From assembly GCF_021431965.1 (NCBI RefSeq), contig NZ_CP090370.1, positions 2,480,001 through 2,544,000 on the forward strand: a DNA stretch of 64,000 nt. Reading direction: 5' to 3'. Both the position numbers and the translations under genes were made by a program. This DNA is from Erythrobacter sp. SDW2 (lineage in GTDB: Bacteria > Pseudomonadota > Alphaproteobacteria > Sphingomonadales > Sphingomonadaceae). Of this stretch, positions 1 to 64,000 are shown in pieces (the first letter of the stretch is position 1; each line of letters starts with the position of its first letter). Under the pieces are notes generated by a model that saw nothing but the letters and a program-made list of their open reading frames with translations, did no database searches and was not told the DNA's origin.

Positions 1-1
1 C

Positions 2-661
2 CCGATGACTGCGCTGGGCTTCGTCGAGAACGCCCGGATGGACGGGCAGAAGGCCATCCTCCACACCGCCGCCGCCTCCAACCTCGGCCAGATGCTGATC
101 AAGATCTGTCAGGAAGACGGCATCGAACTGGTCAACATTGTCCGCAAGGCCGAGCATGTCGATATGCTCAAGGGCCTCGGCGCGAAGTGGGTGGTCAATT
201 CATCCGACCCCGATTTCATGAAGCAGTTGCGCGAAGCCATCGACGCGACCGATGCCTTCTACGGCTTCGATCCGATCGGCGGCGGGCAGGCGACCGACAC
301 TGCCTTCAAGGCGATGGAGCAGGTGGCCGTCAGCAAGATGACCGAATATTCGCGCTATGGCTCGAACCAGCCGAAGCGGATGTTCATCTATGGCCGGCTC
401 GACATGGGGCCGACCATCCTGACCCCCAGCTACGGCTTCGGCTGGACCTTGTCGGGCTGGCTGCTGACCCCGTTCCTGCAGCAGGCGGGGATGGAAACCA
501 TGATGCGGATGCGCCAGCGGGTGCTGAGCAACATCACCACCACCTTTGCCAGCAGCTACAAGCGCAAGGTCAACCTTGAGGAAATGCTGACCAAGGATGC
601 GGTGCTGGATTATCGGGCGATGAAGACCGGCGAGAAGTATCTCGTTACGCCTTGGGGCTAG
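2..661 (+). CDS. MDR-family zinc-binding dehydrogenase / quinone oxidoreductase, C-terminal part
   Basis: The gene runs in from the left edge, so its N-terminal half (the GroES-like catalytic domain) is not visible. What is seen is the nucleotide-binding half of a medium-chain dehydrogenase: an 'HTAAASNLGQML' stretch matching the Rossmann turn of NAD(P)H:quinone reductases, then 'GAKWVVNSSDPDF', the usual motif that follows the cofactor loop. The C-terminal third contains a hydrophobic Gly/Trp/Leu-rich segment. The substrate cannot be read from this part. Its TAG stop lies in a CTAG that also supplies the stop of the convergent asparaginase gene. Family assignment is good; specific function is unknown. 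Confidence 0.8.
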   Translation, partial: PMTALGFVENARMDGQKAILHTAAASNLGQMLIKICQEDGIELVNIVRKAEHVDMLKGLGAKWVVNSSDPDFMKQLREAIDATDAFYGFDPIGGGQATDTAFKAMEQVAVSKMTEYSRYGSNQPKRMFIYGRLDMGPTILTPSYGFGWTLSGWLLTPFLQQAGMETMMRMRQRVLSNITTTFASSYKRKVNLEEMLTKDAVLDYRAMKTGEKYLVTPWG

Positions 662-1656
662 CGCCGGTCGAACTCTGCCTGCACTGCGGCAGGCTCGGTG
701 ATCCCGTGCGCAACCAGCAGGGCGAGCAGGATCCGCGCCTTGGCCGGGCCGAGTGCGCGTGCTGCCACCAGGCCGCGCGCGTCGTCATCGACCTCGACAT
801 TGCGGTCGACCATGCCTTCATCGACCCGGCTTGAGCGCACCACGGGCACGCCTGCTGCTACCGCCGACTGAAGCGCGTCGAGCACCACACGCGGGGCATT
901 GCCTTGCCCCATGCCTGCCAGCACCACCCCTTCGCAGCCGATGCCAAGCAGCGCCTCGACCGGCTTGGCATCCATCCCCGCCCCGGCGGTCAGGATGGCG
1001 ATGCGCGGCAGCCGCGCCGGCCAGCCAAAGCGTGCCTTCTCGCCCGCCCGCGCCGCAGGGCCGAACCAGTCGAGGCTGGTCGGCGTGACCCGCGCCAGCG
1101 GCCCGCGCGGAAAGCCCCTGAAGGCATCGATATTGCTCGTCGCGGCCTTGCGCACGTCGCTGGCGGCGAAGACCGTGTCGCCCATTACCACCATCACGCC
1201 GCGCCCAGCCGAGGCCGGATCGCTCGCCACGCGCACGCCATTGGCGAAATTGCGCATCCCGTCGCTGCCCACCGCATCGGCGGGTCGCATCGCGCCGACC
1301 AGCACCACGGGCTTTCCGGCATCGAGCGTCAGGTCGAGCAGGAAGGCGGTTTCCTCGGCCGTGTCGGTACCGTGGGTGACGATCACGCCGCAGATGCTGT
1401 CATCGGCCTGCGCCTGCAGCACTTCGGCGTGGAGGCGGTCCCATTCGGTCCACCCGATATCCTGCGAGCCGATGCTGGCTATTTCGACCGGGTCGAGCGC
1501 TGCGTCGATCCCCAGCGCCTTGATCTCGGCGACCATATGTCCGACCGAATTCTGCCCGGGAGTATAGCCGCTGCCGAAGGCAGAGCCGCCACTGCCGGCG
1601 ATCGTCCCCCCCGTGGCGAGGATGCGGATGCGGGGCCGGAGAAGGGGCTGGTTCAT
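658..1656 (-). CDS. L-asparaginase (bacterial asparaginase fold)
   Basis: Hydrolyses L-asparagine to aspartate and ammonia. Both family signatures are present: ATGGTIAG at residues 14-21 with the nucleophilic threonine, and THGTDT at 94-99 with the second catalytic threonine and the Asp. The 332-residue length is normal for a subunit of this tetrameric family. There is no signal peptide ahead of the first signature, so a cytoplasmic enzyme is inferred, unlike periplasmic type II enzymes. It is divergent from the methyltransferase gene with about 65 bp between starts, and convergent with the upstream dehydrogenase, sharing a CTAG stop. Confidence 0.9.
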   Translation of the reverse strand: MNQPLLRPRIRILATGGTIAGSGGSAFGSGYTPGQNSVGHMVAEIKALGIDAALDPVEIASIGSQDIGWTEWDRLHAEVLQAQADDSICGVIVTHGTDTAEETAFLLDLTLDAGKPVVLVGAMRPADAVGSDGMRNFANGVRVASDPASAGRGVMVVMGDTVFAASDVRKAATSNIDAFRGFPRGPLARVTPTSLDWFGPAARAGEKARFGWPARLPRIAILTAGAGMDAKPVEALLGIGCEGVVLAGMGQGNAPRVVLDALQSAVAAGVPVVRSSRVDEGMVDRNVEVDDDARGLVAARALGPAKARILLALLVAHGITEPAAVQAEFDRR

Positions 1657-1721
1657 GCGATGCCCCTATCGCACCATCCGCAGGGGCGACAAGCCAATTG
1701 CCTCGCCGCGCGCTTTCGCGC

Positions 1722-2354
1722 ATGTCCAGCGTCATGAGCGAACGCGCCGAAGACTATGGCTGGACCGCGCACGATCCCGGTTCGAGCAGCTACATCGCGC
1801 CTGAAATCCTGCGTCAGTTGCGCGCGCTAGGGGCGAAAAGAGTGCTCGATGCCGGATGCGGCAATGGCTCGATCACCGGACTGCTGGCGCGCGAGGGCTT
1901 TGCCGTCAGCGGGATCGATGGCGATGCGGGCGGGATCGCTATCGCGCAGGCGATGTATCCGCAAGTGCCCTTCGCAGTCGCCGATTTCGGCAACGACGGC
2001 TCGGCGCTGACAGGAACTCCCTTCGACGCCGTGGTCAGCACCGAAGTGGTCGAACATCTCTATGCCCCGCACGAGCTGGCCCGGTTCGCCTGGGAAGCGT
2101 TGAAGCCCGGCGGGCACTTCATCGTCACCACACCCTATCACGGCTATCTCAAGAACCTCGCGCTCGCCGCGCTGGACAAATGGGACCACCACCACACCGC
2201 GTTGTGGCACGGCGGCCATATCAAGTTCTGGAGCCGCGCAACGCTGGGGCAATTGCTTGGCGCGCAGGGGTTCGAGCCGGTCAGCTTCGGCGGCGTCGGG
2301 CGATTGCCCTATGTGTGGAAGAGCATGGTCATGACCGTGCGCAAGCCGGGCTGA
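1722..2354 (+). CDS. class I SAM-dependent methyltransferase
   Basis: A 210-residue methyltransferase of the UbiG/UbiE-like type. Motif I is clear (VLDAGCGNG near residues 41-49), followed by the acidic 'GIDGDAGG' loop after strand 2 and a 'VVSTEVVEHLY' motif typical of ubiquinone or small-molecule methyltransferases. The acceptor cannot be deduced. I chose the ATG at 1722; a second ATG at 1734 is equally possible, and a TTG at 1698 would lengthen the N-terminus by eight residues. It stands alone between asparaginase and tRNA-Val, so context gives no functional clue. Confidence 0.85.
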   Translation: MSSVMSERAEDYGWTAHDPGSSSYIAPEILRQLRALGAKRVLDAGCGNGSITGLLAREGFAVSGIDGDAGGIAIAQAMYPQVPFAVADFGNDGSALTGTPFDAVVSTEVVEHLYAPHELARFAWEALKPGGHFIVTTPYHGYLKNLALAALDKWDHHHTALWHGGHIKFWSRATLGQLLGAQGFEPVSFGGVGRLPYVWKSMVMTVRKPG

Positions 2355-2367
2355 TGCGCATCGGGTG

Positions 2368-2395
2368 TTGAAATTAACCGCTGCGGCGCTATGTG
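2368..2395 (+). promoter_or_regulatory. candidate sigma-70-type promoter of tRNA-Val
   Basis: TTGAAA at 2368-2373 and TATGTG at 2390-2395, separated by 16 bp, lie about 22 bp before the mature tRNA start. The spacing fits a housekeeping promoter, but the -10 box is imperfect. Confidence 0.4.
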
Positions 2396-2417
2396 GCGCG
2401 CACCGGCCATTCGGCCC

Positions 2418-2493
2418 GGGCGCTTAGCTCAGTTGGTAGAGCATCTCGTTTACACCGAGAGGGTCGGCGGTTCGAGCCCGTCAGCGCCCACCA
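2418..2493 (+). tRNA. tRNA-Val (anticodon TAC)
   Basis: A complete 76-nt cloverleaf with encoded CCA. The acceptor stem GGGCGCT pairs with AGCGCCC. The D-arm (GCTC..GAGC), the anticodon loop TTTACAC with TAC at its centre and the TTCGAGC T-loop are all present. It reads GTA and wobbling Val codons. Confidence 0.97.
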
Positions 2494-2551
2494 GTTTTCG
2501 CTGACGCGAAAACTCCCAGGCGAAGCGCGGGAGGAGGCATAGCCCGACCTG

Positions 2552-3787
2552 ATGTCCCACCTCTCCATCGCCATCGCCGGATGCGGACCCGCGGGTCTCG
2601 CGGCCGCCTTGCTGCTCCACCGCCATGGCCATGACGTCACCCTGTTCGAGCGCTTCGACGAGCCGCGTCCGATCGGCTCGGGCCTGATGCTCCAGCCGAG
2701 CGGGCTGGCGGTGCTCGATGCGCTGGACCTCGCGCCGCAAATCATCGCGCATTCCGCCCCGATCCGCGCGCTCCATGGCCTCAGCCAACACGGCGATATC
2801 GCGCTCGATGCCCGCTATGCCGATCTGGGAGTGGGAGGTGCCTGCGGCCTCGGCATCCATCGCGGCAGCCTGTTCGCGATCCTCTATTGCGCGGTGCAAG
2901 CGGCGGGGATCGCCATCGAGACCGGTTTCCCCATCGCGCGATCGGATCTGACCGATAATGGGCGAACGCTGGTCTCTACCGCCGGAGCGACCACAGGGCC
3001 GTTCGACCTCGTTGTCGACGCGCTCGGCACATCATCGCCGCTCGCCCCGCCCTGCGGCGACTGGCTCGCCTTCGGTGCGCTCTGGGCAACGCTGCGCTGG
3101 CCCGATGATGCACCGTTCGATCCGGGCCTCCTGACCCAGCGTTATCGCCATGCGCACGAGATGGCGGGGGTGCTACCGACCGGCCGCAGAGTCGATGGCG
3201 AACATCGCGAGCTGGCGTTCTTCTGGTCACTCAAGGCGGACGACTATCCGGCGTGGCAAGCGGCGGGGCTTGGCGCATGGAAGGAGCAGGTGCTGGCATT
3301 GTGGCCCGAATGTGCCTGCCTGCTCGAGCAGATCACCGATCCCGCTCAGCTCACCTTCGCCCGCTACGCCCACCGGCAGGTGCCTGCGCCCGTCCAGCCC
3401 CGCCTCATTCATATCGGCGATGCCTGGCATTCCGCCAGCCCGCAACTGGGCCAAGGGGCCAATATGGCCCTGCTCGACGCCTATGGCCTGGCCAAGGGGC
3501 TGGACAGCGATGGCCCGCTGCAAGGCCGGCTGGAGCACTCCGCAAACCTTCGTTCAGGCCATGTGAAGCTCTATCAGGCGCTGACCTGGGCCGCGACGCC
3601 GCTCTACCAGTCGGAGCGCGTGTGGCACGCGCTGCTGCGCGATCTCATCCTCACCCCCGCAGGCCGCATTCCCCCTGCCCCGCGCATTCAGGCGCGGCTG
3701 GTGTGCGGGCTGGTCGGCGATCCGCTCGGGCGGTTGGGACTGGCCATGGCGGACTATGCCGCGCTGCTAGCGCCCACCCAGCGGTAA
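2552..3787 (+). CDS. FAD-dependent monooxygenase, PHBH / UbiH-like family
   Basis: A 411-residue aromatic-ring hydroxylase-type flavoprotein. The N-terminal dinucleotide-binding motif GCGPAG sits at residues 10-15. It is followed by an acidic strand end ('LFERFDEP') that would bind the FAD ribose. The second FAD motif, 'HIGDAWHSASPQLGQGAN', lies near residue 290 and is diagnostic of the p-hydroxybenzoate hydroxylase superfamily. The substrate is not evident. A purine-rich GAGGAGG lies 14 bases before the ATG, rather far for a strong ribosome site. The gene starts about 60 bp after tRNA-Val and may share its transcript. Confidence 0.88.
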   Translation: MSHLSIAIAGCGPAGLAAALLLHRHGHDVTLFERFDEPRPIGSGLMLQPSGLAVLDALDLAPQIIAHSAPIRALHGLSQHGDIALDARYADLGVGGACGLGIHRGSLFAILYCAVQAAGIAIETGFPIARSDLTDNGRTLVSTAGATTGPFDLVVDALGTSSPLAPPCGDWLAFGALWATLRWPDDAPFDPGLLTQRYRHAHEMAGVLPTGRRVDGEHRELAFFWSLKADDYPAWQAAGLGAWKEQVLALWPECACLLEQITDPAQLTFARYAHRQVPAPVQPRLIHIGDAWHSASPQLGQGANMALLDAYGLAKGLDSDGPLQGRLEHSANLRSGHVKLYQALTWAATPLYQSERVWHALLRDLILTPAGRIPPAPRIQARLVCGLVGDPLGRLGLAMADYAALLAPTQR

Positions 3788-3850
3788 GCTTGCACCTCGC
3801 GCAGCGCCGCCCTATCGCAGCCCGCAGGCAGGAACAGGACCTCGGCAAGC

Positions 3851-5263
3851 GTGAACGACAAGCGGGACAGCACAGGCTCCAACCAGATGTGGGGCGGCAG
3901 GTTCGCCGAAGGGCCGAGCGCCATCATGCGCGAGATCAACGCCTCGATCCCGTTCGACAAGGCGCTGTGGCGGCAGGACATCGCCGGATCGCGCGCGCAT
4001 ATCGCCATGCTGGCGCAGCAGGGCATTGTCACTGCAGGGGACGCGGCACAGATTGATGCTGGCCTCGCCAGGATCGCCGCCGAGTACGAGGCAGATGGCG
4101 TGCCCGAGGATTGGGACCTCGAAGACATCCACATGACGGTCGAGGCACGGCTGACCGAGCTGGTCGGGCCGGTCGCAGGTCGCCTGCACACCGCGCGCAG
4201 CCGCAATGACCAGGTCGCGACCGACTTCAAGCTGTGGGTGCGCGAGGCCATGACGCGCGCATTGGCCGGAATCGACGCGCTGCAACGCGCGCTGGTGACG
4301 CGGGCGGGCGAGCATGCCGCCAGCGTCATGCCCGGATTTACCCATCTGCAGACCGCGCAGCCGGTGACGCTGGGGCACCACTTGCTAGCCTATTACGAGA
4401 TGCTGCGGCGCGATGCCTCGCGATTCTCCGATGCAATGGCGCGGGCCGACGAATGCCCGCTGGGTGCCGCGGCTCTTGCAGGGACCGGCTTTCCGCTCGA
4501 TCGCGAGATGACGGCCAAGGCGCTCGGCTTCGCCCGGCCAACCGCCAACAGCTTGGATACCGTGTCCGACCGCGACTTCGCGCTCGATTACCTGATGGCG
4601 GCGAGCCAGTGCGCGCTGCACCTCAGTCGCTTGGCCGAGGAGCTGATCCTGTGGGCCAGCCAGCCGTTCGGCTTCGTCCGGCTGCCCGATAACCTTTCCA
4701 CCGGCAGTTCGATCATGCCGCAGAAGAAGAATCCCGATGCAGCCGAGCTGGTGCGGGGCCATGCCGGGCGGATCATCGGCAGCGCCACCGCACTGATGGT
4801 GACGATGAAGGGTCTTCCCCTCGCCTATTCCAAGGACATGCAGGACGACAAGCCGCCGGTGTTCGAAGCGGCCGGCCTGCTCGAACTGTGCCTCGCCGCC
4901 ATGGAAGGAATGATCGCAGGAGCGGAATTCCGCACCGAGCGGATGCGGCAGGCGGCAGGTCTCGGCCATGCCACTGCGACCGATCTCGCCGACTGGCTGG
5001 TGCGCGCCGCCGATATTCCCTTTCGCGAGGCGCACCATATCACCGGCGCGGCGGTGAAGCTGGCAGACAGCAAGGGCTGTTCGCTGGAAGAGCTTTCACT
5101 CGCCGAACTCCAGTCCATCGACGGACGCATAACGAAGGCCGCACTGGACGTGTTGACGCTCGATGCCTCGGTCGCCGCGCGCGCATCCTATGGCGGGACC
5201 GCGCCCGATCGGGTAATGGAGCAAGTCACCGCAGCGCGCCGGGCGCTGGGAATGGAGAATTGA
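3851..5263 (+). CDS. argH: argininosuccinate lyase
   Basis: Last step of arginine synthesis: splits argininosuccinate to arginine and fumarate. The fumarase/aspartase superfamily signature [12 protein letters not shown] is present near residues 285-296. The N-terminal '[11 protein letters not shown]' and the '[15 protein letters not shown]' region are characteristic of ArgH. The frame opens with GTG at 3851; an in-frame ATG at 3887, directly at MWGGRF, is an alternative start that would remove twelve residues. The 470-residue length is normal. It is followed, with a one-base TGATG overlap, by a small lipoprotein gene and then lysA, an arrangement often seen in Alphaproteobacteria. Confidence 0.97.
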
Positions 5264-5499
5264 TGCGACCCTTGCTTGCCCTCGTCACCTGTTTGGTGCT
5301 CGTCGCCTGTGGCCAGCAGGCCGATCTCAAGCCGCTGCAGGGTGCCAGCATGCCCCCCGTCCCTTATGGCGCAACGCAGCAGCCGACCACCGAGCAATTG
5401 CTCGAACCCGACACGCTCGCCGCGCCCGAGCGCAGCGTCGAACTGCGCCGCCGGTCGGAAGAGCGCGAGGACGACCCCTTCGACCTGCCACCTGAGTAG
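5263..5499 (+). CDS. small lipoprotein between argH and lysA (LptM/YifL-like position)
   Basis: A 78-residue protein with a short signal peptide and lipobox LVAC; the lipidated cysteine is residue 16. The mature part is hydrophilic, proline-rich and ends in a strongly charged tail (RRRSEEREDD). Its start overlaps the argH stop by one base (TGATG), which indicates translational coupling. Small lipoproteins of the LptM/YifL type sit next to lysA or dapF in many proteobacteria, where LptM assists LPS-transporter maturation. Position and lipobox are seen; equivalence to LptM is only inferred, since the conserved motif after the cysteine is weak. Confidence 0.8.
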   Translation: MRPLLALVTCLVLVACGQQADLKPLQGASMPPVPYGATQQPTTEQLLEPDTLAAPERSVELRRRSEEREDDPFDLPPE

Positions 5500-5580
5500 G
5501 GCGCTTCTGGGTAGCCGAGTTACCCGCATTCCAAGCTAAGCTGTCTCGACTCGCCACGCCTTGAACGGCAAGGGGCCCAC

Positions 5581-6843
5581 ATGGACCATTTCGAGCTTCG
5601 TAGCGGCGTTCTCCACGCCGAGGACGTGCCGCTGCCCGCGATTGCGGATGCGGTCGGCACGCCTGTCTATGTCTATTCGCGCGCGACGCTGGAGCGGCAT
5701 GCACAGGTCTTCACCGACGCATTGGCCGAAGTGCCGAACAAGCTCGTCGCGTTTGCCGTCAAATCCAACCCCAATCTCGCCGTGCTCAGGGTGCTGCAGC
5801 GCGCCGGGTTCGGGGCTGACGTCGTTTCGGGCGGAGAGCTGCGCCGCGCGCTGGCCGCCGGGATGAGCCCCGACAAGATTGTGTTCTCCGGCGTTGGCAA
5901 GACCCGTGCCGAGCTGGAACTGGGCCTCGCCGAGGGAATCGGCCAGTTCAACATCGAATCGCGTGAGGAAGGCTACGAGCTGGCCGAACTCGCCGCAGCG
6001 CTTGGCCAGCGCGCCCCTGCCTGCCTCCGGGTCAATCCCGATGTCGACGCCAGGACCCACGCCAAAATCTCGACCGGCAAGGCGGAGAACAAGTTCGGCG
6101 TGCCCTTGATGCGGGCGCAAGAGACCTTTGCCGAATTGGCTTCGCTGGAGGGGCTCAACCTGCGCGGCGTTGCAGTCCACATCGGTAGTCAGCTGGCGGA
6201 CCTCGCACCGCTGGAAACCGCTTTCGGCAAGGTCGGCCAACTGGTGGCGGACCTGCGGGCGGCCGGGCACGAAATCACCCATGTCGACCTGGGCGGCGGA
6301 CTGGGCGTGCCCTACAAGGCCGGCGATGTCCTGCCCTCGCCTGCCGACTACGGCGCAATGGTGGCGCGCGTAACGCGCGATTGGGGCGTCCACCTGACCT
6401 TCGAACCTGGCCGCGTGATTGCGGGCAACGCGGGCGTGTTGATGACCCGCGTGGTGCGGATAAAGCGCGGCGGCAATGGTCCGCCTTTCGTGATCGTCGA
6501 TGCGGCCATGAACGACCTCGCGCGACCGGCGCTTTATGGCGCATGGCACGATTTCGACGCTGTCGCGCCAACCGGCGAGCGCATGCTCGCCAATATCGTC
6601 GGGCCCATCTGCGAGACGGGTGATACCTTTGCCACTGACCGTGAATGCGACGCATTGGCTTCGGGCGAACTGGCGGTGTTCCGCACGGCCGGAGCCTATG
6701 GCGCGACCATGGCCTCGAGCTACAACTCGCGTGGTTTTGTCGCCGAAGTGCTGGTGGATGGCGACAAGTTCGCAGTCGTCGCCGACCGGATCGACGCCGG
6801 GGCCATCATGGACGCGGAGCGCGTGCCGGAATGGCTGGCATAG
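5581..6843 (+). CDS. lysA: diaminopimelate decarboxylase
   Basis: Converts meso-diaminopimelate to lysine with PLP. Fold-type III features are present: the PLP-binding lysine is K61 in 'FAVKSNPNL', 'HIGSQ' lies near residue 200, a glycine-rich phosphate-binding stretch 'LGGGLG' follows, and the cross-subunit substrate motif 'GPICETGD' is near residue 344. The 420-residue length is typical. AAGGGG six bases before the ATG at 5581 supports the start. The next gene begins inside its 3' end, so the two are probably co-transcribed with argH. Confidence 0.97.
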   Translation: MDHFELRSGVLHAEDVPLPAIADAVGTPVYVYSRATLERHAQVFTDALAEVPNKLVAFAVKSNPNLAVLRVLQRAGFGADVVSGGELRRALAAGMSPDKIVFSGVGKTRAELELGLAEGIGQFNIESREEGYELAELAAALGQRAPACLRVNPDVDARTHAKISTGKAENKFGVPLMRAQETFAELASLEGLNLRGVAVHIGSQLADLAPLETAFGKVGQLVADLRAAGHEITHVDLGGGLGVPYKAGDVLPSPADYGAMVARVTRDWGVHLTFEPGRVIAGNAGVLMTRVVRIKRGGNGPPFVIVDAAMNDLARPALYGAWHDFDAVAPTGERMLANIVGPICETGDTFATDRECDALASGELAVFRTAGAYGATMASSYNSRGFVAEVLVDGDKFAVVADRIDAGAIMDAERVPEWLA

Positions 6844-7610
6844 GTTCTCTCCCGCTGTTCCACCGGGTGCGCGGCACGCGCGTGGTGGTGGTGGGTGCGG
6901 GCGACATGGCCGAAGCCAAGCGGCGGCTGGTCGAGCGAGCAGGCGGCATTCCCTGCTCCGAGGCAGAAGCACATCATTCGCGGCTGGCCTTTGTGGCGCT
7001 TGACGATGAGCGGGAGGCAAAGGCGGCGGCGCTGCGGCTTAAAGGCAAGGGTCTGCTGGTCAATGTCGCCGACATGCCCGAACTGTGCGACTTCACCTTG
7101 CCCAGCATCCTCGACCGCGAGCCGGTGCTGGTGGCTTTTTCGACCAGCGGAGCCTCGGCCGGCCTTGCAAAGCACCTGCGGCTGCGGTTTGAGCGGATGC
7201 TGCCCCAATCGCTCGGCGCGTTGGCCGCTAAGCTGGCGGCTTCCCGCGACCTGATGCGTGCCCGCTGGCGGGACGGGGCGGAGCGACGTCGGGCCCTGGA
7301 TCAGGCGCTGGGTGAAGGCGGTGCGCTCGATCCTTTCGCCCACGGCGGCGCAGAACGGGTCGACGCCTGGCTGGCAGATGCCGACAATGGCGTCCGAGGC
7401 GAAGTGACCACCGTCATACTGGGCAGCGACGATCCGGAAGAACTGACCTTGAGACAGGCGCGCTTGTTGGGCATGGCCGATGCTGTCCTGCATGATCCTG
7501 ACGTCGCCGCAGCGATTCTCGACCGTTCGCGAGCAGACGCCCTGCGCCGGCCCCTGCCACAGGATCCCGCACAGTTCGAAGGGCTCGTCGTGGTGCTGAA
7601 ACGCGCCTGA
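6831..7610 (+). CDS. precorrin-2 dehydrogenase / sirohydrochlorin ferrochelatase with remnant SUMT segment
   Basis: The first half matches the CysG N-terminal (Met8p/SirC-like) domain: a Rossmann motif VGAGDM at residues 21-26, the 'VNVADMPELCDF' segment with the catalytic aspartate, and 'STSGASAGLAKHLR' with the conserved serine. It should oxidise precorrin-2 and insert iron to give siroheme. A stretch between these motifs is shorter than in E. coli CysG. Residues about 190-259 resemble only the first 70 residues of a SUMT domain (DPEELTLRQARLL), with the GAGPGD loop degraded to GSDDPE, then the gene stops. The ATG at 6831 overlaps lysA by 13 bp. The intact SUMT is encoded at 44.1 kb. Confidence 0.85.
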   Translation: MAGIGSLPLFHRVRGTRVVVVGAGDMAEAKRRLVERAGGIPCSEAEAHHSRLAFVALDDEREAKAAALRLKGKGLLVNVADMPELCDFTLPSILDREPVLVAFSTSGASAGLAKHLRLRFERMLPQSLGALAAKLAASRDLMRARWRDGAERRRALDQALGEGGALDPFAHGGAERVDAWLADADNGVRGEVTTVILGSDDPEELTLRQARLLGMADAVLHDPDVAAAILDRSRADALRRPLPQDPAQFEGLVVVLKRA

Positions 7611-7611
7611 G

Positions 7612-8592
7612 CTACACTCCCCGCGCGGCTTCCTTGCCCAATTCCGCGAAGTAGCGTGCCATGGCATCGGCCGCACGATCGGACAGGGCGATGAAGGCCC
7701 GGCGCCGGTCCTGTTCGTCCTCGACCCGTTCAAGCAGGCCCAACGCCACCATCTGGCTGATCCAGCGCAACGCGGTGGTCGGCGGAACCCCGCTGGCGAT
7801 GCACAGCGAGGTGACCGAAACCCGCTCATGCTCGGCCCTGGCCGCTGTCAGGTCGAGCAGGATATCCCAAGCCGGATCGGCGAACAGGTCTCCGTCAAAG
7901 AACTTCTGGCGAAGCTGACGCTGGCGGATGATCTGGCGGACAAGGCGAGGGTCGGGCAGCGGCGGCCGCGCGGCGCGGGTGAGACGATCGCTGGCATCAC
8001 CGCCATCGGGTCCGGAGAAACCGGGCGAAGGGCTTTCGAATCCGAACGCGCTTCCCCGTCCATCATCGTTGGACGGGGCCAGCGCATCGATTTTGCGCGC
8101 AATTTCGGAAACCTGCTCGGCCAGGCGAAGGAGGGAAACCTGATCCCGGTCTGGATGTTCACGAACGCGCACGCGGGCAATCTTGGTCAACTCTTCGCCC
8201 AGGGCAACTACGCGCTCACCCCTAGTTGGTTCCACCAAGATGCGCGGGCAAGACTGATCGAGGCAGGCGAACACATCCTCCAACGCCTCGATCGTGGTCG
8301 AAACCACAAGTCGCGCGCCGCTGCATGCGATACGCGTGTCGAGGCGCGAAAGCGCCGCCAGGATCGCGCCATCGACGCGCGGGCAATCAAGCAACACAAT
8401 CTCGCCCAGTGCCATGGGCGTGCCTTCGAGCACCTCTGACAGTGCCGCCTCCCGCAGCACGCGGAATCCTGCCCCGGCAACATCCTCGGCGATCAGCGCG
8501 CGAGCATGCCCGCGATCGGCAAATATGGATACCGCCACGGGCATCCCCGCGCCGTCGCTGGCAGGAGTGTAGTCAAGCTGGGCAGCATGCAT
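7612..8592 (-). CDS. winged-helix (MarR-like) regulator with receiver-like N-terminal domain, LexA-controlled
   Basis: The protein is 326 residues. The N-terminal half looks like a degenerate receiver fold ('VSIFADRGHARALIAEDVAGAG', then 'IVLLDCPRVDGAIL'), with no obvious histidine-kinase partner nearby. A charged linker leads to a C-terminal winged helix ('SVTSLCIASGVPPTTALRW'), then 'LGLLERVEDEQDRRRAFIAL', the wing of a MarR-type domain. The start at 8592 is set by AAGGAG eight bases upstream; longer frames would run through the promoter. A TTGACG/TATCCC promoter with a consensus GTTC-N7-GTTC box lies directly upstream, which points to SOS control. Targets are unknown. Confidence 0.8.
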   Translation of the reverse strand: MHAAQLDYTPASDGAGMPVAVSIFADRGHARALIAEDVAGAGFRVLREAALSEVLEGTPMALGEIVLLDCPRVDGAILAALSRLDTRIACSGARLVVSTTIEALEDVFACLDQSCPRILVEPTRGERVVALGEELTKIARVRVREHPDRDQVSLLRLAEQVSEIARKIDALAPSNDDGRGSAFGFESPSPGFSGPDGGDASDRLTRAARPPLPDPRLVRQIIRQRQLRQKFFDGDLFADPAWDILLDLTAARAEHERVSVTSLCIASGVPPTTALRWISQMVALGLLERVEDEQDRRRAFIALSDRAADAMARYFAELGKEAARGV

Positions 8593-8612
8593 GGCGATTC
8601 TCCTTGAATTGA

Positions 8613-8627
8613 GAACAGGGATAGAAC
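8613..8627 (-). promoter_or_regulatory. LexA (SOS) box, alphaproteobacterial GTTC-N7-GTTC type
   Basis: On the minus strand the sequence is GTTCTATCCCTGTTC, an exact match to the GTTC-N7-GTTC consensus bound by LexA in Alphaproteobacteria. It overlaps the -10 element of the promoter for the winged-helix regulator and lies 20 bp before its ATG, an ideal place for repression. Confidence 0.75.
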
Positions 8628-8645
8628 AAAACGCGAATTCGTCAA
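8618..8645 (-). promoter_or_regulatory. promoter of the winged-helix regulator gene
   Basis: Minus-strand TTGACG (8645-8640) and TATCCC (8623-8618) are separated by 16 bp. The 5' leader would be about 20-25 nt and contains the AAGGAG ribosome site. The LexA box overlaps the -10 element. Confidence 0.6.
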
Positions 8646-8648
8646 GAA

Positions 8649-9152
8649 CTACTGTCTGATCTCGATCACCGTCCCGTCGGGTACCAGCCGCCACAGCTCG
8701 TCCATCTCGGCATTGGAGAAAGCGATGCAGCCGTCGGTCCAGTCGCCCACCATGCGTCCGACCGGCAAACCGTTGGGCTGTCCGTGAAGGAAGATATCGC
8801 CGCCTGGAGAGCGGCCCATGCGCTCGGCATAAGCGCGGTCCTGTGCATTGGGATAGGACACCCGCAGGCTGAGGTAATAGGCACTGTTCGGATTGCGAGT
8901 GTCGATGGTGTAGCGCCCCTCCGGCGTCCGCTCGTCACCTTCGAACCGCTTGTGGCCGAACCGCTCCGCGCCGAACTGCAACCCGGTGTAGCGCCGCACT
9001 TCCTCCCCGTCGCGATAAAGCACCAGCGTCCGGTCGGACTTGTCGACCAGCAGGAAATCGGCCGGCGGTTCGTTCGCACCAAGCGGCCGCTGCGCCGGGA
9101 CGCAGGCGGCCAGCAGCAAGGCAGCAGCGAGGGCTAATGAATGGCGGATCAC
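8649..9152 (-). CDS. L,D-transpeptidase (YkuD family) lipoprotein
   Basis: A YkuD-domain protein, probably acting on peptidoglycan cross-links or on lipoprotein attachment in the periplasm. Seen: a signal peptide ending in the lipobox LAAC (cysteine 17 with this start), the conserved histidine in 'FLHGQPNG', and the catalytic cysteine in 'DWTDGCIAFSN' about 26 residues from the end. The start is uncertain. The GTG at 9152 gives a tight signal peptide; ATGs at 9197 and 9206 would add 15 or more residues, and no start has a clear Shine-Dalgarno sequence. It is divergent from the acyl-CoA ligase gene. Confidence 0.85.
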   Translation of the reverse strand: MIRHSLALAAALLLAACVPAQRPLGANEPPADFLLVDKSDRTLVLYRDGEEVRRYTGLQFGAERFGHKRFEGDERTPEGRYTIDTRNPNSAYYLSLRVSYPNAQDRAYAERMGRSPGGDIFLHGQPNGLPVGRMVGDWTDGCIAFSNAEMDELWRLVPDGTVIEIRQ

Positions 9153-9246
9153 GCCACACAGACTAAGCCACGCAGAGGGGATGACAAGTCCACACATCGC
9201 GGACATAGTAGGTGGCCGAAAGGGTCGCGCCGAGGGAGAGACGGTC

Positions 9247-10863
9247 ATGATCTGGCATTTCGCATCGCTGTTCGAAACAGTCGCTTCGCTGGTGCCAGAC
9301 ATGCCTGCCCTGATCGAAGGCAGCATGCGCCGCAGCTGGCGGGATTATGAGCACCGTGCCGCCCGGCTCGCCTCGCTGCTGGTCGAGCACGGCATCGCGC
9401 CGGACGCCAAGGTTGCCCTCTATGCCCACAACTCGCCCGAATTCCTCGAAGCGCAATTCGCCGTGTTCAAGGCCCGCGCGGTGCCGATCAACGTCAACTA
9501 CCGCTATGTCGAGAAAGAACTCGCCTATCTGTTCGACAATGCCGATGTCGAGGCGGTGTTCTTCGATGCTCGCTTCGCTCCGCGTCTGGTAGCGATTCGC
9601 GACCGGCTGCCGAAGCTGAAGCTGTTCGTCCAGATCGAGGACGGCACGGGCGAGACCCTGCCCGGCGCGCTGGACTACGAAGCCGCCATCGCCTGCCACG
9701 CGCCCCTCCCCCGGCTCGCCTACAGCGAAGACGACATCTACATGGTCTATACCGGCGGGACGACCGGCATGCCCAAGGGCGTGATGTACCGCCACGGCGA
9801 CTTCGTGAAGGGCGTTGCCGGTTTCCTGCTTGGCCCCGAGATCGAACCGACGCCGGAGATCATGGTGGGCTCAATCCGCATGCTCGAAGCGGGCGGCGAG
9901 CTGCCCGTCGCCTTCCCGGCCTGCCCGCTGATGCACGGCACCGGCATGTGGCTCGGCGGCTTTGCCGCGCACAGCTTCGGCGGGGCGGTGGCCCTGCTGC
10001 GCGACGAGCGGTTCGATCCGGACCGGGTGTGGCGCTATGCCGCCGAGGTCGGTGCCAACGCAGTGGTGATCGTCGGCGATGCCTTCGCCAAGCCGATGCT
10101 GGCGGCGTTGCGGGCCGCGTCGGTCCAAGGGAACGCGCCCGATCTGAGCGCGCTGAAAGCGATCATCTCTTCCGGTGCTATGTTCTCGGCCGAGACCAAG
10201 CAAGGGCTCCTCGAACATCTCGACATCGAGATCCGCGACGCCATGGGTTCGACCGAGGGCAGCATGGGCTCCTCGATCGTCAGCCGTGCCGAACCGCCGG
10301 GACCGACCGCGCGCTTCATGATCGGAGCGCACACCAAGGTGTTCGACGAGAACGACGAGGAGATCGCGCCAGGCTCGGACAAGGCGGGCATGATCGCCAA
10401 TGGGGGGTTCACGCCCGTGGGCTATTACAAGGACCCGGAGAAGAGCGCCAAGACCTTCCGCACCGTGAACGGTCACCGCTACTCCTTCCCCGGCGATTTC
10501 GCCAAGGTCGCGGCCGACGGTTCGCTGATCCTGCTCGGGCGCGGGTCGGTCTGCATCAACACCGGCGGTGAGAAGGTCTTCCCCGAAGAGGTCGAGGAGG
10601 CGCTCAAGGCGCACGACAGCGTGTGGGATGCGCTGGTGGTGGGGGTGCCCGACGAACGCTTCGGCGAGCGGATCGTCGGCGTCATCTCGGCCGCGCCGGG
10701 CCATGCGATCGACGAGCCTGCGCTGATCGAATTCGCCCGCACGCGGCTGGCCGGCTACAAGATGCCGCGGCAATTGTTGGTCGTCGATACAGTTGCCCGC
10801 GCTGCCAATGGCAAGGCCGACTACAAATGGGCCAAGGAGACCGCGCTGGCGGCCGTGGCCTAG
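9247..10863 (+). CDS. acyl-CoA synthetase / AMP-dependent ligase
   Basis: ANL-superfamily adenylating enzyme, 538 residues, that activates a carboxylic acid to its CoA thioester. The P-loop-like motif YTGGTTGMPKG is near residues 167-177. 'MGSTEGSMGSS' is the adenine-binding region, 'GRGSVCINTGGEKVFPEEVE' is the hinge and A8 motif, and 'ANGKADYKWAKE' near the C-terminus carries the catalytic lysine. Chain-length preference cannot be read; the family includes FadD3-like and long-chain ligases. The ATG at 9247 is preceded by GGGAG. A longer frame beginning at 9040 would overlap the transpeptidase gene and is not favoured. Confidence 0.92.
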   Translation: MIWHFASLFETVASLVPDMPALIEGSMRRSWRDYEHRAARLASLLVEHGIAPDAKVALYAHNSPEFLEAQFAVFKARAVPINVNYRYVEKELAYLFDNADVEAVFFDARFAPRLVAIRDRLPKLKLFVQIEDGTGETLPGALDYEAAIACHAPLPRLAYSEDDIYMVYTGGTTGMPKGVMYRHGDFVKGVAGFLLGPEIEPTPEIMVGSIRMLEAGGELPVAFPACPLMHGTGMWLGGFAAHSFGGAVALLRDERFDPDRVWRYAAEVGANAVVIVGDAFAKPMLAALRAASVQGNAPDLSALKAIISSGAMFSAETKQGLLEHLDIEIRDAMGSTEGSMGSSIVSRAEPPGPTARFMIGAHTKVFDENDEEIAPGSDKAGMIANGGFTPVGYYKDPEKSAKTFRTVNGHRYSFPGDFAKVAADGSLILLGRGSVCINTGGEKVFPEEVEEALKAHDSVWDALVVGVPDERFGERIVGVISAAPGHAIDEPALIEFARTRLAGYKMPRQLLVVDTVARAANGKADYKWAKETALAAVA

Positions 10864-10866
10864 CGC

Positions 10867-11598
10867 TCAACCGCGCCGCTCGCCGATCAGCGTACCCTTG
10901 GCACCCTGGGCAAACCGCCAGTCGAAATCCGGCCAATCGCGCCGCCAGCGGCTGGCCACAACCCGCTCGCCCGGCCGCGCGCCATCGTCGAGCAGCACCA
11001 TTCCGCCCGGGCGGATGCGGCTGAACAGACGTTCGGCATTGCCGCGCCCGAACGGGCCCAGCGCCCACGGTGGCCCGTCGATCACCAGCAGGTCGATCTC
11101 CGCCGGAACCCCGCTCAGATCGTACCAGCTGTAGGACCAGCGATTGGGTCCCGGCACAATCGGCGCATGCCGCATGGTCGCGCCCAGACCGTGGCTGGCG
11201 AGCCATTCCCCGGTCTGGACCACGAAATCGGCGTGCTGGTCATAGCTGGTCAGCTCGCCCCCGCCAGAGCGCTGCAAGGCACGCGCGAGCACCAGCGATG
11301 ACGCCCCGCAGCCCAGCTCCACCACATGCTCCGGACGCAGCCGCTCGACCGCTTCGACAATCTGCCACAGGAACCAGGTGTCGGCTTTCCAGCTGCCGAG
11401 GTTGGGCAGCGCATCATAGGGCAGCTCGAGGTGGTCCAGCAGCGCTTGCTTGTCGGCGAGCCGCCCTCCCCACAAGCTGCGGGCGAGCCAGGGCCACTGG
11501 ATCGCGCCCCAGGCGATGGTAAACAGCCGATCGCCCAAGGGGCGGTCGGCGTCTTCGGCCATACGCGGCAGGAAGCCGGTCTTTTCGCGCGATGTCAT
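10867..11598 (-). CDS. class I SAM-dependent methyltransferase
   Basis: A 243-residue protein with a methyltransferase core in its middle: 'VVELGCGASSLVLARAL' around residues 91-107 is motif I, followed by 'LTSYDQHADF' and 'IDLLVIDGPPWALGP', an Asp-Gly-Pro-Pro post-II motif common in O-methyltransferase-like and sugar-modifying enzymes. The N-terminal 85 residues are Trp/Leu-rich and may form a substrate cap. The substrate is unknown. It converges with the acyl-CoA ligase gene (3 bp between stops) and lies just downstream of purA on the same strand, with about 40 bp between them. Confidence 0.8.
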   Translation of the reverse strand: MTSREKTGFLPRMAEDADRPLGDRLFTIAWGAIQWPWLARSLWGGRLADKQALLDHLELPYDALPNLGSWKADTWFLWQIVEAVERLRPEHVVELGCGASSLVLARALQRSGGGELTSYDQHADFVVQTGEWLASHGLGATMRHAPIVPGPNRWSYSWYDLSGVPAEIDLLVIDGPPWALGPFGRGNAERLFSRIRPGGMVLLDDGARPGERVVASRWRRDWPDFDWRFAQGAKGTLIGERRG

Positions 11599-11637
11599 CA
11601 GCGTGGCCTTTGCGGGGGCAATAAGGCAGTTTGAGGA

Positions 11638-12927
11638 CTAGTCCATGAACGGATCGCGTACCAGGATCGTGTCGTCGCGCTGTGGGCTCGTGCTGACGAG
11701 CGCGACCGGGGTTTCGATCAGTTCCTGCACCCGCTGGATATACTTGATCGCATTGGCCGGCAGGTCCGCCCAGCTGCGCGCGCCGACGGTGCTTTCGGCC
11801 CAGCCGTCCATTTCCTCATAGATCGGCTCGACCGCGGCCTGGCTGGCGGCGTGGCTGGGGAAGTAGTCGAGCACCTTTCCGTTCAGGCGATAACCAGTGC
11901 AGATCTTCACCTTGGGCAGGCCGTCGAGCACGTCGATCTTGGTCAGCGCGATGCCCGTCACGCCGCTGATGGCGCAGCTCTGGCGCACGATCACCGCATC
12001 GAACCAGCCGACCCGGCGCTTGCGGCCCGTCACTGTCCCGAACTCGTGGCCGCGCTCGCCGATGCCTTGCCCGACCTCGTCCTCGAGCTCGGTCGGGAAC
12101 GGCCCGCTGCCGACGCGGGTGGTGTAGGCCTTGACGATCCCCAGCACGAAGCCGGTGGCATTGGGGCCAAGGCCGCTGCCGCTCGCCGCCGTGCCGCTGA
12201 CGGTGTTGGAACTGGTGACGAAGGGATAGGTGCCGTGATCGACATCCAGCAGCACGCCCTGCGCGCCTTCAAACAGGATGCGGGCACCGGCCTTGCGGAC
12301 CTTCTTCAGCCGCTTCCACACCGGCTGGGCATATTGCAGCACCGAAGGGGCGATCTCGCGCAGCTCTGCCAGCAGCTTCTCGCGGTCGACCGGCGGTTCG
12401 CCGAAGCCGGCGCGCAGCGCGTCATGGTGCGCACACAGTCGGTCGAGCTGCGGCTCCAGATCATCAAGATGCGCCAGATCGCACACGCGAATGGCGCGGC
12501 GGCCGACCTTGTCCTCGTAAGCCGGGCCAATCCCGCGCCCGGTGGTGCCGATCTTGCCCGCGCCCGCCGCCGTCTCGCGCAAGCCGTCGAGGTCGCGGTG
12601 GATCGGCAGGATCAGCGGGCAATTGTCGGCAATAGCGAAGTTCTCGGTGGTGATCTCGACGCCCTGGCCTTCAAGCTTGGCGATCTCGGCCTTGAGATGC
12701 CACGGGTCCAGCACCACGCCGTTGCCGATAATGGAGAGTGTTCCGGTGACGATCCCGCTCGGCAGCAGGCTGAGCTTGTAGGTCGTATCGCCCACCACCA
12801 GCGTATGCCCGGCGTTGTGCCCGCCCTGAAAACGGACCACGGCATCGGCGCGGTCGGCCAACCAGTCGACGATCTTGCCCTTGCCCTCATCGCCCCACTG
12901 GGCGCCGATCACGGTTACATTAGCCAT
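11638..12927 (-). CDS. purA: adenylosuccinate synthetase
   Basis: Catalyses the GTP-dependent step from IMP to adenylosuccinate in AMP synthesis. The N-terminal GDEGKGK loop (residues 12-18) and '[13 protein letters not shown]' are diagnostic, as are '[14 protein letters not shown]' and '[12 protein letters not shown]'. The 429-residue length is normal. It is preceded by serC-serA-hisZ on the same strand, but that gene set is separated from purA by trmL and an esterase gene on the opposite strand, so purA has its own promoter. Its leader contains two candidate hairpins, described separately. Confidence 0.98.
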
Positions 12928-13288
12928 GGATATGCCTTGTCCCCTGCCAGGGGGATCCGCAAGGTCCTTCGACAGGACTCGACCAGGGGACGGGATGGAG
13001 GGGCGCGAAGTGCCCCGAATGCGACGCGCGCCCTAGTGCGGCCTGACGCGAGGAGTCAAGCCGGTGGGGGTGCGTGTCACACACAACCCCGCGCTCTGTA
13101 AAACTTCCTTCGGCGGATTTCGTCTGCGTTTGCGGAGACCTGCGTGGGAGCGAGGGGGTTGGGTGTGTCATCTTTGCGAATCCTTCACCTCGGCAGACTT
13201 TGGAAGGAATAGATAGGGATCTGTGGACGTGTCGGAAAAACGAGCCGCACCCTTGCATCGCGCCCCTCGCCACGCCACTGCCACTGCG
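12928..13288. other. 361-bp intergenic region between purA and trmL
   Basis: Besides the purA leader structure I see no convincing gene here. Long frames crossing it on the minus strand have no recognisable protein similarity. The region must contain divergent promoters for purA and trmL, but I cannot pick clear -35/-10 boxes. An upstream start of the trmL frame at 13223 lies here and is not favoured. Confidence 0.5.
12939..12991 (-). promoter_or_regulatory. structured 5' leader of purA with mutually exclusive hairpins
   Basis: Just before the purA ATG the transcript can form GTCCT(TCGAC)AGGAC (12964-12978, shown as plus strand) and a CCCCT/AGGGG hairpin. Alternatively, an outer 8-bp pairing joins GTCCCCTG (12939-12946) with CAGGGGAC (12984-12991). 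The small hairpin and the outer pairing use the same bases. The inner CCTTCGACAGG is a fragment of the repeat found intact at 22.7 kb. Regulatory function is speculative. Confidence 0.35.
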
Positions 13289-13744
13289 ATGCGCATTGCC
13301 CTCTATCAGCCCGAAATCGCCGGCAATGTCGGTGCCATTCTGCGCCTCGGCGCATGCATGGGCACGGCGGTGGAACTGATCGAGCCGCTCGGCTTCGTGT
13401 GGGATGACAAGCGGGTGCGGCGGGCGGCGATGGATTATATCGATCATGTCGCGGTCACCCGCCATGCCGGGTTCGAGGCCTTTCGCGCCACGCTGGGGCC
13501 GGAGTCGCGGCTGGTGCTGTTCACCACCAGGGCGGTGCAATCGCCTTACGATTTCGTCTTCCGCCCTGGCGACGTGCTGCTGTTCGGCCAGGAAAGCGCC
13601 GGGGTGCCCCTTGAGGTGGCCGAAGCCTGCGACGCGCGGCTGCGCATCCCGATGCGGCCCGAAGTCCGCTCGATGAACCTCGCCACCTCCGCCGCGCTCG
13701 CTTTGGGCGAAGCGCTGCGCCAGACCGGGCAATTGCCGCAATAG
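13289..13744 (+). CDS. trmL: tRNA (cytidine(34)-2'-O)-methyltransferase
   Basis: A small SPOUT-class methyltransferase (151 residues) that 2'-O-methylates the wobble base of tRNA-Leu isoacceptors. The start 'MRIALYQPEIAGNVGAILRL' is characteristic of TrmL. The C-terminal trefoil-knot motifs 'LLFGQESAGVP' and 'RIPMRPEVRSMNLATSAAL' bind SAM. I chose the ATG at 13289 because the family begins there; an upstream ATG at 13223 would add 22 residues of low-complexity sequence. The gene stands on the opposite strand to purA. Confidence 0.93.
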   Translation: MRIALYQPEIAGNVGAILRLGACMGTAVELIEPLGFVWDDKRVRRAAMDYIDHVAVTRHAGFEAFRATLGPESRLVLFTTRAVQSPYDFVFRPGDVLLFGQESAGVPLEVAEACDARLRIPMRPEVRSMNLATSAALALGEALRQTGQLPQ

Positions 13745-13834
13745 CCCGACAAATTGCGACAATCCGCGACTGGCCTTCGGCGATTCGGCGTGTTTCAAGC
13801 GCACCAGCGGGTCGCACCGATGGAGTATCTCGCG

Positions 13835-14698
13835 ATGAAGCGCCTGTTCTTCCTGCTTGCCGTTTTTGCCCTCGTCGCCGGGGCAATCGTTCCCGCCATG
13901 GCCCAACGCGGGCGCGACCGGGCGGGCGGCAGCGAACTCGCCTATGGCTCCGCCCCGCTGCAACGACTCGACTATTGGGCCGGCAAGGACCGCAACGCAC
14001 CGCTGGTGGTGTTCGTCCATGGCGGCGGGTGGAAGCGCGGCGACAAGAAAATGATGCAGGGCTCGGCCAAGCTCGAGCATTGGCAGGCGCAGGGCTATGC
14101 CGTCGCCTCGGTCAATTACCGCCTCGTCCCCGATGCCACGGTGGAGCAGCAGGCCGCTGATGTGGCTTCGGCGGTTGCTTACCTGAGAGACAATGCCGCA
14201 AGGCTCGGCTTTGATAGCGAGCGGATCGTGCTCATCGGCCATAGCGCGGGCGCGCATCTTGTGGCGCTGGTCGGCACCGATCCGCAATGGCTGCGCGGCG
14301 TGGGAATGAAGCTGAGCGATATCGCAGGCGTGGTGCCGCTCGATGGCGCGGCCTATGACGTTCCCGCCCAGATGGGCGAGAATGCCCCTCTGTTGGGCGA
14401 TACCTACAAGCAAGCCTTCGGAACCGACCCGGTGCGCCAGCGGGCCTTGTCACCGACATTCCAGGCGGCCGCACCCAATGCGCCCGCGTTCCTGATTCTC
14501 CACGTCGAGCGCAAGGACGGCACCGCGCAAAGCAAGGCGCTGGGTGAAGCGCTGCGCAAGGCCGGAACCGACGCGACAGTCCAAGGCTTCAAGGGGCGCG
14601 GGCTGAGGGGTCATGCCGAAATCAACCGCAAACTGGGCGAGCCGGACTATCCGGCAACGGCTGTGGTTGATGCCTTCCTGAAGAAGGCGTTCGGCTAG
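13835..14698 (+). CDS. secreted alpha/beta hydrolase (esterase/lipase, HGGG type)
   Basis: A 287-residue exported esterase. A signal peptide covers roughly residues 1-24 (MKRLFFLLAVFALVAG..AMA). The mature enzyme has the HGGGW oxyanion-hole motif and the nucleophile elbow GHSAGAH. The acid should lie near 'LHVERKDGTAQ' and the histidine in 'GLRGHAEINRKLG'. This matches the carboxylesterase/BD-FAE family, which includes acyl-sugar esterases and kynurenine-formamidase-like enzymes; the substrate is unknown. GGAG nine bases ahead fixes the ATG at 13835. It converges with hisZ, the two stops sharing a CTAG. Confidence 0.87.
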   Translation: MKRLFFLLAVFALVAGAIVPAMAQRGRDRAGGSELAYGSAPLQRLDYWAGKDRNAPLVVFVHGGGWKRGDKKMMQGSAKLEHWQAQGYAVASVNYRLVPDATVEQQAADVASAVAYLRDNAARLGFDSERIVLIGHSAGAHLVALVGTDPQWLRGVGMKLSDIAGVVPLDGAAYDVPAQMGENAPLLGDTYKQAFGTDPVRQRALSPTFQAAAPNAPAFLILHVERKDGTAQSKALGEALRKAGTDATVQGFKGRGLRGHAEINRKLGEPDYPATAVVDAFLKKAFG

Positions 14699-15801
14699 CG
14701 CGGCTTCGGTTCGCTGCCGTCGAGGCGGTGTGTGCAGCCTAGTGCACCGGCATCATCGGCATCCGACAGCGCCGCTACGGTGCGCCAGCCGATGGCGCGC
14801 AAGCGAGCGGCGACGTTCTCGTCATGGCCCAAAGGCAGGTACAATGTGTCTTGCGGTGCCGGGTCGGCTAGCGTCGGCAGAAGCGCGTCGAGATAGAGCG
14901 AGAAGCCGGTCGCGGCCTCTTCGCTGCCCTTGATCCAGTAGGTCCCGCCCCGCCCCAGTGCGCCCCGCACGCCTTCGGCATAGAGGGTGAAGCCGAACCA
15001 GCTCTGGTATTCGAAGCCGTGGCGCTCGGTCGGGTCGAGCGTGATGCGGGCGCGGTTGCCAAGCCGTGCTGCGATCGTCTCCAGTCCTTCGATACGGCTG
15101 GCGAGCGCACCGCCCGCATCGATCGCCCGCAGCTTTTCGAGCGCTTCGGGCAACGGCCCTGCGGCATGAATGAGAGGCAGGTATGCTTCGCCACCGGCAG
15201 CAACGAGCCCACCGGCGTCCTTGGTATCGAGTTCGCGCCGAACCTTGTCGATCTGATCAGGTTCGAGCGGGAATGCCTTGGCCGCCAGCACGTCGACGAG
15301 ATCAGGCAGCGTAAAGTCCACCGAAATCCCGCCTGCGCCGGTCGCTTCGACAGCCTCGACCGCCAGCATCACGATTTCGCTCGCAGCGCCGGCGGTGTCG
15401 ACCCCGATCAGTTCCGCGCCCATTTGCAGGCGCTGGCGCGCGGGATCGAGCTGGTCGGCGGTGATGGTGGCGACTTCGCCCGCGTAGCAGAGCCGGAGTG
15501 GGCGCGGCGCATCTGCCAACGCGGTCGAGGCAATCCGTCCCAGCTGCGGTGTCATGTCGCTGCGCAGCGCCAGAGTGCGCAGGCTCTGCGGATCGACGAA
15601 GCGGAACAGGCGGCGCGTGCTGACCCCGTCCATCCGGCCCGCGAGCGAGCGTTCGAACTCGATCAGCGGCGGGCGCACACGATCGTAACCATGGCCATCC
15701 ATCGCCTGCAGCGCAGCGCGCATGGCATGGCTGACCTTGCGCGCCTCGGCGGGCAGGCGGTCTTCAAGGCCGATGGGGAGCAGGTCGTCGGTGTCGGTCA
15801 T
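14695..15801 (-). CDS. hisZ: ATP phosphoribosyltransferase regulatory subunit
   Basis: A HisRS-paralogous protein (368 residues) that pairs with short-form HisG in the first step of histidine synthesis. It keeps the class II synthetase-like core ('FRFVDPQSLRTLALRSDMTPQLGRIAST', a motif-2-like region, quoted in two parts of one segment) and ends with a glycine-rich 'GALGRGGTYW' strand. It lacks the C-terminal anticodon-binding domain of true HisRS. No hisG is present in this window. The ATG at 15801 gives an N-terminus MTDTDDLLP; an ATG at 15813 would add four residues. It is downstream of serC-serA. Confidence 0.88.
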   Translation of the reverse strand: MTDTDDLLPIGLEDRLPAEARKVSHAMRAALQAMDGHGYDRVRPPLIEFERSLAGRMDGVSTRRLFRFVDPQSLRTLALRSDMTPQLGRIASTALADAPRPLRLCYAGEVATITADQLDPARQRLQMGAELIGVDTAGAASEIVMLAVEAVEATGAGGISVDFTLPDLVDVLAAKAFPLEPDQIDKVRRELDTKDAGGLVAAGGEAYLPLIHAAGPLPEALEKLRAIDAGGALASRIEGLETIAARLGNRARITLDPTERHGFEYQSWFGFTLYAEGVRGALGRGGTYWIKGSEEAATGFSLYLDALLPTLADPAPQDTLYLPLGHDENVAARLRAIGWRTVAALSDADDAGALGCTHRLDGSEPKPR

Positions 15802-15821
15802 AGGGCGCCCCATACATAGCT

Positions 15822-15902
15822 CGTCATCCCAGCGGAAGCTGGGATCGCTCTCCTCCCGGCCGGACTTGGCCGAAAGTGGCCCCAGCTTTCGCTGGGGCGA
15901 CG
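15822..15902. repeat. REPIN-like palindromic element, copy 1 (between hisZ and serA)
   Basis: Two inverted arms, 15822-15846 and 15878-15902, each containing its own small palindrome of the form CCCAGC(GRAA)GCTGGG. The arms differ at a few positions, for example GGAA versus GAAA in the small loop. The spacer is about 31 bp. The same family occurs at 17.5 kb and, inside a gene, at 46.1 kb. Confidence 0.85.
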
Positions 15903-15909
15903 CACATCA

Positions 15910-17496
15910 TCAAAATGCCAGAGGCATCACGGTCTTGACGCCTTCCAGCTGACACGCGGCCTTGACCACTTCGGCCGGGATCGGCTGGTCGACGCTCAGC
16001 AGCAGGATCGCCTCACCACCCGCTTCGCGGCGGCCGAGGTTGAAGGTGCCAATGTTGATACCGTGCTCGCCCAGCAGCGTACCGATGCGGCCAATGAAGC
16101 CGGGCGCGTCCTGGTTAACGATGTAGAGCATGTGCCCGTCGAGCTCGGCCTCGATCCGCACGCCGAAGATTTCGACCAGGCGCGGAGCCTCGCTGCCGAA
16201 CAGCGTCCCGGCCACCGAACGGTCACCCTGCTCGGTGCCAACGGTCACCCGGACAAGCGTATTGTACGCGCCTTCCTTCTCGTGCCGGATCGAACGCACG
16301 TCGAGCCCGCGTTCCTTGGCGAGATAGGGCGCGTTGACCATGTTCACCGTGTCGGAATAGCGGCGCATGAAGCCCGCCAGCACCGCCCCTTCGATCGGCT
16401 TGCCGTTGAGGTCGGCTGCTGCGCCTTCGCGCTCGATGCTGATCTGGGTCAGATTGCCATGGGCCAGCTGGCCGACCAGGCTGCCGAGCTTTTCGGCGAG
16501 GCCCATATAGGGCTTGAGCTTGGGCGCTTCCTCGGCGCTGAGCGAGGGCATGTTGAGCGCATTGGTGACGCCGCCGTTGACGAGATAGTCTGCCAGCTGC
16601 TCGGCCACCTGCAGCGCGACATTGACCTGCGCTTCGGTGGTGCTCGCGCCAAGGTGCGGGGTGCAGATGAAGTTCTTCGTCCCGAACAGCGGATGGTCGG
16701 CCGCGGGCGGCTCGGTCTCGAACACGTCGAGCGCGGCCCCGGCGACATGGCCGCTGTCGAGCGCATCCTTCAAGGCCAGCTCGTCGATCAGGCCCCCGCG
16801 GGCGCAGTTGACGATCCTTACGCCCTTCTTGGTCTTGGCGAGATTCTCGCGGCTGAGGATGTTGCGGGTCTGATCCGTCAACGGAGTGTGCAGCGTGATG
16901 AAGTCGGCCTTTTCGAGCAGCGTGTCGAGATCGGCCTTCTCCACGCCCATGGCCACGGCCCGATCCTCGGTCAGGAACGGATCGTAGGCGACGACCTTCA
17001 TCCTCAGGCCCAGCGCGCGGGCGGCGACGATCGAGCCGATATTGCCCGCGCCGATCAGACCGAGCGTCTTGCCGGTCAGTTCGACGCCCATGAAGTCGTT
17101 CTTGGGCCAGGTGCCAGCCTGCGTGCCGGCGTCGGCCGCCGGGATCTGGCGAGCAACGGCGAAGATCAGGGCGATGGCATGCTCGGCCGTGGTTATCGAA
17201 TTGCCGAACGGGGTGTTCATCACCACCACGCCCTTGCCGCTGGCATAGGGAATGTCGACATTGTCCACCCCGATCCCGGCGCGACCGACGACCTTGAGGT
17301 TGGTTGCCGCGTCAAGGATGTCCTTGGTCACTTTCGTGGCCGAACGGATGGCGAGGCCGTCGTATTCGCCAATCACGGCCTTCAATTCATCGGGCGTCAT
17401 GCCCGGCTTCACATCGACATCGCAGCCGCGCTCTTCGAAGATCTTGGCGGCATTGGGGTCCATCTTGTCGCTGATGAGGACTTTGGGCTTGGTCAT
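15910..17496 (-). CDS. serA: D-3-phosphoglycerate dehydrogenase
   Basis: First step of serine synthesis, oxidising 3-phosphoglycerate with NAD. The 528-residue form has a catalytic domain with Rossmann motif 'GLIGAGNIGS', the substrate-binding arginine in 'NCARGGLIDE' and the catalytic histidine in 'TPHLGASTTEAQ'. An allosteric substrate-binding domain follows, and a C-terminal ACT domain ('ILLLSVDQPIPAEVVKA') suggests serine feedback. GGAG about seven bases before the ATG touches the edge of a REPIN-like element. It forms an operon with serC upstream and probably hisZ downstream. Confidence 0.97.
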   Translation of the reverse strand: MTKPKVLISDKMDPNAAKIFEERGCDVDVKPGMTPDELKAVIGEYDGLAIRSATKVTKDILDAATNLKVVGRAGIGVDNVDIPYASGKGVVVMNTPFGNSITTAEHAIALIFAVARQIPAADAGTQAGTWPKNDFMGVELTGKTLGLIGAGNIGSIVAARALGLRMKVVAYDPFLTEDRAVAMGVEKADLDTLLEKADFITLHTPLTDQTRNILSRENLAKTKKGVRIVNCARGGLIDELALKDALDSGHVAGAALDVFETEPPAADHPLFGTKNFICTPHLGASTTEAQVNVALQVAEQLADYLVNGGVTNALNMPSLSAEEAPKLKPYMGLAEKLGSLVGQLAHGNLTQISIEREGAAADLNGKPIEGAVLAGFMRRYSDTVNMVNAPYLAKERGLDVRSIRHEKEGAYNTLVRVTVGTEQGDRSVAGTLFGSEAPRLVEIFGVRIEAELDGHMLYIVNQDAPGFIGRIGTLLGEHGINIGTFNLGRREAGGEAILLLSVDQPIPAEVVKAACQLEGVKTVMPLAF

Positions 17497-17506
17497 GGAA
17501 TTTCTC

Positions 17507-17587
17507 CGTCATCCCAGCGCAAGCTGGGATCGCTATCAGTAAAGTTGGAGCGTGCGGATCGAGGTCCCAGCTTTCGCTGGGACGACG
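17507..17587. repeat. REPIN-like palindromic element, copy 2 (between serA and serC)
   Basis: Inverted arms at about 17507-17531 and 17564-17587 with the same nested CCCAGC..GCTGGG hairpins as copies 1 and 3. It fills nearly the whole serC-serA intergenic space. One end abuts the serA ribosome-binding site (17504-17507) and the other lies 3 bp from the serC stop. Confidence 0.88.
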
Positions 17588-17590
17588 CGG

Positions 17591-18745
17591 TTATCCCTTC
17601 CTGAGGCTCTCGTAAGCCCACTCGATCCACGGCAGCAGGCGCTTCAAATCCTCCTGCTCGACCGTGCCGCCGCACCAGATGCGCAAGCTCGGCGGGGCGT
17701 CGCGATAGCCGTTGAAGTCGTAGCCGACATCGCGGGCTTCGAGCATCGAGGCGATCTTCTTGGGCACCGCAGCCTGATCTTCGGGCGAGAGACTGTCGTA
17801 CCAGTCGCCCTGGAAGCGGAAGCACACGCCGGTGTTGGTGCGCTTGGCCGGATCGGCGACCATGTTGCGCAGCCACGGGGTCGCTTCGATCCAGTCGGTC
17901 ACGATCTTGGCATTGGCATCGGCGCGTTCGAACATCGCCTTGCGCCCGCCCATCGCCTGCGCCCATTCGAGCGCGAGGATGTAGTCCTCGGTCGCCAGCA
18001 TCGAGGGCGTGTTGATCGTCTCGCCCTTGAAGATGCCTTCGTTGATCTTGCCGCCCTTCTTCATGCGGAAGAGCTTGGGCAGCGGCCAGGACGGATCGTA
18101 CTCCTCGATCCGGGCAACGGCCTTGGGGCTGAGGATCAGCATGCCGTGTTGCGCCTCACTGCCCATGACCTTCTGCCAGCTGTAGGTCGTGGCATCGAGC
18201 TTGGGCCAGTCCATCTCCATTGCGAAGACAGCGCTGGTGGCATCGTTGATGGTCACGCCCTCACGGCCCGGCTCGAGCCAGTCGGTGTCGGGGATCTTTG
18301 CCCCCGAGGTGGTGCCGTTCCAGGTGAAGACGACGTCGTTATCCTGCGGGATCGAGGCGAGGTCGGGGATCTCGCCGTAATCGGCATCGAGCGTGGTCAG
18401 CCGGGGCAGCTTGAGCTGCTTGACCGCATCCTGGATCCAGACATTGCCGAAGCTTTCCCAGGCCGCGACCGTGACCGGACGGGCGGGATCGAGCATAGTC
18501 CACATGGCGGCTTCGATGGCGCCGGTGTCCGATGCCGGCATGATGCCGACAAGGTAATCCTCGGGCACGCCGAGCATCTCCTTCGACAGGTCGATGGCAT
18601 ACTTCAGCCGCGACTTGCCGAGCGCGCTGCGATGCGAGCGTCCGAGCGATTCGGTTTTGAGATTGGCGGCAGACCAGCCCTTGAACTTGGCGGTCGGCCC
18701 CGACGAGAAGAAGGGGCGCTCAGGCTTGAGCGTCGGTTCAGTCAT
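17591..18745 (-). CDS. serC: phosphoserine aminotransferase
   Basis: PLP enzyme of serine synthesis that converts 3-phosphohydroxypyruvate and glutamate to phosphoserine and 2-oxoglutarate. It belongs to the alphaproteobacterial subgroup (384 residues): 'FSSGPTAKFKGW' at the N-terminus, 'VFTWNGTTSGAK', 'INDATSAVFAMEMDW', and the PLP lysine in 'YSWQKVMGSEAQHG'. AAGGAGAG directly upstream sets the ATG at 18745; a longer frame to 18889 runs into the promoter. It is first in the serC-serA-hisZ operon. Confidence 0.96.
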   Translation of the reverse strand: MTEPTLKPERPFFSSGPTAKFKGWSAANLKTESLGRSHRSALGKSRLKYAIDLSKEMLGVPEDYLVGIMPASDTGAIEAAMWTMLDPARPVTVAAWESFGNVWIQDAVKQLKLPRLTTLDADYGEIPDLASIPQDNDVVFTWNGTTSGAKIPDTDWLEPGREGVTINDATSAVFAMEMDWPKLDATTYSWQKVMGSEAQHGMLILSPKAVARIEEYDPSWPLPKLFRMKKGGKINEGIFKGETINTPSMLATEDYILALEWAQAMGGRKAMFERADANAKIVTDWIEATPWLRNMVADPAKRTNTGVCFRFQGDWYDSLSPEDQAAVPKKIASMLEARDVGYDFNGYRDAPPSLRIWCGGTVEQEDLKRLLPWIEWAYESLRKG

Positions 18746-18801
18746 GTATTCTCTCCTTGCAGAGAGCTCGCGCGGCGTTGGGACCGCGTGGCCCGCTGGC
18801 C

Positions 18802-18829
18802 GCACTAGAGTTGCGCGCCTCCAAGTCAA
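18802..18829 (-). promoter_or_regulatory. candidate promoter of the serC-serA operon
   Basis: Minus-strand TTGACT (18829-18824) and TAGTGC (18807-18802) are spaced by 16 bp and lie about 55 bp before the serC ATG. The -35 box is good; the -10 box is weak. Confidence 0.4.
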
Positions 18830-18906
18830 TCGGAAACTTTCTGTTATCGATGGATAGCTTCGCGTATCGGACCAACAGCCTCTCGCCATTCGCCATCGGC
18901 TTGCCT

Positions 18907-20073
18907 ATGGCCAATGCGATGGAGACGAGCGATTTGCGGATCGCGCTGTTCAGCGGGAACTACAACTACACCCGCGATGGCGCGAACCAGGCCCTCAACA
19001 GACTTGTCGGCTACCTGCTGCGGCACGGGGCGGCGGTGCGTGTCTTCTCGCCCAAGGTGGCAGAACCCGATTTCGAACCGACCGGCGAACTATACGACGT
19101 GCCCAATATCCGCATGCCGGTGAAGGGGCGCGGAGAGTATCGCATGCCGCTGGGTCTCAATGCGCAGGCGAAAAACGCGCTGGAGGCGTTCAAGCCCAAC
19201 ATGGTGCACGTCTCTTCGCCCGATCCGACGGGCCACGCCGCCGTCAGTTGGGCGCGCGAGCGGGGCATCCCGGTCCTTGCCTCGGTCCACACGCGGTTCG
19301 AAACTTATCCGCGCTACTACAACCTCGCCTTCATCGAGCCCGGCATCGAATGGATCCTGCGCCGGTTCTACAATCGCTGCGATGCGCTGGTCGCGCCATC
19401 ACAGAGCATGATCGACGAGTACAAGGCGATGGGGATGCATTCCGATATCGGCCTGTGGACCCGCGGGGTCGACCGCGAGATTTTCGATCCCGGCAAGCGC
19501 AACTGGGCATGGCGCCGCTCCATCGGTCTGGCGGATGACGACGTCGCCATCGCCTTCCTCGGCCGGCTGGTGATGGAAAAGGGTCTCGACGTCTTCGCCG
19601 ACTCAATCGCCGAGCTGCGCAAGCTCGGCTCGCCGCACAAGGTGCTGGTCATCGGCGATGGCCCGGCCCGCGAATGGTTCGAGAAAGCCCTACCCGGCGG
19701 CATTTTTGCCGGTTTCCAGACCGGCAAGGATCTCGGCCGCGCGCTCGCCAGTGCCGATGTGTTCTTCAACCCTTCGATCACCGAGACCTTCGGCAATGTC
19801 ACGCTCGAGGCCATGGCCAGCGGACTGCCGGTCGTGGCGGCATCGGCCACCGGCGCTTCCAGCCTGGTCCACGATGGCGAGACCGGGCGGCTGGTCCCGC
19901 CGGGCAATGCCAGACTGTTTGCCGAAGTACTGGCACCCTATTGCACCGACGATGCCCTGCGCCGCGGCCACGGTGCGGCAGGCGAGCTACGCAGCCGAGA
20001 ATACAGCTGGGACGCGATCAACCAGGCGGTGGTCGATACCTACCTGCGCATCGCTGAAGCGCGCAGTAGCTAG
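18907..20073 (+). CDS. GT4-family glycosyltransferase
   Basis: A retaining GT-B enzyme. The N-terminal nucleotide-free domain starts 'RIALFSGNYNYTRDGANQAL', typical of glycolipid glucosyl/mannosyl transferases related to SqdX/PimB-like proteins. The C-terminal half has the GPGTF signature: 'IAFLGRLVMEKGLDVFADS', 'VLVIGDGPAREW' and the E-x7-E motif in 'PSITETFGNVTLEAMASGLP'. It probably adds a sugar to a membrane lipid, but the acceptor cannot be proved. Start choice is uncertain: ATGs at 18850, 18907 and 18919 are in frame and none has a clear ribosome site. It is divergent from serC. Confidence 0.88.
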   Translation: MANAMETSDLRIALFSGNYNYTRDGANQALNRLVGYLLRHGAAVRVFSPKVAEPDFEPTGELYDVPNIRMPVKGRGEYRMPLGLNAQAKNALEAFKPNMVHVSSPDPTGHAAVSWARERGIPVLASVHTRFETYPRYYNLAFIEPGIEWILRRFYNRCDALVAPSQSMIDEYKAMGMHSDIGLWTRGVDREIFDPGKRNWAWRRSIGLADDDVAIAFLGRLVMEKGLDVFADSIAELRKLGSPHKVLVIGDGPAREWFEKALPGGIFAGFQTGKDLGRALASADVFFNPSITETFGNVTLEAMASGLPVVAASATGASSLVHDGETGRLVPPGNARLFAEVLAPYCTDDALRRGHGAAGELRSREYSWDAINQAVVDTYLRIAEARSS

Positions 20074-20074
20074 A

Positions 20075-20503
20075 TCAGCGAAGCACGCCCTCGCGGCGCA
20101 TCTTGAGCGCGTACCAGAGCATGAACAGCGTGGTCGCCCAGATGGTCAGGTCGAGCGCCAAGTTGCGCAAATCCGACGGAACTTCGGTCACGAAGTTCTG
20201 ATAGACCGTCGTGCCGGCGAGACCGACCAGCGCGATCAGCACGGCTGTCACCGCCCAGCGCGACCGCACGAGGAGCAGGACGGACCCGAGGAACGCGCCC
20301 CACACCCCCAGCGCCCACACCGCAGTGGCCCAGGCCGGGAAGCTGTCGAACCAGGCGATCTGTTCGGGCGTCATCCCGAGATCGCCGAGCTTGCCCAACT
20401 CGGTCATCATATAGCTGAAGATGCCGACGCTGTTCCACAACAGTGTCAGCCCGCCGACCACCCAAAGGTGCCATGGCGTGGCGGTTTCTCCCAATTTGTT
20501 CAT
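20075..20503 (-). CDS. small four-helix membrane protein of unknown function
   Basis: A 142-residue protein with four predicted membrane-spanning segments, beginning 'WHLWVVGGLTLLWNSVGIF' and ending with a short basic tail (KMRREGVLR). The sequence between helices 1 and 2 ('YMMTELGKLGDLGMTPEQ') resembles a family of small sugar-transporter-like inner-membrane proteins seen in sphingomonads. I do not recognise a function. GGAGGGG upstream fixes the ATG at 20503; a longer frame to 20578 is unlikely. It lies between a glycosyltransferase and a PadR regulator. Confidence 0.75.
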   Translation of the reverse strand: MNKLGETATPWHLWVVGGLTLLWNSVGIFSYMMTELGKLGDLGMTPEQIAWFDSFPAWATAVWALGVWGAFLGSVLLLVRSRWAVTAVLIALVGLAGTTVYQNFVTEVPSDLRNLALDLTIWATTLFMLWYALKMRREGVLR

Positions 20504-20605
20504 AGCTAACCCCTCCAGCTGCCGCCGCTTTCCCGACGGACAATGGAGGGGTGCTATCACGCGCTGAGCGGGGGACAAAGCGCGTTAAGCTTTATTGCCG
20601 TAGCG

Positions 20606-21253
20606 TCAAAGGCGTTCGATCCGCTTGGCCAGGTCGTCGATCATGTCGACGATTTCCTGCCGCACGCTGTCATCGATGCCGCCTGACTTGTACTTGTGCT
20701 TGAGCACGCTGGCGAGGTTGCCCGCGGCGCGGAACAGGTCGTGCGGAGCGCCGGCGGTACTGGCCTTTTCGCCGTGGGCGGTGAGCCGCTCCATCAGCCC
20801 ATCGACCTCATCCGCGCGCTCCGCGAGCTCGGCCTTGCCGGCGTCGGTCGCTTCGTACGCTTTGCGCGCTTCGTCGCTCGCGGCGTCAGCGATCGCGCCT
20901 TCGTCCTGCAGCAACGAGAGCGTGGGATAGATCGTGCCCGGGCTGGGCGAATAGTCGCCGCCGGTCATTTCCTCGATCGCCTTGATCAGCTCGTAGCCGT
21001 GGCGCGGCTCGTCGGCGATCAGCTTGAGCAGCACCAGCCGCAATTCACCGGGGCCGAACATGCGCCCGCGGCGCCTGCGGCCGCCCTCGCCGAATGGACC
21101 GCCGGGTCCGAAAGGTCCGGAAGGGCCGAAGGGCCCGGAAGGACCAAAGGGGCCGTTCGGGCCGAAGCTGTCCCAGCCGCGGCTTGCGCCCATCATGGCG
21201 ATAAAGGGCCAGGCGCCCTTGCCGAATTTCCTGCGATACCGATGTCCGTACAT
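20606..21253 (-). CDS. PadR-family transcriptional regulator with Gly-Pro-Phe repeat
   Basis: The DNA-binding domain starts near residue 62 ('MFGPGELRLVLLKLIADEP', then 'HGYELIKAIEEMTGGDYSPS' and 'GTIYPTLSLLQDEGAI'), the classic PadR winged helix. The C-terminal helical region would dimerise. Unusually, residues 30-53 hold four tandem FGPxGP hexapeptides, followed by a basic run (RRRRGR). AAGGAG before the ATG at 21253 fixes the start. Upstream there is a 12-bp perfect palindrome at 21287-21298, probably its own operator; PadR proteins are commonly autoregulated. It is divergent from rarA. Confidence 0.88.
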   Translation of the reverse strand: MYGHRYRRKFGKGAWPFIAMMGASRGWDSFGPNGPFGPSGPFGPSGPFGPGGPFGEGGRRRRGRMFGPGELRLVLLKLIADEPRHGYELIKAIEEMTGGDYSPSPGTIYPTLSLLQDEGAIADAASDEARKAYEATDAGKAELAERADEVDGLMERLTAHGEKASTAGAPHDLFRAAGNLASVLKHKYKSGGIDDSVRQEIVDMIDDLAKRIERL

Positions 21254-21286
21254 GGACTCTCTCCTTGGGGGTCTTACGATAGCTCT

Positions 21287-21310
21287 AAGATATATCTTGG
21301 ATGCATCTTG
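21287..21310 (-). promoter_or_regulatory. candidate PadR operator
   Basis: AAGATATATCTT (21287-21298) is a perfect 12-bp palindrome. It is followed by GATGCATC and a second ATCTTGG, so ATCTTGG occurs twice about 12 bp apart. The position, 34 bp before the padR ATG in the divergent padR/rarA region, suits autoregulation. Confidence 0.5.
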
Positions 21311-21370
21311 GCAAGCGTCTCCAACTGTGATGATGCGTTTTTCCGACGAGCGGTCTAGGACGACCGACCA

Positions 21371-22684
21371 ATGGCCGATCTGTTCAACGATGACCCTCCC
21401 CCGTCCGCGCCCGACGAGCCGCGCGATGATGCGCCGCTGGCCGACCGGCTGCGCCCGCGCAATCTGGCCGAGGTCATCGGGCAGGAGCATCTGACCGGGC
21501 CGGAAGGCGCCATCGGCCGGATGGTCGCCGCAGGCCGCCTCTCCAGCATGATCCTGTGGGGCCCGCCCGGCACCGGCAAGACCAGCACGGCCCGCCTGCT
21601 GGCCGATGCCGTGGGTATGCGCTTCGTCCCCATCAGCGCGGTGTTCAGCGGCGTTGCCGACCTCAAGAAGGCCTTTGCCGAAGCGGACAAGTTTGCTGGG
21701 GCAGGACAGCGCACGCTGCTGTTCGTGGACGAGATCCACCGCTTCAACCGCGCGCAGCAGGATGGTTTCCTCCCCTTTGTCGAACGGGGCACGGTGACGC
21801 TAGTCGGGGCAACGACCGAGAACCCCAGCTTCGAACTTAACGCCGCACTGCTCAGCCGCGCGCAGGTGCTGATCCTGCACAGACTGGATGCCGAGGCACT
21901 GGGCAAGCTGCTCGCCCGGGCCGAGGAACTGGAGGGTCCCCTCCCCCTTACACCGGAAGCGCGCGAGGCGCTGATCGCCAGCGCCGATGGCGACGGTCGC
22001 TTCCTGCTCAACCAGGCCGAGACGCTGTACCACGCACGGATCACGGAGCCGCTCGATCCGGCCGCGCTCGGCGCATTCCTGCAGCGCCGCGTCGCGGTCT
22101 ACGACAAGGACCGTGAGGGCCACTACAACCTCATAAGCGCGCTGCATAAAAGCGTGCGCGGGTCCGATCCGCAGGCGGCGCTCTATTACCTGGCGCGGAT
22201 GCTGGTGGCGGGCGAGGAGCCGCTTTACCTGCTGCGGCGGTTGGTGCGCATGGCGGTGGAGGATATCGGCCTCGCCGATCCGCAGGCGCTGGTGCAATGC
22301 CTCGCCGCCAAGGACGCCTACGACTTTCTCGGCAGCCCCGAGGGTGAACTGGCGATCGTCCAGGCCTGCCTCTACCTCGCCACTGCACCGAAGTCGAACG
22401 CAGCCTACAAGGCGCAGAAGGCGGCGTGGAAGAGCGCCCGCGAGACCGGTAGCCTGATGCCGCCGCAGAATATCCTCAACGCCCCGACCAAGCTGATGAA
22501 GGACATCGGCTACGGTTCAGGCTACGCCTATGATCACGACGCCGAGGACGGATTCTCGGGCGACAATTACTGGCCCGAGGCGATGATGCCGCAACGCTAT
22601 TACGAACCGGTCGAACGCGGGTTCGAGCGCGAGGTGCGCAAACGGCTGGAGTATTGGGACAAGCTGCGGGAGGAGCGGGGGTGA
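21371..22684 (+). CDS. rarA: replication-associated recombination protein A (MgsA)
   Basis: AAA+ ATPase of the RarA/MgsA/WRNIP1 family that acts at stalled replication forks and single-stranded DNA. Walker A is GPPGTGKT at residues 64-71. Walker B is 'LLFVDEIHRFN' around 117-127, followed by a sensor-1 region 'LVGATTENPSF'. The C-terminal tetramerisation and RarA-specific part ends in 'PQRYYEPVERGFEREV'. The 437-residue length is typical. I found no LexA box in its short upstream region. Confidence 0.96.
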   Translation: MADLFNDDPPPSAPDEPRDDAPLADRLRPRNLAEVIGQEHLTGPEGAIGRMVAAGRLSSMILWGPPGTGKTSTARLLADAVGMRFVPISAVFSGVADLKKAFAEADKFAGAGQRTLLFVDEIHRFNRAQQDGFLPFVERGTVTLVGATTENPSFELNAALLSRAQVLILHRLDAEALGKLLARAEELEGPLPLTPEAREALIASADGDGRFLLNQAETLYHARITEPLDPAALGAFLQRRVAVYDKDREGHYNLISALHKSVRGSDPQAALYYLARMLVAGEEPLYLLRRLVRMAVEDIGLADPQALVQCLAAKDAYDFLGSPEGELAIVQACLYLATAPKSNAAYKAQKAAWKSARETGSLMPPQNILNAPTKLMKDIGYGSGYAYDHDAEDGFSGDNYWPEAMMPQRYYEPVERGFEREVRKRLEYWDKLREERG

Positions 22685-22697
22685 CTTCCGAGCAGAA

Positions 22698-22763
22698 CTC
22701 CGTTCGCCCTGAGCCTGTCGAATTGCAGGCGCGTGCCCTTCGACAGGCTCAGGGCGAACGGAG
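22698..22763. repeat. 25-bp perfect inverted repeat (sphingomonad intergenic palindrome)
   Basis: Arms at 22698-22722 and 22739-22763 are exact reverse complements, with a 16-bp spacer. The arm contains the CGACAGGCTCAGGGCGAAC core that is widespread between genes in sphingomonads and relatives. The outer end of the right arm (GGAG) is part of the only good ribosome site for the following gene. Confidence 0.9.
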
Positions 22764-22775
22764 GTTTTTCCAGCA

Positions 22776-23657
22776 ATGAGGCGCTTTACCCACTTCCTCG
22801 CCATCGACTGGTCGGGTGCGAAAGGCGAGCGGCAGAAGGGCATTGCCCTTTCGCTAGCCGATGCGGAGGGCGGGCCGCCGGTGCTGGTCGAGCGCGGACG
22901 GGCGTGGAGCCGCGCGGACGTGCTCCACATCCTGCGAGACGGGCTGCCGCCCGATACGCTAGTGGGGATGGACCTCGGCATCGCCCTGCCCTTCGCCGAT
23001 ACTGGCGCGTACTTTCCCGACTGGAACGAGAGCCCGCCCGACGCCAGGGCGCTGTGGGCGCTGATCGACAGGATCTGCGCCGAAGACCCGCATCTCGAGG
23101 TGGGTAGCTTCGTCACCCATCCGGAAGCCTCGCGCTATTTTCGCCACTCCAAGGACCATGTCGGCGACCGCTTCCACCTGCCCAGCGCGCCGACCCGCGA
23201 AGGCCGCTTCCGAATCGCCGAACATGCCCAGCGCCAGCAAGGCGTGCGCCCGGTCAGCAATTTCAACCTCGTCGGCGCGGCGCAGGTCGGCAAGTCGAGC
23301 CTCACCGGCATGCGCATGCTGCACCGGCTGTGCGGCCAGGTCAGCGTCTGGCCGATCGATCCCTTACCCGAAAGCGGCCCGGTGGTGGTGGAGATGTACA
23401 CCAGCATCGCCGCGCGGGGCGGCGGGGTGAGCGGCGCTAAGACCAAGCTGCGGACCTATGAAGACGTTAACATCGCCCTCGCGCAATTGGGATCGGCCCC
23501 AGTTGCAGGCTCGGGCCCGATCGACGACCATTCCTCCGACGCGCTGGTCACCGCCGCGTGGCTCCGCGCGATTGGGGATAGGGCAGAATACTGGAACCCG
23601 GCGGGACTGACGCCGGAAATCGCAAGAACCGAAGGCTGGACGTTCGGCGCGCTCTAG
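22776..23657 (+). CDS. DUF429-like protein, predicted RNase H-fold nuclease
   Basis: A 293-residue protein of unknown role. Its start 'FLAIDWSGAKG' (D11), the 'VGMDLGIALPF' strand (D66) and 'HSSDALVTAAWL' (D255) give the three acidic positions and strand pattern expected of RNase H-like predicted nucleases such as DUF429. No extra domains or membrane segments are seen. GGAGG eleven bases before the ATG comes from the end of the adjacent palindrome. It converges with the WG-repeat gene, the two stops sharing a CTAG. Fold assignment is inferred from motif order only. Confidence 0.75.
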   Translation: MRRFTHFLAIDWSGAKGERQKGIALSLADAEGGPPVLVERGRAWSRADVLHILRDGLPPDTLVGMDLGIALPFADTGAYFPDWNESPPDARALWALIDRICAEDPHLEVGSFVTHPEASRYFRHSKDHVGDRFHLPSAPTREGRFRIAEHAQRQQGVRPVSNFNLVGAAQVGKSSLTGMRMLHRLCGQVSVWPIDPLPESGPVVVEMYTSIAARGGGVSGAKTKLRTYEDVNIALAQLGSAPVAGSGPIDDHSSDALVTAAWLRAIGDRAEYWNPAGLTPEIARTEGWTFGAL

Positions 23658-24958
23658 CCCCCCGCGTGACACCAATCCTGCGACGTGGGGTCGGAATAGC
23701 GCGACGGGGAGAACTCCGTGCTAGGCAGAGCTTCGGTGATCGAAACGCTGAGCGGTTGCGGGATCATGCCGGGCCGGAGCAGGCACCGTCCGACGCAGTC
23801 GTATTCGGGCTCGAGCACCCACTTGCCGGCCATGTCGACGGCACCCCATTTGCCGCCCTTCTGCGCCGGGGCCCAATCGTTGGGACCGAACTCGAGCACA
23901 TCGTCGAAGCCGTTGCCGATAATCTCGCGGCCTGACCAGTCGACGATCATCGGCTGGCCATCACGCACTGTGCGGCCGGTGCCGCTCTGGTCAAAGCGGA
24001 CGAAATTGGCGCTATCGAAAGGTGCCGGGCCCAGGTCATCGCCCGTGCCGGAGTAACGCCGACGCTCGCCGTCGAGATGGCCGATGAAGGAGCCGTCGAT
24101 ATATTCGGTCATTCCCTCCAGCACCGGTTGGATGACCCATTCGCCCCGGCGATTGATCAAGCCTGATTTGCCCCCCTGCTCAAACACGGTAACGCCTGAC
24201 GAATTGAAGGCTTCGGGTCGGAACTCGGCTTCCGACATTGGCGGGATCATCCAATCGCCATCGGCGTCGATGAAACCCCATTTTCCGCCCGATTGGGCCG
24301 GAGCCCACCCGTCCGGTGCGAAGTAGCCGAGGCGTTCGAACCGGCCAGGCTCGATCACCCAGGTGCCGTCCCGGTCGATGTAGCCGTATTTGCCCTCTGC
24401 GGTCTGGGCCAATGCCAGGCCATTGTCTGCCGCGGGACTGATCGATTTCAGAGAAGGGAGAACGATCCATTCGCAATCGAGCGACAGAATGCCGTCGAAC
24501 CCTTCATCTTCGACCACGAAACGGTCCTTGCCGTCGAATGGCATCAGCGGGTTGAGCCCCGGTCCCAGCAACGGTTCTCCTCCGATCCCGACGATCCAGC
24601 GGTCCCTGCCCCCGGAATTCTGCGCCCAGAACCATGAGTTGTCGTCCGACCCGCCGGCCATGGCATCATTGCCATAGAGGTACTGGTATCGAAGCGGGAC
24701 CAGCAGCGTGCCATCTGGCGAAAACAGCGCGGAAAGACCGTCCCGGCGGGCTTCGATCAAGCCGTCGCTCCAGATGTCGATGCTCTGATATTCGAGCGGT
24801 ACGATGACGTCGCCGTCGGAACTGACCACGCCCCAATTGCCGTCGCGCATGACAGGGAACGATTCCTCTCGCTCTCCGGATCGGTCGGACCCGGCCAGAG
24901 CAGCCGACATCGTGAGCAAGAGCGCCGCCATACCGAGGGAAAGGTGATGTTTCCGCAT
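23654..24958 (-). CDS. exported WG-repeat protein
   Basis: A 434-residue protein with an N-terminal signal peptide (MRKHHLSLGMAALLLTMSAALA) and several WG (KWGF/KYGY/NWGV-type) repeats: 'DGNWGVVSSDGDVIVPLEY', 'GKYGYIDRDGTWVIEP', 'GKWGFIDADGDWMIPP', 'GKSGLINRRGEWVIQP' and 'GKWGAVDMAGKWVLEP'. These form beta-hairpin repeats of unknown function. I set the start at 24958, where the signal peptide begins; the frame opens at 25021. Probably periplasmic or surface-located. No enzyme motif is visible. Confidence 0.85.
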   Translation of the reverse strand: MRKHHLSLGMAALLLTMSAALAGSDRSGEREESFPVMRDGNWGVVSSDGDVIVPLEYQSIDIWSDGLIEARRDGLSALFSPDGTLLVPLRYQYLYGNDAMAGGSDDNSWFWAQNSGGRDRWIVGIGGEPLLGPGLNPLMPFDGKDRFVVEDEGFDGILSLDCEWIVLPSLKSISPAADNGLALAQTAEGKYGYIDRDGTWVIEPGRFERLGYFAPDGWAPAQSGGKWGFIDADGDWMIPPMSEAEFRPEAFNSSGVTVFEQGGKSGLINRRGEWVIQPVLEGMTEYIDGSFIGHLDGERRRYSGTGDDLGPAPFDSANFVRFDQSGTGRTVRDGQPMIVDWSGREIIGNGFDDVLEFGPNDWAPAQKGGKWGAVDMAGKWVLEPEYDCVGRCLLRPGMIPQPLSVSITEALPSTEFSPSRYSDPTSQDWCHAGG

Positions 24959-25098
24959 AGAGCAATCATTGCCAGCCAGCCGCGGCACTGTCCATCGCTT
25001 GCAAGTCCCTATGCAATGCAACTGGACTTTTGCCGCACTTTGACGCAGTGGCGCGCCGTCCAGCCCTCATGCAGCGCAGCGGCAGGGCAAACCAATAT

Positions 25099-25174
<76 letters not shown>

Positions 25175-25228
25175 TCTTCGTCTCCCGCTAGTCCACAGCG
25201 CCTCCATAGAAACCTCGCGCAGCGACTA

Positions 25229-25244
25229 TTGCAATCGATTGCAT
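25229..25244 (+). promoter_or_regulatory. LacI-family operator O1, before the MFS permease gene
   Basis: TTGCAATCGATTGCAT contains the 14-bp perfect palindrome TGCAATCGATTGCA (25230-25243). It overlaps a likely -10 element (CATAAT, 25242-25247) and lies 37 bp before the permease ATG. The same core CAATCGATTG recurs at three other sites in this sugar locus. Confidence 0.8.
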
Positions 25245-25280
25245 AATAGCATAGCCGTGCTCCCGGAGAGAGGGAAATTC

Positions 25281-26651
25281 ATGGACGACGCACGCAAGCC
25301 GCATGTCACCCTGGGCCAGATCCTGAGCATGAACCTGGGGTTCCTGGGCCTTCAGTTCAGCTTCGGGTTGCAGCAGGGCAACATGGGGCCGATCTATTCG
25401 TTCCTGGGGGCCGAAGAAAGCCAGCTGCCGCTGTTGCAACTGGCCGGGCCGCTGACCGGGCTGATCGTCCAGCCGATCGTCGGCGCGCTGAGCGACCGGA
25501 CATTGTCGAAGCTTGGGCGCCGCACGCCCTATTTCCTCGTCGGCGCGATCATGTGCGCGGTCGGGCTGTTCTTCATGCCGCTGTCGGTTTCGATCATGTC
25601 GGCGGTGGCGTGGCTGTGGATCCTCGATGCCGGCAACAATATCACCATGGAGCCCTATCGCGCCTATGTTGCCGACCGGCTCAATCCGGAGCAGCGGCAG
25701 GCCGGTTTCCTGACGCAGAGCGCTTTTACCGGGCTTGCGCAGATGCTCGCCTTTCTCACCCCATCGGTGCTGGTGCTGATGGGCATGGACCGCGACTGGG
25801 TGGACCAGCACAACATCCCCTACACTGTCCGTACAGTGTTCTGGGTCGGCGCTGTGCTATCGCTCGCCACCATCGTCTGGTCAGTCACCCGCGTTCCCGA
25901 ACTCCCCCTGACAGCCAGGGAACGCGAGTGGATAGAGAGTCAGCCAAAAGGCTTCGCCGCGACCTTCGTCGAGATCGGTTCTGCCCTTCGCGTTATGCCC
26001 ACCCCGATGCGCAAGCTGGGGGTGATGATGCTGTTCCAGTGGTTCGCCATGTCGGGATACTGGGGCTATGTCATCTACACCATCGGGCGGAGCGTCTATG
26101 ATACTGCCGACCCGGCCAGCGACGGATTCCGCCAGGCGGTGCTGACCAATGGCGAGATGGCCGCGTTCTACAACGGCATCGCGTTCCTCGGGGCTTTTGC
26201 CATGGTGCCGATTGCCAGGCGGATCGGGGCCGGGCCCTTGCATGCGCTGATGCTGGCGGCGGGCGGCGTCTCCATGCTGCTGCTGCCCGGCGTGACCGAC
26301 AAGGCGATGCTGTTCGCGGTCATCATCGGCGTCGGCCTCGCCTGGGGCAGCATCATGGGCAATCCCTATATCATCCTGTCCAATTCCATCCCGCCCGAGC
26401 GGGTCGGGGTCTACATGGGCATCTTCAACATGATGATCGTGATCCCGATGCTGCTGTTCGCCTTTGTCATGTCATCGGTGAACCTCGGCTTCGGGCAGAT
26501 CGGGCTTGGCCTTTACGACGGGCTTCTCGGCGGCGATCCGCGCAATGTGCTGCGAGTGTCGGGCGTGTGCATGTTTATCGCCGCGCTGGCGGTGCTGTGG
26601 GTGCGCGAGGGCTGGAAGAAGCCGGTCGAGGGTGTACCAGCGGGGACATGA
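25281..26651 (+). CDS. MFS sugar permease (sucrose/oligosaccharide, GPH/SUT-like)
   Basis: A 456-residue inner-membrane transporter with about twelve hydrophobic segments. The loop 2-3 signature 'GALSDRTLSKLGRRTPYFLVG' matches sucrose/glycoside permeases of the GPH/SUT type, including Xanthomonas SuxC-like proteins. Mid-protein 'MEPYRAYVADRLNPEQR' is another shared motif. GGAGAGAGGG just upstream sets the ATG at 25281, rather than 25239. Its stop overlaps the GH36 start (ATGA), so the operon permease-GH36-GH68 is translationally coupled. Operator O1 sits in its promoter. The exact sugar is inferred from the neighbouring enzymes. Confidence 0.9.
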   Translation: MDDARKPHVTLGQILSMNLGFLGLQFSFGLQQGNMGPIYSFLGAEESQLPLLQLAGPLTGLIVQPIVGALSDRTLSKLGRRTPYFLVGAIMCAVGLFFMPLSVSIMSAVAWLWILDAGNNITMEPYRAYVADRLNPEQRQAGFLTQSAFTGLAQMLAFLTPSVLVLMGMDRDWVDQHNIPYTVRTVFWVGAVLSLATIVWSVTRVPELPLTAREREWIESQPKGFAATFVEIGSALRVMPTPMRKLGVMMLFQWFAMSGYWGYVIYTIGRSVYDTADPASDGFRQAVLTNGEMAAFYNGIAFLGAFAMVPIARRIGAGPLHALMLAAGGVSMLLLPGVTDKAMLFAVIIGVGLAWGSIMGNPYIILSNSIPPERVGVYMGIFNMMIVIPMLLFAFVMSSVNLGFGQIGLGLYDGLLGGDPRNVLRVSGVCMFIAALAVLWVREGWKKPVEGVPAGT

Positions 26652-28762
26652 CCACACTTCACGCACTTCACACGGCCCAGGCCAGCATCGTGCTCGAGCA
26701 TGACCCCAAGCGGGGGGTGCTGTGGCGACACTGCGGGCTGCGGGTCGAACCTGATTTCGAGGGGGGCGATCTGCCCAAGGCGAGCGAAGGGCGCGGGCTG
26801 GCTTCGTTTGCGCTCAACCGGGATATCGGCATGCCGTTGGTCCCGTCTTCCGGGCTGGGATGGTTCGGGCCTGCTGCGGTGCAAGTGCGCGATGCGGATG
26901 GGACGCTGGTCGTGTTCGCCCCTGACACCTGCGCCGTCGAGGCGAGCGAGGATGCGCTGTCGATCACCCTGTCCGACACGGTTTCGGGGCTGGAGTGGAC
27001 CGGCAGCTTTGCTGCCCTCCCGGGTGGAGCCATCCGGGCCTCGGCTGCAATTCGCAACAAGGGTGACGCGCCGGTAATGCTGGCCGGGCTGGCGAGCTTG
27101 CAGCTACCACTCGCCGCCAGCTTCGCGCAGCTCATCTCGTGGCGCGGGCGGCACAATGCCGAGCTCAACGCGTATGTCGAGGCCATGCCGCAGCAGCGCT
27201 GGGAGAAGGTAGGCCGGCGCGGGCTGTCGGGCCATGGCGGGCCGCCGGGGCTCTATGTGCTGGGGCAGGACGCCGGGTGGCACAGCGGGCTCGCAATGGC
27301 GGTTCAACTCGAATGGTCGGGCGACCACAGCCTCGCGATCGAGCGCGATTACGAAGGCTATTGGACATTGTCCGCCGCTGCCACGCTTGCTCCGGGCGAG
27401 ATCGTGCTCGCACAGGGTGAAAGCTTCACCACACCTGCCGCTCTGCTCGCGATCTCGGACCAGGGCCGTAATGGTGCGATGGCTCAGATGCACGCGGCGG
27501 TGCGAGCAATGGTGCGCTGGCCCGGCGGCACCATGTCTCCTCGTCCGGTCCATCTCAACAGCTGGGAAGCCTGCTATTTCGATCACGACGCGGCGCGGAT
27601 CGAAGCGCTGGCGCAGGCCGGGGCCGAAGTCGGAATCGAGCGCTTCGTGCTCGATGACGGCTGGTTCAAGGGGCGGCGCGACGATACCGCAGGCTTGGGC
27701 GACTGGTTCCCCGATCCGCAGACCTATCCCCATGGCCTCGCCCCGCTCGCCGCGAAGATCGAGGCCATGGGCATGCAGTTCGGCTTGTGGGTCGAGCCCG
27801 AGATGATCAATCCCGATAGCGACCTCTACCGCGCCCATCCCGACTGGGCGCTGGCACTGCCGGGGCGCGAGCGGCCGACCGCGCGCAACCAGCTGGTGCT
27901 CGACATGCGACGCGAAGATGTGCGCGACTACCTGTTCGAACGGCTCGACGCGGTGCTCAGAGCCGCGCCGATCGGCTATCTCAAGTGGGACCACAACCGC
28001 GATCATGCCCCCTCGGGCGGTGCAGCGCAGGTGCGCGGGACCTATGCACTGCTCGACCGGCTGCGGGCCGCGCATCCGGACGTCGAGATCGAAGGCTGCG
28101 CCGGGGGCGGCGGTCGCAGCGACGCAGGGCTCGTGCCCTATGTTCACCGCTTCTGGACCAGTGATAACATCGACGCCGTCGCGCGGGTCGGGATGCAGCG
28201 CGGCTTCAACGCCTTCCTGCCGCCGGAGCTGATGGGATCGCATATCGGCGCTAGCCCTTCGCATGCCACCGGGCGCACCCAGTCGATGGCCTTTCGCGGT
28301 GCCATTGCCAGCATGGGGCACCTGGGCGTGGAGCTTGACCCCGCCACGCTGGCCGAGGCCTACCGCGCCGAGCTGGCGCGATGGATCGCCTTCGCCAAGG
28401 AATGGCGCCACCTGCTCCACGGGACCGATGTTGCGCTGGGCGAAGGCACCGACAGCCTGCGCTGGCAGGCCGCGGGCACGCCGGGCCACAAGCTGCTCTA
28501 TTGCATCCGCACAACCCCGCCGCTGGACCGCCGTCCGCAGCCGCTCCCGCTGCCCTTTGCCGCTTCGTGCATGGCGTGGGACGTGCGGCTGCTCGCGGTG
28601 GCCGAAGAGCCCGGTCATGGCATCCCCCGCTCGCACCTCCACGACCGGATGGAGCGCGAGTCGGTCCGCTACACCGGCAGCTGGCTCGCCAACGCGGGAC
28701 TGCCGCTCCCTCTGCAGAAGGCACAAAGCGTCGCCATTTTCGAGATGAAGGAAGTTCCCTGA
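26648..28762 (+). CDS. alpha-galactosidase, GH36
   Basis: Removes alpha-1,6-galactose from raffinose-family sugars or melibiose. The 704-residue length and layout match GH36: an N-terminal beta-supersandwich, then a catalytic barrel with 'NSWEACYFD', 'FVLDDGWFKGRRDD' and 'GLWVEPEMINPDSDL'. The nucleophile is D448 in 'YLKWDHNRD' and the acid/base D506 in 'FWTSDNID'; 'EGCAGGGGRSD' is also conserved. No signal peptide, so it acts in the cytoplasm on imported sugar. The start overlaps the permease stop by four bases, and its own stop overlaps the GH68 start by one base. Confidence 0.93.
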   Translation: MTTLHALHTAQASIVLEHDPKRGVLWRHCGLRVEPDFEGGDLPKASEGRGLASFALNRDIGMPLVPSSGLGWFGPAAVQVRDADGTLVVFAPDTCAVEASEDALSITLSDTVSGLEWTGSFAALPGGAIRASAAIRNKGDAPVMLAGLASLQLPLAASFAQLISWRGRHNAELNAYVEAMPQQRWEKVGRRGLSGHGGPPGLYVLGQDAGWHSGLAMAVQLEWSGDHSLAIERDYEGYWTLSAAATLAPGEIVLAQGESFTTPAALLAISDQGRNGAMAQMHAAVRAMVRWPGGTMSPRPVHLNSWEACYFDHDAARIEALAQAGAEVGIERFVLDDGWFKGRRDDTAGLGDWFPDPQTYPHGLAPLAAKIEAMGMQFGLWVEPEMINPDSDLYRAHPDWALALPGRERPTARNQLVLDMRREDVRDYLFERLDAVLRAAPIGYLKWDHNRDHAPSGGAAQVRGTYALLDRLRAAHPDVEIEGCAGGGGRSDAGLVPYVHRFWTSDNIDAVARVGMQRGFNAFLPPELMGSHIGASPSHATGRTQSMAFRGAIASMGHLGVELDPATLAEAYRAELARWIAFAKEWRHLLHGTDVALGEGTDSLRWQAAGTPGHKLLYCIRTTPPLDRRPQPLPLPFAASCMAWDVRLLAVAEEPGHGIPRSHLHDRMERESVRYTGSWLANAGLPLPLQKAQSVAIFEMKEVP

Positions 28763-29895
28763 TGGCGAGTATGCCAATTGCCACCGCTTCCACGTTTGAA
28801 CCATCCGAGATCAGTCATTGGCGGCCGCAGCGGTTTGACACGCTCCCGCCCCTACGCCTTGTCACGGCAGCGGACGCACAGCCGATCACGCCCGATCTCG
28901 ACCTGTGGGACAGTTGGCCCTTGCAGCACGAGGACGGCTCGACCGTTACGGTAGAGGGCGCGCAATATTGGTTCTTCCTCTCGTCGCAAAAGTTCGACGA
29001 TCCCGGCCAGCGCCACTTCCACGCCCGGATCCGCCTGATGCGGCTCAAACACAGCGTATGGACCGACCTGGGCAATGCCATGCCCGACGGCTTCTCGCCC
29101 GGCGAAGCGGAATGGGCAGGGTCCTGCGTTTTGCATGACGACGGGCAGTCGGTCACCCTGTTCTTCACCGCCGCTGGGCGGCGCGGCGAAGGTTGCAGCT
29201 TCGAACAACGGATTTTCGGGACCCGCGGCGTGCTGGGCCCCGATGGACCTGGCCACTGGCAGACGCCCGAGGAACTGTTCGCCGCCGATGGCACGGTCTT
29301 CATGCCCGCCAACCAGCCGGGTGGTGCTCCGGGTGCGATCAAGGCCTTCCGCGACCCCGCCTGGTTCCGCGACCCGGCCCGCGGGCAGGCCTACCTGTTG
29401 TTTACAGGCAGCGCAGGATGGGACGACGATCCGCACAACGGCCTCGTCGGCTATGCCATGCTGGTCGACGGACGCTGGGAACTGGGCCAGCCGCTGATCC
29501 ACGCGGTGGGCGTCAACAACGAGATGGAGCGGCCGCATATCCTGGTTCGCGACGGGCGCTACTACCTGTTCTGGTCGACCCAGCGCCACACCTTCTCGCC
29601 ATCCGCCAATGCCGGGCCCAACGGGCTCTACGGCGCGGTGGCAAACAGCTTCACCGGGCCGTGGTTTCCGGTGAACGGCAATGGCTTGATCGCGACCAAC
29701 CCGCCGGAGGAGCCGACCCAGGCCTATAGCTGGTGGACCACCGGCGAAGGCGTGGTGTGGAGCTTTATCGACCATTGGGGAATGCAGGGCCGGACATTCG
29801 CCACCCATCCCGAAACGCTGCGCACGCAGTTCGGCGGGACACCTGCCCCCCGCTTTCGACTTGTCATTGACGGCGATGAAGTGCGGATCGCCTAG
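28762..29895 (+). CDS. GH68 fructosyl hydrolase/transferase (levansucrase-type sucrose-splitting enzyme)
   Basis: A 377-residue GH68 protein. The nucleophile is D50 in 'DLWDSWPLQ'. The transition-state stabiliser is in 'AFRDPAWF' near residue 198, and the acid/base is in 'NNEMERPHIL' near residue 256, all standard for clan GH-J. Levansucrases are usually exported, but no signal peptide is present, so an intracellular sucrose-cleaving role is more likely than polymer synthesis. The ATG overlaps the GH36 stop (TGATG). It converges with the LacI gene and shares a CTAG stop with it. Confidence 0.88.
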   Translation: MASMPIATASTFEPSEISHWRPQRFDTLPPLRLVTAADAQPITPDLDLWDSWPLQHEDGSTVTVEGAQYWFFLSSQKFDDPGQRHFHARIRLMRLKHSVWTDLGNAMPDGFSPGEAEWAGSCVLHDDGQSVTLFFTAAGRRGEGCSFEQRIFGTRGVLGPDGPGHWQTPEELFAADGTVFMPANQPGGAPGAIKAFRDPAWFRDPARGQAYLLFTGSAGWDDDPHNGLVGYAMLVDGRWELGQPLIHAVGVNNEMERPHILVRDGRYYLFWSTQRHTFSPSANAGPNGLYGAVANSFTGPWFPVNGNGLIATNPPEEPTQAYSWWTTGEGVVWSFIDHWGMQGRTFATHPETLRTQFGGTPAPRFRLVIDGDEVRIA

Positions 29896-30938
29896 GCGCT
29901 GGCGCGGATCACCAGTTCCGGCGGCATCACCAACGCTTCCGCATCCTCGCCGCTGATCCGGGCCATCAGCCGGCGGACCATCTGCGCTGCGCCGCCGGTG
30001 ATGTTCTGGCGGATCGTGGTCAGCTGCGGCACGGAATGGCGGGCCAGTGGCAGGTCGTCGAAGCCGATGACTTGGATATCGGCCGGGACCTGAATGCCCA
30101 GTTCGTGCAACTGGCGAATGGCCGCCATGGCAATCGCGTCCGAAGCGCACACCGCGCCTTCAATATCCCCGTCAAGCGCCGTCATGGCTATGCCGATCTC
30201 GTCGGTCATCTCGTCGATCGAGAGGTGCACCGGGACATGCTGCAAGCGCGCACCCCGACCGAAATCACCCACCGCCGCCTGGACTCCATGATATCGTTCT
30301 TCGATCTCGATACCGGTCGTGTCGCCGAGAAATACCAGCGAGCGCAGTCCCTTCTCAAGCAGGTACTCCGCCGCCATTCGCCCGCCGGCGAAGTTGTCCG
30401 TGCCGACCGAGCAATGCGCCTGGCCTTCGCGGTAACTGCCCCAAACCACCAATGGGGCATAGTCGCGCGCGACGGCTTCGATGGCGTCGTACTGGTCCGA
30501 CTGGCCGATCATCAGCACGCCGTCGACCATCCCCGAATTGACCACCCGGTCGAGCCAGTCGGGATGTTCCTGCGGGATCGCGCGGCTCAGCATCACGTCA
30601 AAGCCGCTTTCGGTCAACTCGTCGGCCAAGGCGCCGAGCAGAGTCATGAAGAACGGGTCTGAAATATGCTGGCGCCGGTCGTGGCCCAGCGGGATCACTA
30701 CGGCGATAACGCCGGTCTTCTGGCGGCGCAGCTTGCTCGCCATCTGGTTGACCTGAAAGCCGTGCTTGCGCGCCAGTGCCTGGATTTTCTCGCGGGTGCG
30801 GGCATTGACCATCGGCTTGTCCGCCAGCGCACGCGAAACCGTGCCGGCCGAAACACCCGCAATGCTCGCCAGTTCGGCGATATTGCGCACCCGCTTGACC
30901 GGGCCTTCCGCCGCAATGGTGCTGTCGTCCTCTGCCAT
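29892..30938 (-). CDS. LacI-family transcriptional regulator of the sucrose/raffinose locus
   Basis: A 348-residue LacI/GalR repressor. The N-terminal HTH and hinge read 'NIAELASIAGVSAGTVSRAL' then 'NQMASKLRRQKTGVIAV'. The sugar-binding core follows, with 'MIGQSDQYDAIEA', 'VGTDNFAGGRMAAEYL' and 'ASDAIAMAAIRQL'. Its gene is divergent from GH32, and the shared 112-bp region holds operator O2, so autoregulation is likely. Four copies of CAATCGATTG in this cluster are the expected targets. The inducer is probably sucrose, fructose or a related sugar (inferred). Confidence 0.93.
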   Translation of the reverse strand: MAEDDSTIAAEGPVKRVRNIAELASIAGVSAGTVSRALADKPMVNARTREKIQALARKHGFQVNQMASKLRRQKTGVIAVVIPLGHDRRQHISDPFFMTLLGALADELTESGFDVMLSRAIPQEHPDWLDRVVNSGMVDGVLMIGQSDQYDAIEAVARDYAPLVVWGSYREGQAHCSVGTDNFAGGRMAAEYLLEKGLRSLVFLGDTTGIEIEERYHGVQAAVGDFGRGARLQHVPVHLSIDEMTDEIGIAMTALDGDIEGAVCASDAIAMAAIRQLHELGIQVPADIQVIGFDDLPLARHSVPQLTTIRQNITGGAAQMVRRLMARISGEDAEALVMPPELVIRASA

Positions 30939-30982
30939 GAGCGCTTGCCTAACCTAACTTGCCCAAAAAGACACCTCTTATG

Positions 30983-30998
30983 TTGCAATCGATTGTAA
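30983..30998. promoter_or_regulatory. LacI-family operator O2, between lacI-type gene and GH32
   Basis: TTGCAATCGATTGTAA is a 16-bp palindrome with one mismatch. It sits 52 bp before the GH32 GTG and 44 bp before the regulator ATG, so it can control both directions. Confidence 0.8.
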
Positions 30999-31050
30999 GG
31001 AGGTTATCGCCCCCATCGTACCAAGTGAATCACGCTGCCAGGAGATCAGG

Positions 31051-32367
31051 GTGCGCCCCCATTACCACTACACCCCGCAGGCCAACTGGCTGAGCGACCC
31101 CAATGGCCTCGTCCATGATGGCGATTGCTGGCACATGTTCTACCAGTACAACCCGCAAGGCGAGGACTGGGGTCATATGTCATGGGGCCACGCGGTGAGC
31201 CGCGACCTGGCACATTGGGACGAGCTCGCCCCTGCCCTACTCGATGACGAGCGCCGGATGGTATTTTCAGGCAGCGCCGTGATGGACCGGGCTGGCACCG
31301 CCGGCTTTGGACGCGACGTGATGGTGGCGCTCTACACTGCTGCCGCGACGGGCGAGCCACAGCATCAGGCGCAGGCGCTGGCATGGAGCAACGATCGCGG
31401 CACGAGCTGGACCGACTATCCGCGCAACCCGGTGCTCGACCTCGGCATGGCCGACTTCCGCGATCCCTATGTCTTCCGCCACGAGCCGAGCGCGAGCTGG
31501 GTGATGGTGGTGGTCAAGTCCAACGAGCAGCGGGCGCAGATCTATCGCTCGGCCGACTTGCTGCGATGGACGCTGGCTTCGGAAATCCCGGCACGCGACG
31601 CGCCGGGCCTAGTGTGGGAATGCCCGACATTGGTCGAACTGCCGATCTGCGGCTCCGGGCAGTCGCGCTGGCTGTTCAAAGTCGATGCGCTGAACGGAGC
31701 GCCGGGCGCGGGCGCGCTTTACCTCACGGGCGATTTCGACGGTCATACCTTCACCCCTGACGGGCCATGGCAGGTCGTGGATCATGGCCGCGATTTCTAT
31801 GCTGCCATCGCCTGGAACGGCCCACGCGATGCAGCAGGCCGCCCGGCCTGGATCGGCTGGATGGGCAACCATGCCTACCAGAAGCATTTCCGCAGGAAAG
31901 GTTGGCGCGGAGTGATGAGCACGCCGCGGCGAATGGGCTTGCTCGAAGCACCGGACGGGCTGCGCCTGGCGCAGCAGGTCGAGCCGAGCGTGGCGGGCCT
32001 GTTCGGGGACTTCGGGGCGCTGGCGACGGACGGGATGGCCGAGATGGCCAGCCGGATCGAACTCTCCGCCGCGTTTTCCGGTGCCCTGAGCCTTGCCGAC
32101 AGCGGCACCAGCCGCTTTACCATCCGTGCCGAAGGTGACCGCTGGCTGCTGCAGCGCCGCGACACCGCCCTGCCCTTCCTCGATCAGGACGCAGAACTCC
32201 GGCGCCGCGATGGCGAAGGCCTGTCGCTCTGGCTCGATAGCGAGACCATTGAAGTGCTGAGCCCTGATGGCACGGGCGCGGCCGGTTTCCAGCACCGTCC
32301 GGCTGACCCGCACCTATCGCTGGAAACCGACCAACCCCAGTTTGTTTCAACCGCCGCGCTGGCCTGA
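31051..32367 (+). CDS. sucrose hydrolase / beta-fructosidase, GH32
   Basis: Cleaves the fructosyl bond of sucrose and related fructosides. All three catalytic motifs are visible: D16 in 'WLSDPNG' (nucleophile), D138 in 'DFRDPYVF' (stabiliser) and E190 in 'WECPTL' (acid/base). A C-terminal beta-sandwich follows. There is no signal peptide, so it is cytoplasmic. The GTG start at 31051 is supported by AGGAG about six bases upstream. It runs opposite to LacI and its 3' end overlaps the fructokinase gene by 21 bp. Operator O2 controls it. Confidence 0.95.
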   Translation: MRPHYHYTPQANWLSDPNGLVHDGDCWHMFYQYNPQGEDWGHMSWGHAVSRDLAHWDELAPALLDDERRMVFSGSAVMDRAGTAGFGRDVMVALYTAAATGEPQHQAQALAWSNDRGTSWTDYPRNPVLDLGMADFRDPYVFRHEPSASWVMVVVKSNEQRAQIYRSADLLRWTLASEIPARDAPGLVWECPTLVELPICGSGQSRWLFKVDALNGAPGAGALYLTGDFDGHTFTPDGPWQVVDHGRDFYAAIAWNGPRDAAGRPAWIGWMGNHAYQKHFRRKGWRGVMSTPRRMGLLEAPDGLRLAQQVEPSVAGLFGDFGALATDGMAEMASRIELSAAFSGALSLADSGTSRFTIRAEGDRWLLQRRDTALPFLDQDAELRRRDGEGLSLWLDSETIEVLSPDGTGAAGFQHRPADPHLSLETDQPQFVSTAALA

Positions 32368-33246
32368 GGCGCGCCGCGCCAGCTCCAGCGCACCGGTGAT
32401 CCCGGCATCGTCGCCCAAGCCCGGCGCGACAATGTAGCTTGCCAAGCCCGGATCGAGCCGCGCATGCTGCACATAGCCCGCCAGCTTGACCTCGGCCTGT
32501 TGGCGCAGACTCTCGATCAGGCCCGGGGCCTTCATCACTCCGCCGCCGAAAATCAGCCGGTCGGGCATATGCATCAGCACCAGCGTGACGGCGAAATCGG
32601 CGAGGTAGGAGGCGATGAGCGGGACTGCATCAGGTTGGCGCGCGGCCATCTCGTCGAGCGAGGCCCCCCAGCGGTCGATGATCGCGGGTCCGCTGGCGAG
32701 ACCTTCGAGGCAATCGCCGTGGAACGGGCAGCGCCCGGCAAAGGGATCACGCGCCGCATCGCGCGGCGGGCGCACATGCCCCGCCTCAAGATGGCTGATC
32801 CCGCCGCGTGAAGCCCCCTTGTGCAACACGCCGGTGCCGATCCCGGTGCCGACGGTGGTATAGGCAAGCGTCTCGCAGCCTCGCCCTGCCCCCGCCAGCC
32901 ATTCGCCCAGCGCCGCGCCGTTGACATCGGTATCGACCACAATCGGCGCGCCGAGGCTCGCCAGCGCATCGTGGAATCGTGCCCCGCTCCAGCCCGGCTT
33001 GGGGGTGGTGGTGAAGGTGCCGTAGTCGGGAGAGGTCGGGTCGATATCAATCGGCCCGAAGCTGGCGATGCCGATCCCCGCCAGCGGTCCATGCTGCGCA
33101 AAGAACGCGGACATTTCAGGGAAAGTCTCCGCCGGAGTGCGTGTGTCCATCCGCGCTCGCGCCACGATGGTCCCGTCCATGCGCGCGACGGCGAGGACGA
33201 ACTTGGTCCCCCCGGCTTCGACCGCACCGATCAATGGCTCGCTCAC
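32347..33246 (-). CDS. ROK-family fructokinase
   Basis: A 299-residue sugar kinase that should phosphorylate the fructose released by GH32/GH68. Seen: the ATP-binding 'GAVEAGGTKFVLAVA', the catalytic aspartate in 'VVDTDVNGAALGEW', 'TTVGTGIGTGVLHKG', and the ROK zinc site 'GHVRPP..GRCPFHGDCLEG' (His-Cys-His-Cys). The zinc site sequence and length fit fructokinases of the Bacillus YdhR/Mak type. The gene lies 3' of, and antiparallel to, GH32. Its ATG overlaps the stop of the preceding TPR/oxygenase gene by four bases, so the two are coupled on the minus strand. Confidence 0.92.
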   Translation of the reverse strand: MSEPLIGAVEAGGTKFVLAVARMDGTIVARARMDTRTPAETFPEMSAFFAQHGPLAGIGIASFGPIDIDPTSPDYGTFTTTPKPGWSGARFHDALASLGAPIVVDTDVNGAALGEWLAGAGRGCETLAYTTVGTGIGTGVLHKGASRGGISHLEAGHVRPPRDAARDPFAGRCPFHGDCLEGLASGPAIIDRWGASLDEMAARQPDAVPLIASYLADFAVTLVLMHMPDRLIFGGGVMKAPGLIESLRQQAEVKLAGYVQHARLDPGLASYIVAPGLGDDAGITGALELARRASGQRGG

Positions 33247-34604
33247 CTGGTACTCCTTGTTGTTGCCGGCGCCACATCAAAGGCGACTGTAAGCCGCTCC
33301 TCGCCTTCGAAGGGCACAGTGCCGTGCCATGTCGTCGAGGGAAACAGCACCAGATGCCCAGGTCTCGGCGTGATGTATTGCGTCGGTTCAAGGCCCAGCC
33401 CCAGCTCGGGGGGCGGCATGCCCAGCGCCAGTTCACCCGCATGGTCGCGCCCGGTCTCGGGCGGCACAACAATGTAGAGCGCGGAGCTCGCCCAGCCGTG
33501 CGGATGGGTGTGCGCGCTGTGATGCCCGCCACCCGCCAGCCGCACAGACCAGCTGCCGCTGAAACGGATGGCATCAGGCTTGCGCGAAAGGAGAGGATGA
33601 ACGGGATCGTCGGGCAGGCCGTCACGCCAGCCGCGAACCGCCTCGGTTATCTTGCTGCGCAGCTGCCCGATCAGCGGATCGTGATGCAGCAACAGGTTGC
33701 GTTCGGTCTGCGTGCCGCCGCGCACCGATTGTTCGGGATAGGGGGCCGCCATGCGGTGCAGGCCGCGCAGGAATACTGCCAGATCGGCCAGCATGGCTTG
33801 CGGCAGGTCGAGATCGATGGCGCGGGCAAAGTCCCGTTCGAGCCAATCGGCGCGTTCGTCACCCGTCAGCCGCCAGCACAGGTTCACATAGGGCCAGAAC
33901 TGTCCGGCGTGGGGCGTGCCAAGCTGCCCCTCAGCCAGCAAAAGCGCCCGTGCAGGATCGCCATGGCGCAAGGCGTGCCGCACTTGCAGCAGCACCAGCC
34001 CCGGATCGTTCGAGCGCTGGTAGTCCGCGAAGATCGCCGGATCGCTGCCTGCCGCACCGCTTTCGCAATCGAGCCACAGGCCGAGCAAGGGCATCTCGCC
34101 CAGCGCGAGCACCTTGCGCGCACCCTCCCAATCCTTTGCCGCCGCGAGTTTGTGGAACCAGGCCTGCTTCAATGCGGCATTGCCTGGCTCACGCGTGACC
34201 GCCTCGGCAAAGCTGCGCAGCGGGTCGTCCCCGCCCGCCGTGGTGCGCAGGGTGGCGAGGGTATCGTGCCCTTCGATCCACGCAGGATTGCGCGCGAGGA
34301 TCCCGTCGAGCAGCCGCATCGCCCGCTCACCCTGCCCTTCGGACGCCAGCGCCAATGCGGCGTTGCGCACCACGTCCCTCCGGCCCGGATTGAGCAGCGC
34401 AGCGCGCTCGAACAGGGGCGTGGCCTCGAACCAGCCCTCCCAATGGAACTGCGCCTGCATGAAGGCGAGTGCGGGACTGTCCGGCATCTGCGCGATGGCG
34501 GCGTCAACGGCGGCGCAGGCGGTGGCCATATCCTGCGCGGCGTAAGCCGCCTGCGCCTTGGCGACGAGTTCCGGAACAGTTTCCTGCGCCACGGCAGCGA
34601 TCAC
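33243..34604 (-). CDS. TPR protein fused to putative 2OG-Fe(II) oxygenase domain
   Basis: A 453-residue protein. Residues about 1-250 form tetratricopeptide-like helices ('[20 protein letters not shown]', '[20 protein letters not shown]'). The C-terminal domain has the putative 2OG-Fe(II) oxygenase layout of family 2OG-FeII_Oxy_5: '[18 protein letters not shown]', then '[18 protein letters not shown]' with the distal histidine, and a terminal arginine-containing strand 'EERLTVAFD'. It starts with GTG overlapping the halogenase stop by four bases. The substrate is unknown; its place beside a halogenase-like flavoprotein and a TonB receptor suggests a surface or carbohydrate-linked modification. 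Confidence 0.82.
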
Positions 34605-36142
34605 ACCGCCGGGGCCTTGCCCGGAGCCTTACAATGCCGGTCAATGAATTGCTGGTGCGTGGTCTGTTTGGCCGCCTCGGCGACCATCGCAGCCTTGAGC
34701 CGGCCAAGCCATTCGCCCGGAGCCTGCTCGCGATAGCCCGCCACCGGGTCGCAAGCCTCCGGGATATTGCCCTGCCCGATATGCACCGCATGCCAGCTCG
34801 GCGGGCCGAACAGGTCCATGTCGCGGGCTATGTGGCGACCATAGCGGCGGAAATGCTCGATCTTGAACGCCAGCGTCTCCGGGATGTCCATGTCGCGGCA
34901 GTACCGCCACAGTTCGGAATCGTCCCGCGCAGTGAGCTTGTAGTGCAGCACCAGGAAGTCGCGGATGCGTTCGTATTCGGTGCGGGCGATATGGTTGTAC
35001 TCGTCACGCACCATCGGATCGAAGTTGCGGTCCGGGAACAGCGCCAGCAGCTTGGAAATCCCGGCCTGGATCAGATGCAGGCTGGTCGATTCCAGCGGCT
35101 CCATGAAGCCACTCGACAGGCCGATGGCGACGACATTCTTGTCCCAGAACTTGCGCCGCATGCCGGTGACGAAGCGCAGCCGGTTGGGCTGCGCCAGCGG
35201 CTCGCCATCAAGGTTGGCTAGCAGCGTCTGCTCCGCATCCTCGTCGCTGATGAACTTGCTGCAATAGACATAGCCATTGCCGATCCGGTGCTGCAGCGGG
35301 ATGCGCCATTGCCAGCCCGCCTCGCGCGCGGTCGAGCGGGTATAGGGCGTGAATTCGCCGGTGCCGTGACTGCACGGAATAGCCACCGCGCGGTCGCACG
35401 GCAGCCAGTGGGTCCAGTCCTCGTATCCGGCCCCGAGCGCGCCTTCGATCAGCAACCCGCGAAAGCCCGAGCAGTCGATGAACAGCTCGGCTTCCAGCAC
35501 CTGCCCGTCCTCGAGCGTGACCGAGCGGACAAACCCGCTTTCCCCATCGAGCGCGACATCGGCGATCTTGCCCTCGACCCGGGTGACGCCGCGCTTTTCC
35601 GAGTATGCGCGCAGATAGCGGGCATAGCGCCCGGCATCGAAGTGGAAGGCATAGTCGAAGGTCGATAGGACATTGCGCCCGTCGGGGCTCGGAATGGTGA
35701 AGCGGCCAGCCTTGGCCAGTTGCCACGCCATCGACAGCTCGTCGAAATCGCCCGCGTTCTCCCCTGCCAGCCGCGCTTGCAGCCACAGCTGGTGAACGTC
35801 GCGGATGTCCATCGGCTTGCCGTGCGGGCCGAAGGGATGGAAATAGCGTGTGCCCAGTGCCCCCCAGTCGACGAATTCGATCCCGAGCTTGAACGAGCCC
35901 TGCGTCTCGCGGATGAACTCGCGCTCGTCGATGCCCAGCATGGCGTTGAAGGTGCGGATCGGCGGGATGGTCGCTTCGCCCACGCCGACGGTGCCGATGG
36001 CTTCGGATTCGATCAGAGTGATCGCACACCCCTTGGGCAGCGCATTGGCCAGTGCCGCCGCCGTCATCCAGCCGGCGGAGCCGCCGCCGACCACCAGGAT
36101 CGACCGGATCGCCCGGTCCTGTGCTGTATCCGTCATGCCCAA
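34601..36142 (-). CDS. flavin-dependent tryptophan halogenase-like protein
   Basis: A 513-residue flavoprotein of the PrnA/RebH class. The FAD motif GGGSAGW is at residues 19-25. The catalytic lysine equivalent is in '[12 protein letters not shown]', and the halogenase signature W-x-W-x-I-P reads 'GWQWRIP'. The active-site glutamate region is '[15 protein letters not shown]'. Such genes commonly sit in TonB-receptor sugar loci of Caulobacter, Xanthomonas and sphingomonads, where the substrate is not known. I do not claim tryptophan as its substrate. It is preceded by a Rho-independent terminator and followed, overlapping, by the TPR/oxygenase gene. Confidence 0.88.
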
Positions 36143-36153
36143 ACCTTAGCGAC

Positions 36154-36188
36154 GAAAAAAAGGGACCGGTAGACTGAACCACCGGCCC
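36154..36188 (-). terminator. Rho-independent terminator after the TonB receptor gene
   Basis: On the minus strand a GGGGCCGGT/ACCGGTCCC hairpin (one G-T pair; 36161-36188) is followed directly by seven T residues (36160-36154). It separates the TonB receptor from the halogenase operon and could act as a read-through attenuator. Confidence 0.8.
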
Positions 36189-36268
36189 CCTTGGTGGCGG
36201 TGGGGACCGCCGGGAGGATGTGCGGCGCGACTCCCATCGCCGCGCACAATCGCGTCAGTCGTTCAACT

Positions 36269-38788
36269 TCAGAACGTCAGGCGGATCGATGCGCTGACGT
36301 TGCGACCGGGGACCGGCGTGCCGCTGACAATAGCCGGAGTTACCCCGCCGTTGACCAGGGTCGCGCCATTGCCGCGCAGGTCATAGGTGTTGAACAAATT
36401 GTAGACGTTGAGGCCGACCTGGAGGTTGTCCAGCGGGTTCACACGCAGCGAGGCATTGAAAGTGGTCTTGCCTTCATAAGAACGCAGCGCATCGTCCACG
36501 ACACTCGTCTGCCCGGTGGCCGAGAGGCCGAAGGTCGCCAGGTCACCGAAGTCGTACGAAGCCGAGAGCGAGTAGCTCAGGTCCGGAATGAACGGTGCCT
36601 GGGTGTAGTTGGCCGCACCCGACAGCTTGCGCTGGGCGTCCGAGTAGGTGGCGTTGGCCACGAACAGCAGGCCGCCATTGCGATAGGTGCCGAAGAATTC
36701 GAAGCCCTTCGACTTGTAGTTGCTGTCGATGATGCAGCCACCGGCACCGCCGGGGCAGCGGGTGGCCGACAGTTCGAAGGTGCTCTGGCTGAAGTCACCC
36801 TTGAGCAAGGTCAGTTCGGCGGTCCAGTCCCCACCGGCGAGACCGCCGCGGGCCTTTACGCCCAGTTCGTACTGGTTGACGAAGTCGACCGACGGCGTGA
36901 CCCCGTCAGCGCCGCAACCGTTCGCTCCCGCGAGGGCCTGCGCCCCGGTGCATAGCGAACCGTCGTTGGCGATCTTGCCGCCCACGGTCTGGCGGTCGGC
37001 ATTGAAACGGCCGCCGCGCGATGCGCGGGCGAAGACGGAGACATCGCTCGACGCCTTGAACAGGCCGCCGACCGACCAGCTGGTGTAGCTGCGGCTGTAG
37101 TCGAGCTGTTCGCGCGTCCCGTTGGCCGTGATCGCTTCGATCCGCAGGTTCGGGCGGCTGGGATCGGGCGATACCAGGAAGGTGTTGCCCCCGGCGATGG
37201 TGTAACCGCTGGCTGCAACACGCTCGAACCGGACCGAAGCATCGAAGTTGAACAGGTCGCCATCGAGCACCAGCTGCGCGTAAGGCGCGGTGTTGGTGTA
37301 GCCCAGGTCATAGTCGCGGGCGCAGCAGCTGCCCCAGTTGTTGTTGTAGCCCGAGATACCCTGATAGGTGAGCTGGTTGCCCGCCGCATCGAAAAGGTCG
37401 AGCTGCGAGGGATTGTCGCCGCTCAGTTCGCGGGTCGACTTGTTGACATGCCAGTCCATCGCAATGGTCTGGTCCATGTAGAAGAAGCCGCCGCGTGCGG
37501 TCAGCACCATCGAACCGACATCGAATTCGCCGGTCAGGACAAGGTCGTTCACGAAGGCGCCCAGATCACGGATGTTCGTGGTGACGTTGACGTTGTTGTC
37601 GAGCAGTGCCCCGGTGAAGACCTGACCGGCGCGCGGGCCGTCGGCGTAGCGGATCTGTGCCACGGTCGCGCCGTTGACGGTCGATCCGATCACGCTGCCA
37701 CGGGTGGCGATGTTCAGGAACGGTGAGGAGAAGCTGCCCGAGACGTCCGAATAGCGCGCCCGGTTGTCGAGCGTGATGTTGTCACCGAATTCCCAGTGCA
37801 ACTGCGCCCCGATGTACTTCTGGTCGGTCGAGATGCCGTCGATGCCGACACGCTCGAACACACCCTGGCGGTTCAGGATCAGCTGGTTCTGGTTGTAGAT
37901 CGAGTAATTGGTCTGGCTGCGACCGTCGAAACCCGGATAGGCGCGGATGTCGGTGACCTTGCCGCCCGAGAAGTTCGCCAGCGCCGGGGCCCCGGTGTAG
38001 TTGATGCCCTGGGTATCGGCGACCTTGAAAAACAGGCGCAGGAACGAGGCACCGTCGCCGAATTCCTTGGTCAGGTTGCCCTTTACCTGGATGCTGTCGT
38101 TGATGGTATAATCGACACCCAGCGGGTCCTTGCCGCGCTGGAAATAGCCGCCGACGTGGAAATAGAGGTCTTCACCCAGCCCGCCGCCATAGCGGAAGTC
38201 GAGCTTGGTATCGTTGAAGTCGACACCCTTGGTCAGCTGGACCAGGCCGCCTTCCTTCTCGCCGGTGTGGCTGATGTAGTTGATGACTGCGCCCGGTGCC
38301 TGGCTGGCGAGGGTGGTCGCCGAACCGCCGCGAACCGCCTCGACCGTCGCGGTGGTGGTGTCGAACTTGGTCCAGTAGTCGTTGTTTCCGAACTGGATGT
38401 CGCCAAAGAGAACAAGCGGCAGGCCGTCTTCCTGCAGCTGCACGAAAGGCGCGCCGCCGGTGGCGACGGGAAGGCCGCGCACAGCGATGTTGGCGTTACC
38501 ACCGGGACCGGAAGTACCCGGCGTCTGGATGCCCGGCAGCAGGCGGAAGATTTCCGCTTCTGACTGCGGCTGGAAATTCTGGATGATCGCATCATCGATC
38601 GCGGTGACCGAGATGGAGCTTTCAAGCTGGGTTTGGTTACCCGCCGCAGCGGTAACGACGATTACGTTAAGGCCGGTCGCATCGACGCTGGCATCGGCGT
38701 CGGCATCCTGAGCCGAAGCAGCAACGGAAAAAGGCAGCGCAACGCCGAGCGCGAGCGCCGACACACAAGTGCGGTAGGTGGCTTTCAT
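36269..38788 (-). CDS. TonB-dependent outer-membrane receptor of the sugar locus
   Basis: An 839-residue receptor with a signal peptide (ending '..FSVAASAQ'), a TonB-box-like 'NVIVVTA', a plug domain ('QSEAEIFRLLPGIQ', 'GPGGNANIAVRGLPV') and a C-terminal beta-barrel ending in 'NVSASIRLTF', the terminal phenylalanine expected for outer-membrane insertion. AGGAGAGGG before the ATG at 38788 sets the start. Two operators, O3 and O4, lie upstream. It presumably carries raffinose/sucrose-type oligosaccharides across the outer membrane; the ligand is inferred from the regulon. Confidence 0.93.
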   Translation of the reverse strand: MKATYRTCVSALALGVALPFSVAASAQDADADASVDATGLNVIVVTAAAGNQTQLESSISVTAIDDAIIQNFQPQSEAEIFRLLPGIQTPGTSGPGGNANIAVRGLPVATGGAPFVQLQEDGLPLVLFGDIQFGNNDYWTKFDTTTATVEAVRGGSATTLASQAPGAVINYISHTGEKEGGLVQLTKGVDFNDTKLDFRYGGGLGEDLYFHVGGYFQRGKDPLGVDYTINDSIQVKGNLTKEFGDGASFLRLFFKVADTQGINYTGAPALANFSGGKVTDIRAYPGFDGRSQTNYSIYNQNQLILNRQGVFERVGIDGISTDQKYIGAQLHWEFGDNITLDNRARYSDVSGSFSSPFLNIATRGSVIGSTVNGATVAQIRYADGPRAGQVFTGALLDNNVNVTTNIRDLGAFVNDLVLTGEFDVGSMVLTARGGFFYMDQTIAMDWHVNKSTRELSGDNPSQLDLFDAAGNQLTYQGISGYNNNWGSCCARDYDLGYTNTAPYAQLVLDGDLFNFDASVRFERVAASGYTIAGGNTFLVSPDPSRPNLRIEAITANGTREQLDYSRSYTSWSVGGLFKASSDVSVFARASRGGRFNADRQTVGGKIANDGSLCTGAQALAGANGCGADGVTPSVDFVNQYELGVKARGGLAGGDWTAELTLLKGDFSQSTFELSATRCPGGAGGCIIDSNYKSKGFEFFGTYRNGGLLFVANATYSDAQRKLSGAANYTQAPFIPDLSYSLSASYDFGDLATFGLSATGQTSVVDDALRSYEGKTTFNASLRVNPLDNLQVGLNVYNLFNTYDLRGNGATLVNGGVTPAIVSGTPVPGRNVSASIRLTF

Positions 38789-38862
38789 CTGCAATCCCTC
38801 TCCTGAAACACCGGGTATCCCGCGCCTGGCGCAGCCCCCGAGTCGAGGGTCTTGTAACAATT

Positions 38863-38878
38863 ACGCAATCGATTGCAA
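38863..38878 (-). promoter_or_regulatory. LacI-family operator O3, before the TonB receptor gene
   Basis: The core GCAATCGATTGC (38865-38876) is a perfect palindrome of the same type as O1 and O2. It is the receptor-proximal of two sites whose centres are 23 bp apart. Confidence 0.8.
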
Positions 38879-38885
38879 TCGTAAA

Positions 38886-38901
38886 TTACAATCGATTGCT
38901 T
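38886..38901 (-). promoter_or_regulatory. LacI-family operator O4, before the TonB receptor gene
   Basis: TTACAATCGATTGCTT carries the CAATCGATTG core (38889-38898). Its centre is 23 bp, about two helical turns, from O3, so two repressor dimers could sit on the same face. Confidence 0.75.
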
Positions 38902-38965
38902 AAGTGCTCCATAAGGCAACTTTCTTACGACGAACCGATCTGTATTCGATTGGAGAGAAGAAGCG

Positions 38966-39424
38966 TCAGCCGCGCCCGCGGTAGCCGGAGACCCCCTGGT
39001 CGGGCACCCACAGCCCTTCGGGCGCGGGGCCGGTCTGCCAGAACACGTCAATCGGGATGCCGCCCCGCGGATACCAGTATCCGCCGATGCGCAGCCACTT
39101 CGGCTTCATCTCTGCCACCAGCCGCTCGCCGATTCCCACGGTGACGTCTTCGTGGAAACCGTTGTGGTTGCGGAACGATCCGAGGAACAGCTTGAGGCTC
39201 TTGGATTCAACGATTGTCTCGCCCGGGGCATAGTCGATCACCAGATGCGCAAAATCCGGCGCCCCGGTGACCGGGCACAGCGAGGTGAACTCGGGCGCGG
39301 CAAAGCGCACCAGGTAGAGCGCCCCCGGGCGCGGATTGGGGACATAGTCCAGCACCGCCGCTTCGGGAGATGCGGGCAGCGGGGTCTGCTGGCCGAGGAA
39401 CTGAGGTCTTGGTGTGTCGCTCAT
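38966..39424 (-). CDS. queF: NADPH-dependent 7-cyano-7-deazaguanine reductase
   Basis: Reduces preQ0 to preQ1 in queuosine synthesis. A 152-residue type I (unimodular) QueF: catalytic Cys50 and Asp57 in '[13 protein letters not shown]', the '[20 protein letters not shown]' NADPH/substrate motif and a C-terminal '[14 protein letters not shown]' strand. I set the ATG at 39424; an ATG at 39433 adds three residues. The gene is upstream of the TonB receptor on the same strand but separated by 177 bp with operators, so it is not part of that regulon by position alone. Confidence 0.96.
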
Positions 39425-39551
39425 GCCGCGCATCTGCCGTTATCTCGCGCAAAGCACAAGCTGGCCGTTGGACTGGCGCGATTCAGAGCCTATTCAGCGC
39501 CGCCTACCTTTGGCACTGGCCAATTGGACAGCCCTTTCCCCTTTCGATCGA

Positions 39552-40670
39552 ATGATGCGCAAAAGTTTCACACTGCCTCTGCTGGCCCTTGGCCTGACCA
39601 CGCTGGTTGCAGCGCCCGCTGCGGCGCAATCGGTCAATGATTTTCGGCTGCCGCCCAATCCGTCACCCTCGCCGACCCCGCGCGCGCAAGGCCCGGTCGA
39701 CGATAGCGGCGTAGTCCCTATCCCACCCCGCCCGATCCCGACCGCGACGCCGGCCCGGACGCCGACGCCAACGCCCGCACCTGCGGAGACAGCGACGCAG
39801 AACCCCGTCGTACGCCCGACCACCGCTCCCCCAACGAGACCGACGCCTCGCCCGGAACCATCCGTGGCAGCCGGACAGCCACGGCCCTCGCCGCAAGATT
39901 CTGCCGACGCCGGGGCAGCACAGGAAGTCACTCCGATACCGGAAAGCACCTCGGCTCCCGGCTTTCCGGCATCGCCGACCATGGCGTCACCGGTCCCCTC
40001 GTCCGGCGCCGCGACCGATGCGGGCAGCCCGGTATTACCCGCCTGGTGGTGGATCGCCGCGATCGGTGCCGCGCTGGCTGCTCTTGCTGGAGGCCTGCTG
40101 TTCTGGCGGCGACGCAATGCGACCGAGGCACCGCCGGAGATCGTTCGCCCGGTTGTCGGCGGGAACAGCCAGAGTGTCGCACCGGATGATCTGCTGCGCT
40201 ACCTCAAGGTCGAGGTCGATGCGGTCCGACTTGCCCGCAGCATGATGGCGGCAACGCTGACCTATCGCGTGACGCTCAGCAACCGCGCCTCCGATGCAAT
40301 CCGCAACATCAAGCTCGAAGGCGACCTCGCCAGCGCCCACGGTCAGGCTCCGATCAGCGAGCAACTGGCCGATGCGTTGACTGCTCTCCCGGCACTGCAC
40401 GAACTCGATCACCTCGGAGCCGGCCAGCGCAAGAGCTTTACCGGCGAGATGCGGCTCGAGCTACGGAACATTCGCCCGATCCGGCAGGGCAATATCCCCA
40501 TCTACATCCCGCTGGTCCGCCTCAAGGCATCGGCCGCTGGTGCCGCGGCCAAGGCCTTCACCTTCGTGGTCGGCAAGTCCGCCAATGTGGCAGGCGCGAG
40601 ATTGCAGCCGTTCCGGCTCGACACACCGCCGCAGACCTTCAACGAGATCGACGCCCGGCCGCTCGGCTAG
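39552..40670 (+). CDS. proline/threonine-rich exported protein with one membrane helix
   Basis: A 372-residue protein of unknown function. A signal peptide (MMRKSFTLPLLALGLTTLVAA..) is followed by a roughly 160-residue Pro/Thr/Ala-rich disordered region with 'TPTPTPAP'-like runs, then one membrane helix ('WWWIAAIGAALAALAGGLLF'), a basic stop-transfer (WRRR) and a 170-residue folded cytoplasmic domain with 'YRVTLSNRASDAIRNIKLEG', reminiscent of a beta-sandwich. No catalytic motif is visible. ATGs at 39552 and 39555 are adjacent. It lies before a sulfurtransferase gene. Confidence 0.8.
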   Translation: MMRKSFTLPLLALGLTTLVAAPAAAQSVNDFRLPPNPSPSPTPRAQGPVDDSGVVPIPPRPIPTATPARTPTPTPAPAETATQNPVVRPTTAPPTRPTPRPEPSVAAGQPRPSPQDSADAGAAQEVTPIPESTSAPGFPASPTMASPVPSSGAATDAGSPVLPAWWWIAAIGAALAALAGGLLFWRRRNATEAPPEIVRPVVGGNSQSVAPDDLLRYLKVEVDAVRLARSMMAATLTYRVTLSNRASDAIRNIKLEGDLASAHGQAPISEQLADALTALPALHELDHLGAGQRKSFTGEMRLELRNIRPIRQGNIPIYIPLVRLKASAAGAAAKAFTFVVGKSANVAGARLQPFRLDTPPQTFNEIDARPLG

Positions 40671-40707
40671 CTGGACGCGCGCGCCGCGCCTCGCTACGCC
40701 GGGGGCG

Positions 40708-41562
40708 ATGGAGATGCTTGTATCGACCGACTGGCTGGCAGGCGAACTGGGCGCTGACGATCTCGTTGTGCTTGATGCCTCGCTGCATCTGCCCGGCACC
40801 GGCAGGAACGCGGGTGCCGAGTTCGAGGCGGCCCACCTGCCGGGCGCGCGCTTCCTCGATCTGGCTGCACTGCATGACCCACAGTCCTCGATGCCGGGCA
40901 AGGTCCCTGACGCCGCGCGGCTGGAAACGCGGCTCACTGCGCTGGGCGTAACCAATTCCAGCCGCCTCATCCTTTATGACGATTCCGCGCTGCGGAGCGC
41001 GTGCCGGGCATGGTTCCTGCTCAAGGTCTTCGGCTTCGAGCAGGTGGCAGTGCTCGACGGGGGCCTCGGCAAATGGCGCAATGAAGGCCGTCCGCTGGAA
41101 AATGATGTGCCGGTCGAAGGTGCCGAGCCCGGACTATCGATCACCCTCGTCGCTGACCGCGCGATCCTTCGTGACAAGAACCAGGTGCTTGCCAATTGCG
41201 CGGTCTGCACCGAGCAGGTCGTCGATGCCCGCGATGAGGGCCGCTTTACCGGCGCGACAGTCGATACGGTCCACAACCTGCCGGGCGGACACATCCCCCG
41301 CGCGCGCAACGTGCCTTTCACCAGCCTGCTCAACCCCAACGGCACATTCCGCAGCCTCGCCGAGCTGCGCGCGACGTTCGAAGCGGCAGGGCTCGACCTT
41401 TCGCAATCGGTGGTCACCAGTTGCGGCAGCGGAGTGACTGCATCGGTACTGGTCTTTGCCCTGCACCTGATCGGCAAGACCGACGTCGCGCTGTATGACG
41501 GCAGCTGGTCGGAATGGGGCGCAGACCCGGCCACGCCCAAGGAAACAGGAGAAGCGCACTGA
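40708..41562 (+). CDS. sseA: 3-mercaptopyruvate / thiosulfate sulfurtransferase
   Basis: A tandem-rhodanese enzyme, 284 residues. The catalytic loop in the second domain is 'VVTSCGSGVTAS' with Cys239; CGSG is the sulfurtransferase form typical of 3-mercaptopyruvate enzymes. The first domain has 'LILYDDSALRSACRAW', an inactive rhodanese loop. The N-terminal strand 'LVSTDWLAGEL' is conserved. It transfers sulfur from 3-mercaptopyruvate or thiosulfate to acceptors such as cyanide or thiols. It is probably co-transcribed with metC, whose start overlaps its stop. Confidence 0.93.
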   Translation: MEMLVSTDWLAGELGADDLVVLDASLHLPGTGRNAGAEFEAAHLPGARFLDLAALHDPQSSMPGKVPDAARLETRLTALGVTNSSRLILYDDSALRSACRAWFLLKVFGFEQVAVLDGGLGKWRNEGRPLENDVPVEGAEPGLSITLVADRAILRDKNQVLANCAVCTEQVVDARDEGRFTGATVDTVHNLPGGHIPRARNVPFTSLLNPNGTFRSLAELRATFEAAGLDLSQSVVTSCGSGVTASVLVFALHLIGKTDVALYDGSWSEWGADPATPKETGEAH

Positions 41563-42773
41563 GCGGCAAGATTCCAGAGAACAGCGGCACCGGCACCCGG
41601 CTGGTGAACGCCGGGCGGCGCGAGGAATGGACCGGGCCGGTCGTCAATCCGCCGATATGGCGCGCCAGCACCCATCTCTATGCCAACGAGGCCGATCGCA
41701 AGGCAGCACAGGGCAACAATGCCGACGGGCAGTTCTATTACGGTCGTCGTGGCGCGCCGACGCAGTGGGCGCTGTGCGAGGCCCTGACCCAGATCGAGCC
41801 CGGCGCCTTCGGCACGGTAATCTACCCCAGTGGCACGGCGGCTATCGTGCAGGCGCTGATGGCGGTGCTGCGCCCGGGTGATGTGCTGCTGGTGACCGAC
41901 AACGCCTATGAGCCGACCCGCAATATCGCCAGCGGCATCCTCAAGCGCTTCGGGGTCGAGCCGCGCTATTTCGATCCGCTCGATGTCGAGGGGTTTGCGG
42001 GCAAGTTCTGCGAGCGGACCAAGGCGGTCATGCTGGAAAGTCCCGGCAGCCTGACCATGGAAGTGCAGGATGTCCCCGCCCTCGCCGCCATCGCGCGTGA
42101 CAAGGGCGCAGTGACATTGCTCGACAACACCTGGGCGTCCCCCCTCGGCTTCCCCGCGCTCGAGCGGGGTTGCGACATCTCGCTGATGTCGCTGACCAAG
42201 CATGTTTCCGGCCATTCCGACGTGATGATGGGCTCGGCCAGCGCACGCGACGAGCGGCTCTACAGGCGCTTGCGCCGGACAGCCCAGCAGATGGGCAATG
42301 TCGTTTCACCCGACGATGCCGCGCTGATGCTGCGGGGCCTGCGCACGATGCAGGTCAGGCTGGATCGGGAGGCGGAGACGGCGGGTGAAATTGCCACCTG
42401 GCTGGAGAGCCGGCAGGAGGTCGCACATGTGCTGTGCCCCATACTGCCCGGTTTTCCTGGGCACGCCTTGTGGAAGCGCGATTTCACCGGTGGCTGCGGC
42501 TTGCTCTCCTTCGTCCTGAAGGGGGGCACCGAGGCCGGGCGTGCGGCCTTCGTCGATGCTCTCGAGCTGTTCGGGATCGGTTACAGCTGGGGCGGGTTCG
42601 AAAGCCTGGTCATCCCGTTCGACCCGGCGGACATCCGTTCGGCCACCCCATGGCCGCCAGCTTCGTGGAACAATGAAGACCGGCTCGGCGTTCGACTTTC
42701 GATAGGGCTGGAAGACCCGGCTGACCTGATCGCCGACCTTTCCCGCGCCTTTGCCGCCATGGAGTCTGTATGA
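41559..42773 (+). CDS. metC: cystathionine beta-lyase
   Basis: PLP enzyme of the Cys/Met gamma-family that splits cystathionine to homocysteine, pyruvate and ammonia. PLP Lys214 lies in 'SLMSLTKHVSGHSD'; 'YGRRGAPTQWALCEAL' binds substrate and phosphate, and 'LLDNTWASPLGF' holds the aspartate. AGGAG lies exactly seven bases before an in-frame CTG at 41559, which overlaps the sseA stop as CTGA. The only upstream ATG (41514) lies deep inside sseA with no ribosome site. I therefore annotate a CTG start, giving 404 residues. Cystathionine gamma-lyase-type activity is not excluded. Confidence 0.9.
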   Translation: MSGKIPENSGTGTRLVNAGRREEWTGPVVNPPIWRASTHLYANEADRKAAQGNNADGQFYYGRRGAPTQWALCEALTQIEPGAFGTVIYPSGTAAIVQALMAVLRPGDVLLVTDNAYEPTRNIASGILKRFGVEPRYFDPLDVEGFAGKFCERTKAVMLESPGSLTMEVQDVPALAAIARDKGAVTLLDNTWASPLGFPALERGCDISLMSLTKHVSGHSDVMMGSASARDERLYRRLRRTAQQMGNVVSPDDAALMLRGLRTMQVRLDREAETAGEIATWLESRQEVAHVLCPILPGFPGHALWKRDFTGGCGLLSFVLKGGTEAGRAAFVDALELFGIGYSWGGFESLVIPFDPADIRSATPWPPASWNNEDRLGVRLSIGLEDPADLIADLSRAFAAMESV

Positions 42774-44017
42774 CCGCCGCCTCGCCCGTGCCCGCCACAG
42801 ACGCCGCGACAGCCACGCCCGGCCCCGTGCCCACGCCGGAAGCGGTCCCGCTGGTCAATCCGGCCACAGGCCAGCCGCTGCTCGATCCTGAAACCGGCGA
42901 GCAGATGATGGGCGTGCCGGTGCAGCAGCCGACGACCTTCCTCGATCCTGCCACAGGCAAGCCGCTTGTCGACCCTGAGACCGGCGACCCCGTGGCAGCG
43001 ATAGCCGCAGTCCCGCCCACCCCAACACCTACGCCGGTCCAAACCAGCGATCCGATTGCGGCCGCCGACGGCGTCAGGGATGCCGTGTCGGAAAAGAGCC
43101 AGACCGTCGGCAGCATGGTCGACACACTCGACAGTATGGCGATTCAGATGGGGCACATGCGCATTTCGCTTTGGGATGTGCTGTTTGCGTCGGCCATCGT
43201 CCTGGTGATCGTGGTGGGGGCATGGTTCGCCACCAAGGCGATTAAGGTCCTCGTGGCCCGTGCCACACGACTCGATGAGACCCAAAGGCTGCTCTCGGAA
43301 AAGATCATCACGATCATCGTCTGGGTCGCGGCATTCTTCCTCGGCATCGACCTTCTTGGCATCGACCTCACTGCTTTCGCAGTGTTCTCCGGCGCCTTCG
43401 GCCTCGCCATCGGTTTCGGCCTGCAGAAGACCTTCGGCAACCTCATCGCGGGAATCATCCTGCTGATGGACAAGTCGATCAAGCCCGGCGACGTGATCGC
43501 AATTGCAGACCAGGCCGGGCAATCGACCTTCGGGCAAATCCGCCGGATTGGTATAAGGGCGGTTTCGATCACCACCCGCGACCAGCGGGAATATCTGATC
43601 CCGAACGAAAACCTGATGGTCAACCAGGTCGAGAACTGGTCCTACTCCAGCAAGAACGTGCGGATCCAGGTGCCGGTCGGTATCAGCTACAATTGCGATA
43701 TCAAGCGTGCCGAGGAGTTGATGCTGCAGGCGGCGAGGGACGCCAAACGCGTCAAGCAGACCCCGCCGCCGGTGGTATGGCTCGACAAATATGGCGAAAG
43801 CTCGGTCGATTTCGTCATCCATTGCTGGATTTCCGATCCCGAAGAAGGGGTGGGCAACGTCCGCTCCGACGTGCTCAAGCGCCTGTGGGACTTGTTCCAG
43901 CAGGAAGGGATCGAGATTCCGTTCCCGCAGCGCGACATCAACCTGCGCGGCAACGAGGAGTTCGAACAGTTGGTCGCCGCGATCGCCCAGCGTGTCGACA
44001 CCGACCGCAAAGACTAG
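42770..44017 (+). CDS. MscS-type mechanosensitive ion channel with repeated N-terminal tail
   Basis: A 415-residue channel. The pore helix is 'AVFSGAFGLAIGFGLQKTF' followed by 'NLIAGIILLMDKSIKPGDVI', the MscS beta-domain start. Three membrane helices precede it, the first near residue 130. The C-terminal vestibule includes 'YLIPNENLMVNQVENWS'. The first 100 residues are unusual: two 16-residue repeats, 'NPATGQPLLDPETGEQ' (30-45) and 'DPATGKPLVDPETGDP' (59-74), then a Pro/Thr stretch. Its ATG overlaps the metC stop by four bases. Probably releases solutes under osmotic downshock. Confidence 0.92.
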   Translation: MTAASPVPATDAATATPGPVPTPEAVPLVNPATGQPLLDPETGEQMMGVPVQQPTTFLDPATGKPLVDPETGDPVAAIAAVPPTPTPTPVQTSDPIAAADGVRDAVSEKSQTVGSMVDTLDSMAIQMGHMRISLWDVLFASAIVLVIVVGAWFATKAIKVLVARATRLDETQRLLSEKIITIIVWVAAFFLGIDLLGIDLTAFAVFSGAFGLAIGFGLQKTFGNLIAGIILLMDKSIKPGDVIAIADQAGQSTFGQIRRIGIRAVSITTRDQREYLIPNENLMVNQVENWSYSSKNVRIQVPVGISYNCDIKRAEELMLQAARDAKRVKQTPPPVVWLDKYGESSVDFVIHCWISDPEEGVGNVRSDVLKRLWDLFQQEGIEIPFPQRDINLRGNEEFEQLVAAIAQRVDTDRKD

Positions 44018-44039
44018 CTTCGCGATCGGGTAGCGTCGG

Positions 44040-44086
44040 TTTCAAAATGATCCCTACCTGTATGACAAGTCCCGATTTCAAAATCG
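44040..44086 (+). promoter_or_regulatory. palindrome and repeated TTTCAAAAT upstream of the sulfate-assimilation operon
   Basis: CGATTTCAAAATCG (44073-44086) is a 14-bp interrupted palindrome. The 9-mer TTTCAAAAT occurs twice, at 44040 and 44076, 36 bp apart. The site lies about 65 bp before cobA, within the only 130-bp gap ahead of the operon. It is a plausible regulator site for sulfur or cysteine status; the factor is unknown. Confidence 0.4.
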
Positions 44087-44151
44087 AAACTACCCAGCCT
44101 GCCAGTCATTCTGGTTAGCCGTTTCGGGCCACAGTGCCGAATATGGCGGCT

Positions 44152-44937
44152 ATGACACAGGCTGGAACTATTTATCTCGTCGGCGCGGGTCCCGGTGACG
44201 CGGACCTGCTGACGCTTCGGGCGGCACGATTGCTCCAACAGGCCGATCTTGTTGTCCATGACGGGCTGGTCGACACCTCGATCCTCGCCATGGCCCGTCC
44301 TGATGCGACACTGATCTCGGTCGCCAAGAGCCGGTCGAAGCACACCATGCCGCAGGAAGCGATCAACGCGCTGCTGGTGCGCGAAGCACTGGGTGGCCGC
44401 GATGTGGTGCGGCTCAAGGGCGGCGATCCCTTCATTTTCGGACGCGGTGGCGAGGAAGCCGAAGCCGCCCATGCCGCCGGCGTTCCGGTCGAGGTCGTCC
44501 CCGGTATCAGCGCCGCCAACGGTGCTGCCGCCGCCGCGCAGATCGCGCTGACCCACCGCGAGGCCTCCAGCGTCGTCAGCTTCGTCGCCGGCCAGTGCAA
44601 GGGGCTTTCCGAGCAAGACTGGTCGGGCCTTGCCGGCAAGGACCGCACGCTGGTGATCTATATGGGTCTCAAGACCGCTCCGCAGATTGCCGAGAAGCTG
44701 ATGGGTGACGGGCTCGCCCCCGACATGCCGGTGGCGGTGATCGAGAATGCCGCGCGTCCGCGTATGCGGGTGTTACGCGGCGTGCTCGCGGCGCTGCCCG
44801 ATATGGTTTCGCGAGATGGGGTCACTACCCCGGCCCTGATCGTGATCGGCGAGGTCGTCGCACGCCCCCGATCTGGCGACGACCTTGCCACCCCTGACCA
44901 AGAGCTGGCGGCGCTGGCCGTGGAGGCGATGCAATGA
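44152..44937 (+). CDS. cobA: uroporphyrinogen-III C-methyltransferase (SUMT)
   Basis: Makes precorrin-2 for siroheme and possibly cobalamin by two SAM-dependent methylations. The SUMT signature GAGPGD lies near residues 10-15, 'VVRLKGGDPFIFGRGGEEAE' binds SAM, and 'VPGISAANGAAAAAQI' and 'TLVIYMGLK' are conserved. ATGs at 44143 and 44152 and a GTG at 44134 are in frame; none has a Shine-Dalgarno sequence. I use 44152. It heads the operon cobA-DUF2849-cysI-DUF934-cysH and overlaps the next gene by four bases. A second, truncated SUMT-like segment ends the precorrin-2 dehydrogenase at 7.4-7.6 kb. Confidence 0.95.
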   Translation: MTQAGTIYLVGAGPGDADLLTLRAARLLQQADLVVHDGLVDTSILAMARPDATLISVAKSRSKHTMPQEAINALLVREALGGRDVVRLKGGDPFIFGRGGEEAEAAHAAGVPVEVVPGISAANGAAAAAQIALTHREASSVVSFVAGQCKGLSEQDWSGLAGKDRTLVIYMGLKTAPQIAEKLMGDGLAPDMPVAVIENAARPRMRVLRGVLAALPDMVSRDGVTTPALIVIGEVVARPRSGDDLATPDQELAALAVEAMQ

Positions 44938-45230
44938 AGATCCTGACCGGAAACGATCTGAAATCGGGCGCGGTGACCTGGTGGGACGGCACCGGCTGGT
45001 CGCTGCATGTCGACCACGCCGTCGATGTGGGTGACCGCGCCGACGAGATCATCGCGCGCGAGGAATCGGCCCGCCGCGTCAACATGCCTTACGCGATCGA
45101 GGCAGAGCGGACCGACAAGGGCGTCCGCCCGGCGCATATCAAGGACCGGGTCCGCGCGCTCGGACCGACCGTCCGCCCCGACCTGACCCTCAAACCCGCC
45201 GATCCCGATGCCGGCAACTGGGTGATCTGA
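44934..45230 (+). CDS. DUF2849 protein of the sulfite-reduction operon
   Basis: A 98-residue cytoplasmic protein matching DUF2849, a family that in Alphaproteobacteria lies almost always between cobA/cysG and the sulfite reductase gene. Seen: 'MKILTGNDLKSGAVTWWDG' at the start and a Pro/Arg-rich end. It has no metal-binding cysteines. The ATG overlaps the cobA stop by four bases, and cysI begins one base after its stop. A role with the sulfite reductase is inferred from this fixed context, but the biochemical function is unknown. Confidence 0.9.
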   Translation: MKILTGNDLKSGAVTWWDGTGWSLHVDHAVDVGDRADEIIAREESARRVNMPYAIEAERTDKGVRPAHIKDRVRALGPTVRPDLTLKPADPDAGNWVI

Positions 45231-45231
45231 C

Positions 45232-46905
45232 ATGTATCAGTACGATAGTTATGACCAGGCGATGGTCGACGCGCGGGTGGAGGAATTCCGCGACCAGACC
45301 CGCCGCCGCCTCGAAGGCAAGCTGCCCGAAGACGCGTTCCGCCCGCTACGGCTGATGAACGGGCTCTATCTCCAGCTGCACGCCTATATGCTGCGCGTCG
45401 CCATCCCCTATGGCACGCTCGACAGCCGGCAGATGCATGCGCTGGCCGATATCGCCGACAAGTATGATCGGGGCTATGGCCATTTCACAACGCGGCAGAA
45501 CATCCAGTACAATTGGATCAAGCTGGAAGAAGCGCCCGACCTGCTGGCCGATCTGGCCAAGGTCGAGATGCATGCGATCCAGACCAGCGGCAATTGCATC
45601 CGCAACATCAGTTCGGATCACTTTGCCGGAGCAGCCGCGGACGAGCTGGTCGATCCGCGCCCCTATGCCGAGCTGCTGCGCCAGTGGTCGAGCTTCCACC
45701 CCGAATTCAGCTTCCTGCCGCGCAAGTTCAAGATCGCGGTCATCGCCAGCGATACCGACCGGGCGGCGATGCGGCTGCACGATATCGGTATCCAGATCGT
45801 CGCCAACGAAGCGGGCGAGTTGGGCGCGGCCTATTACGTCGGCGGCGGCATGGGCCGAACCCCGATGGTCGCACCTTGCATCAATCCCTTCGTCCCGCTC
45901 GACCAGTTCGTGACCTATGCCGAGGCGTGCCTCAGGGTCTACAACCGCCACGGCCGGCGCGACAACAAGTACAAGGCCCGGATCAAGATCCTCGTCCATG
46001 AAATGGGCGCGGAGGAATACACCCGCCAGGTCGAGGAAGAATTTGCCCACCTGCTCAGCCAAGGCATCGAGCCGCCGCTGGCGGAACTCGAGCGGATCAA
46101 GCCGTATTTCGCTTCACCAGATTTCCGTCATCCCAGCGAAAGCTGGGATCTGGCGCAACTGGAGCGCAAGGCCGGGAACGATCCCAGCTTTCGCTGGGAT
46201 GACGGCTTTGGGAAGTGGGTGAGGAACAACACCCATCCGCACAAGGCGCCAGGTTACGTTTCGGCCGTCATCAGCCTCAAGCCGGTCGGCGGGATCCCCG
46301 GCGATGCCAGCGCGGCGCAGATGCACCTGATGGCGGAGCTGGCGAAGAAATACTCCTTCGACGAGCTGCGGGTGATGCACACCCAGAACATCGTCCTGCC
46401 GCATGTGAAGATCGCCGATCTCCACGCGCTGTGGACCGAACTGGAGGCGGCAGGCCTCGGCAGCCCCAACCTCGACACGATCGAGGACATCATCGCCTGC
46501 CCGGGGCTCGACTATTGCAGCCTCGCCAACGCCCGCTCGATCCCGGTGGCACAGAAGATCTCCCAGCGCTTCGCCGCAACCGGAAAAACCGCCGCGCTGG
46601 GCGAGCTCAAGCTCAAGATCTCGGGCTGCATCAACGCCTGCGGGCATCACCATGCGGGCCACATCGGCATCCTCGGCGTCGACAAGAAAGGCACCGAGAA
46701 CTACCAGCTGTTGCTCGGTGGAAGCGAGGCGGCGGACACGTCGCTGGCCAAGATCACCGGCCCCGGCTTCGACGAAAACGGCATCGTCGATGCGGTCGAG
46801 ACCGCTGCCGACGTCTATCTCGCCAACCGGCAGGAGGGGGAACGTTTCCTCGACACCTACCGCCGCATCGGCATGGATCCGTTCAAGGAGGCGCTATATG
46901 GTTGA
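45232..46905 (+). CDS. cysI: sulfite reductase hemoprotein (nitrite/sulfite reductase family), with in-frame palindromic insertion
   Basis: A 557-residue siroheme/[4Fe-4S] enzyme that reduces sulfite to sulfide. Cluster ligands are C423 and C429 in 'CPGLDYCSLA' and C466 and C470 in 'SGCINACGHHHAGH'. The two pseudo-symmetric halves ('GHFTTRQNIQYNWIK', 'HTQNIVLPHVKIAD') are intact. At residues 299-325 the linker between the halves is the translation of a REPIN-like palindrome (HPSESWD ... DPSFRWDDG). The frame is kept. Electron donor is not certain: no flavoprotein cysJ is in the window, so ferredoxin or a separate reductase is likely. Nitrite reduction is an alternative, but the cys neighbours argue against it. 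Confidence 0.95.
   Translation: MYQYDSYDQAMVDARVEEFRDQTRRRLEGKLPEDAFRPLRLMNGLYLQLHAYMLRVAIPYGTLDSRQMHALADIADKYDRGYGHFTTRQNIQYNWIKLEEAPDLLADLAKVEMHAIQTSGNCIRNISSDHFAGAAADELVDPRPYAELLRQWSSFHPEFSFLPRKFKIAVIASDTDRAAMRLHDIGIQIVANEAGELGAAYYVGGGMGRTPMVAPCINPFVPLDQFVTYAEACLRVYNRHGRRDNKYKARIKILVHEMGAEEYTRQVEEEFAHLLSQGIEPPLAELERIKPYFASPDFRHPSESWDLAQLERKAGNDPSFRWDDGFGKWVRNNTHPHKAPGYVSAVISLKPVGGIPGDASAAQMHLMAELAKKYSFDELRVMHTQNIVLPHVKIADLHALWTELEAAGLGSPNLDTIEDIIACPGLDYCSLANARSIPVAQKISQRFAATGKTAALGELKLKISGCINACGHHHAGHIGILGVDKKGTENYQLLLGGSEAADTSLAKITGPGFDENGIVDAVETAADVYLANRQEGERFLDTYRRIGMDPFKEALYG
46126..46204. repeat. REPIN-like palindromic element, copy 3, inside the cysI reading frame
   Basis: Arms at 46126-46150 and 46180-46204 are exact 25-bp reverse complements around a 29-bp spacer. 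Each arm contains the nested hairpin CCCAGCGAAAGCTGGG. It is the same family as the intergenic copies at 15.8 and 17.5 kb. The element starts at the first base of codon 299 of cysI and is read through without a stop. Confidence 0.93.
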
Positions 46906-47362
46906 GCAGCCCACTTCGGCTCTGGGCACCAGTCCGGACGACGTGCAGTTCCGTTTCCGCGACGACGAGGTGGCGGACCATGCGCAGGTAACGGTCGATG
47001 CCTTCCTCGAGCAATCCAATGCCGCCGCGGTGCGGATCGAGCCGGGCGACGATGCCCGCGCGCTGATCCCGCATCTGGAGCGGCTGCGGCTGGTCGAAGT
47101 CAACTTCCCGGTGTTCGGCGACGGGCGCGGCTATTCCTCGGCCCGCATCCTGCGTGAAGCAGGATACAAGGGGGAGCTGCGCGCGGTGGGCGAAGTGCTG
47201 GTCGACCAGATCGGCTATATGCGCCGCTGCGGCTTCGACAGCTTTGCGCCCGATACGCCGATCGACGAGGACGACGCCGAGGCCGCCTTCGCGCGCTGGC
47301 CGTACGAGTACCAGCGCGCCGCCGATGGCCGCCGGATGATCGCCGAGTTGCGCCATGAATGA
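46898..47362 (+). CDS. DUF934 protein of the sulfate-assimilation operon
   Basis: A 154-residue protein matching DUF934 ('oxidoreductase-like'), which is regularly located between cysI and cysH in Proteobacteria and may help assemble or feed the sulfite reductase. Conserved signs: 'VEVNFPVFGDGRGYSSARIL', 'GYKGELRAVGEVLVDQIGYM' and 'RRCGFDSFAP'. The ATG overlaps cysI by eight bases, and its own stop overlaps cysH by eight bases, so the operon is tightly coupled. Biochemical role is unknown. Confidence 0.92.
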   Translation: MVEQPTSALGTSPDDVQFRFRDDEVADHAQVTVDAFLEQSNAAAVRIEPGDDARALIPHLERLRLVEVNFPVFGDGRGYSSARILREAGYKGELRAVGEVLVDQIGYMRRCGFDSFAPDTPIDEDDAEAAFARWPYEYQRAADGRRMIAELRHE

Positions 47363-48113
47363 AGTGCGCGCAATCGACCGCATCGACACCGGCCCGCGTT
47401 TCAGCGAGCATGACGCGGTGCGGCTCAACCGCATGTTCCGCGGGTCGAGTACGCAGGAGATGCTGGAATCGGTCATCCGCGACAATCTTGCGGGCGAACT
47501 GGCGGTGGTCTCAAGCTTCGGCGCAGAGAGTGCGGTGTTGCTGCACCTGATCGCGCAGGTCGATCCGGGCGTGCCGGTGCTGTTCCTGGAGACCGGCAAG
47601 CATTTCCCCGAAACGCTGGCCTATCGTGACGAGCTGGTCGAGGCGATCGGGCTCAAGAACCTCGTCAATCTCTACCCTTGCCTCGGCGAGCTGGAGACGC
47701 GCGACGAGAGCGGGCTGCGGTGGTCCTATGACCCGGACGGCTGCTGCGAGATCCGCAAGGTCAAACCGCTGGCCCGCGCGCTGGTGAACTATGACGCGAC
47801 CTTCACCGGCCGTAAGGCGTTCCAGTCCAGCACCCGCGCCAACTTGCCCCGGTTCGAAGTCGATACCTCCGACAAGCAGGGCCGGCTCAAGATCAACCCG
47901 CTGATCGACTGGAACGCCAGCCAGATCGAAGGCTACATGATCCAGCACGACCTGCCCCGCCACCCGCTGGTGGCACAAGGCTACCCCTCGATCGGCTGCT
48001 CGCCCTGCACGCGGCCCGTTGCCATCGGCGAAGACCCGCGCGCAGGACGCTGGGCCGGCTGGGACAAGACCGAATGCGGCATCCACAAGCCGGGCGAGGA
48101 GCCGTTCCTTTAA
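47355..48113 (+). CDS. cysH: adenylyl-sulfate (APS) reductase, thioredoxin-dependent
   Basis: Reduces activated sulfate to sulfite. The 252-residue protein has the P-loop-like 'VVSSFGAESAVLLHL' and the [4Fe-4S] ligands C130-C131 and C215-x-x-C218 ('DGCCEIRKV', 'IGCSPCTRP'). This CC/CxxC pair marks APS reductases, as opposed to PAPS reductases, so sulfate need not be phosphorylated at the 3' position. The catalytic cysteine lies in the C-terminal 'TECGIH'. Last gene of the operon. A palindromic repeat follows it immediately and may act as its end signal or mRNA stabiliser. Confidence 0.95.
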   Translation: MNEVRAIDRIDTGPRFSEHDAVRLNRMFRGSSTQEMLESVIRDNLAGELAVVSSFGAESAVLLHLIAQVDPGVPVLFLETGKHFPETLAYRDELVEAIGLKNLVNLYPCLGELETRDESGLRWSYDPDGCCEIRKVKPLARALVNYDATFTGRKAFQSSTRANLPRFEVDTSDKQGRLKINPLIDWNASQIEGYMIQHDLPRHPLVAQGYPSIGCSPCTRPVAIGEDPRAGRWAGWDKTECGIHKPGEEPFL

Positions 48114-48120
48114 CTCGCCG

Positions 48121-48206
48121 CGTCATTGCGAGGAGCGCAGCAGCGCGGCAATCCAGAGTCCTCGTACGAACCGCGCTGGATTGCTTCGCTTCGCTCGCAA
48201 TGACGG
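48121..48206. repeat. imperfect inverted repeat after cysH
   Basis: Arms CGTCATTGCGAG..GGCAATCCAG (48121-48156) and their near reverse complement (48174-48206) form a long imperfect hairpin. The CGTCATTGCGAG type is another common intergenic repeat in Alphaproteobacteria, distinct from the CCCAGC family. It starts 8 bp after the cysH stop. Confidence 0.8.
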
Positions 48207-48237
48207 GGCGGGAGAGACCCCGCAGTCAATCCTCGGC

Positions 48238-49142
48238 TCAAAGCCAGCCGTTGTCGCGATACCAGCGCGCTGTCGCCTTGAGGCCTTCGCGGGTTGGGAC
48301 TTTTGCTTTCCACAGCGATTTCGGCGGCTTCGCCTCGTCGCTCGAGACCCAGTCGGGGTGGCACATGTAGCCCACCCGGTCGGGCGTCAGCTTCGCTCTA
48401 TCCCCTCGGAGCACGCCGTCCATTTTCGCCGCGAGATCGAGCATGCCGCGTGACAGACGTGGGACCATCGGGCGTTTGCCGACCGCCCAGCCGATGGCGC
48501 GGGCGAGTTCGCGGTGTTCCCAGCCGCCTTCCTTGCCGTCGTCGGGCTCGAAGATGCGCCCTGTTGTCTCTTCGCCCGATGGCAGCACCGCCAGCAGGAA
48601 CCGCGCCAGATCGCCGACATGGATCATCGAGGCATGGCCTTCGCTCGGCATCGGCACGATCCCGCGATTGGCCATCTTGAACAGATCGAGCATCTCGCCG
48701 TCGCGCGGGCCATAGACGGCGGGCGGTCGCACGATGCTCCAGTCGAGCGGGCTCGCCATTACCAGCTTCTCGGCCCGCGCCTTCGACGCGCCATAGGCGG
48801 AGAGTTCGGGCTCACGCGCGGCGAGCGAGGAAACGAAGACAAAACGGGGCACACGCGCTGCCAGGGTCGCTTCGATCACATTCAGCGTCCCGGTAACATT
48901 GGCCGCTTCGAACTCGGACACATCGCGCGCCTGGACCTGGCCGGCGATATGGATGACGGCCTCGGCGCCCCTCGCCAGTCTCGCCAGGGCATCGGTGTCC
49001 TGGAGATCGCCCGGCTCCCACTCGACCCCGCGGGGGTCCGCCGGGATCTTGCGTGCGAGCGAGCGCAGCTTGACGCCGCGCTGCCCGGCAAGGTCGACCA
49101 GCGCCTGACCAACGAAACCCGTGCCGCCCGTTATCGCTACGA

Positions 49143-49146
<4 letters not shown>
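48238..49146 (-). CDS. NAD(P)-dependent epimerase / complex-I NDUFA9-like SDR protein
   Basis: A 302-residue extended short-chain dehydrogenase. The Rossmann motif GGTGFVG is at residues 7-13. 'VIHIAGQVQARDVSEFEAAN' and 'FVFVSSLAAREPELSAYGASKARAE' contain the SDR active-site Ser and Tyr-x-x-x-Lys. Its start GTG overlaps the proB stop as GTGA, so it is translationally coupled to proB and obgE. Similar proteins are annotated as NDUFA9-like or sugar-epimerase-like; the substrate is unknown. I prefer the GTG at 49146 over the much longer open frame that runs inside proB. Confidence 0.87.
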
Positions 49147-51331
<2,185 letters not shown>

Positions 51332-51471
51332 TCAACTAAGGATGAAAATCAGAATGCGCCAGCCCGTTGGCCGAGCGCAGAGAACGGCGCAAAGCGCCGC
51401 AAGCCCGACCGGGCGCCCGCAGCGACCGCAAGGGAGCGAGGATATCGCGCGCCGGCTGGCGTGCGGAAAAC

Positions 51472-51502
51472 AAAAAACCAGTTTCCCGCCAAGGCGGGAA
51501 AC

Positions 51503-51505
<3 letters not shown>
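51472..51505 (-). terminator. Rho-independent terminator of tRNA-Ala
   Basis: A perfect 13-bp stem (51478-51490 with 51493-51505, loop of two bases) is followed on the minus strand by TTTTTT (51477-51472). One arm begins inside the encoded CCA end of the tRNA, so the terminator and the mature 3' end overlap. Confidence 0.9.
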
Positions 51506-51578
<73 letters not shown>

Positions 51579-51667
51579 GTCCAGTATTCGTGCCGCCGCA
51601 AGCGGCAGCAAGGAGCGGGCATCTAGCGAAAAGCACCGCGCATGCAAAGCCCCATGATCGGTGGCCG

Positions 51668-52705
51668 CTATTCGTCCTTTTCGGGCGGAGCCTGCACTAC
51701 CGGCTCGGAGGTGAAGACAACCCCGCCGCTCGACACGGGAGGCGCTTCGGCAGGTGCCGGATCGGCCGCAACTTCACTCGCCCCGGGATCGACCACCGGT
51801 AGCTCGGCAATGATCACCGGTTCGGGCGCCGGAGCAGGCGTGTATGCGGGCGCGGTTTCAAGCGGCATGGTTTCCGCCGGCATGGCCATGACTTCGACCG
51901 TGCCGATCGAGGGCGGATAAGCCTCGCCCTGCGGAGTCTCGCGAAAGAGAACCTGCTCACCCGGGGTTGGGCCGAGCGAACCTTTGCGCACCCACTCCGG
52001 CACCGGCGTCCCGGGCACGGCATCCGCACCATAGGTCGCCGTCCAGTTGGCGAGGTTGCGCTCGTAATTCTCGTAGGAGCGGAAGAAATCCTGGAACACC
52101 ACCTCAATCTGCGGCAGCGCACGCGCAGCGAAACTGTCGAGATCGGCAGAAGCGACGACGGTCGAATCCGTGCTGACCGTCAGCGCTGCGTCGCAGAACT
52201 GGTTCAGCGAAGGCGGCAGGGCGAAATAGTTGTAGACCTGCGTCATGTAGCCGTCGAACTGGCTCTGACCCTGGCTGCGCCCGTATCTGGAACGGAATTC
52301 CTCGAGGATCTTGCTGCTGGTGTTGCGGAGCGGCCGCTCGAACTTGGTCAGGAACACCTTGTAATTGTCGAGGATACCGGCGTGGCGCGGTTCGTCGCAA
52401 TTGAGCGCAGCGACATTGAGCGCCGAACGCAGGTTCCACGTCGTCTGCGCCTCGGTCAGGCCGGTGTTGATGGTCAGCCGGTTGCCGTCGAGACCCATCG
52501 CCGGGAGCGCCATCATTGGTGCCGCGCCACCGGGAGGCATTGGCCGCGCCGGGATCAGCTGGACCGGCGGCGGCGGCGGCGGCGGCGGCGCAACGACGAC
52601 TGGCGGCGGCGGCGGAGTGGCGCAGCCGGCCAGAACGGCGAGGCCAGCCACCAGCGCTGCAAGGCGCAACTTCGAGCAAACGGAATGCGGAATACTGCCA
52701 ATCAT
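51668..52705 (-). CDS. proline-rich lipoprotein of unknown function
   Basis: A 345-residue lipoprotein. The signal peptide ends in the lipobox LAGC ('LAVLAGCATPPPPP'). The first ~35 residues after the cysteine are almost pure proline and valine runs. A folded helical middle region ('LRSALNVAALNCDEPRHAGI', 'TKFERPLRNTSSKILEEF') follows, then an Ala/Pro/Glu-rich tail. No known domain. GGAGGG upstream sets the ATG at 52705 rather than 52750. It may span the periplasm through the Pro-rich stretch, but its role is unknown. A Rho-independent terminator from the upstream gene lies ahead of it. Confidence 0.82.
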   Translation of the reverse strand: MIGSIPHSVCSKLRLAALVAGLAVLAGCATPPPPPVVVAPPPPPPPPVQLIPARPMPPGGAAPMMALPAMGLDGNRLTINTGLTEAQTTWNLRSALNVAALNCDEPRHAGILDNYKVFLTKFERPLRNTSSKILEEFRSRYGRSQGQSQFDGYMTQVYNYFALPPSLNQFCDAALTVSTDSTVVASADLDSFAARALPQIEVVFQDFFRSYENYERNLANWTATYGADAVPGTPVPEWVRKGSLGPTPGEQVLFRETPQGEAYPPSIGTVEVMAMPAETMPLETAPAYTPAPAPEPVIIAELPVVDPGASEVAADPAPAEAPPVSSGGVVFTSEPVVQAPPEKDE

Positions 52706-52795
52706 GCTGTGCGAACCCTCCAGTGGCACGATCCCCTGTTGCAGCCCCAAGCTGAGCAGGGGCTGAAGCGAATTCCCTAATCCGACTGCCGCGAT

Positions 52796-52831
52796 AAGAA
52801 AATGCCCGAGGTGCGAATTGCACCCCGGGCA
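52796..52831 (-). terminator. Rho-independent terminator after the Bax-inhibitor-1 gene
   Basis: On the minus strand the stem TGCCCG-GGTGC / GCACC-CGGGCA (one internal mismatch, five-base loop, 52803-52831) is followed by TTTTCTTA. It lies 46 bp after the Bax-inhibitor-1 gene stop and before the lipoprotein gene. Confidence 0.75.
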
Positions 52832-52876
52832 CGTTCAAGTGAGTCTTTCCTGCGACAGTTCGCAGCCGGGATGCGC

Positions 52877-53620
52877 TTACTCGCGCGAACCCATGAAGCG
52901 GAGCAGGAACAGGAACATGTTGATGAAGTCGAGGTAGAGGTTCAGCGCCCCCATGATCACGACCTTGTCCATGAACGGCGTCCCGCGCACTTCGGTGTAC
53001 ATATGCTTGAGCTTCTGCGTGTCGTAGGCCGTGAGGCCTGCGAACACGAGCACGCCGATCGCGCTGATGGCCCACATCAGGGCCGGCGACTGCAGCCACA
53101 GATTGAGGAGGCTGGCGACGATCAGGCCAACCACACCCATGATCAGGAAGCTGCCCCAGCCGCTGAGGTCCTTCTGCGTGGTGTAGCCGAACAGGCTCAG
53201 CCCCGCGAAGGCGGCGGCGGTAGCGAAGAAGGTCACCGCGATCGAGCCGCCAGTGTAGACGAGGAAGATCGTCGACAGCGACAGGCCCATCAGGACCGCA
53301 AAGCCCCAGTACATCGCCTGCAACGTCGTCTTGCTGAAGCGGTTCATGCCGAAGCTCATCGCGAACACGATGGCGAGCGGTGCCAGCGCCACGAGCCACA
53401 TCATCGGGCCACTGGCAAAGGTCATCGCCAGTCCGCTCTGCGCGGTCATCAGCGCGACGATCCCGGTCAGCAGGATGCCGGAGGTCATGTAGTTGTAAAT
53501 CGACAGCATGTACTTGCGCAGGCCCGCGTCGAAGGTCGTGCGCGATGCAACGTCGCCTCCTGCGCGCGGCACCGAGCCAAAGCCCGCTTGCGCCTGCCGA
53601 GGTTCGTTCCAGTCAGCCAT
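52877..53620 (-). CDS. Bax inhibitor-1 / YccA family membrane protein
   Basis: A 247-residue protein with seven hydrophobic segments and the BI-1 (LFG/YccA/UPF0005) layout. The N-terminal cytoplasmic tail is followed by 'LRKYMLSIYNYMTSGILLTG'. The last segments carry the conserved 'GLTAYDTQKLKHMY' and 'ALNLYLDFINMFLFLLR' motifs. In bacteria these proteins interact with FtsH or behave as pH-sensitive calcium-leak channels. AAGGAG twelve bases upstream supports the ATG at 53620; a longer open frame to 53683 has no better start. Confidence 0.93.
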   Translation of the reverse strand: MADWNEPRQAQAGFGSVPRAGGDVASRTTFDAGLRKYMLSIYNYMTSGILLTGIVALMTAQSGLAMTFASGPMMWLVALAPLAIVFAMSFGMNRFSKTTLQAMYWGFAVLMGLSLSTIFLVYTGGSIAVTFFATAAAFAGLSLFGYTTQKDLSGWGSFLIMGVVGLIVASLLNLWLQSPALMWAISAIGVLVFAGLTAYDTQKLKHMYTEVRGTPFMDKVVIMGALNLYLDFINMFLFLLRFMGSRE

Positions 53621-53741
53621 TTCGATCCATACTCCTTTTGCCGGCTGCACTATAGCGCCGGTGCAACGGTAATATCGGGGCAAGGCGGGTTGATTTCAAG
53701 CGAAACCGGACACTGTTCGATAGAATGCAACTGAACGGGTG

Positions 53742-54548
53742 TTAACCTTTTTTTGGTGCTTCTTCAGCCATTTCCATGCCACGGTCGCGTGCTGCAGTGA
53801 GCGTGTCGACCATCAGGCGGACCAGTGCTTCGCCATCGTCGAGCACATCGAGCCCCTTCTGGGTCATTCCGCCCGGGCTCGCCACCCTTCGCGCCAGCTC
53901 TCCCGGCGAGTGCCCCGACGCTGCCGCAAGGGCCGAAGCGCCCTCGACCATCTGGATCGCCAAGCGCGCAGACTGCTCTTCAGGCAGGCCGAGGCGGGTT
54001 GCCGCAATGCCCAGCGCGTCGATAAAGCGATAGACGAAGCCCGGGCCGGATCCAGCCAGCGCGGTGACGAGGTCGAACTGGCTCTCTTCGGCAAGCCACT
54101 CGGCACTACCGAGCATTTCGGCAAGGTGTGTCACGATGGCGCGCGCCGTGTCGTCGAGGCCTTCTCCCACCAGCCCATTGGGCGACTTGCCAAGTGCGCA
54201 GGCGAGGTTCGGCATCAGGCGCACCACGGCACCGGCTTGCGGGAAGCGCGCTCTCAGGCTTGCGAGTTCGACACCGGCGAGGACCGAAATTACAATGGTT
54301 TTGGCACCCACTGCGTCCGCCAGGCCCGGTGCAACATCGTCAAGCATGTATGGCTTCACGCCCAGCAATACGGCATCGAAAGCATCGCCCGGCCAATCGG
54401 TGACGAGCGACACACCCTCGGGCACTTCCTTGCCGCGCGGGTGGTAGACGGTGAAACCGGCAGGCGGCATGCCGGCGCGCAGCCAGCCTTGCACCATGGC
54501 CCCGGTCATGTTGCCGAAGCCGACGATGAGCATGTTCGAAATGGTCAT
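53742..54548 (-). CDS. proC: pyrroline-5-carboxylate reductase
   Basis: Last step of proline synthesis. The NAD(P)-binding 'IVGFGNMTGAMVQGW' lies at the N-terminus. 'VVRLMPNLACALGKSPNGLV' is the strand and loop before the catalytic region, and the dimerisation helices include 'ALAGSGPGFVYRFIDALG' and 'SPGGMTQKGLDVL'. The 268-residue length is normal. It is directly downstream of the YbjN-family gene on the same strand (33 bp gap), an arrangement common in Alphaproteobacteria. Confidence 0.97.
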   Translation of the reverse strand: MTISNMLIVGFGNMTGAMVQGWLRAGMPPAGFTVYHPRGKEVPEGVSLVTDWPGDAFDAVLLGVKPYMLDDVAPGLADAVGAKTIVISVLAGVELASLRARFPQAGAVVRLMPNLACALGKSPNGLVGEGLDDTARAIVTHLAEMLGSAEWLAEESQFDLVTALAGSGPGFVYRFIDALGIAATRLGLPEEQSARLAIQMVEGASALAAASGHSPGELARRVASPGGMTQKGLDVLDDGEALVRLMVDTLTAARDRGMEMAEEAPKKG

Positions 54549-54581
54549 GCTGCAGCCCCTAGCAGGCCCGAGCGGAGATTG

Positions 54582-55088
54582 TCAGGCCTCTCCGACCGCA
54601 TCCACCAACGCAGCATCGAGCGCATCGGCGGGAGACTTGTCGCCCCACAGCACGAACTGGAACGCCGGATAGAACCGATCGCAATCCTCGACCGCCGATT
54701 CGACCAGCGCCTGCGCCTGGTTGAGGCTCAGCGTACCCTCGTCGCCCAGCAACGCGGCGTGGCGATAGACGATCACATTCCCGTTGGACCACAAGTCGAA
54801 ATGCCCCAGCCACATCTGTTCGTTGACCAGCGCCAGTAGCTCGAACGCGGCGGCGCGCTTGTCCTTCGCGACGCGGATATCGGGCACGCAGATCAGCTGG
54901 AGCACATTGTCGACTGCGCGCCAGATCCCGCGCAGCTGGTACTTGGCCCAGCTGCCTTGGATCTCGCCCGAAATCTCGTCGTCGCCAAGCGATTCGACCG
55001 GCCAGCCGTGCGCTTCGAACAGCGCCGCAAGCATATCGACCGGGGCCGCATCGTCCGATTCGACGTAACGATCTAGTGCGGAGGTCAT
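54582..55088 (-). CDS. YbjN-domain protein
   Basis: A 168-residue acidic cytoplasmic protein of the YbjN family (type-III-secretion-chaperone-like fold), with no catalytic motif. Conserved segments: 'LFEAHGWPVESLGDDEISGE', 'QLICVPDIRVAKDKRAAAFE' and 'LLALVNEQMWLGHFDLW'. It sits directly upstream of proC. YbjN homologues affect stress and motility in some bacteria, but the molecular role is unclear. I place the ATG at 55088; the open frame extends to 55208 with a less likely start. Confidence 0.88.
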   Translation of the reverse strand: MTSALDRYVESDDAAPVDMLAALFEAHGWPVESLGDDEISGEIQGSWAKYQLRGIWRAVDNVLQLICVPDIRVAKDKRAAAFELLALVNEQMWLGHFDLWSNGNVIVYRHAALLGDEGTLSLNQAQALVESAVEDCDRFYPAFQFVLWGDKSPADALDAALVDAVGEA

Positions 55089-55243
55089 CGGCGGGTGATC
55101 CCGGCGGGGGGTGCCATCAAGTGCATGAAAGCGACATGCCCCGATGCCTTGCTGCGGCGCAATGACGTCAACAGCCAAGCTTGGGGAGAACCCAATCGGC
55201 TTGTTCAAACCATGTGCAAAACTACCGCTTGCGCGCCACAGGG

Positions 55244-57052
55244 TTACCGCAGCTCGGCGATCTCCTGCCCTTCCGGGCTCGTGAAGGTGAAGGCGTCGAA
55301 GCCCTTCTCCTGTAAATCTTTCAGTGCCTTACGCGCCTCGTCCCGTGTCTTGTAGGGGCCCGCAAGCAGGCGATTGGTCTGGCCCCAAGCGGTCACAAAG
55401 GGGCCCTTTCCGTCGAGCAGTCCATCGGCCTGCTTGCTGAGGCGACGCCAGTCGAACTTGAGCGCGCTCTTGTCTTGCCCGGTCGCAACCTGGACCCAGA
55501 AGCGGCTCGGGGCGGCGGGCTTTGGCGGCTCCGGCTTGGGGGCAGGCTTGGCCTCCTCGCGCTTCTCAACCTCGCGCGGCGCCTTGATCGCAGCAATATC
55601 GACTGCGCCCGCCGCTGGGGTCCTGGCAGCCCTGATCGGCGGTGCGGACAGGTCGGCAAAGGCATCGGCGACCGACGCCGGCTCCGGTGCGGGATCCGGC
55701 TTCGGAGCTGGAGGGGCCGCCAGAGACGGGCCTGTGCCCGATCCGCTGACCCTGCCCAGGTCGAAGCCCGGCGCGGCGCTGCTCGGCTCCATCCGCGCGA
55801 CAACGACCGGCTGGGCCGGTGTTGCAACGGGCGGCTGGGTCGATGCCGGTGCCAGCTCGGCTCCCGACGTGGCCTCAGGCAAGCGCATGGTGCCGGAAGA
55901 AACCGCCGGTTGCACAGCCGGACGCGCCGTAGCGGTCGTTTCCGCAGCCGCGACGACGGGCGGCGGACCTGGTGGGGGCTGTTTGGCTGGCTCGTCTTCG
56001 CGGCGCCGCTCGACGATGCGGGGGCGATCCGAAGTGCGCGACAACGGATCCGTCGCAGCTTCGCGCCGCGCGACCCTCACCGTTCGTTCGGCTTCGTCGC
56101 GCGATCCGACAATCACACCTACGACCTCTTTCTGTGGTGCCGGAGCAGGCTCCGCCGCGGCGACGGTGACCGGAGCGGACCCAAGCGGCGTACCCGCCGG
56201 CGCAAGCCCGCTATCGGAGGCACGCGCAGCGCGGCCGGTAGCCGGTCCGTCGCTCAAGGCGGCGATGCGGGGATCGTCGCGGCCGATGCGCGAAGCTGTA
56301 GGATAGAGCCCCAGATTGGCAGCTGCCGCCTGCTGCGCCTTGGTCAGTTGCGGCATGAACCGCAGGTAGGGTTCCAGCTTGGTGGCCATCGGCCGGTCCA
56401 TAACTGCTTCGGTGATCGCGACGGCGTCATCCGGTTTGTCGAGGATCGCCAAGCCGAAAGCCCGGGTGCGATAGGCAGCAAAGTCGCGCTTCTCGAGCAG
56501 GGGCCGCAAGGTCGCTTCGAAGGCCTGCTCCTGGCCATCGATAGCATAGCTCAGTGCCAGACGCCGGCTCACCTCCTCATTGCCGGGCGCAGCCGCGAGT
56601 GCCCGCTGGTAGCGCAGCTGCGCTTCCTTGTTGTTACCGACCAGGTCCCACGCCAGGCCATAGTCTCCGGCGAGCTTGACGATCTCGACACCGGAAGCCT
56701 CTGCCTCCTGGAACAGTCTCAGGGCTTCGTCAGGTCGCCTGGTTCGGACATAGGCGGCGGCCTTGCCCGCCTTGATCCGCGGATCGTCCGGTGAAAGCTC
56801 TGCGGCGCGGCCAAAGAAGCCGACCGCGGCATCGACATCATCCAGCTCCAGCGAAGCGGTCCCCGCAGCGATCAGAGCATCAAGATTGCGCGGATCGCGC
56901 GCGAGGCGTCCGAGGGCCTCCTTCAGCTCCTGCGCGGCCGGGGGAGGCAGCGGCTGAACGACCTCGCGTCCGCCAAAGCCATCCTGCGCCGCAACCGAGA
57001 CGGGCGAGAGCGGCAGAGCAACGCAGGCGAGGAGGAAAAAGCGCGGTTTCAT
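55244..57052 (-). CDS. exported TPR protein with C-terminal SPOR domain
   Basis: A 602-residue periplasmic protein. The signal peptide ends '..LSPVSVAAQDG'. About 200 residues of TPR helices follow, including 'LDDVDAAVGFFGRAAELSPD'. A long Pro/Ala/Glu-rich linker follows, and the last 85 residues form a SPOR domain ('FWVQVATGQDKSALKFDWR', 'TNRLLAGPYKTRDEARKALK'). SPOR domains bind denuded peptidoglycan at division sites, which fits the gene's position immediately downstream of ftsZ. It is probably a divisome accessory protein; the exact function is not established. Confidence 0.9.
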   Translation of the reverse strand: MKPRFFLLACVALPLSPVSVAAQDGFGGREVVQPLPPPAAQELKEALGRLARDPRNLDALIAAGTASLELDDVDAAVGFFGRAAELSPDDPRIKAGKAAAYVRTRRPDEALRLFQEAEASGVEIVKLAGDYGLAWDLVGNNKEAQLRYQRALAAAPGNEEVSRRLALSYAIDGQEQAFEATLRPLLEKRDFAAYRTRAFGLAILDKPDDAVAITEAVMDRPMATKLEPYLRFMPQLTKAQQAAAANLGLYPTASRIGRDDPRIAALSDGPATGRAARASDSGLAPAGTPLGSAPVTVAAAEPAPAPQKEVVGVIVGSRDEAERTVRVARREAATDPLSRTSDRPRIVERRREDEPAKQPPPGPPPVVAAAETTATARPAVQPAVSSGTMRLPEATSGAELAPASTQPPVATPAQPVVVARMEPSSAAPGFDLGRVSGSGTGPSLAAPPAPKPDPAPEPASVADAFADLSAPPIRAARTPAAGAVDIAAIKAPREVEKREEAKPAPKPEPPKPAAPSRFWVQVATGQDKSALKFDWRRLSKQADGLLDGKGPFVTAWGQTNRLLAGPYKTRDEARKALKDLQEKGFDAFTFTSPEGQEIAELR

Positions 57053-57166
57053 TGGTTAACGACGGGCCAGACTATAGGGGCACGATAGCAGCCATGGCAA
57101 TCGCCCGGCGACTATCGAGCAGGAATTCGGGATGGGCGGAGCCGGAACCCCGCCCGATCAATCCGA

Positions 57167-58900
57167 TTACTGGTTGTTCTGGCGCCCGAGGAACCGGGGG
57201 ATGTTGAGCGAACCGCCATCGTCATCGTCCTCGTCGTCTTCGCCCTTCTTGGACGAGGCGGTGCCGCGCGAGAGATTGGCCATGCGCTCGAACAGCGTGC
57301 TCCCGCCCGAGGAATCACCACCCCCAACGCCCGAACCGTCACCGCCACCGGCAACCAGGCCACGACGCCGTCCGGGAACGGCCTGCTGGGCAGGCTCCTC
57401 GACCGGCTCGTCCTGCTGTGCCAGACGATCGGCGTTGAGCAGCAGTTCGTCCGACTGGCCCGCATCGTTTCCTGCGTCACCTTCACCGGCAGCGTCATTT
57501 TCGACCGCCTCGGCAGCTTCCCCGAGGTCGAGGGCGTCGCCCCAGTCCTCGTCTCCTTCGCCCCCTGCCTCTTCCTCGTCCGAGGCCGCTGGAGGCGGGT
57601 TGTAGTAGCTGTCGTCGCTGTCATTGCGCATGCCGGCGAGCGGATCGACGATCTCGTCGACGTCATCATATTCGTCGTCCTCGTCGTATTCTTCGTCATC
57701 GCTGGCGGAGAAATTCGACAGGCCGGCAATTCCGGCGGGAAGCTCAGGCTCCGGCGCGGCTTCTTCCTCGAGCTCCATTTCGGCTTCAGGCTCGAATTCC
57801 TCTGCATCGAGTTCGAGCGGCGCCACTTCCTCATGGACCTCTTCTTCGGCCTCGGGCAGCTCCAGCACCGGCCGCTTGGGCGGACGCGCGCCGCCGAGCG
57901 TGGTCGCCTGGCGCGACGGCATGGAACCGCTTTCGCCCTGCTCGATCCCGGTTGCTACGACAGAGACGCGAATCTTGCCGTTGAGGTCGGGATTGAACGC
58001 CGAACCCCAGATGATGTTGGCGTCTTCGTCGACCAGCTCGCGGATGTGGTTCGCGGCCTCGTCCACTTCGAGCAGCTTCATGTCGTCGCCGCCGATGATA
58101 GAGATGATGACGCCCTTGGCACCCGCCATGCTGACGCCGTCCAGCAGCGGATTGGCAATAGCACGCTCGGCAGCTTCGAGCGCACGGTTCTCGCCCTCGC
58201 CTTCGCCGGTGCCCATCATCGCCTTGCCCATTTCCTCCATCACCGACTTCACGTCGGCGAAGTCGAGGTTGATCAGGCCGGGCATGACCATCAGGTCGGT
58301 GATCGAACGCACGCCCTGCTGGAGAACCTCGTCCGCCATCTGGAAGGCTTCCTTGAAAGTCGTTTCCGCTTTGGCGACCAGAAACAGGTTCTGGTTGGGA
58401 ATGACGATCAGCGTATCGACATGCTTCTGCAGCTCTTCGATGCCCGTTTCAGCCGCGCGCATGCGGCGGGTACCTTCGAACAGGAACGGCTTGGTCACGA
58501 CACCGACGGTCAGCACACCCTTGCGGCGCGCAGCCTCGGCGATGACCGGCGCTGCGCCAGTGCCGGTACCGCCGCCCATGCCGGCAGCGATGAAGAGCAT
58601 GTTGACGCCCTCGAGCATGTCCTCGAGCTCGGCTACGGTTTCTTCTGCCGCTGCCTTGCCGACTTCGGGCCGGGCGCCGGCACCCAGGCCGCCGGTGATG
58701 TCCGGCCCGAGCTGGATGCGGGTTTCCGCTGACGAAGTGTTGAGAGCCTGCGCATCGGTGTTGGCAACGATGAATTCGACGCCTTCGATCTGGGCATCGA
58801 TCATGTTGGCGATCGCGTTACCGCCTGCGCCGCCGACACCGATCACGGTGATGCGGGGCCGCAACTCGTCAGTCGTCGCGGGGCCGATATTGATGCTCAT
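57167..58900 (-). CDS. ftsZ: cell division GTPase FtsZ, long acidic linker
   Basis: The tubulin-like ring-forming GTPase. The GTP signature GGGTGTG lies at residues 109-115. The core ends near residue 330. A roughly 240-residue acidic, intrinsically disordered linker follows ('[18 protein letters not shown]' and similar runs). The conserved C-terminal peptide is '[10 protein letters not shown]', the binding site for FtsA and ZipA-like anchors. The 577-residue length is typical for Sphingomonadales but much longer than the 383 of E. coli. AGGAG nine bases upstream sets the ATG at 58900. It is the last fts gene, followed by the SPOR protein. Confidence 0.97.
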
Positions 58901-59060
58901 GACGGTTCACTCCTATGGCCCGCGGGCCGAAACTTATTATTGCGAGTGTGACACAAAGAGAATCGCGCTTTAATCACACTCCACTCCTTATCCACAGTGG
59001 TTTCCACGAGGTGTTCCACAGGCCGGAACGCAATGTTGCCCCCTCAGCTTCGACCACTCG

Positions 59061-60314
59061 TCAAAAATACTCCCGCGCAGCATGCCAGATGCGGCTGATC
59101 AACCCTATCCCGCCCGGCTTGATCACTTCCTGATACTTGCTGCTGACAGAGCGGATATCGACCGGATCCTCTGCCGCATAGAGGCACAGCCCGACGAGCG
59201 AGGCAAAGGCCGGATTTCGAACCAGATCGCCCAGCCCGCGCAGATCGGGCGGAGTCCCGATCCGCACCGGACGACCGAGCGCGCCCTGCATATATTCGGC
59301 AATGCCGGCCAGCTGGCCGCCCCCGCCGGTCAGGACAACCTGCCCGCGAGCACCCGAATAGTCGAGCTGCTTCAGCGCCTTGCCGATATGCTCGGCGTGC
59401 TTGCCGAGCTGTTCGGTGATGACCGAGATTAGTTCGGCGCGGTTGACCTTGTGGTTCTCGCCGCCTTCATCTCCTGGCGCGTTGACCGGCACCATTTCAC
59501 GGTGATCGGTCGGGCTGGCGATGGCCGAACCCGACAGGCACTTGAGCCTCTCGGCCTGGAACCGGCGCACACCGAAGGCGCTGGCGATGGCATCGGTAAT
59601 GTCGTTGCCGCCCAGCGGGATCGAGATGAGGCCTGCCAGCATGCCGCCCTTGAACACGCTGACATTGGTGACCTCACCGCCGAGTTCGATCAGAGCCGTG
59701 CCCAGTTCCCGCTCTTCCGGGCTGAGGCAGGCCATCCCGGCGGCGATCGGCGTAGCGACCACCGATTCGACCGAGAAATGCGCGCGCTCGACTGCATCCT
59801 TGAGATTGCGCACCGGCGCCCCGTCAGCCAGCATGACATGGACATCGACGCCCAGCTGCTCGGCATGAAGACCCTTGGGATTGGCAACACCATGCGCACC
59901 GTCGAGGGTGTAATGGGCAGGTTGCGCGTGCAGTACCATGCGACCGTCCGGCTCGATATTGTCGCGCGCGGCGAGCAGCAGGTGTTCGATATCCTCTTCC
60001 TCGATCTGGCGACCGCCGATCGGCACTTCGACCCGCGCGATGCGGCTGGTCAGCCCTGCCCCGGCGCAGCCGACCCACAGGCTCTGGACCCGCGCGCCGG
60101 CATTCTCCTCGGCCCGCTCCATCACCTGGCGAATGGCATAGGTCGCTGCTGCCATGTCGGTAATATAGCCGCGCCGGATCCCCTGCGACTGGCGCAGGCC
60201 CGAGCCGAGCACCACCAGTTCGCCCGTTTCCGACAGACCCATGATCATGGCCGAAATGCTGACGCTGCCGAGATTGACGGCACCGAAGATGCGGGAGATG
60301 CGGGGCAGGCCCAT
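59061..60314 (-). CDS. ftsA: cell division protein FtsA
   Basis: Actin-like ATPase that anchors the Z-ring to the membrane. A 417-residue FtsA/MreB-type fold: 'VSISAMIMGLSETGELVVLG' at the start, 'LIELGGEVTNVSVFKGGML' (phosphate 2), and 'GARGQVVLTGGGGQLAGIAEY' (adenosine motif). A basic C-terminal amphipathic helix follows ('LISRIWHAAREYF'), the membrane-targeting sequence. The ATG overlaps the ftsQ stop by one base (TGATG), and there is a 160-bp gap before ftsZ. Confidence 0.96.
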   Translation of the reverse strand: MGLPRISRIFGAVNLGSVSISAMIMGLSETGELVVLGSGLRQSQGIRRGYITDMAAATYAIRQVMERAEENAGARVQSLWVGCAGAGLTSRIARVEVPIGGRQIEEEDIEHLLLAARDNIEPDGRMVLHAQPAHYTLDGAHGVANPKGLHAEQLGVDVHVMLADGAPVRNLKDAVERAHFSVESVVATPIAAGMACLSPEERELGTALIELGGEVTNVSVFKGGMLAGLISIPLGGNDITDAIASAFGVRRFQAERLKCLSGSAIASPTDHREMVPVNAPGDEGGENHKVNRAELISVITEQLGKHAEHIGKALKQLDYSGARGQVVLTGGGGQLAGIAEYMQGALGRPVRIGTPPDLRGLGDLVRNPAFASLVGLCLYAAEDPVDIRSVSSKYQEVIKPGGIGLISRIWHAAREYF

Positions 60315-61222
60315 CAGTTTGCCTCCCCGGCGGGCAGCGCTTGCTGGTCCTGCCCCGGAACGCGCATATAGACCCGTTCGGGCACGCGCATGTCGAAGGT
60401 CGCGACCTTCCCGCCGAGCAGGCGGTTCTGGCCGTCGAGGCGGGCAAAGTTGATGAGCGCAGTGGCCGCCTCGGTCTCGCCGCGCGGCAGGGCCAGCACC
60501 TGGTCGGTCTTGAAGGTCAGGTTCCAGCGCCGGTTACCGATCCACTCGGCGCCCACCACCTGCGGCTTGAGCGCCGGTGCGGCATCGAGCAGCTTGCCCA
60601 ATGCGGCCACCTGCTTGGCCGCACCCGGCCCGGACACGCGCAGCATACCCCTGGCATTGGCTTCGCTGACCGGCTCCAGTTCGGCCCCGGTGGCATCGAT
60701 CAGCACCAGCCGCCCAGGCTTGACCAGCACCGCATGCGGGGTGCGCTCGACGATATCGATCACCAGAGTATCGGGCAGCTGGCGCGAAACGCGCGCGTCG
60801 CGGACCCAATCCATTGCTACCAATTGCTGCCGTAGCGCTTCGAGATCGACTAGCGGCATCGGCGTGTCACGCTGGGCATAGGCGGCCTCGTAGACCTTGA
60901 GCTCGTTCATCCGCTCCACGCCGCTGACGCGGACGCGGCGGACTTCGAAACCGGCATCGGAAGCGACCGCGGCGATTTGCGCCTGAGCCAGTGCAGGCAC
61001 GCCAGCCAGACTGGCGACAAACCACGCCAGCGCTACCCCGCCGCCGATGATCACGGCGAGGAAGAACCGGTGCAACTGCTCCTCGGTAAAAGGCAGCACG
61101 GCCATGGCGCTGTCGAGCGCGCCCTTGCCGTGCTTCTGCACCTGCCGCGCCTTGGCCGCGCGGTTCTGCGCTGCGGCGGTGCGGCGAACGCCCTGCCCGT
61201 TACGCCTGACCCTGGTTGCCAT
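60314..61222 (-). CDS. ftsQ: cell division protein FtsQ
   Basis: A bitopic divisome protein. The 302 residues begin with a basic cytoplasmic tail, then one transmembrane helix ('FFLAVIIGGGVALAWFVASL', near residues 50-70), a POTRA domain ('FEVRRVRVSGVERMNELKVY') and the FtsQ beta-domain ('VDIVERTPHAVLVKPGRLVL'). It links FtsB/FtsL with the early ring. Coupled to ddl upstream (two-base gap) and ftsA downstream (one-base overlap). Confidence 0.95.
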   Translation of the reverse strand: MATRVRRNGQGVRRTAAAQNRAAKARQVQKHGKGALDSAMAVLPFTEEQLHRFFLAVIIGGGVALAWFVASLAGVPALAQAQIAAVASDAGFEVRRVRVSGVERMNELKVYEAAYAQRDTPMPLVDLEALRQQLVAMDWVRDARVSRQLPDTLVIDIVERTPHAVLVKPGRLVLIDATGAELEPVSEANARGMLRVSGPGAAKQVAALGKLLDAAPALKPQVVGAEWIGNRRWNLTFKTDQVLALPRGETEAATALINFARLDGQNRLLGGKVATFDMRVPERVYMRVPGQDQQALPAGEAN

Positions 61223-61224
61223 GG

Positions 61225-62202
61225 CTACCCCCCTTTTCCTTGGGCCGTCACTTGGCTTGCAGGCTTGCCGAAATGATCGAGCGCATCGGCGATGATCGCT
61301 TCGACCAGTTCTTCATAGCTCATCCCGACATAGGCCGCTTGCTCGGGCACGAGGCTGAGCGGGGTCATGCCGGGCTGGGTGTTGGTTTCGAGGACGAACA
61401 GCCCGTCCTCGCCTTGTTCGTCGTCCCAGCGGAAATCGGTGCGGCTGGTACCACGGCAGCCAAGCACGCGGTGTGCCTCGAGCGCGTATCTCTTGCACAG
61501 CGCCTCGATCTCGGCGGGGATTTCAGCGGGGCAGACGTGTTCGGTCATGCCGTCGGTATACTTCGCATCGAAATCGTAGAAGCCGCTCTTGGGCTTGAGC
61601 TCGGTCACTGCCAGCGCCTTTCCGCCGACCACGGCGGTGGTCAATTCGCGCCCGCGAATGAAGGGTTCGGCCAGCAGGCTCCTGAATTCCTGCCACGGGC
61701 CCGCCGCATCGCGGCGGATGGGATTGCCGTAATTGCTCTCCTCCGTGACGATGGCGACCCCGACCGAGGAACCTTCATTGACCGGCTTGAGCACATAGGG
61801 CCGTGCCAGCGGGTCTTTCTCGTAAAGCTCCTCGCTCGCAACGATCCGTCCGCCGGGCATGGGGATGCCGTGCGGCACCAGCGCCTGCTTGGTCAGTTCC
61901 TTGTCGATGGCGATCACCGAGGTGGCGAGGCCCGAGTGGGTATAGGGCACACCCATCAGGTCGAGCATACCCTGCACCGTCCCGTCTTCGCCAGGAACGC
62001 CATGCAGCGCGTTGAACACCACATCGGGCGCAGCCTCCGCGATGCGGGCTGCAACCTGGCGGTCCATATCGATCCGGGTCACCCGGTGCCCGCGCGCCTC
62101 CAGCGCCTTGGCCACGCCCTCGCCGCTCATCAGCGAGACGGGTCGTTCGCTGGCCCAGCCGCCCATCAGCACGGCGACATGGTATTTGCGGTCAAGACTC
62201 AT
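61225..62202 (-). CDS. ddl: D-alanine--D-alanine ligase
   Basis: An ATP-grasp enzyme that joins two D-alanines for peptidoglycan precursors, 325 residues. Signatures: 'HGVPGEDGTVQGMLDLMGVP', 'PYVLKPVNEGSSVGVAIVTE' and 'FVLETNTQPGMTPLSLVPEQ', the last with the metal-binding Glu/Asn. The ATG overlaps the stop of the preceding DUF4262 gene by four bases. The DdlB-type form in this cluster is normal for Alphaproteobacteria. Confidence 0.96.
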   Translation of the reverse strand: MSLDRKYHVAVLMGGWASERPVSLMSGEGVAKALEARGHRVTRIDMDRQVAARIAEAAPDVVFNALHGVPGEDGTVQGMLDLMGVPYTHSGLATSVIAIDKELTKQALVPHGIPMPGGRIVASEELYEKDPLARPYVLKPVNEGSSVGVAIVTEESNYGNPIRRDAAGPWQEFRSLLAEPFIRGRELTTAVVGGKALAVTELKPKSGFYDFDAKYTDGMTEHVCPAEIPAEIEALCKRYALEAHRVLGCRGTSRTDFRWDDEQGEDGLFVLETNTQPGMTPLSLVPEQAAYVGMSYEELVEAIIADALDHFGKPASQVTAQGKGG

Positions 62203-62699
62203 TTGGGTTCACCTGCGGGATAGAGCTGGACCTGCCAGCCCCGGATATCTGAGCCACAACCGTCCTGCCAGGGAAAGGCGCGGGTCTTGGGGTCTGGCCA
62301 AACGATCTGGACCGCGCGGTTGAGGCCATCGCCCTTGCTGCGCTGCTGGAACCAGATGGCATAGCCGAAGTGCGCCGCGCGCCCGCGCGGATCGTCGATC
62401 GGCCGCACCATGCAGTCATAGCCTTCGATCAGATTGCCGATCGCCTGACCGTCAACCAGTTCAAGCCCCTCTTCCTTGCACTGGCGGAAGACCTCGTTGA
62501 TCATCGATTGGGCAAGGTTGCGGTCGAGGCCGTAAACCAGCACCTCCGGCTGGGCCAGAGAGTGCTCGAAACCGACCGAGAAGCTGTAGGATGGCGCGCG
62601 CGGGTCTTCCGCCGCAACGTGCATGACGGACAGGCCGAACTGCTCGATATTCTCGAGGATCGCCTTGTGCTGCGTCGTCAGCTCCGTTGTTTCTGTCAT
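62199..62699 (-). CDS. DUF4262 protein inserted in the cell-wall cluster
   Basis: A 166-residue protein matching DUF4262: 'LTTQHKAILENIEQFGLSVM', 'SYSFSVGFEHSLAQPEVLVY', 'GYDCMVRPIDD' and a Trp-rich end ('IVWPDPKTRAFPWQDGC'). No signal peptide or membrane helix. It overlaps murB by four bases at its start and ddl by four bases at its end, so it is fully embedded in the operon and should be made with MurB and Ddl. Function is unknown; enzymes of this family have no assigned reaction. The ATG at 62699 is used. Confidence 0.88.
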   Translation of the reverse strand: MTETTELTTQHKAILENIEQFGLSVMHVAAEDPRAPSYSFSVGFEHSLAQPEVLVYGLDRNLAQSMINEVFRQCKEEGLELVDGQAIGNLIEGYDCMVRPIDDPRGRAAHFGYAIWFQQRSKGDGLNRAVQIVWPDPKTRAFPWQDGCGSDIRGWQVQLYPAGEPK

Positions 62700-63667
62700 G
62701 GTCGGCCCACCCGCTGGATTTCCCACTCGAGTTCGACGCCGGAGTGCTGGTAGACGCGGCGGCGGACCTCTTCCCCCAATCCCTCTATATCGGCACTGGT
62801 CGCGCCATCGACATTGATCAGGAAGTTGGTGTGCTTCTCGCTCACCTGCGCCCCGCCCATGCTGAGGCCGCGGCAGCCGGCCTCGTCGACCAGTTGCCAA
62901 GCCTTTTTGCCCTCGGGATTCTTGAAGGTCGAGCCACCGGTCTTGGTCCGCACGGGCTGCGAATTCTCACGCGCTTCGGCGATACGCTCCATCTCGGCAC
63001 CGATCACCTTGGGGTCGCCCGGCCCGCCCTGCAGCCGCGCACTGACCACTACCGCGCCTTCCGGCAGGGCTGAATGACGATAGGTATACTGCAGGTCGGC
63101 CACGGGCAGGTTGACCAGTTCGCCGCCCGGCAAGACGACGTCGCAGTCGATCAGGACATCGGCGGTCTCGCGGCCATAGGCCCCGGCGTTCATTCGCACG
63201 AAGCCGCCAATGGTACCGGGAATGCCGCGCATGAATTCGAGCCCCGCTATTCCCGCGTCGCGCGCGGCCGAAGCGACCAGCACGCCATGCGCGCCGGCGC
63301 CGCAGGTCACGGTATGATCGGCATGGGTTTCGACCTTGGCAAAGGCCTTGCCCAGCTTGATAACGACGCCGGGCACGCCGCCGTCGCGGATGATAAGGTT
63401 GGAACCGAGCCCCAGCGCCATCACCGGCAGCTCGCCATCGAGCCGAGAGAGGAAGGTGCGCAGGTCGGCCATGTCGGCTGGCTCGAACAGCCAGTCGGCC
63501 TTGCCGCCGGCCTTGAACCAGACCAGTTTCGCCAGCGGCGCATCGGCGGTCAAAGTGCCGCGCAAGCCGTCGGTCGAGACCGGGGCACTGACCGCGCCTT
63601 CGACCTCTGCGGTCGGCGCAGCGCCATGGTCGTGCATGGCCCAGTCGTCGGGCTGGTGCGACGTCAT
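62696..63667 (-). CDS. murB: UDP-N-acetylenolpyruvoylglucosamine reductase
   Basis: FAD/NADPH enzyme of peptidoglycan precursor synthesis. FAD-binding '[20 protein letters not shown]' and '[18 protein letters not shown]' are conserved. The catalytic serine is in '[18 protein letters not shown]' and the glutamate in '[20 protein letters not shown]' region near the end. The 323-residue length is normal for this type I form. The start at 63667 overlaps the murC stop (ATGA); a longer frame to 63739 is inside murC. Confidence 0.96.
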
Positions 63668-64000
63668 ACAGCCCGCTCCTGCCGGATCGCATCGGCGAGG
63701 CCCGCGGCCCATTTGGTGATGTCGCCCGCGCCGAGGCAAACCACCAGGTCGCCTGGCTCGACCTTGCCGGCGAGAACTTTCGCCAGATCGGCCTGATCGG
63801 CGACAGTCGCCGCATGACGGTGCCCGCGCCGCTTGATCCCTTCGACCAGCGTTTCGGCGCTAACGCCCTCAATCGGCTCCTCGCCCGCCGGATAGACCGG
63901 GGTGACATAGACCGCGTCGGCTTCGTTGAAGCAGGACTGGAACTCGTCCATCAGGTCGCGCAAGCGGGTGTAGCGGTGTGGCTGGGCCACGGCATGGACC
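63664..64000 (-). CDS. murC: UDP-N-acetylmuramate--L-alanine ligase, C-terminal part
   Basis: The gene enters from the right edge, so only about the last 112 residues are in the window. These include the C-terminal domain of Mur ligases: '[20 protein letters not shown]', '[20 protein letters not shown]' and '[20 protein letters not shown]'. Its stop overlaps the murB start by four bases. MurC adds L-alanine to UDP-MurNAc. The ATP and catalytic domains lie outside this window. Confidence 0.93.

Follow-up and report, generated by a model that had tools for sequence, protein, structure and literature searches.

The locus studied here has its closest described counterparts in CciT-CciO of Caulobacter, Fiu-YbiX of E. 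coli and PiuA-PiuC of Pseudomonas, in each of which, as here, a TonB receptor gene stands beside the gene of a cytoplasmic 2OG/Fe(II) oxygenase. CciT is reported to require its cytoplasmic dioxygenase CciO strictly, and receptor modification is not among the three models given in the legend of Fig. 9 of that report (PMC12004947). Among solved structures, those nearest to the halogenase found here are BrvH (6frl), Xcc4156 (6y1w) and 9luq. The active site of Xcc4156 and BrvH is reported to be open and their loops to be short, and it was suggested that a peptide or a larger Trp derivative could be oriented in such a site (PMC7336383); the word TonB is absent from the main texts of PMC7336383 and PMC5945002. 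Human AspH combines TPR repeats with an oxygenase and is an enzyme of the ER lumen. It hydroxylates Asp/Asn of EGF-like domains (PMC6817910).

The window, i.e. the whole 64-kb stretch of Erythrobacter sp. SDW2 DNA that we analysed, carries a halogenase gene (HAL) and an oxygenase gene (OXY) that overlap by four bases (34601-34604) between a TonB receptor gene and a sugar kinase gene, as a preliminary description of this DNA had stated (Table 1). The kinase is of the ROK family, and its gene overlaps OXY by another four bases (33243-33246), which that description had not mentioned. The receptor gene lies upstream of HAL on the same strand, and the 126-nt gap between them holds a terminator-like hairpin that probably reduces read-through. 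Raffinose-type sugars suit the locus better than sucrose alone, given the GH36 melibiase, GH32 and GH68-like genes; the sugar locus proposed earlier was borne out, its sugar genes being of the sucrose/raffinose type. The MFS transporter scored 76.7 bits with the sucrose symporter model TIGR01301, under its cut-off of 511. As listed, the GH68-like ORF starts too early, overlapping GH36, and the MFS ORF probably begins upstream of its true start. The palindrome GCAATCGATTGC has four matches with at most one mismatch in the 64 kb against 0.43 expected, and these sites are likely LacI operators. The locus also differs from the known systems. CciT, Fiu and PiuA serve iron uptake, with CciT-CciO under Fur control, whereas here a sugar receptor is preceded by LacI-type palindromes; OXY, with PF13759 and TPR, belongs to another oxygenase family than CciO, YbiX and PiuC; and a halogenase is added.

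Table 1. Features of the locus, with positions in the window
Feature	Position	Strand	Basis or remark
MFS sugar transporter	25239-26651	+	PF07690 78.6 bits
Palindrome GCAATCGATTGC, copy before MFS gene	25231-25242		
GH36 melibiase (alpha-galactosidase)	26567-28762	+	PF02065 384 bits
GH68-like levansucrase/invertase	28381-29895	+	PF02435 176 bits
LacI-family regulator	29892-30938	-	PF00356 and PF13377
Palindrome GCAATCGATTGC, copy between LacI and GH32 genes	30985-30996		one mismatch
GH32 sucrose/fructan hydrolase	31051-32367	+	PF00251 257.9 bits
ROK-family sugar kinase	32347-33246	-	PF00480 167.2 bits
OXY, fusion of a TPR solenoid with an oxygenase domain of 2OG/Fe(II) type	33243-34604	-	PF13759 and TPR_19
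HAL, predicted flavin-dependent halogenase, BrvH/Xcc4156 kind	34601-36142	-	PF04820, PDB matches, motifs
Terminator-like hairpin with T run, receptor-HAL gap	36159-36192	-	1 found vs 0.1 expected in shuffles
TonB-dependent receptor, 863-aa ORF	36269-38860	-	PF00593 65.1 bits, PF07715 42.1 bits
Plug stretch G153-D-I-Q156-F-G-N-N160-D-Y162-W163	38372-38404	-	Q156 splits OXY+/OXY- receptors
Codon of Q156	38393-38395	-	
Codon of Y162	38375-38377	-	
Codon of W163	38372-38374	-	
Tryptic plug peptide of receptor			ends ...FGDIQFGNNDYW-T-K/R
Palindrome GCAATCGATTGC, two copies 5' of receptor	38865-38876; 38888-38899 (one mismatch)		

By family and active-site residues HAL is predicted to be an active flavin-dependent halogenase; it scored 634.5 bits with PF04820 (cut-off 21), and its coordinates, strand, reading frame and halogenase motifs had all been given correctly. 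The protein has a Gly-rich FAD motif from residue 19, the WxWxIP motif (W277xW279xI281P282) and intact active-site residues Lys85 (in SFKLG) and Glu351 (in EPLEST). Lys85 and Glu351, which we take to be the counterparts of catalytic K79 and E346 in PrnA, are retained in 85 of the 85 window-type rows of the alignment (window included). Its PDB matches were 9luq (506 bits), BrvH 6frl (501 bits) and Xcc4156 6y1w (451 bits). When HAL was aligned with 6frl, 6y1w and the Trp 5-halogenase 2wet, with loop positions taken from PMC7336383, inspection by eye of these sequence alignments showed short loops at both substrate-loop positions, as in the BrvH/Xcc4156 open-site group. An evident signal sequence was absent by eye from both HAL and OXY, so both enzymes would act in the cytoplasm.

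OXY had been described as an oxygenase with a TPR fusion, and the domains (PF13759, 71.4 bits against a cut-off of 27; TPR_19, 29.1 bits), frame, strand and coordinates agree with this. It scored 40.2 bits with TIGR02466, under the NCBIfam cut-off of 62.5; 2rg4 and 3bvc (PF13759/TIGR02466, without TPR) have a related oxygenase domain but are much shorter. In the predicted model (mean pLDDT 94.6) the N-terminal half is helical and the oxygenase domain is beta. The metal triad of 2OG/Fe(II) oxygenases is His-x-Asp/Glu ... His, and their 2OG-binding Arg lies about 10 residues past the distal His. OXY has His-x-His in place of the usual His-x-Asp/Glu, and so departs from the general triad, while R437 stands where the Arg is expected after H427. 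Of 82 rows, 81 retain these conserved candidate metal and 2OG residues (H365-x-H367, H427 and R437), and the other one shows X or a gap at these places. Foldseek placed AspH with its TPR domain nearest to the OXY model (E 1e-9), followed by P3H1 and, further down, by EF-Tu prolyl hydroxylase, all of them protein hydroxylases; PiuC structures were at ranks 37, 40 and 48. Plain TPR proteins match too, so the TPR half may account for part of the AspH match, of which the TM-score was only 0.32 over the whole chain. PF05118 (Asp_Arg_Hydrox, AspH) was not among the Pfam matches of OXY; the resemblance to AspH is one of fold only.

The preliminary description had called for a survey of how often the pair co-occurs with TonB receptors. 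A receptor lay close to HAL in 18/20 loci sampled from 20 genomes and close to OXY in 19/20 sampled loci, the latter an arrangement like CciT-CciO and PiuA-PiuC that was seen in Alpha- and Gammaproteobacteria. HAL, OXY and the receptor family of the window co-occur in the same two classes. The genome studied here has eight full-length HAL genes at five places, each of which has a receptor at most 1.2 kb from the nearest HAL, and two short-frame PF13759 genes (284 and 246 aa) at least 20 kb from the nearest receptor plug match. The window's receptor had no TIGR01782 (TonB-Xanth-Caul) match among its NCBIfam matches (cut-off 310 bits); receptors of other loci scored 616.6 (L013), 598.8 (L014), 540 (L016) and 181.8 bits (L015). 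HAL kinds mostly matched receptor kinds in the loci looked at. Beside receptors, OXY relatives occur alongside TPR-Asp/Asn hydroxylases and TPR-sulfotransferases, enzymes of kinds capable of acting on proteins. No plug motif common to all HAL or OXY receptors was seen. A sister receptor clade (n = 14) lies mostly in sucrose-type loci, a GH68-like gene being present in 11, and HAL or OXY was seen beside none of the 13 receptors with enough flank, one contig being too short. Elsewhere in the sister-clade genomes, PF04820 relatives occurred in six of the seven searched, two of them (G298, 63% identity; G172, 60%) nearly as close as window-type HAL, and OXY relatives occurred in some (e.g. G001 and G073). 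We rejected a role of the pair in sucrose breakdown because no HAL or OXY was seen beside the receptor in the sister-clade loci. In line with the earlier view that sucrose catabolism needs neither enzyme, the pair follows the receptor. Earlier work on the 'nix' genes of Xanthomonas reportedly exists. The preliminary description had also held that Caulobacter and Xanthomonas are known to have halogenase-like genes next to TonB receptors; a literature search, judged by titles and abstracts, yielded no paper on this, and a term search for halogenase in PMC1790865 gave no hit.

The receptor, whose true start is probably an ATG about 25 codons into the ORF, gave an AF2 model with a mean pLDDT of 83.4 and FoxA, PiuA and Fiu as top Foldseek matches; confidence at the plug stretch was middling (block means 63 and 85). 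In the 92 receptors of the HAL/OXY clade, residue 156 was Gln in 70/70 OXY+ receptors and in 0/22 OXY- receptors (21 Asn, 1 Ala), OXY+ meaning that OXY is present beside the receptor or elsewhere in the genome. It was the sole perfect match to OXY among 863 positions, the next best having 8 errors. The peptide patterns that yielded 80 loci include residues 157-165, so conservation of the plug stretch is partly a product of the search; residue 156 lay outside those patterns. Two Gln156 receptors (L193 and L206) have no adjoining OXY, and, as predicted, a HAL-OXY pair was found elsewhere in their genomes, the remote OXY grouping with the window type. In two Sphingobium loci (L164 and L168) OXY is present and residue 156 is Gln, with HAL not beside the receptor; Gln156 follows OXY, not HAL. 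As to scoring, L160 was placed among the OXY+ receptors for a 42-bit frame that the contig end truncates, although the search of its genome gave no match, and L152 for a match of 65 bits; 4/22 OXY- genomes contain a distant OXY (62-152 bits), which was left out because it groups with the OXYs of other receptors; and the OXY- lineage L151 is a MAG, which may be incomplete.

Over whole genomes this covariation favours the option, raised in the preliminary description, that the pair modifies the receptor. Trp163, the most evident residue for HAL to halogenate in this plug loop, separates the two clades (10/11 Trp vs 14/14 Phe). We rejected it as the sole halogenase target, since Phe has replaced it in three lineages with HAL retained (L119; L127; L081 with L163) and other-class receptors with HAL have no Trp at that place. 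Tyr162 is retained in 92/92 receptors and is missing from the sister clade, which amounts to one change on the tree. No receptor position tracking HAL loss was common to the rows without HAL, and at the genome level HAL was lost in one lineage at most.

The sequences themselves show the gene order, that the active-site residues are intact, that both enzymes are linked to receptors and that one residue covaries. Our main reading, to which we give a probability of about one half, is that HAL and OXY serve specifically to mature the adjoining TonB-dependent receptor. On catalysis upon the receptor, its site, its chemistry and its benefit, we infer the following scheme. The substrate of both enzymes would be the newly made, unfolded receptor in the cytoplasm before export. 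The TPR half of OXY would grip the receptor chain, and its Fe(II)/2OG half would oxidise G-D-I-Q156-F-G-N-N-D-Y-W, with Gln156 or a residue close to it as the most likely site; hydroxylation of Gln would be unusual, and Gln156 could be a recognition residue instead. In its open BrvH-like active site HAL would halogenate an aromatic residue of the same receptor, the candidates being Tyr162, Trp163, Trp470 and Trp509. The modified receptor would then be exported, with its plug loop tuned to the sucrose/raffinose-type sugar of the LacI-controlled locus.

The main rival, which we consider rather unlikely, is that the pair acts instead on a small molecule imported by or accompanying the receptor (a sugar conjugate, a glycoside or a chelator) and that residue 156 contacts the ligand. 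A change of ligand could explain the covariation, as residue 156 may sit near the ligand site: the plug stretch directly precedes the plug motif VEAVRGG, a position presumably close to the substrate-binding loop of BtuB. However, at least one of GH32, GH36, GH68-like and sucrose MFS genes lies within 10 kb in 58/70 OXY+ and 16/22 OXY- loci, so that the sugar genes are largely alike with and without OXY; the receptors with which OXY relatives are paired differ widely; and a sugar lacks an aromatic target for the halogenase. Moreover, there are four OXY- lineages, and in three of them 156 is altered throughout, the only one of the 73 positions invariant in the 70 OXY+ receptors to be so; these three altered no other such position (L213, a long branch among the OXY- lineages, changed 5/73). 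Substrate chemistry is favoured for the receptor-linked 2OG enzymes PiuC and CciO in PMC12004947 and PMC12004943.

That the match at residue 156 is a clade effect, in which chance substitutions and gene losses coincided while the enzymes target something else, appears improbable. OXY changed independently only four times, in 4/4 cases in agreement with residue 156, and with so few changes the sign test (p = 0.125) is unable to reach 0.05; one clade, moreover, supplies 18 of the 22 OXY- rows. Against this, random lineage sets contained any perfect position in only 2/3000 and 0/3000 cases, the expected joint change is 1.3e-5 if the lineages are independent, and two tests were made only once residue 156 had been singled out, namely the checks over whole genomes and the addition of a new receptor, L213.

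The TPR domain of OXY and its His-x-His would also fit a chaperone or assembly factor that attaches to the plug stretch but leaves it unmodified, with HAL doing something unrelated; the near-complete retention of the candidate metal and 2OG residues, superfluous in a chaperone, makes this very improbable. We give hardly any weight to the idea that HAL yields free hypohalite or a halogenated compound for signalling or defence, with receptor genes as mere travelling company: BrvH and Xcc4156 do halogenate free indole or derivatives in vitro (PMC5945002, PMC7336383), but indole was judged an unlikely natural substrate in the BrvH paper (PMC5945002), no maker of an aromatic compound was evident among the scanned neighbouring genes, and HAL kinds go with receptor kinds as noted above.

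Maturation of the receptor by HAL and OXY may be part of something wider. Tentatively, and with less confidence than in the main reading, we suggest that sphingomonads and marine gammaproteobacteria edit the plugs of TonB receptors before export with dedicated cytoplasmic enzymes matched to their receptors, namely halogenases, TPR-oxygenases, TPR-Asp/Asn hydroxylases and TPR-sulfotransferases, which would install non-standard side chains; in this family the target of OXY would be Gln156 or an adjacent plug position and that of HAL an aromatic residue, and the same principle could explain the cytoplasmic dioxygenase companions of CciT, Fiu and PiuA. The oxygenases CciO, PiuC and YbiX and the halogenases BrvH and Xcc4156 have no agreed substrate, and residue 156 points to a place to look. 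What is new here is a single receptor residue that tracks an oxygenase over whole genomes, and both substrate questions, that of the oxygenase and that of the halogenase, can be reduced to a single experiment by mass spectrometry. Should the receptor prove to be the substrate, an outer-membrane transporter would be halogenated or hydroxylated by enzymes, and ligand binding would be retuned in a way invisible to sequence alone, with a possible bearing on drug-siderophore uptake via PiuA and Fiu.

The preliminary description had placed a halogenase-like flavoprotein (the flavin-dependent halogenase HAL) coupled to a TPR-fused 2OG/Fe(II)-type oxygenase (OXY) in a sugar-uptake locus and proposed that they may modify its receptor, an outer-membrane protein or a signal molecule. 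The coupled pair beside the receptor proved real, and its link to receptors is far stronger than the sequence alone reveals. PF04820 genes were found at 1e-60 in 24 of 39 genomes of the family; in one hand-picked locus from each of 20 of these (G000, G002, G025 and G035 were left out), a receptor gene lay at most 0.8 kb from HAL or its companion gene in 18. No receptor was recognised within 20 kb at the halogenase loci L102 and L104; at L102 an unlabelled frame of 1106 aa could encode one. OXY homologues were present at 1e-20 in 59 of 119 genomes. Of the 21 best-scoring places in other genomes, 20 were examined (G097 was skipped); 19 had a receptor as immediate neighbour or within the same gene string, and none was recognised near OXY at L060.

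The eight full-length HAL genes of the window's genome are spread over five places, and at every one a receptor lies at most 1.2 kb from the nearest HAL; a ninth match is weak and partial. Both of its TPR-type OXY genes adjoin receptors; its two short-frame PF13759 genes lie at least 20 kb from the nearest receptor plug match. The second TPR-oxygenase gene has a four-base overlap with a methyltransferase gene, next to a receptor (L017:5518-8123). Among the genes next to OXY at other receptors are those for TPR-Asp/Asn hydroxylases (PF05118), TPR-sulfotransferases (PF13469) and a methyltransferase; HAL neighbours include Cupin_8/JmjC proteins. All of these belong to kinds able to modify proteins. 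TonB receptors of another class (L055, L056, L057, L059 and L064-L070) stand in tight strings with OXY and PF05118 hydroxylases and/or PF13469 sulfotransferases; at L066, an APS-kinase gene (12517-14226) additionally lies between a methyltransferase-like and a sulfotransferase-like gene.

Features of the receptor locus and its surroundings in the window
Feature	Position	Strand	Remark
tRNA-Thr (TGT)	25099-25174		directly upstream of sugar locus; possible insertion site
ROK sugar kinase	32347-33246	-	
OXY, TPR-oxygenase	33243-34604	-	PF13759 C-terminal, TPR N-terminal
HAL, halogenase	34601-36142	-	PF04820, 634.5 bits
Terminator-like hairpin	36159-36192		between receptor and HAL
TonB-dependent receptor	36269-38860	-	plug stretch GDI-Q-FGNNDYW includes residue 156
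GH32, GH68-like, GH36 melibiase and MFS genes		+	LacI-family gene (-) among them

Four-base overlaps join HAL to OXY and OXY to the ROK gene. Because the hairpin separates the receptor from HAL, both enzymes are probably made at a lower level than the receptor. Copies of the palindrome GCAATCGATTGC lie ahead of the MFS gene, between the LacI and GH32 genes and, twice, ahead of the receptor (four matches in 64 kb with at most one mismatch, 0.43 expected), and the whole locus, HAL and OXY included, looks like a single LacI-controlled sucrose/raffinose regulon.

A receptor set was assembled from the window, four OXY-sample loci, 20 of 51 hits of a further search and the best 80 among the loci listed by another. 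After deduplication, the tree of 101 receptors placed 87 in the window's clade and 14 in a sister clade. HAL stood beside the receptor in 80 of the 87, not beside it in three, and on contigs too short to judge in four. Neither HAL nor OXY was seen beside any of the 14 sister receptors (the L093 contig is too short to judge), 11 of whose loci have a GH68-like gene; halogenase relatives lay elsewhere in six of seven sister-clade genomes searched (63% identity in G298, 60% in G172). Its members come from sphingomonads, from other alphaproteobacteria (Asticcacaulis, Aquidulcibacter and Maricaulis among them) and from gammaproteobacteria, for example Catenovulum, Rheinheimera and Alteromonas. Even in the gammaproteobacterial loci, where in most cases the query set detects no sucrose genes (L144 and L158 have GH97), receptor, OXY and HAL remain linked. 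Judged by gene neighbourhood, the receptor, not the sugar genes, is what the enzymes go with.

Residue 156 was the receptor position most associated with OXY within the clade. In a first pass, Gln156 was present in 63 of 63 receptors with OXY beside them (OXY+), and Asn in 16 of 17 without it there (OXY-). The exception, L193, comes from a genome with OXY next to HAL away from the receptor, no receptor being recognised in the surrounding 20 kb. A later relative, L206, has Gln156, no adjoining enzyme and a HAL-OXY pair elsewhere. The pairs in these lone-receptor genomes lie at L201:8859-11752 and G1061 contig C9:43284-46186. In both genomes the pair is conserved as a unit.

A whole-genome OXY search covered 21 of the 22 OXY- receptors (all but L191). 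Seventeen gave no match at 1e-10, and L179, L183, L185 and L195 gave only distant OXYs (62-152 bits) that group in the OXY tree with those of other receptors, L183's on a very long branch; these four were scored OXY-, and scoring them OXY+ would make four exceptions. L193, L206, L153 and L170, by contrast, have OXYs that group with the window type; the last two are Gln receptors whose contigs end too soon and whose genomes contain OXY. L160 (Gln) was scored OXY+ on a frame cut at the contig end (42 bits), with no match in the genome search, and L152 on a 65-bit match only. A newly found receptor, L213, has Ala156 and HAL, and its genome lacks OXY. Since several genomes are MAGs, OXY absence may reflect incompleteness.

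In the final 92 receptors, with OXY beside the receptor or elsewhere in the genome scored as OXY+, Gln156 occurred in 70 of 70 OXY+ and none of 22 OXY- (21 Asn, one Ala). Residue 156 was the sole perfect position, the runner-up having eight errors. Four independent pairs were all concordant (sign test p = 0.125, the best attainable with four). When four lineages of similar size were drawn at random, a perfect position arose in 2 of 3000 draws with the real large clade retained, and in 0 of 3000 without that constraint. Among the 73 positions invariant in the OXY+ receptors, the Sphingomonas lineage (18 receptors), L166 with L169, and L151 each changed residue 156 alone, in all their receptors, and L213 changed five; the expected joint change is 1.3e-5 if the lineages are independent. 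The peptide patterns used to find the best 80 loci include residues 157-165 but not 156, so Gln156 was not chosen by the search, and the constancy of its neighbours partly was. L164 and L168, with OXY and no HAL beside the receptor, have Gln156, and HAL+ OXY- receptors have Asn or Ala. Across the aligned receptors, Gln156 tracks OXY, not HAL.

No receptor position tracking receptors without HAL was found. At 1e-100 no HAL matches in the L168 genome, and that of L164 has only one of 53% identity, leaving no more than a single informative HAL loss. Tyr162, Trp470 and Trp509 are kept in all 92 receptors, Tyr162 lying inside a search pattern for the best 80. Trp163 was rejected as the sole HAL target; it differs between the clades, but is Phe three times with HAL kept.

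The solved structures nearest to HAL are 9luq, BrvH and Xcc4156. Lys85 and Glu351 are conserved in 85 of 85 window-type HALs, and one or both are missing in 3 of 38 others. Two receptor loci with four halogenases each have a paralogue in which Arg and Gly replace the catalytic Lys and Glu (L013:10388-11839 and L106:7993-9480), probably an inactive partner of active copies, and a halogenase-like gene at L099:4904-6682 is without the catalytic Lys. One report describes Xcc4156 and BrvH as having an open active site and short loops, with a peptide or larger Trp derivative suggested as a possible substrate (PMC7336383), and another states that BrvH may naturally act on something other than indole (PMC5945002).

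The AlphaFold2 model of OXY (mean pLDDT 94.6) matched human AspH with its TPR domain best in Foldseek (E 1e-9, TM-score only 0.32 over the chain). Collagen prolyl 3-hydroxylase, 2rg4/3bvc and a Pseudomonas prolyl hydroxylase (also complexed with EF-Tu) followed, with PiuC lower in the list; plain TPR proteins also match. All but one of 82 OXYs conserve H365, H367, H427 and R437, the remaining one having X or a gap. The candidate metal motif of this predicted oxygenase is His-x-His, not the usual His-x-Asp/Glu.

The main alternative is that the pair acts chemically on an imported ligand, which the CciO literature prefers (PMC12004947, PMC12004943). There, a cytoplasmic dioxygenase is strictly required for receptor function, the receptor protein is still made without it, and a modified receptor is not among the three models in the Fig. 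9 legend (PMC12004947). For HAL and OXY, action on the receptor itself appears most likely, because the pair can leave the receptor locus and stay in the genome, and because one plug residue changes on OXY loss while sugar genes largely stay (at least one of four sucrose/raffinose kinds within 10 kb in 58 of 70 OXY+ and 16 of 22 OXY- loci). The modelled fold of OXY, whose best neighbours are protein hydroxylases, also points to the receptor. By eye, neither enzyme carries an obvious signal sequence, so modification would fall on the receptor precursor, prior to export. Pairing of this kind has precedents; the reading of the receptor as the substrate is categorically new.
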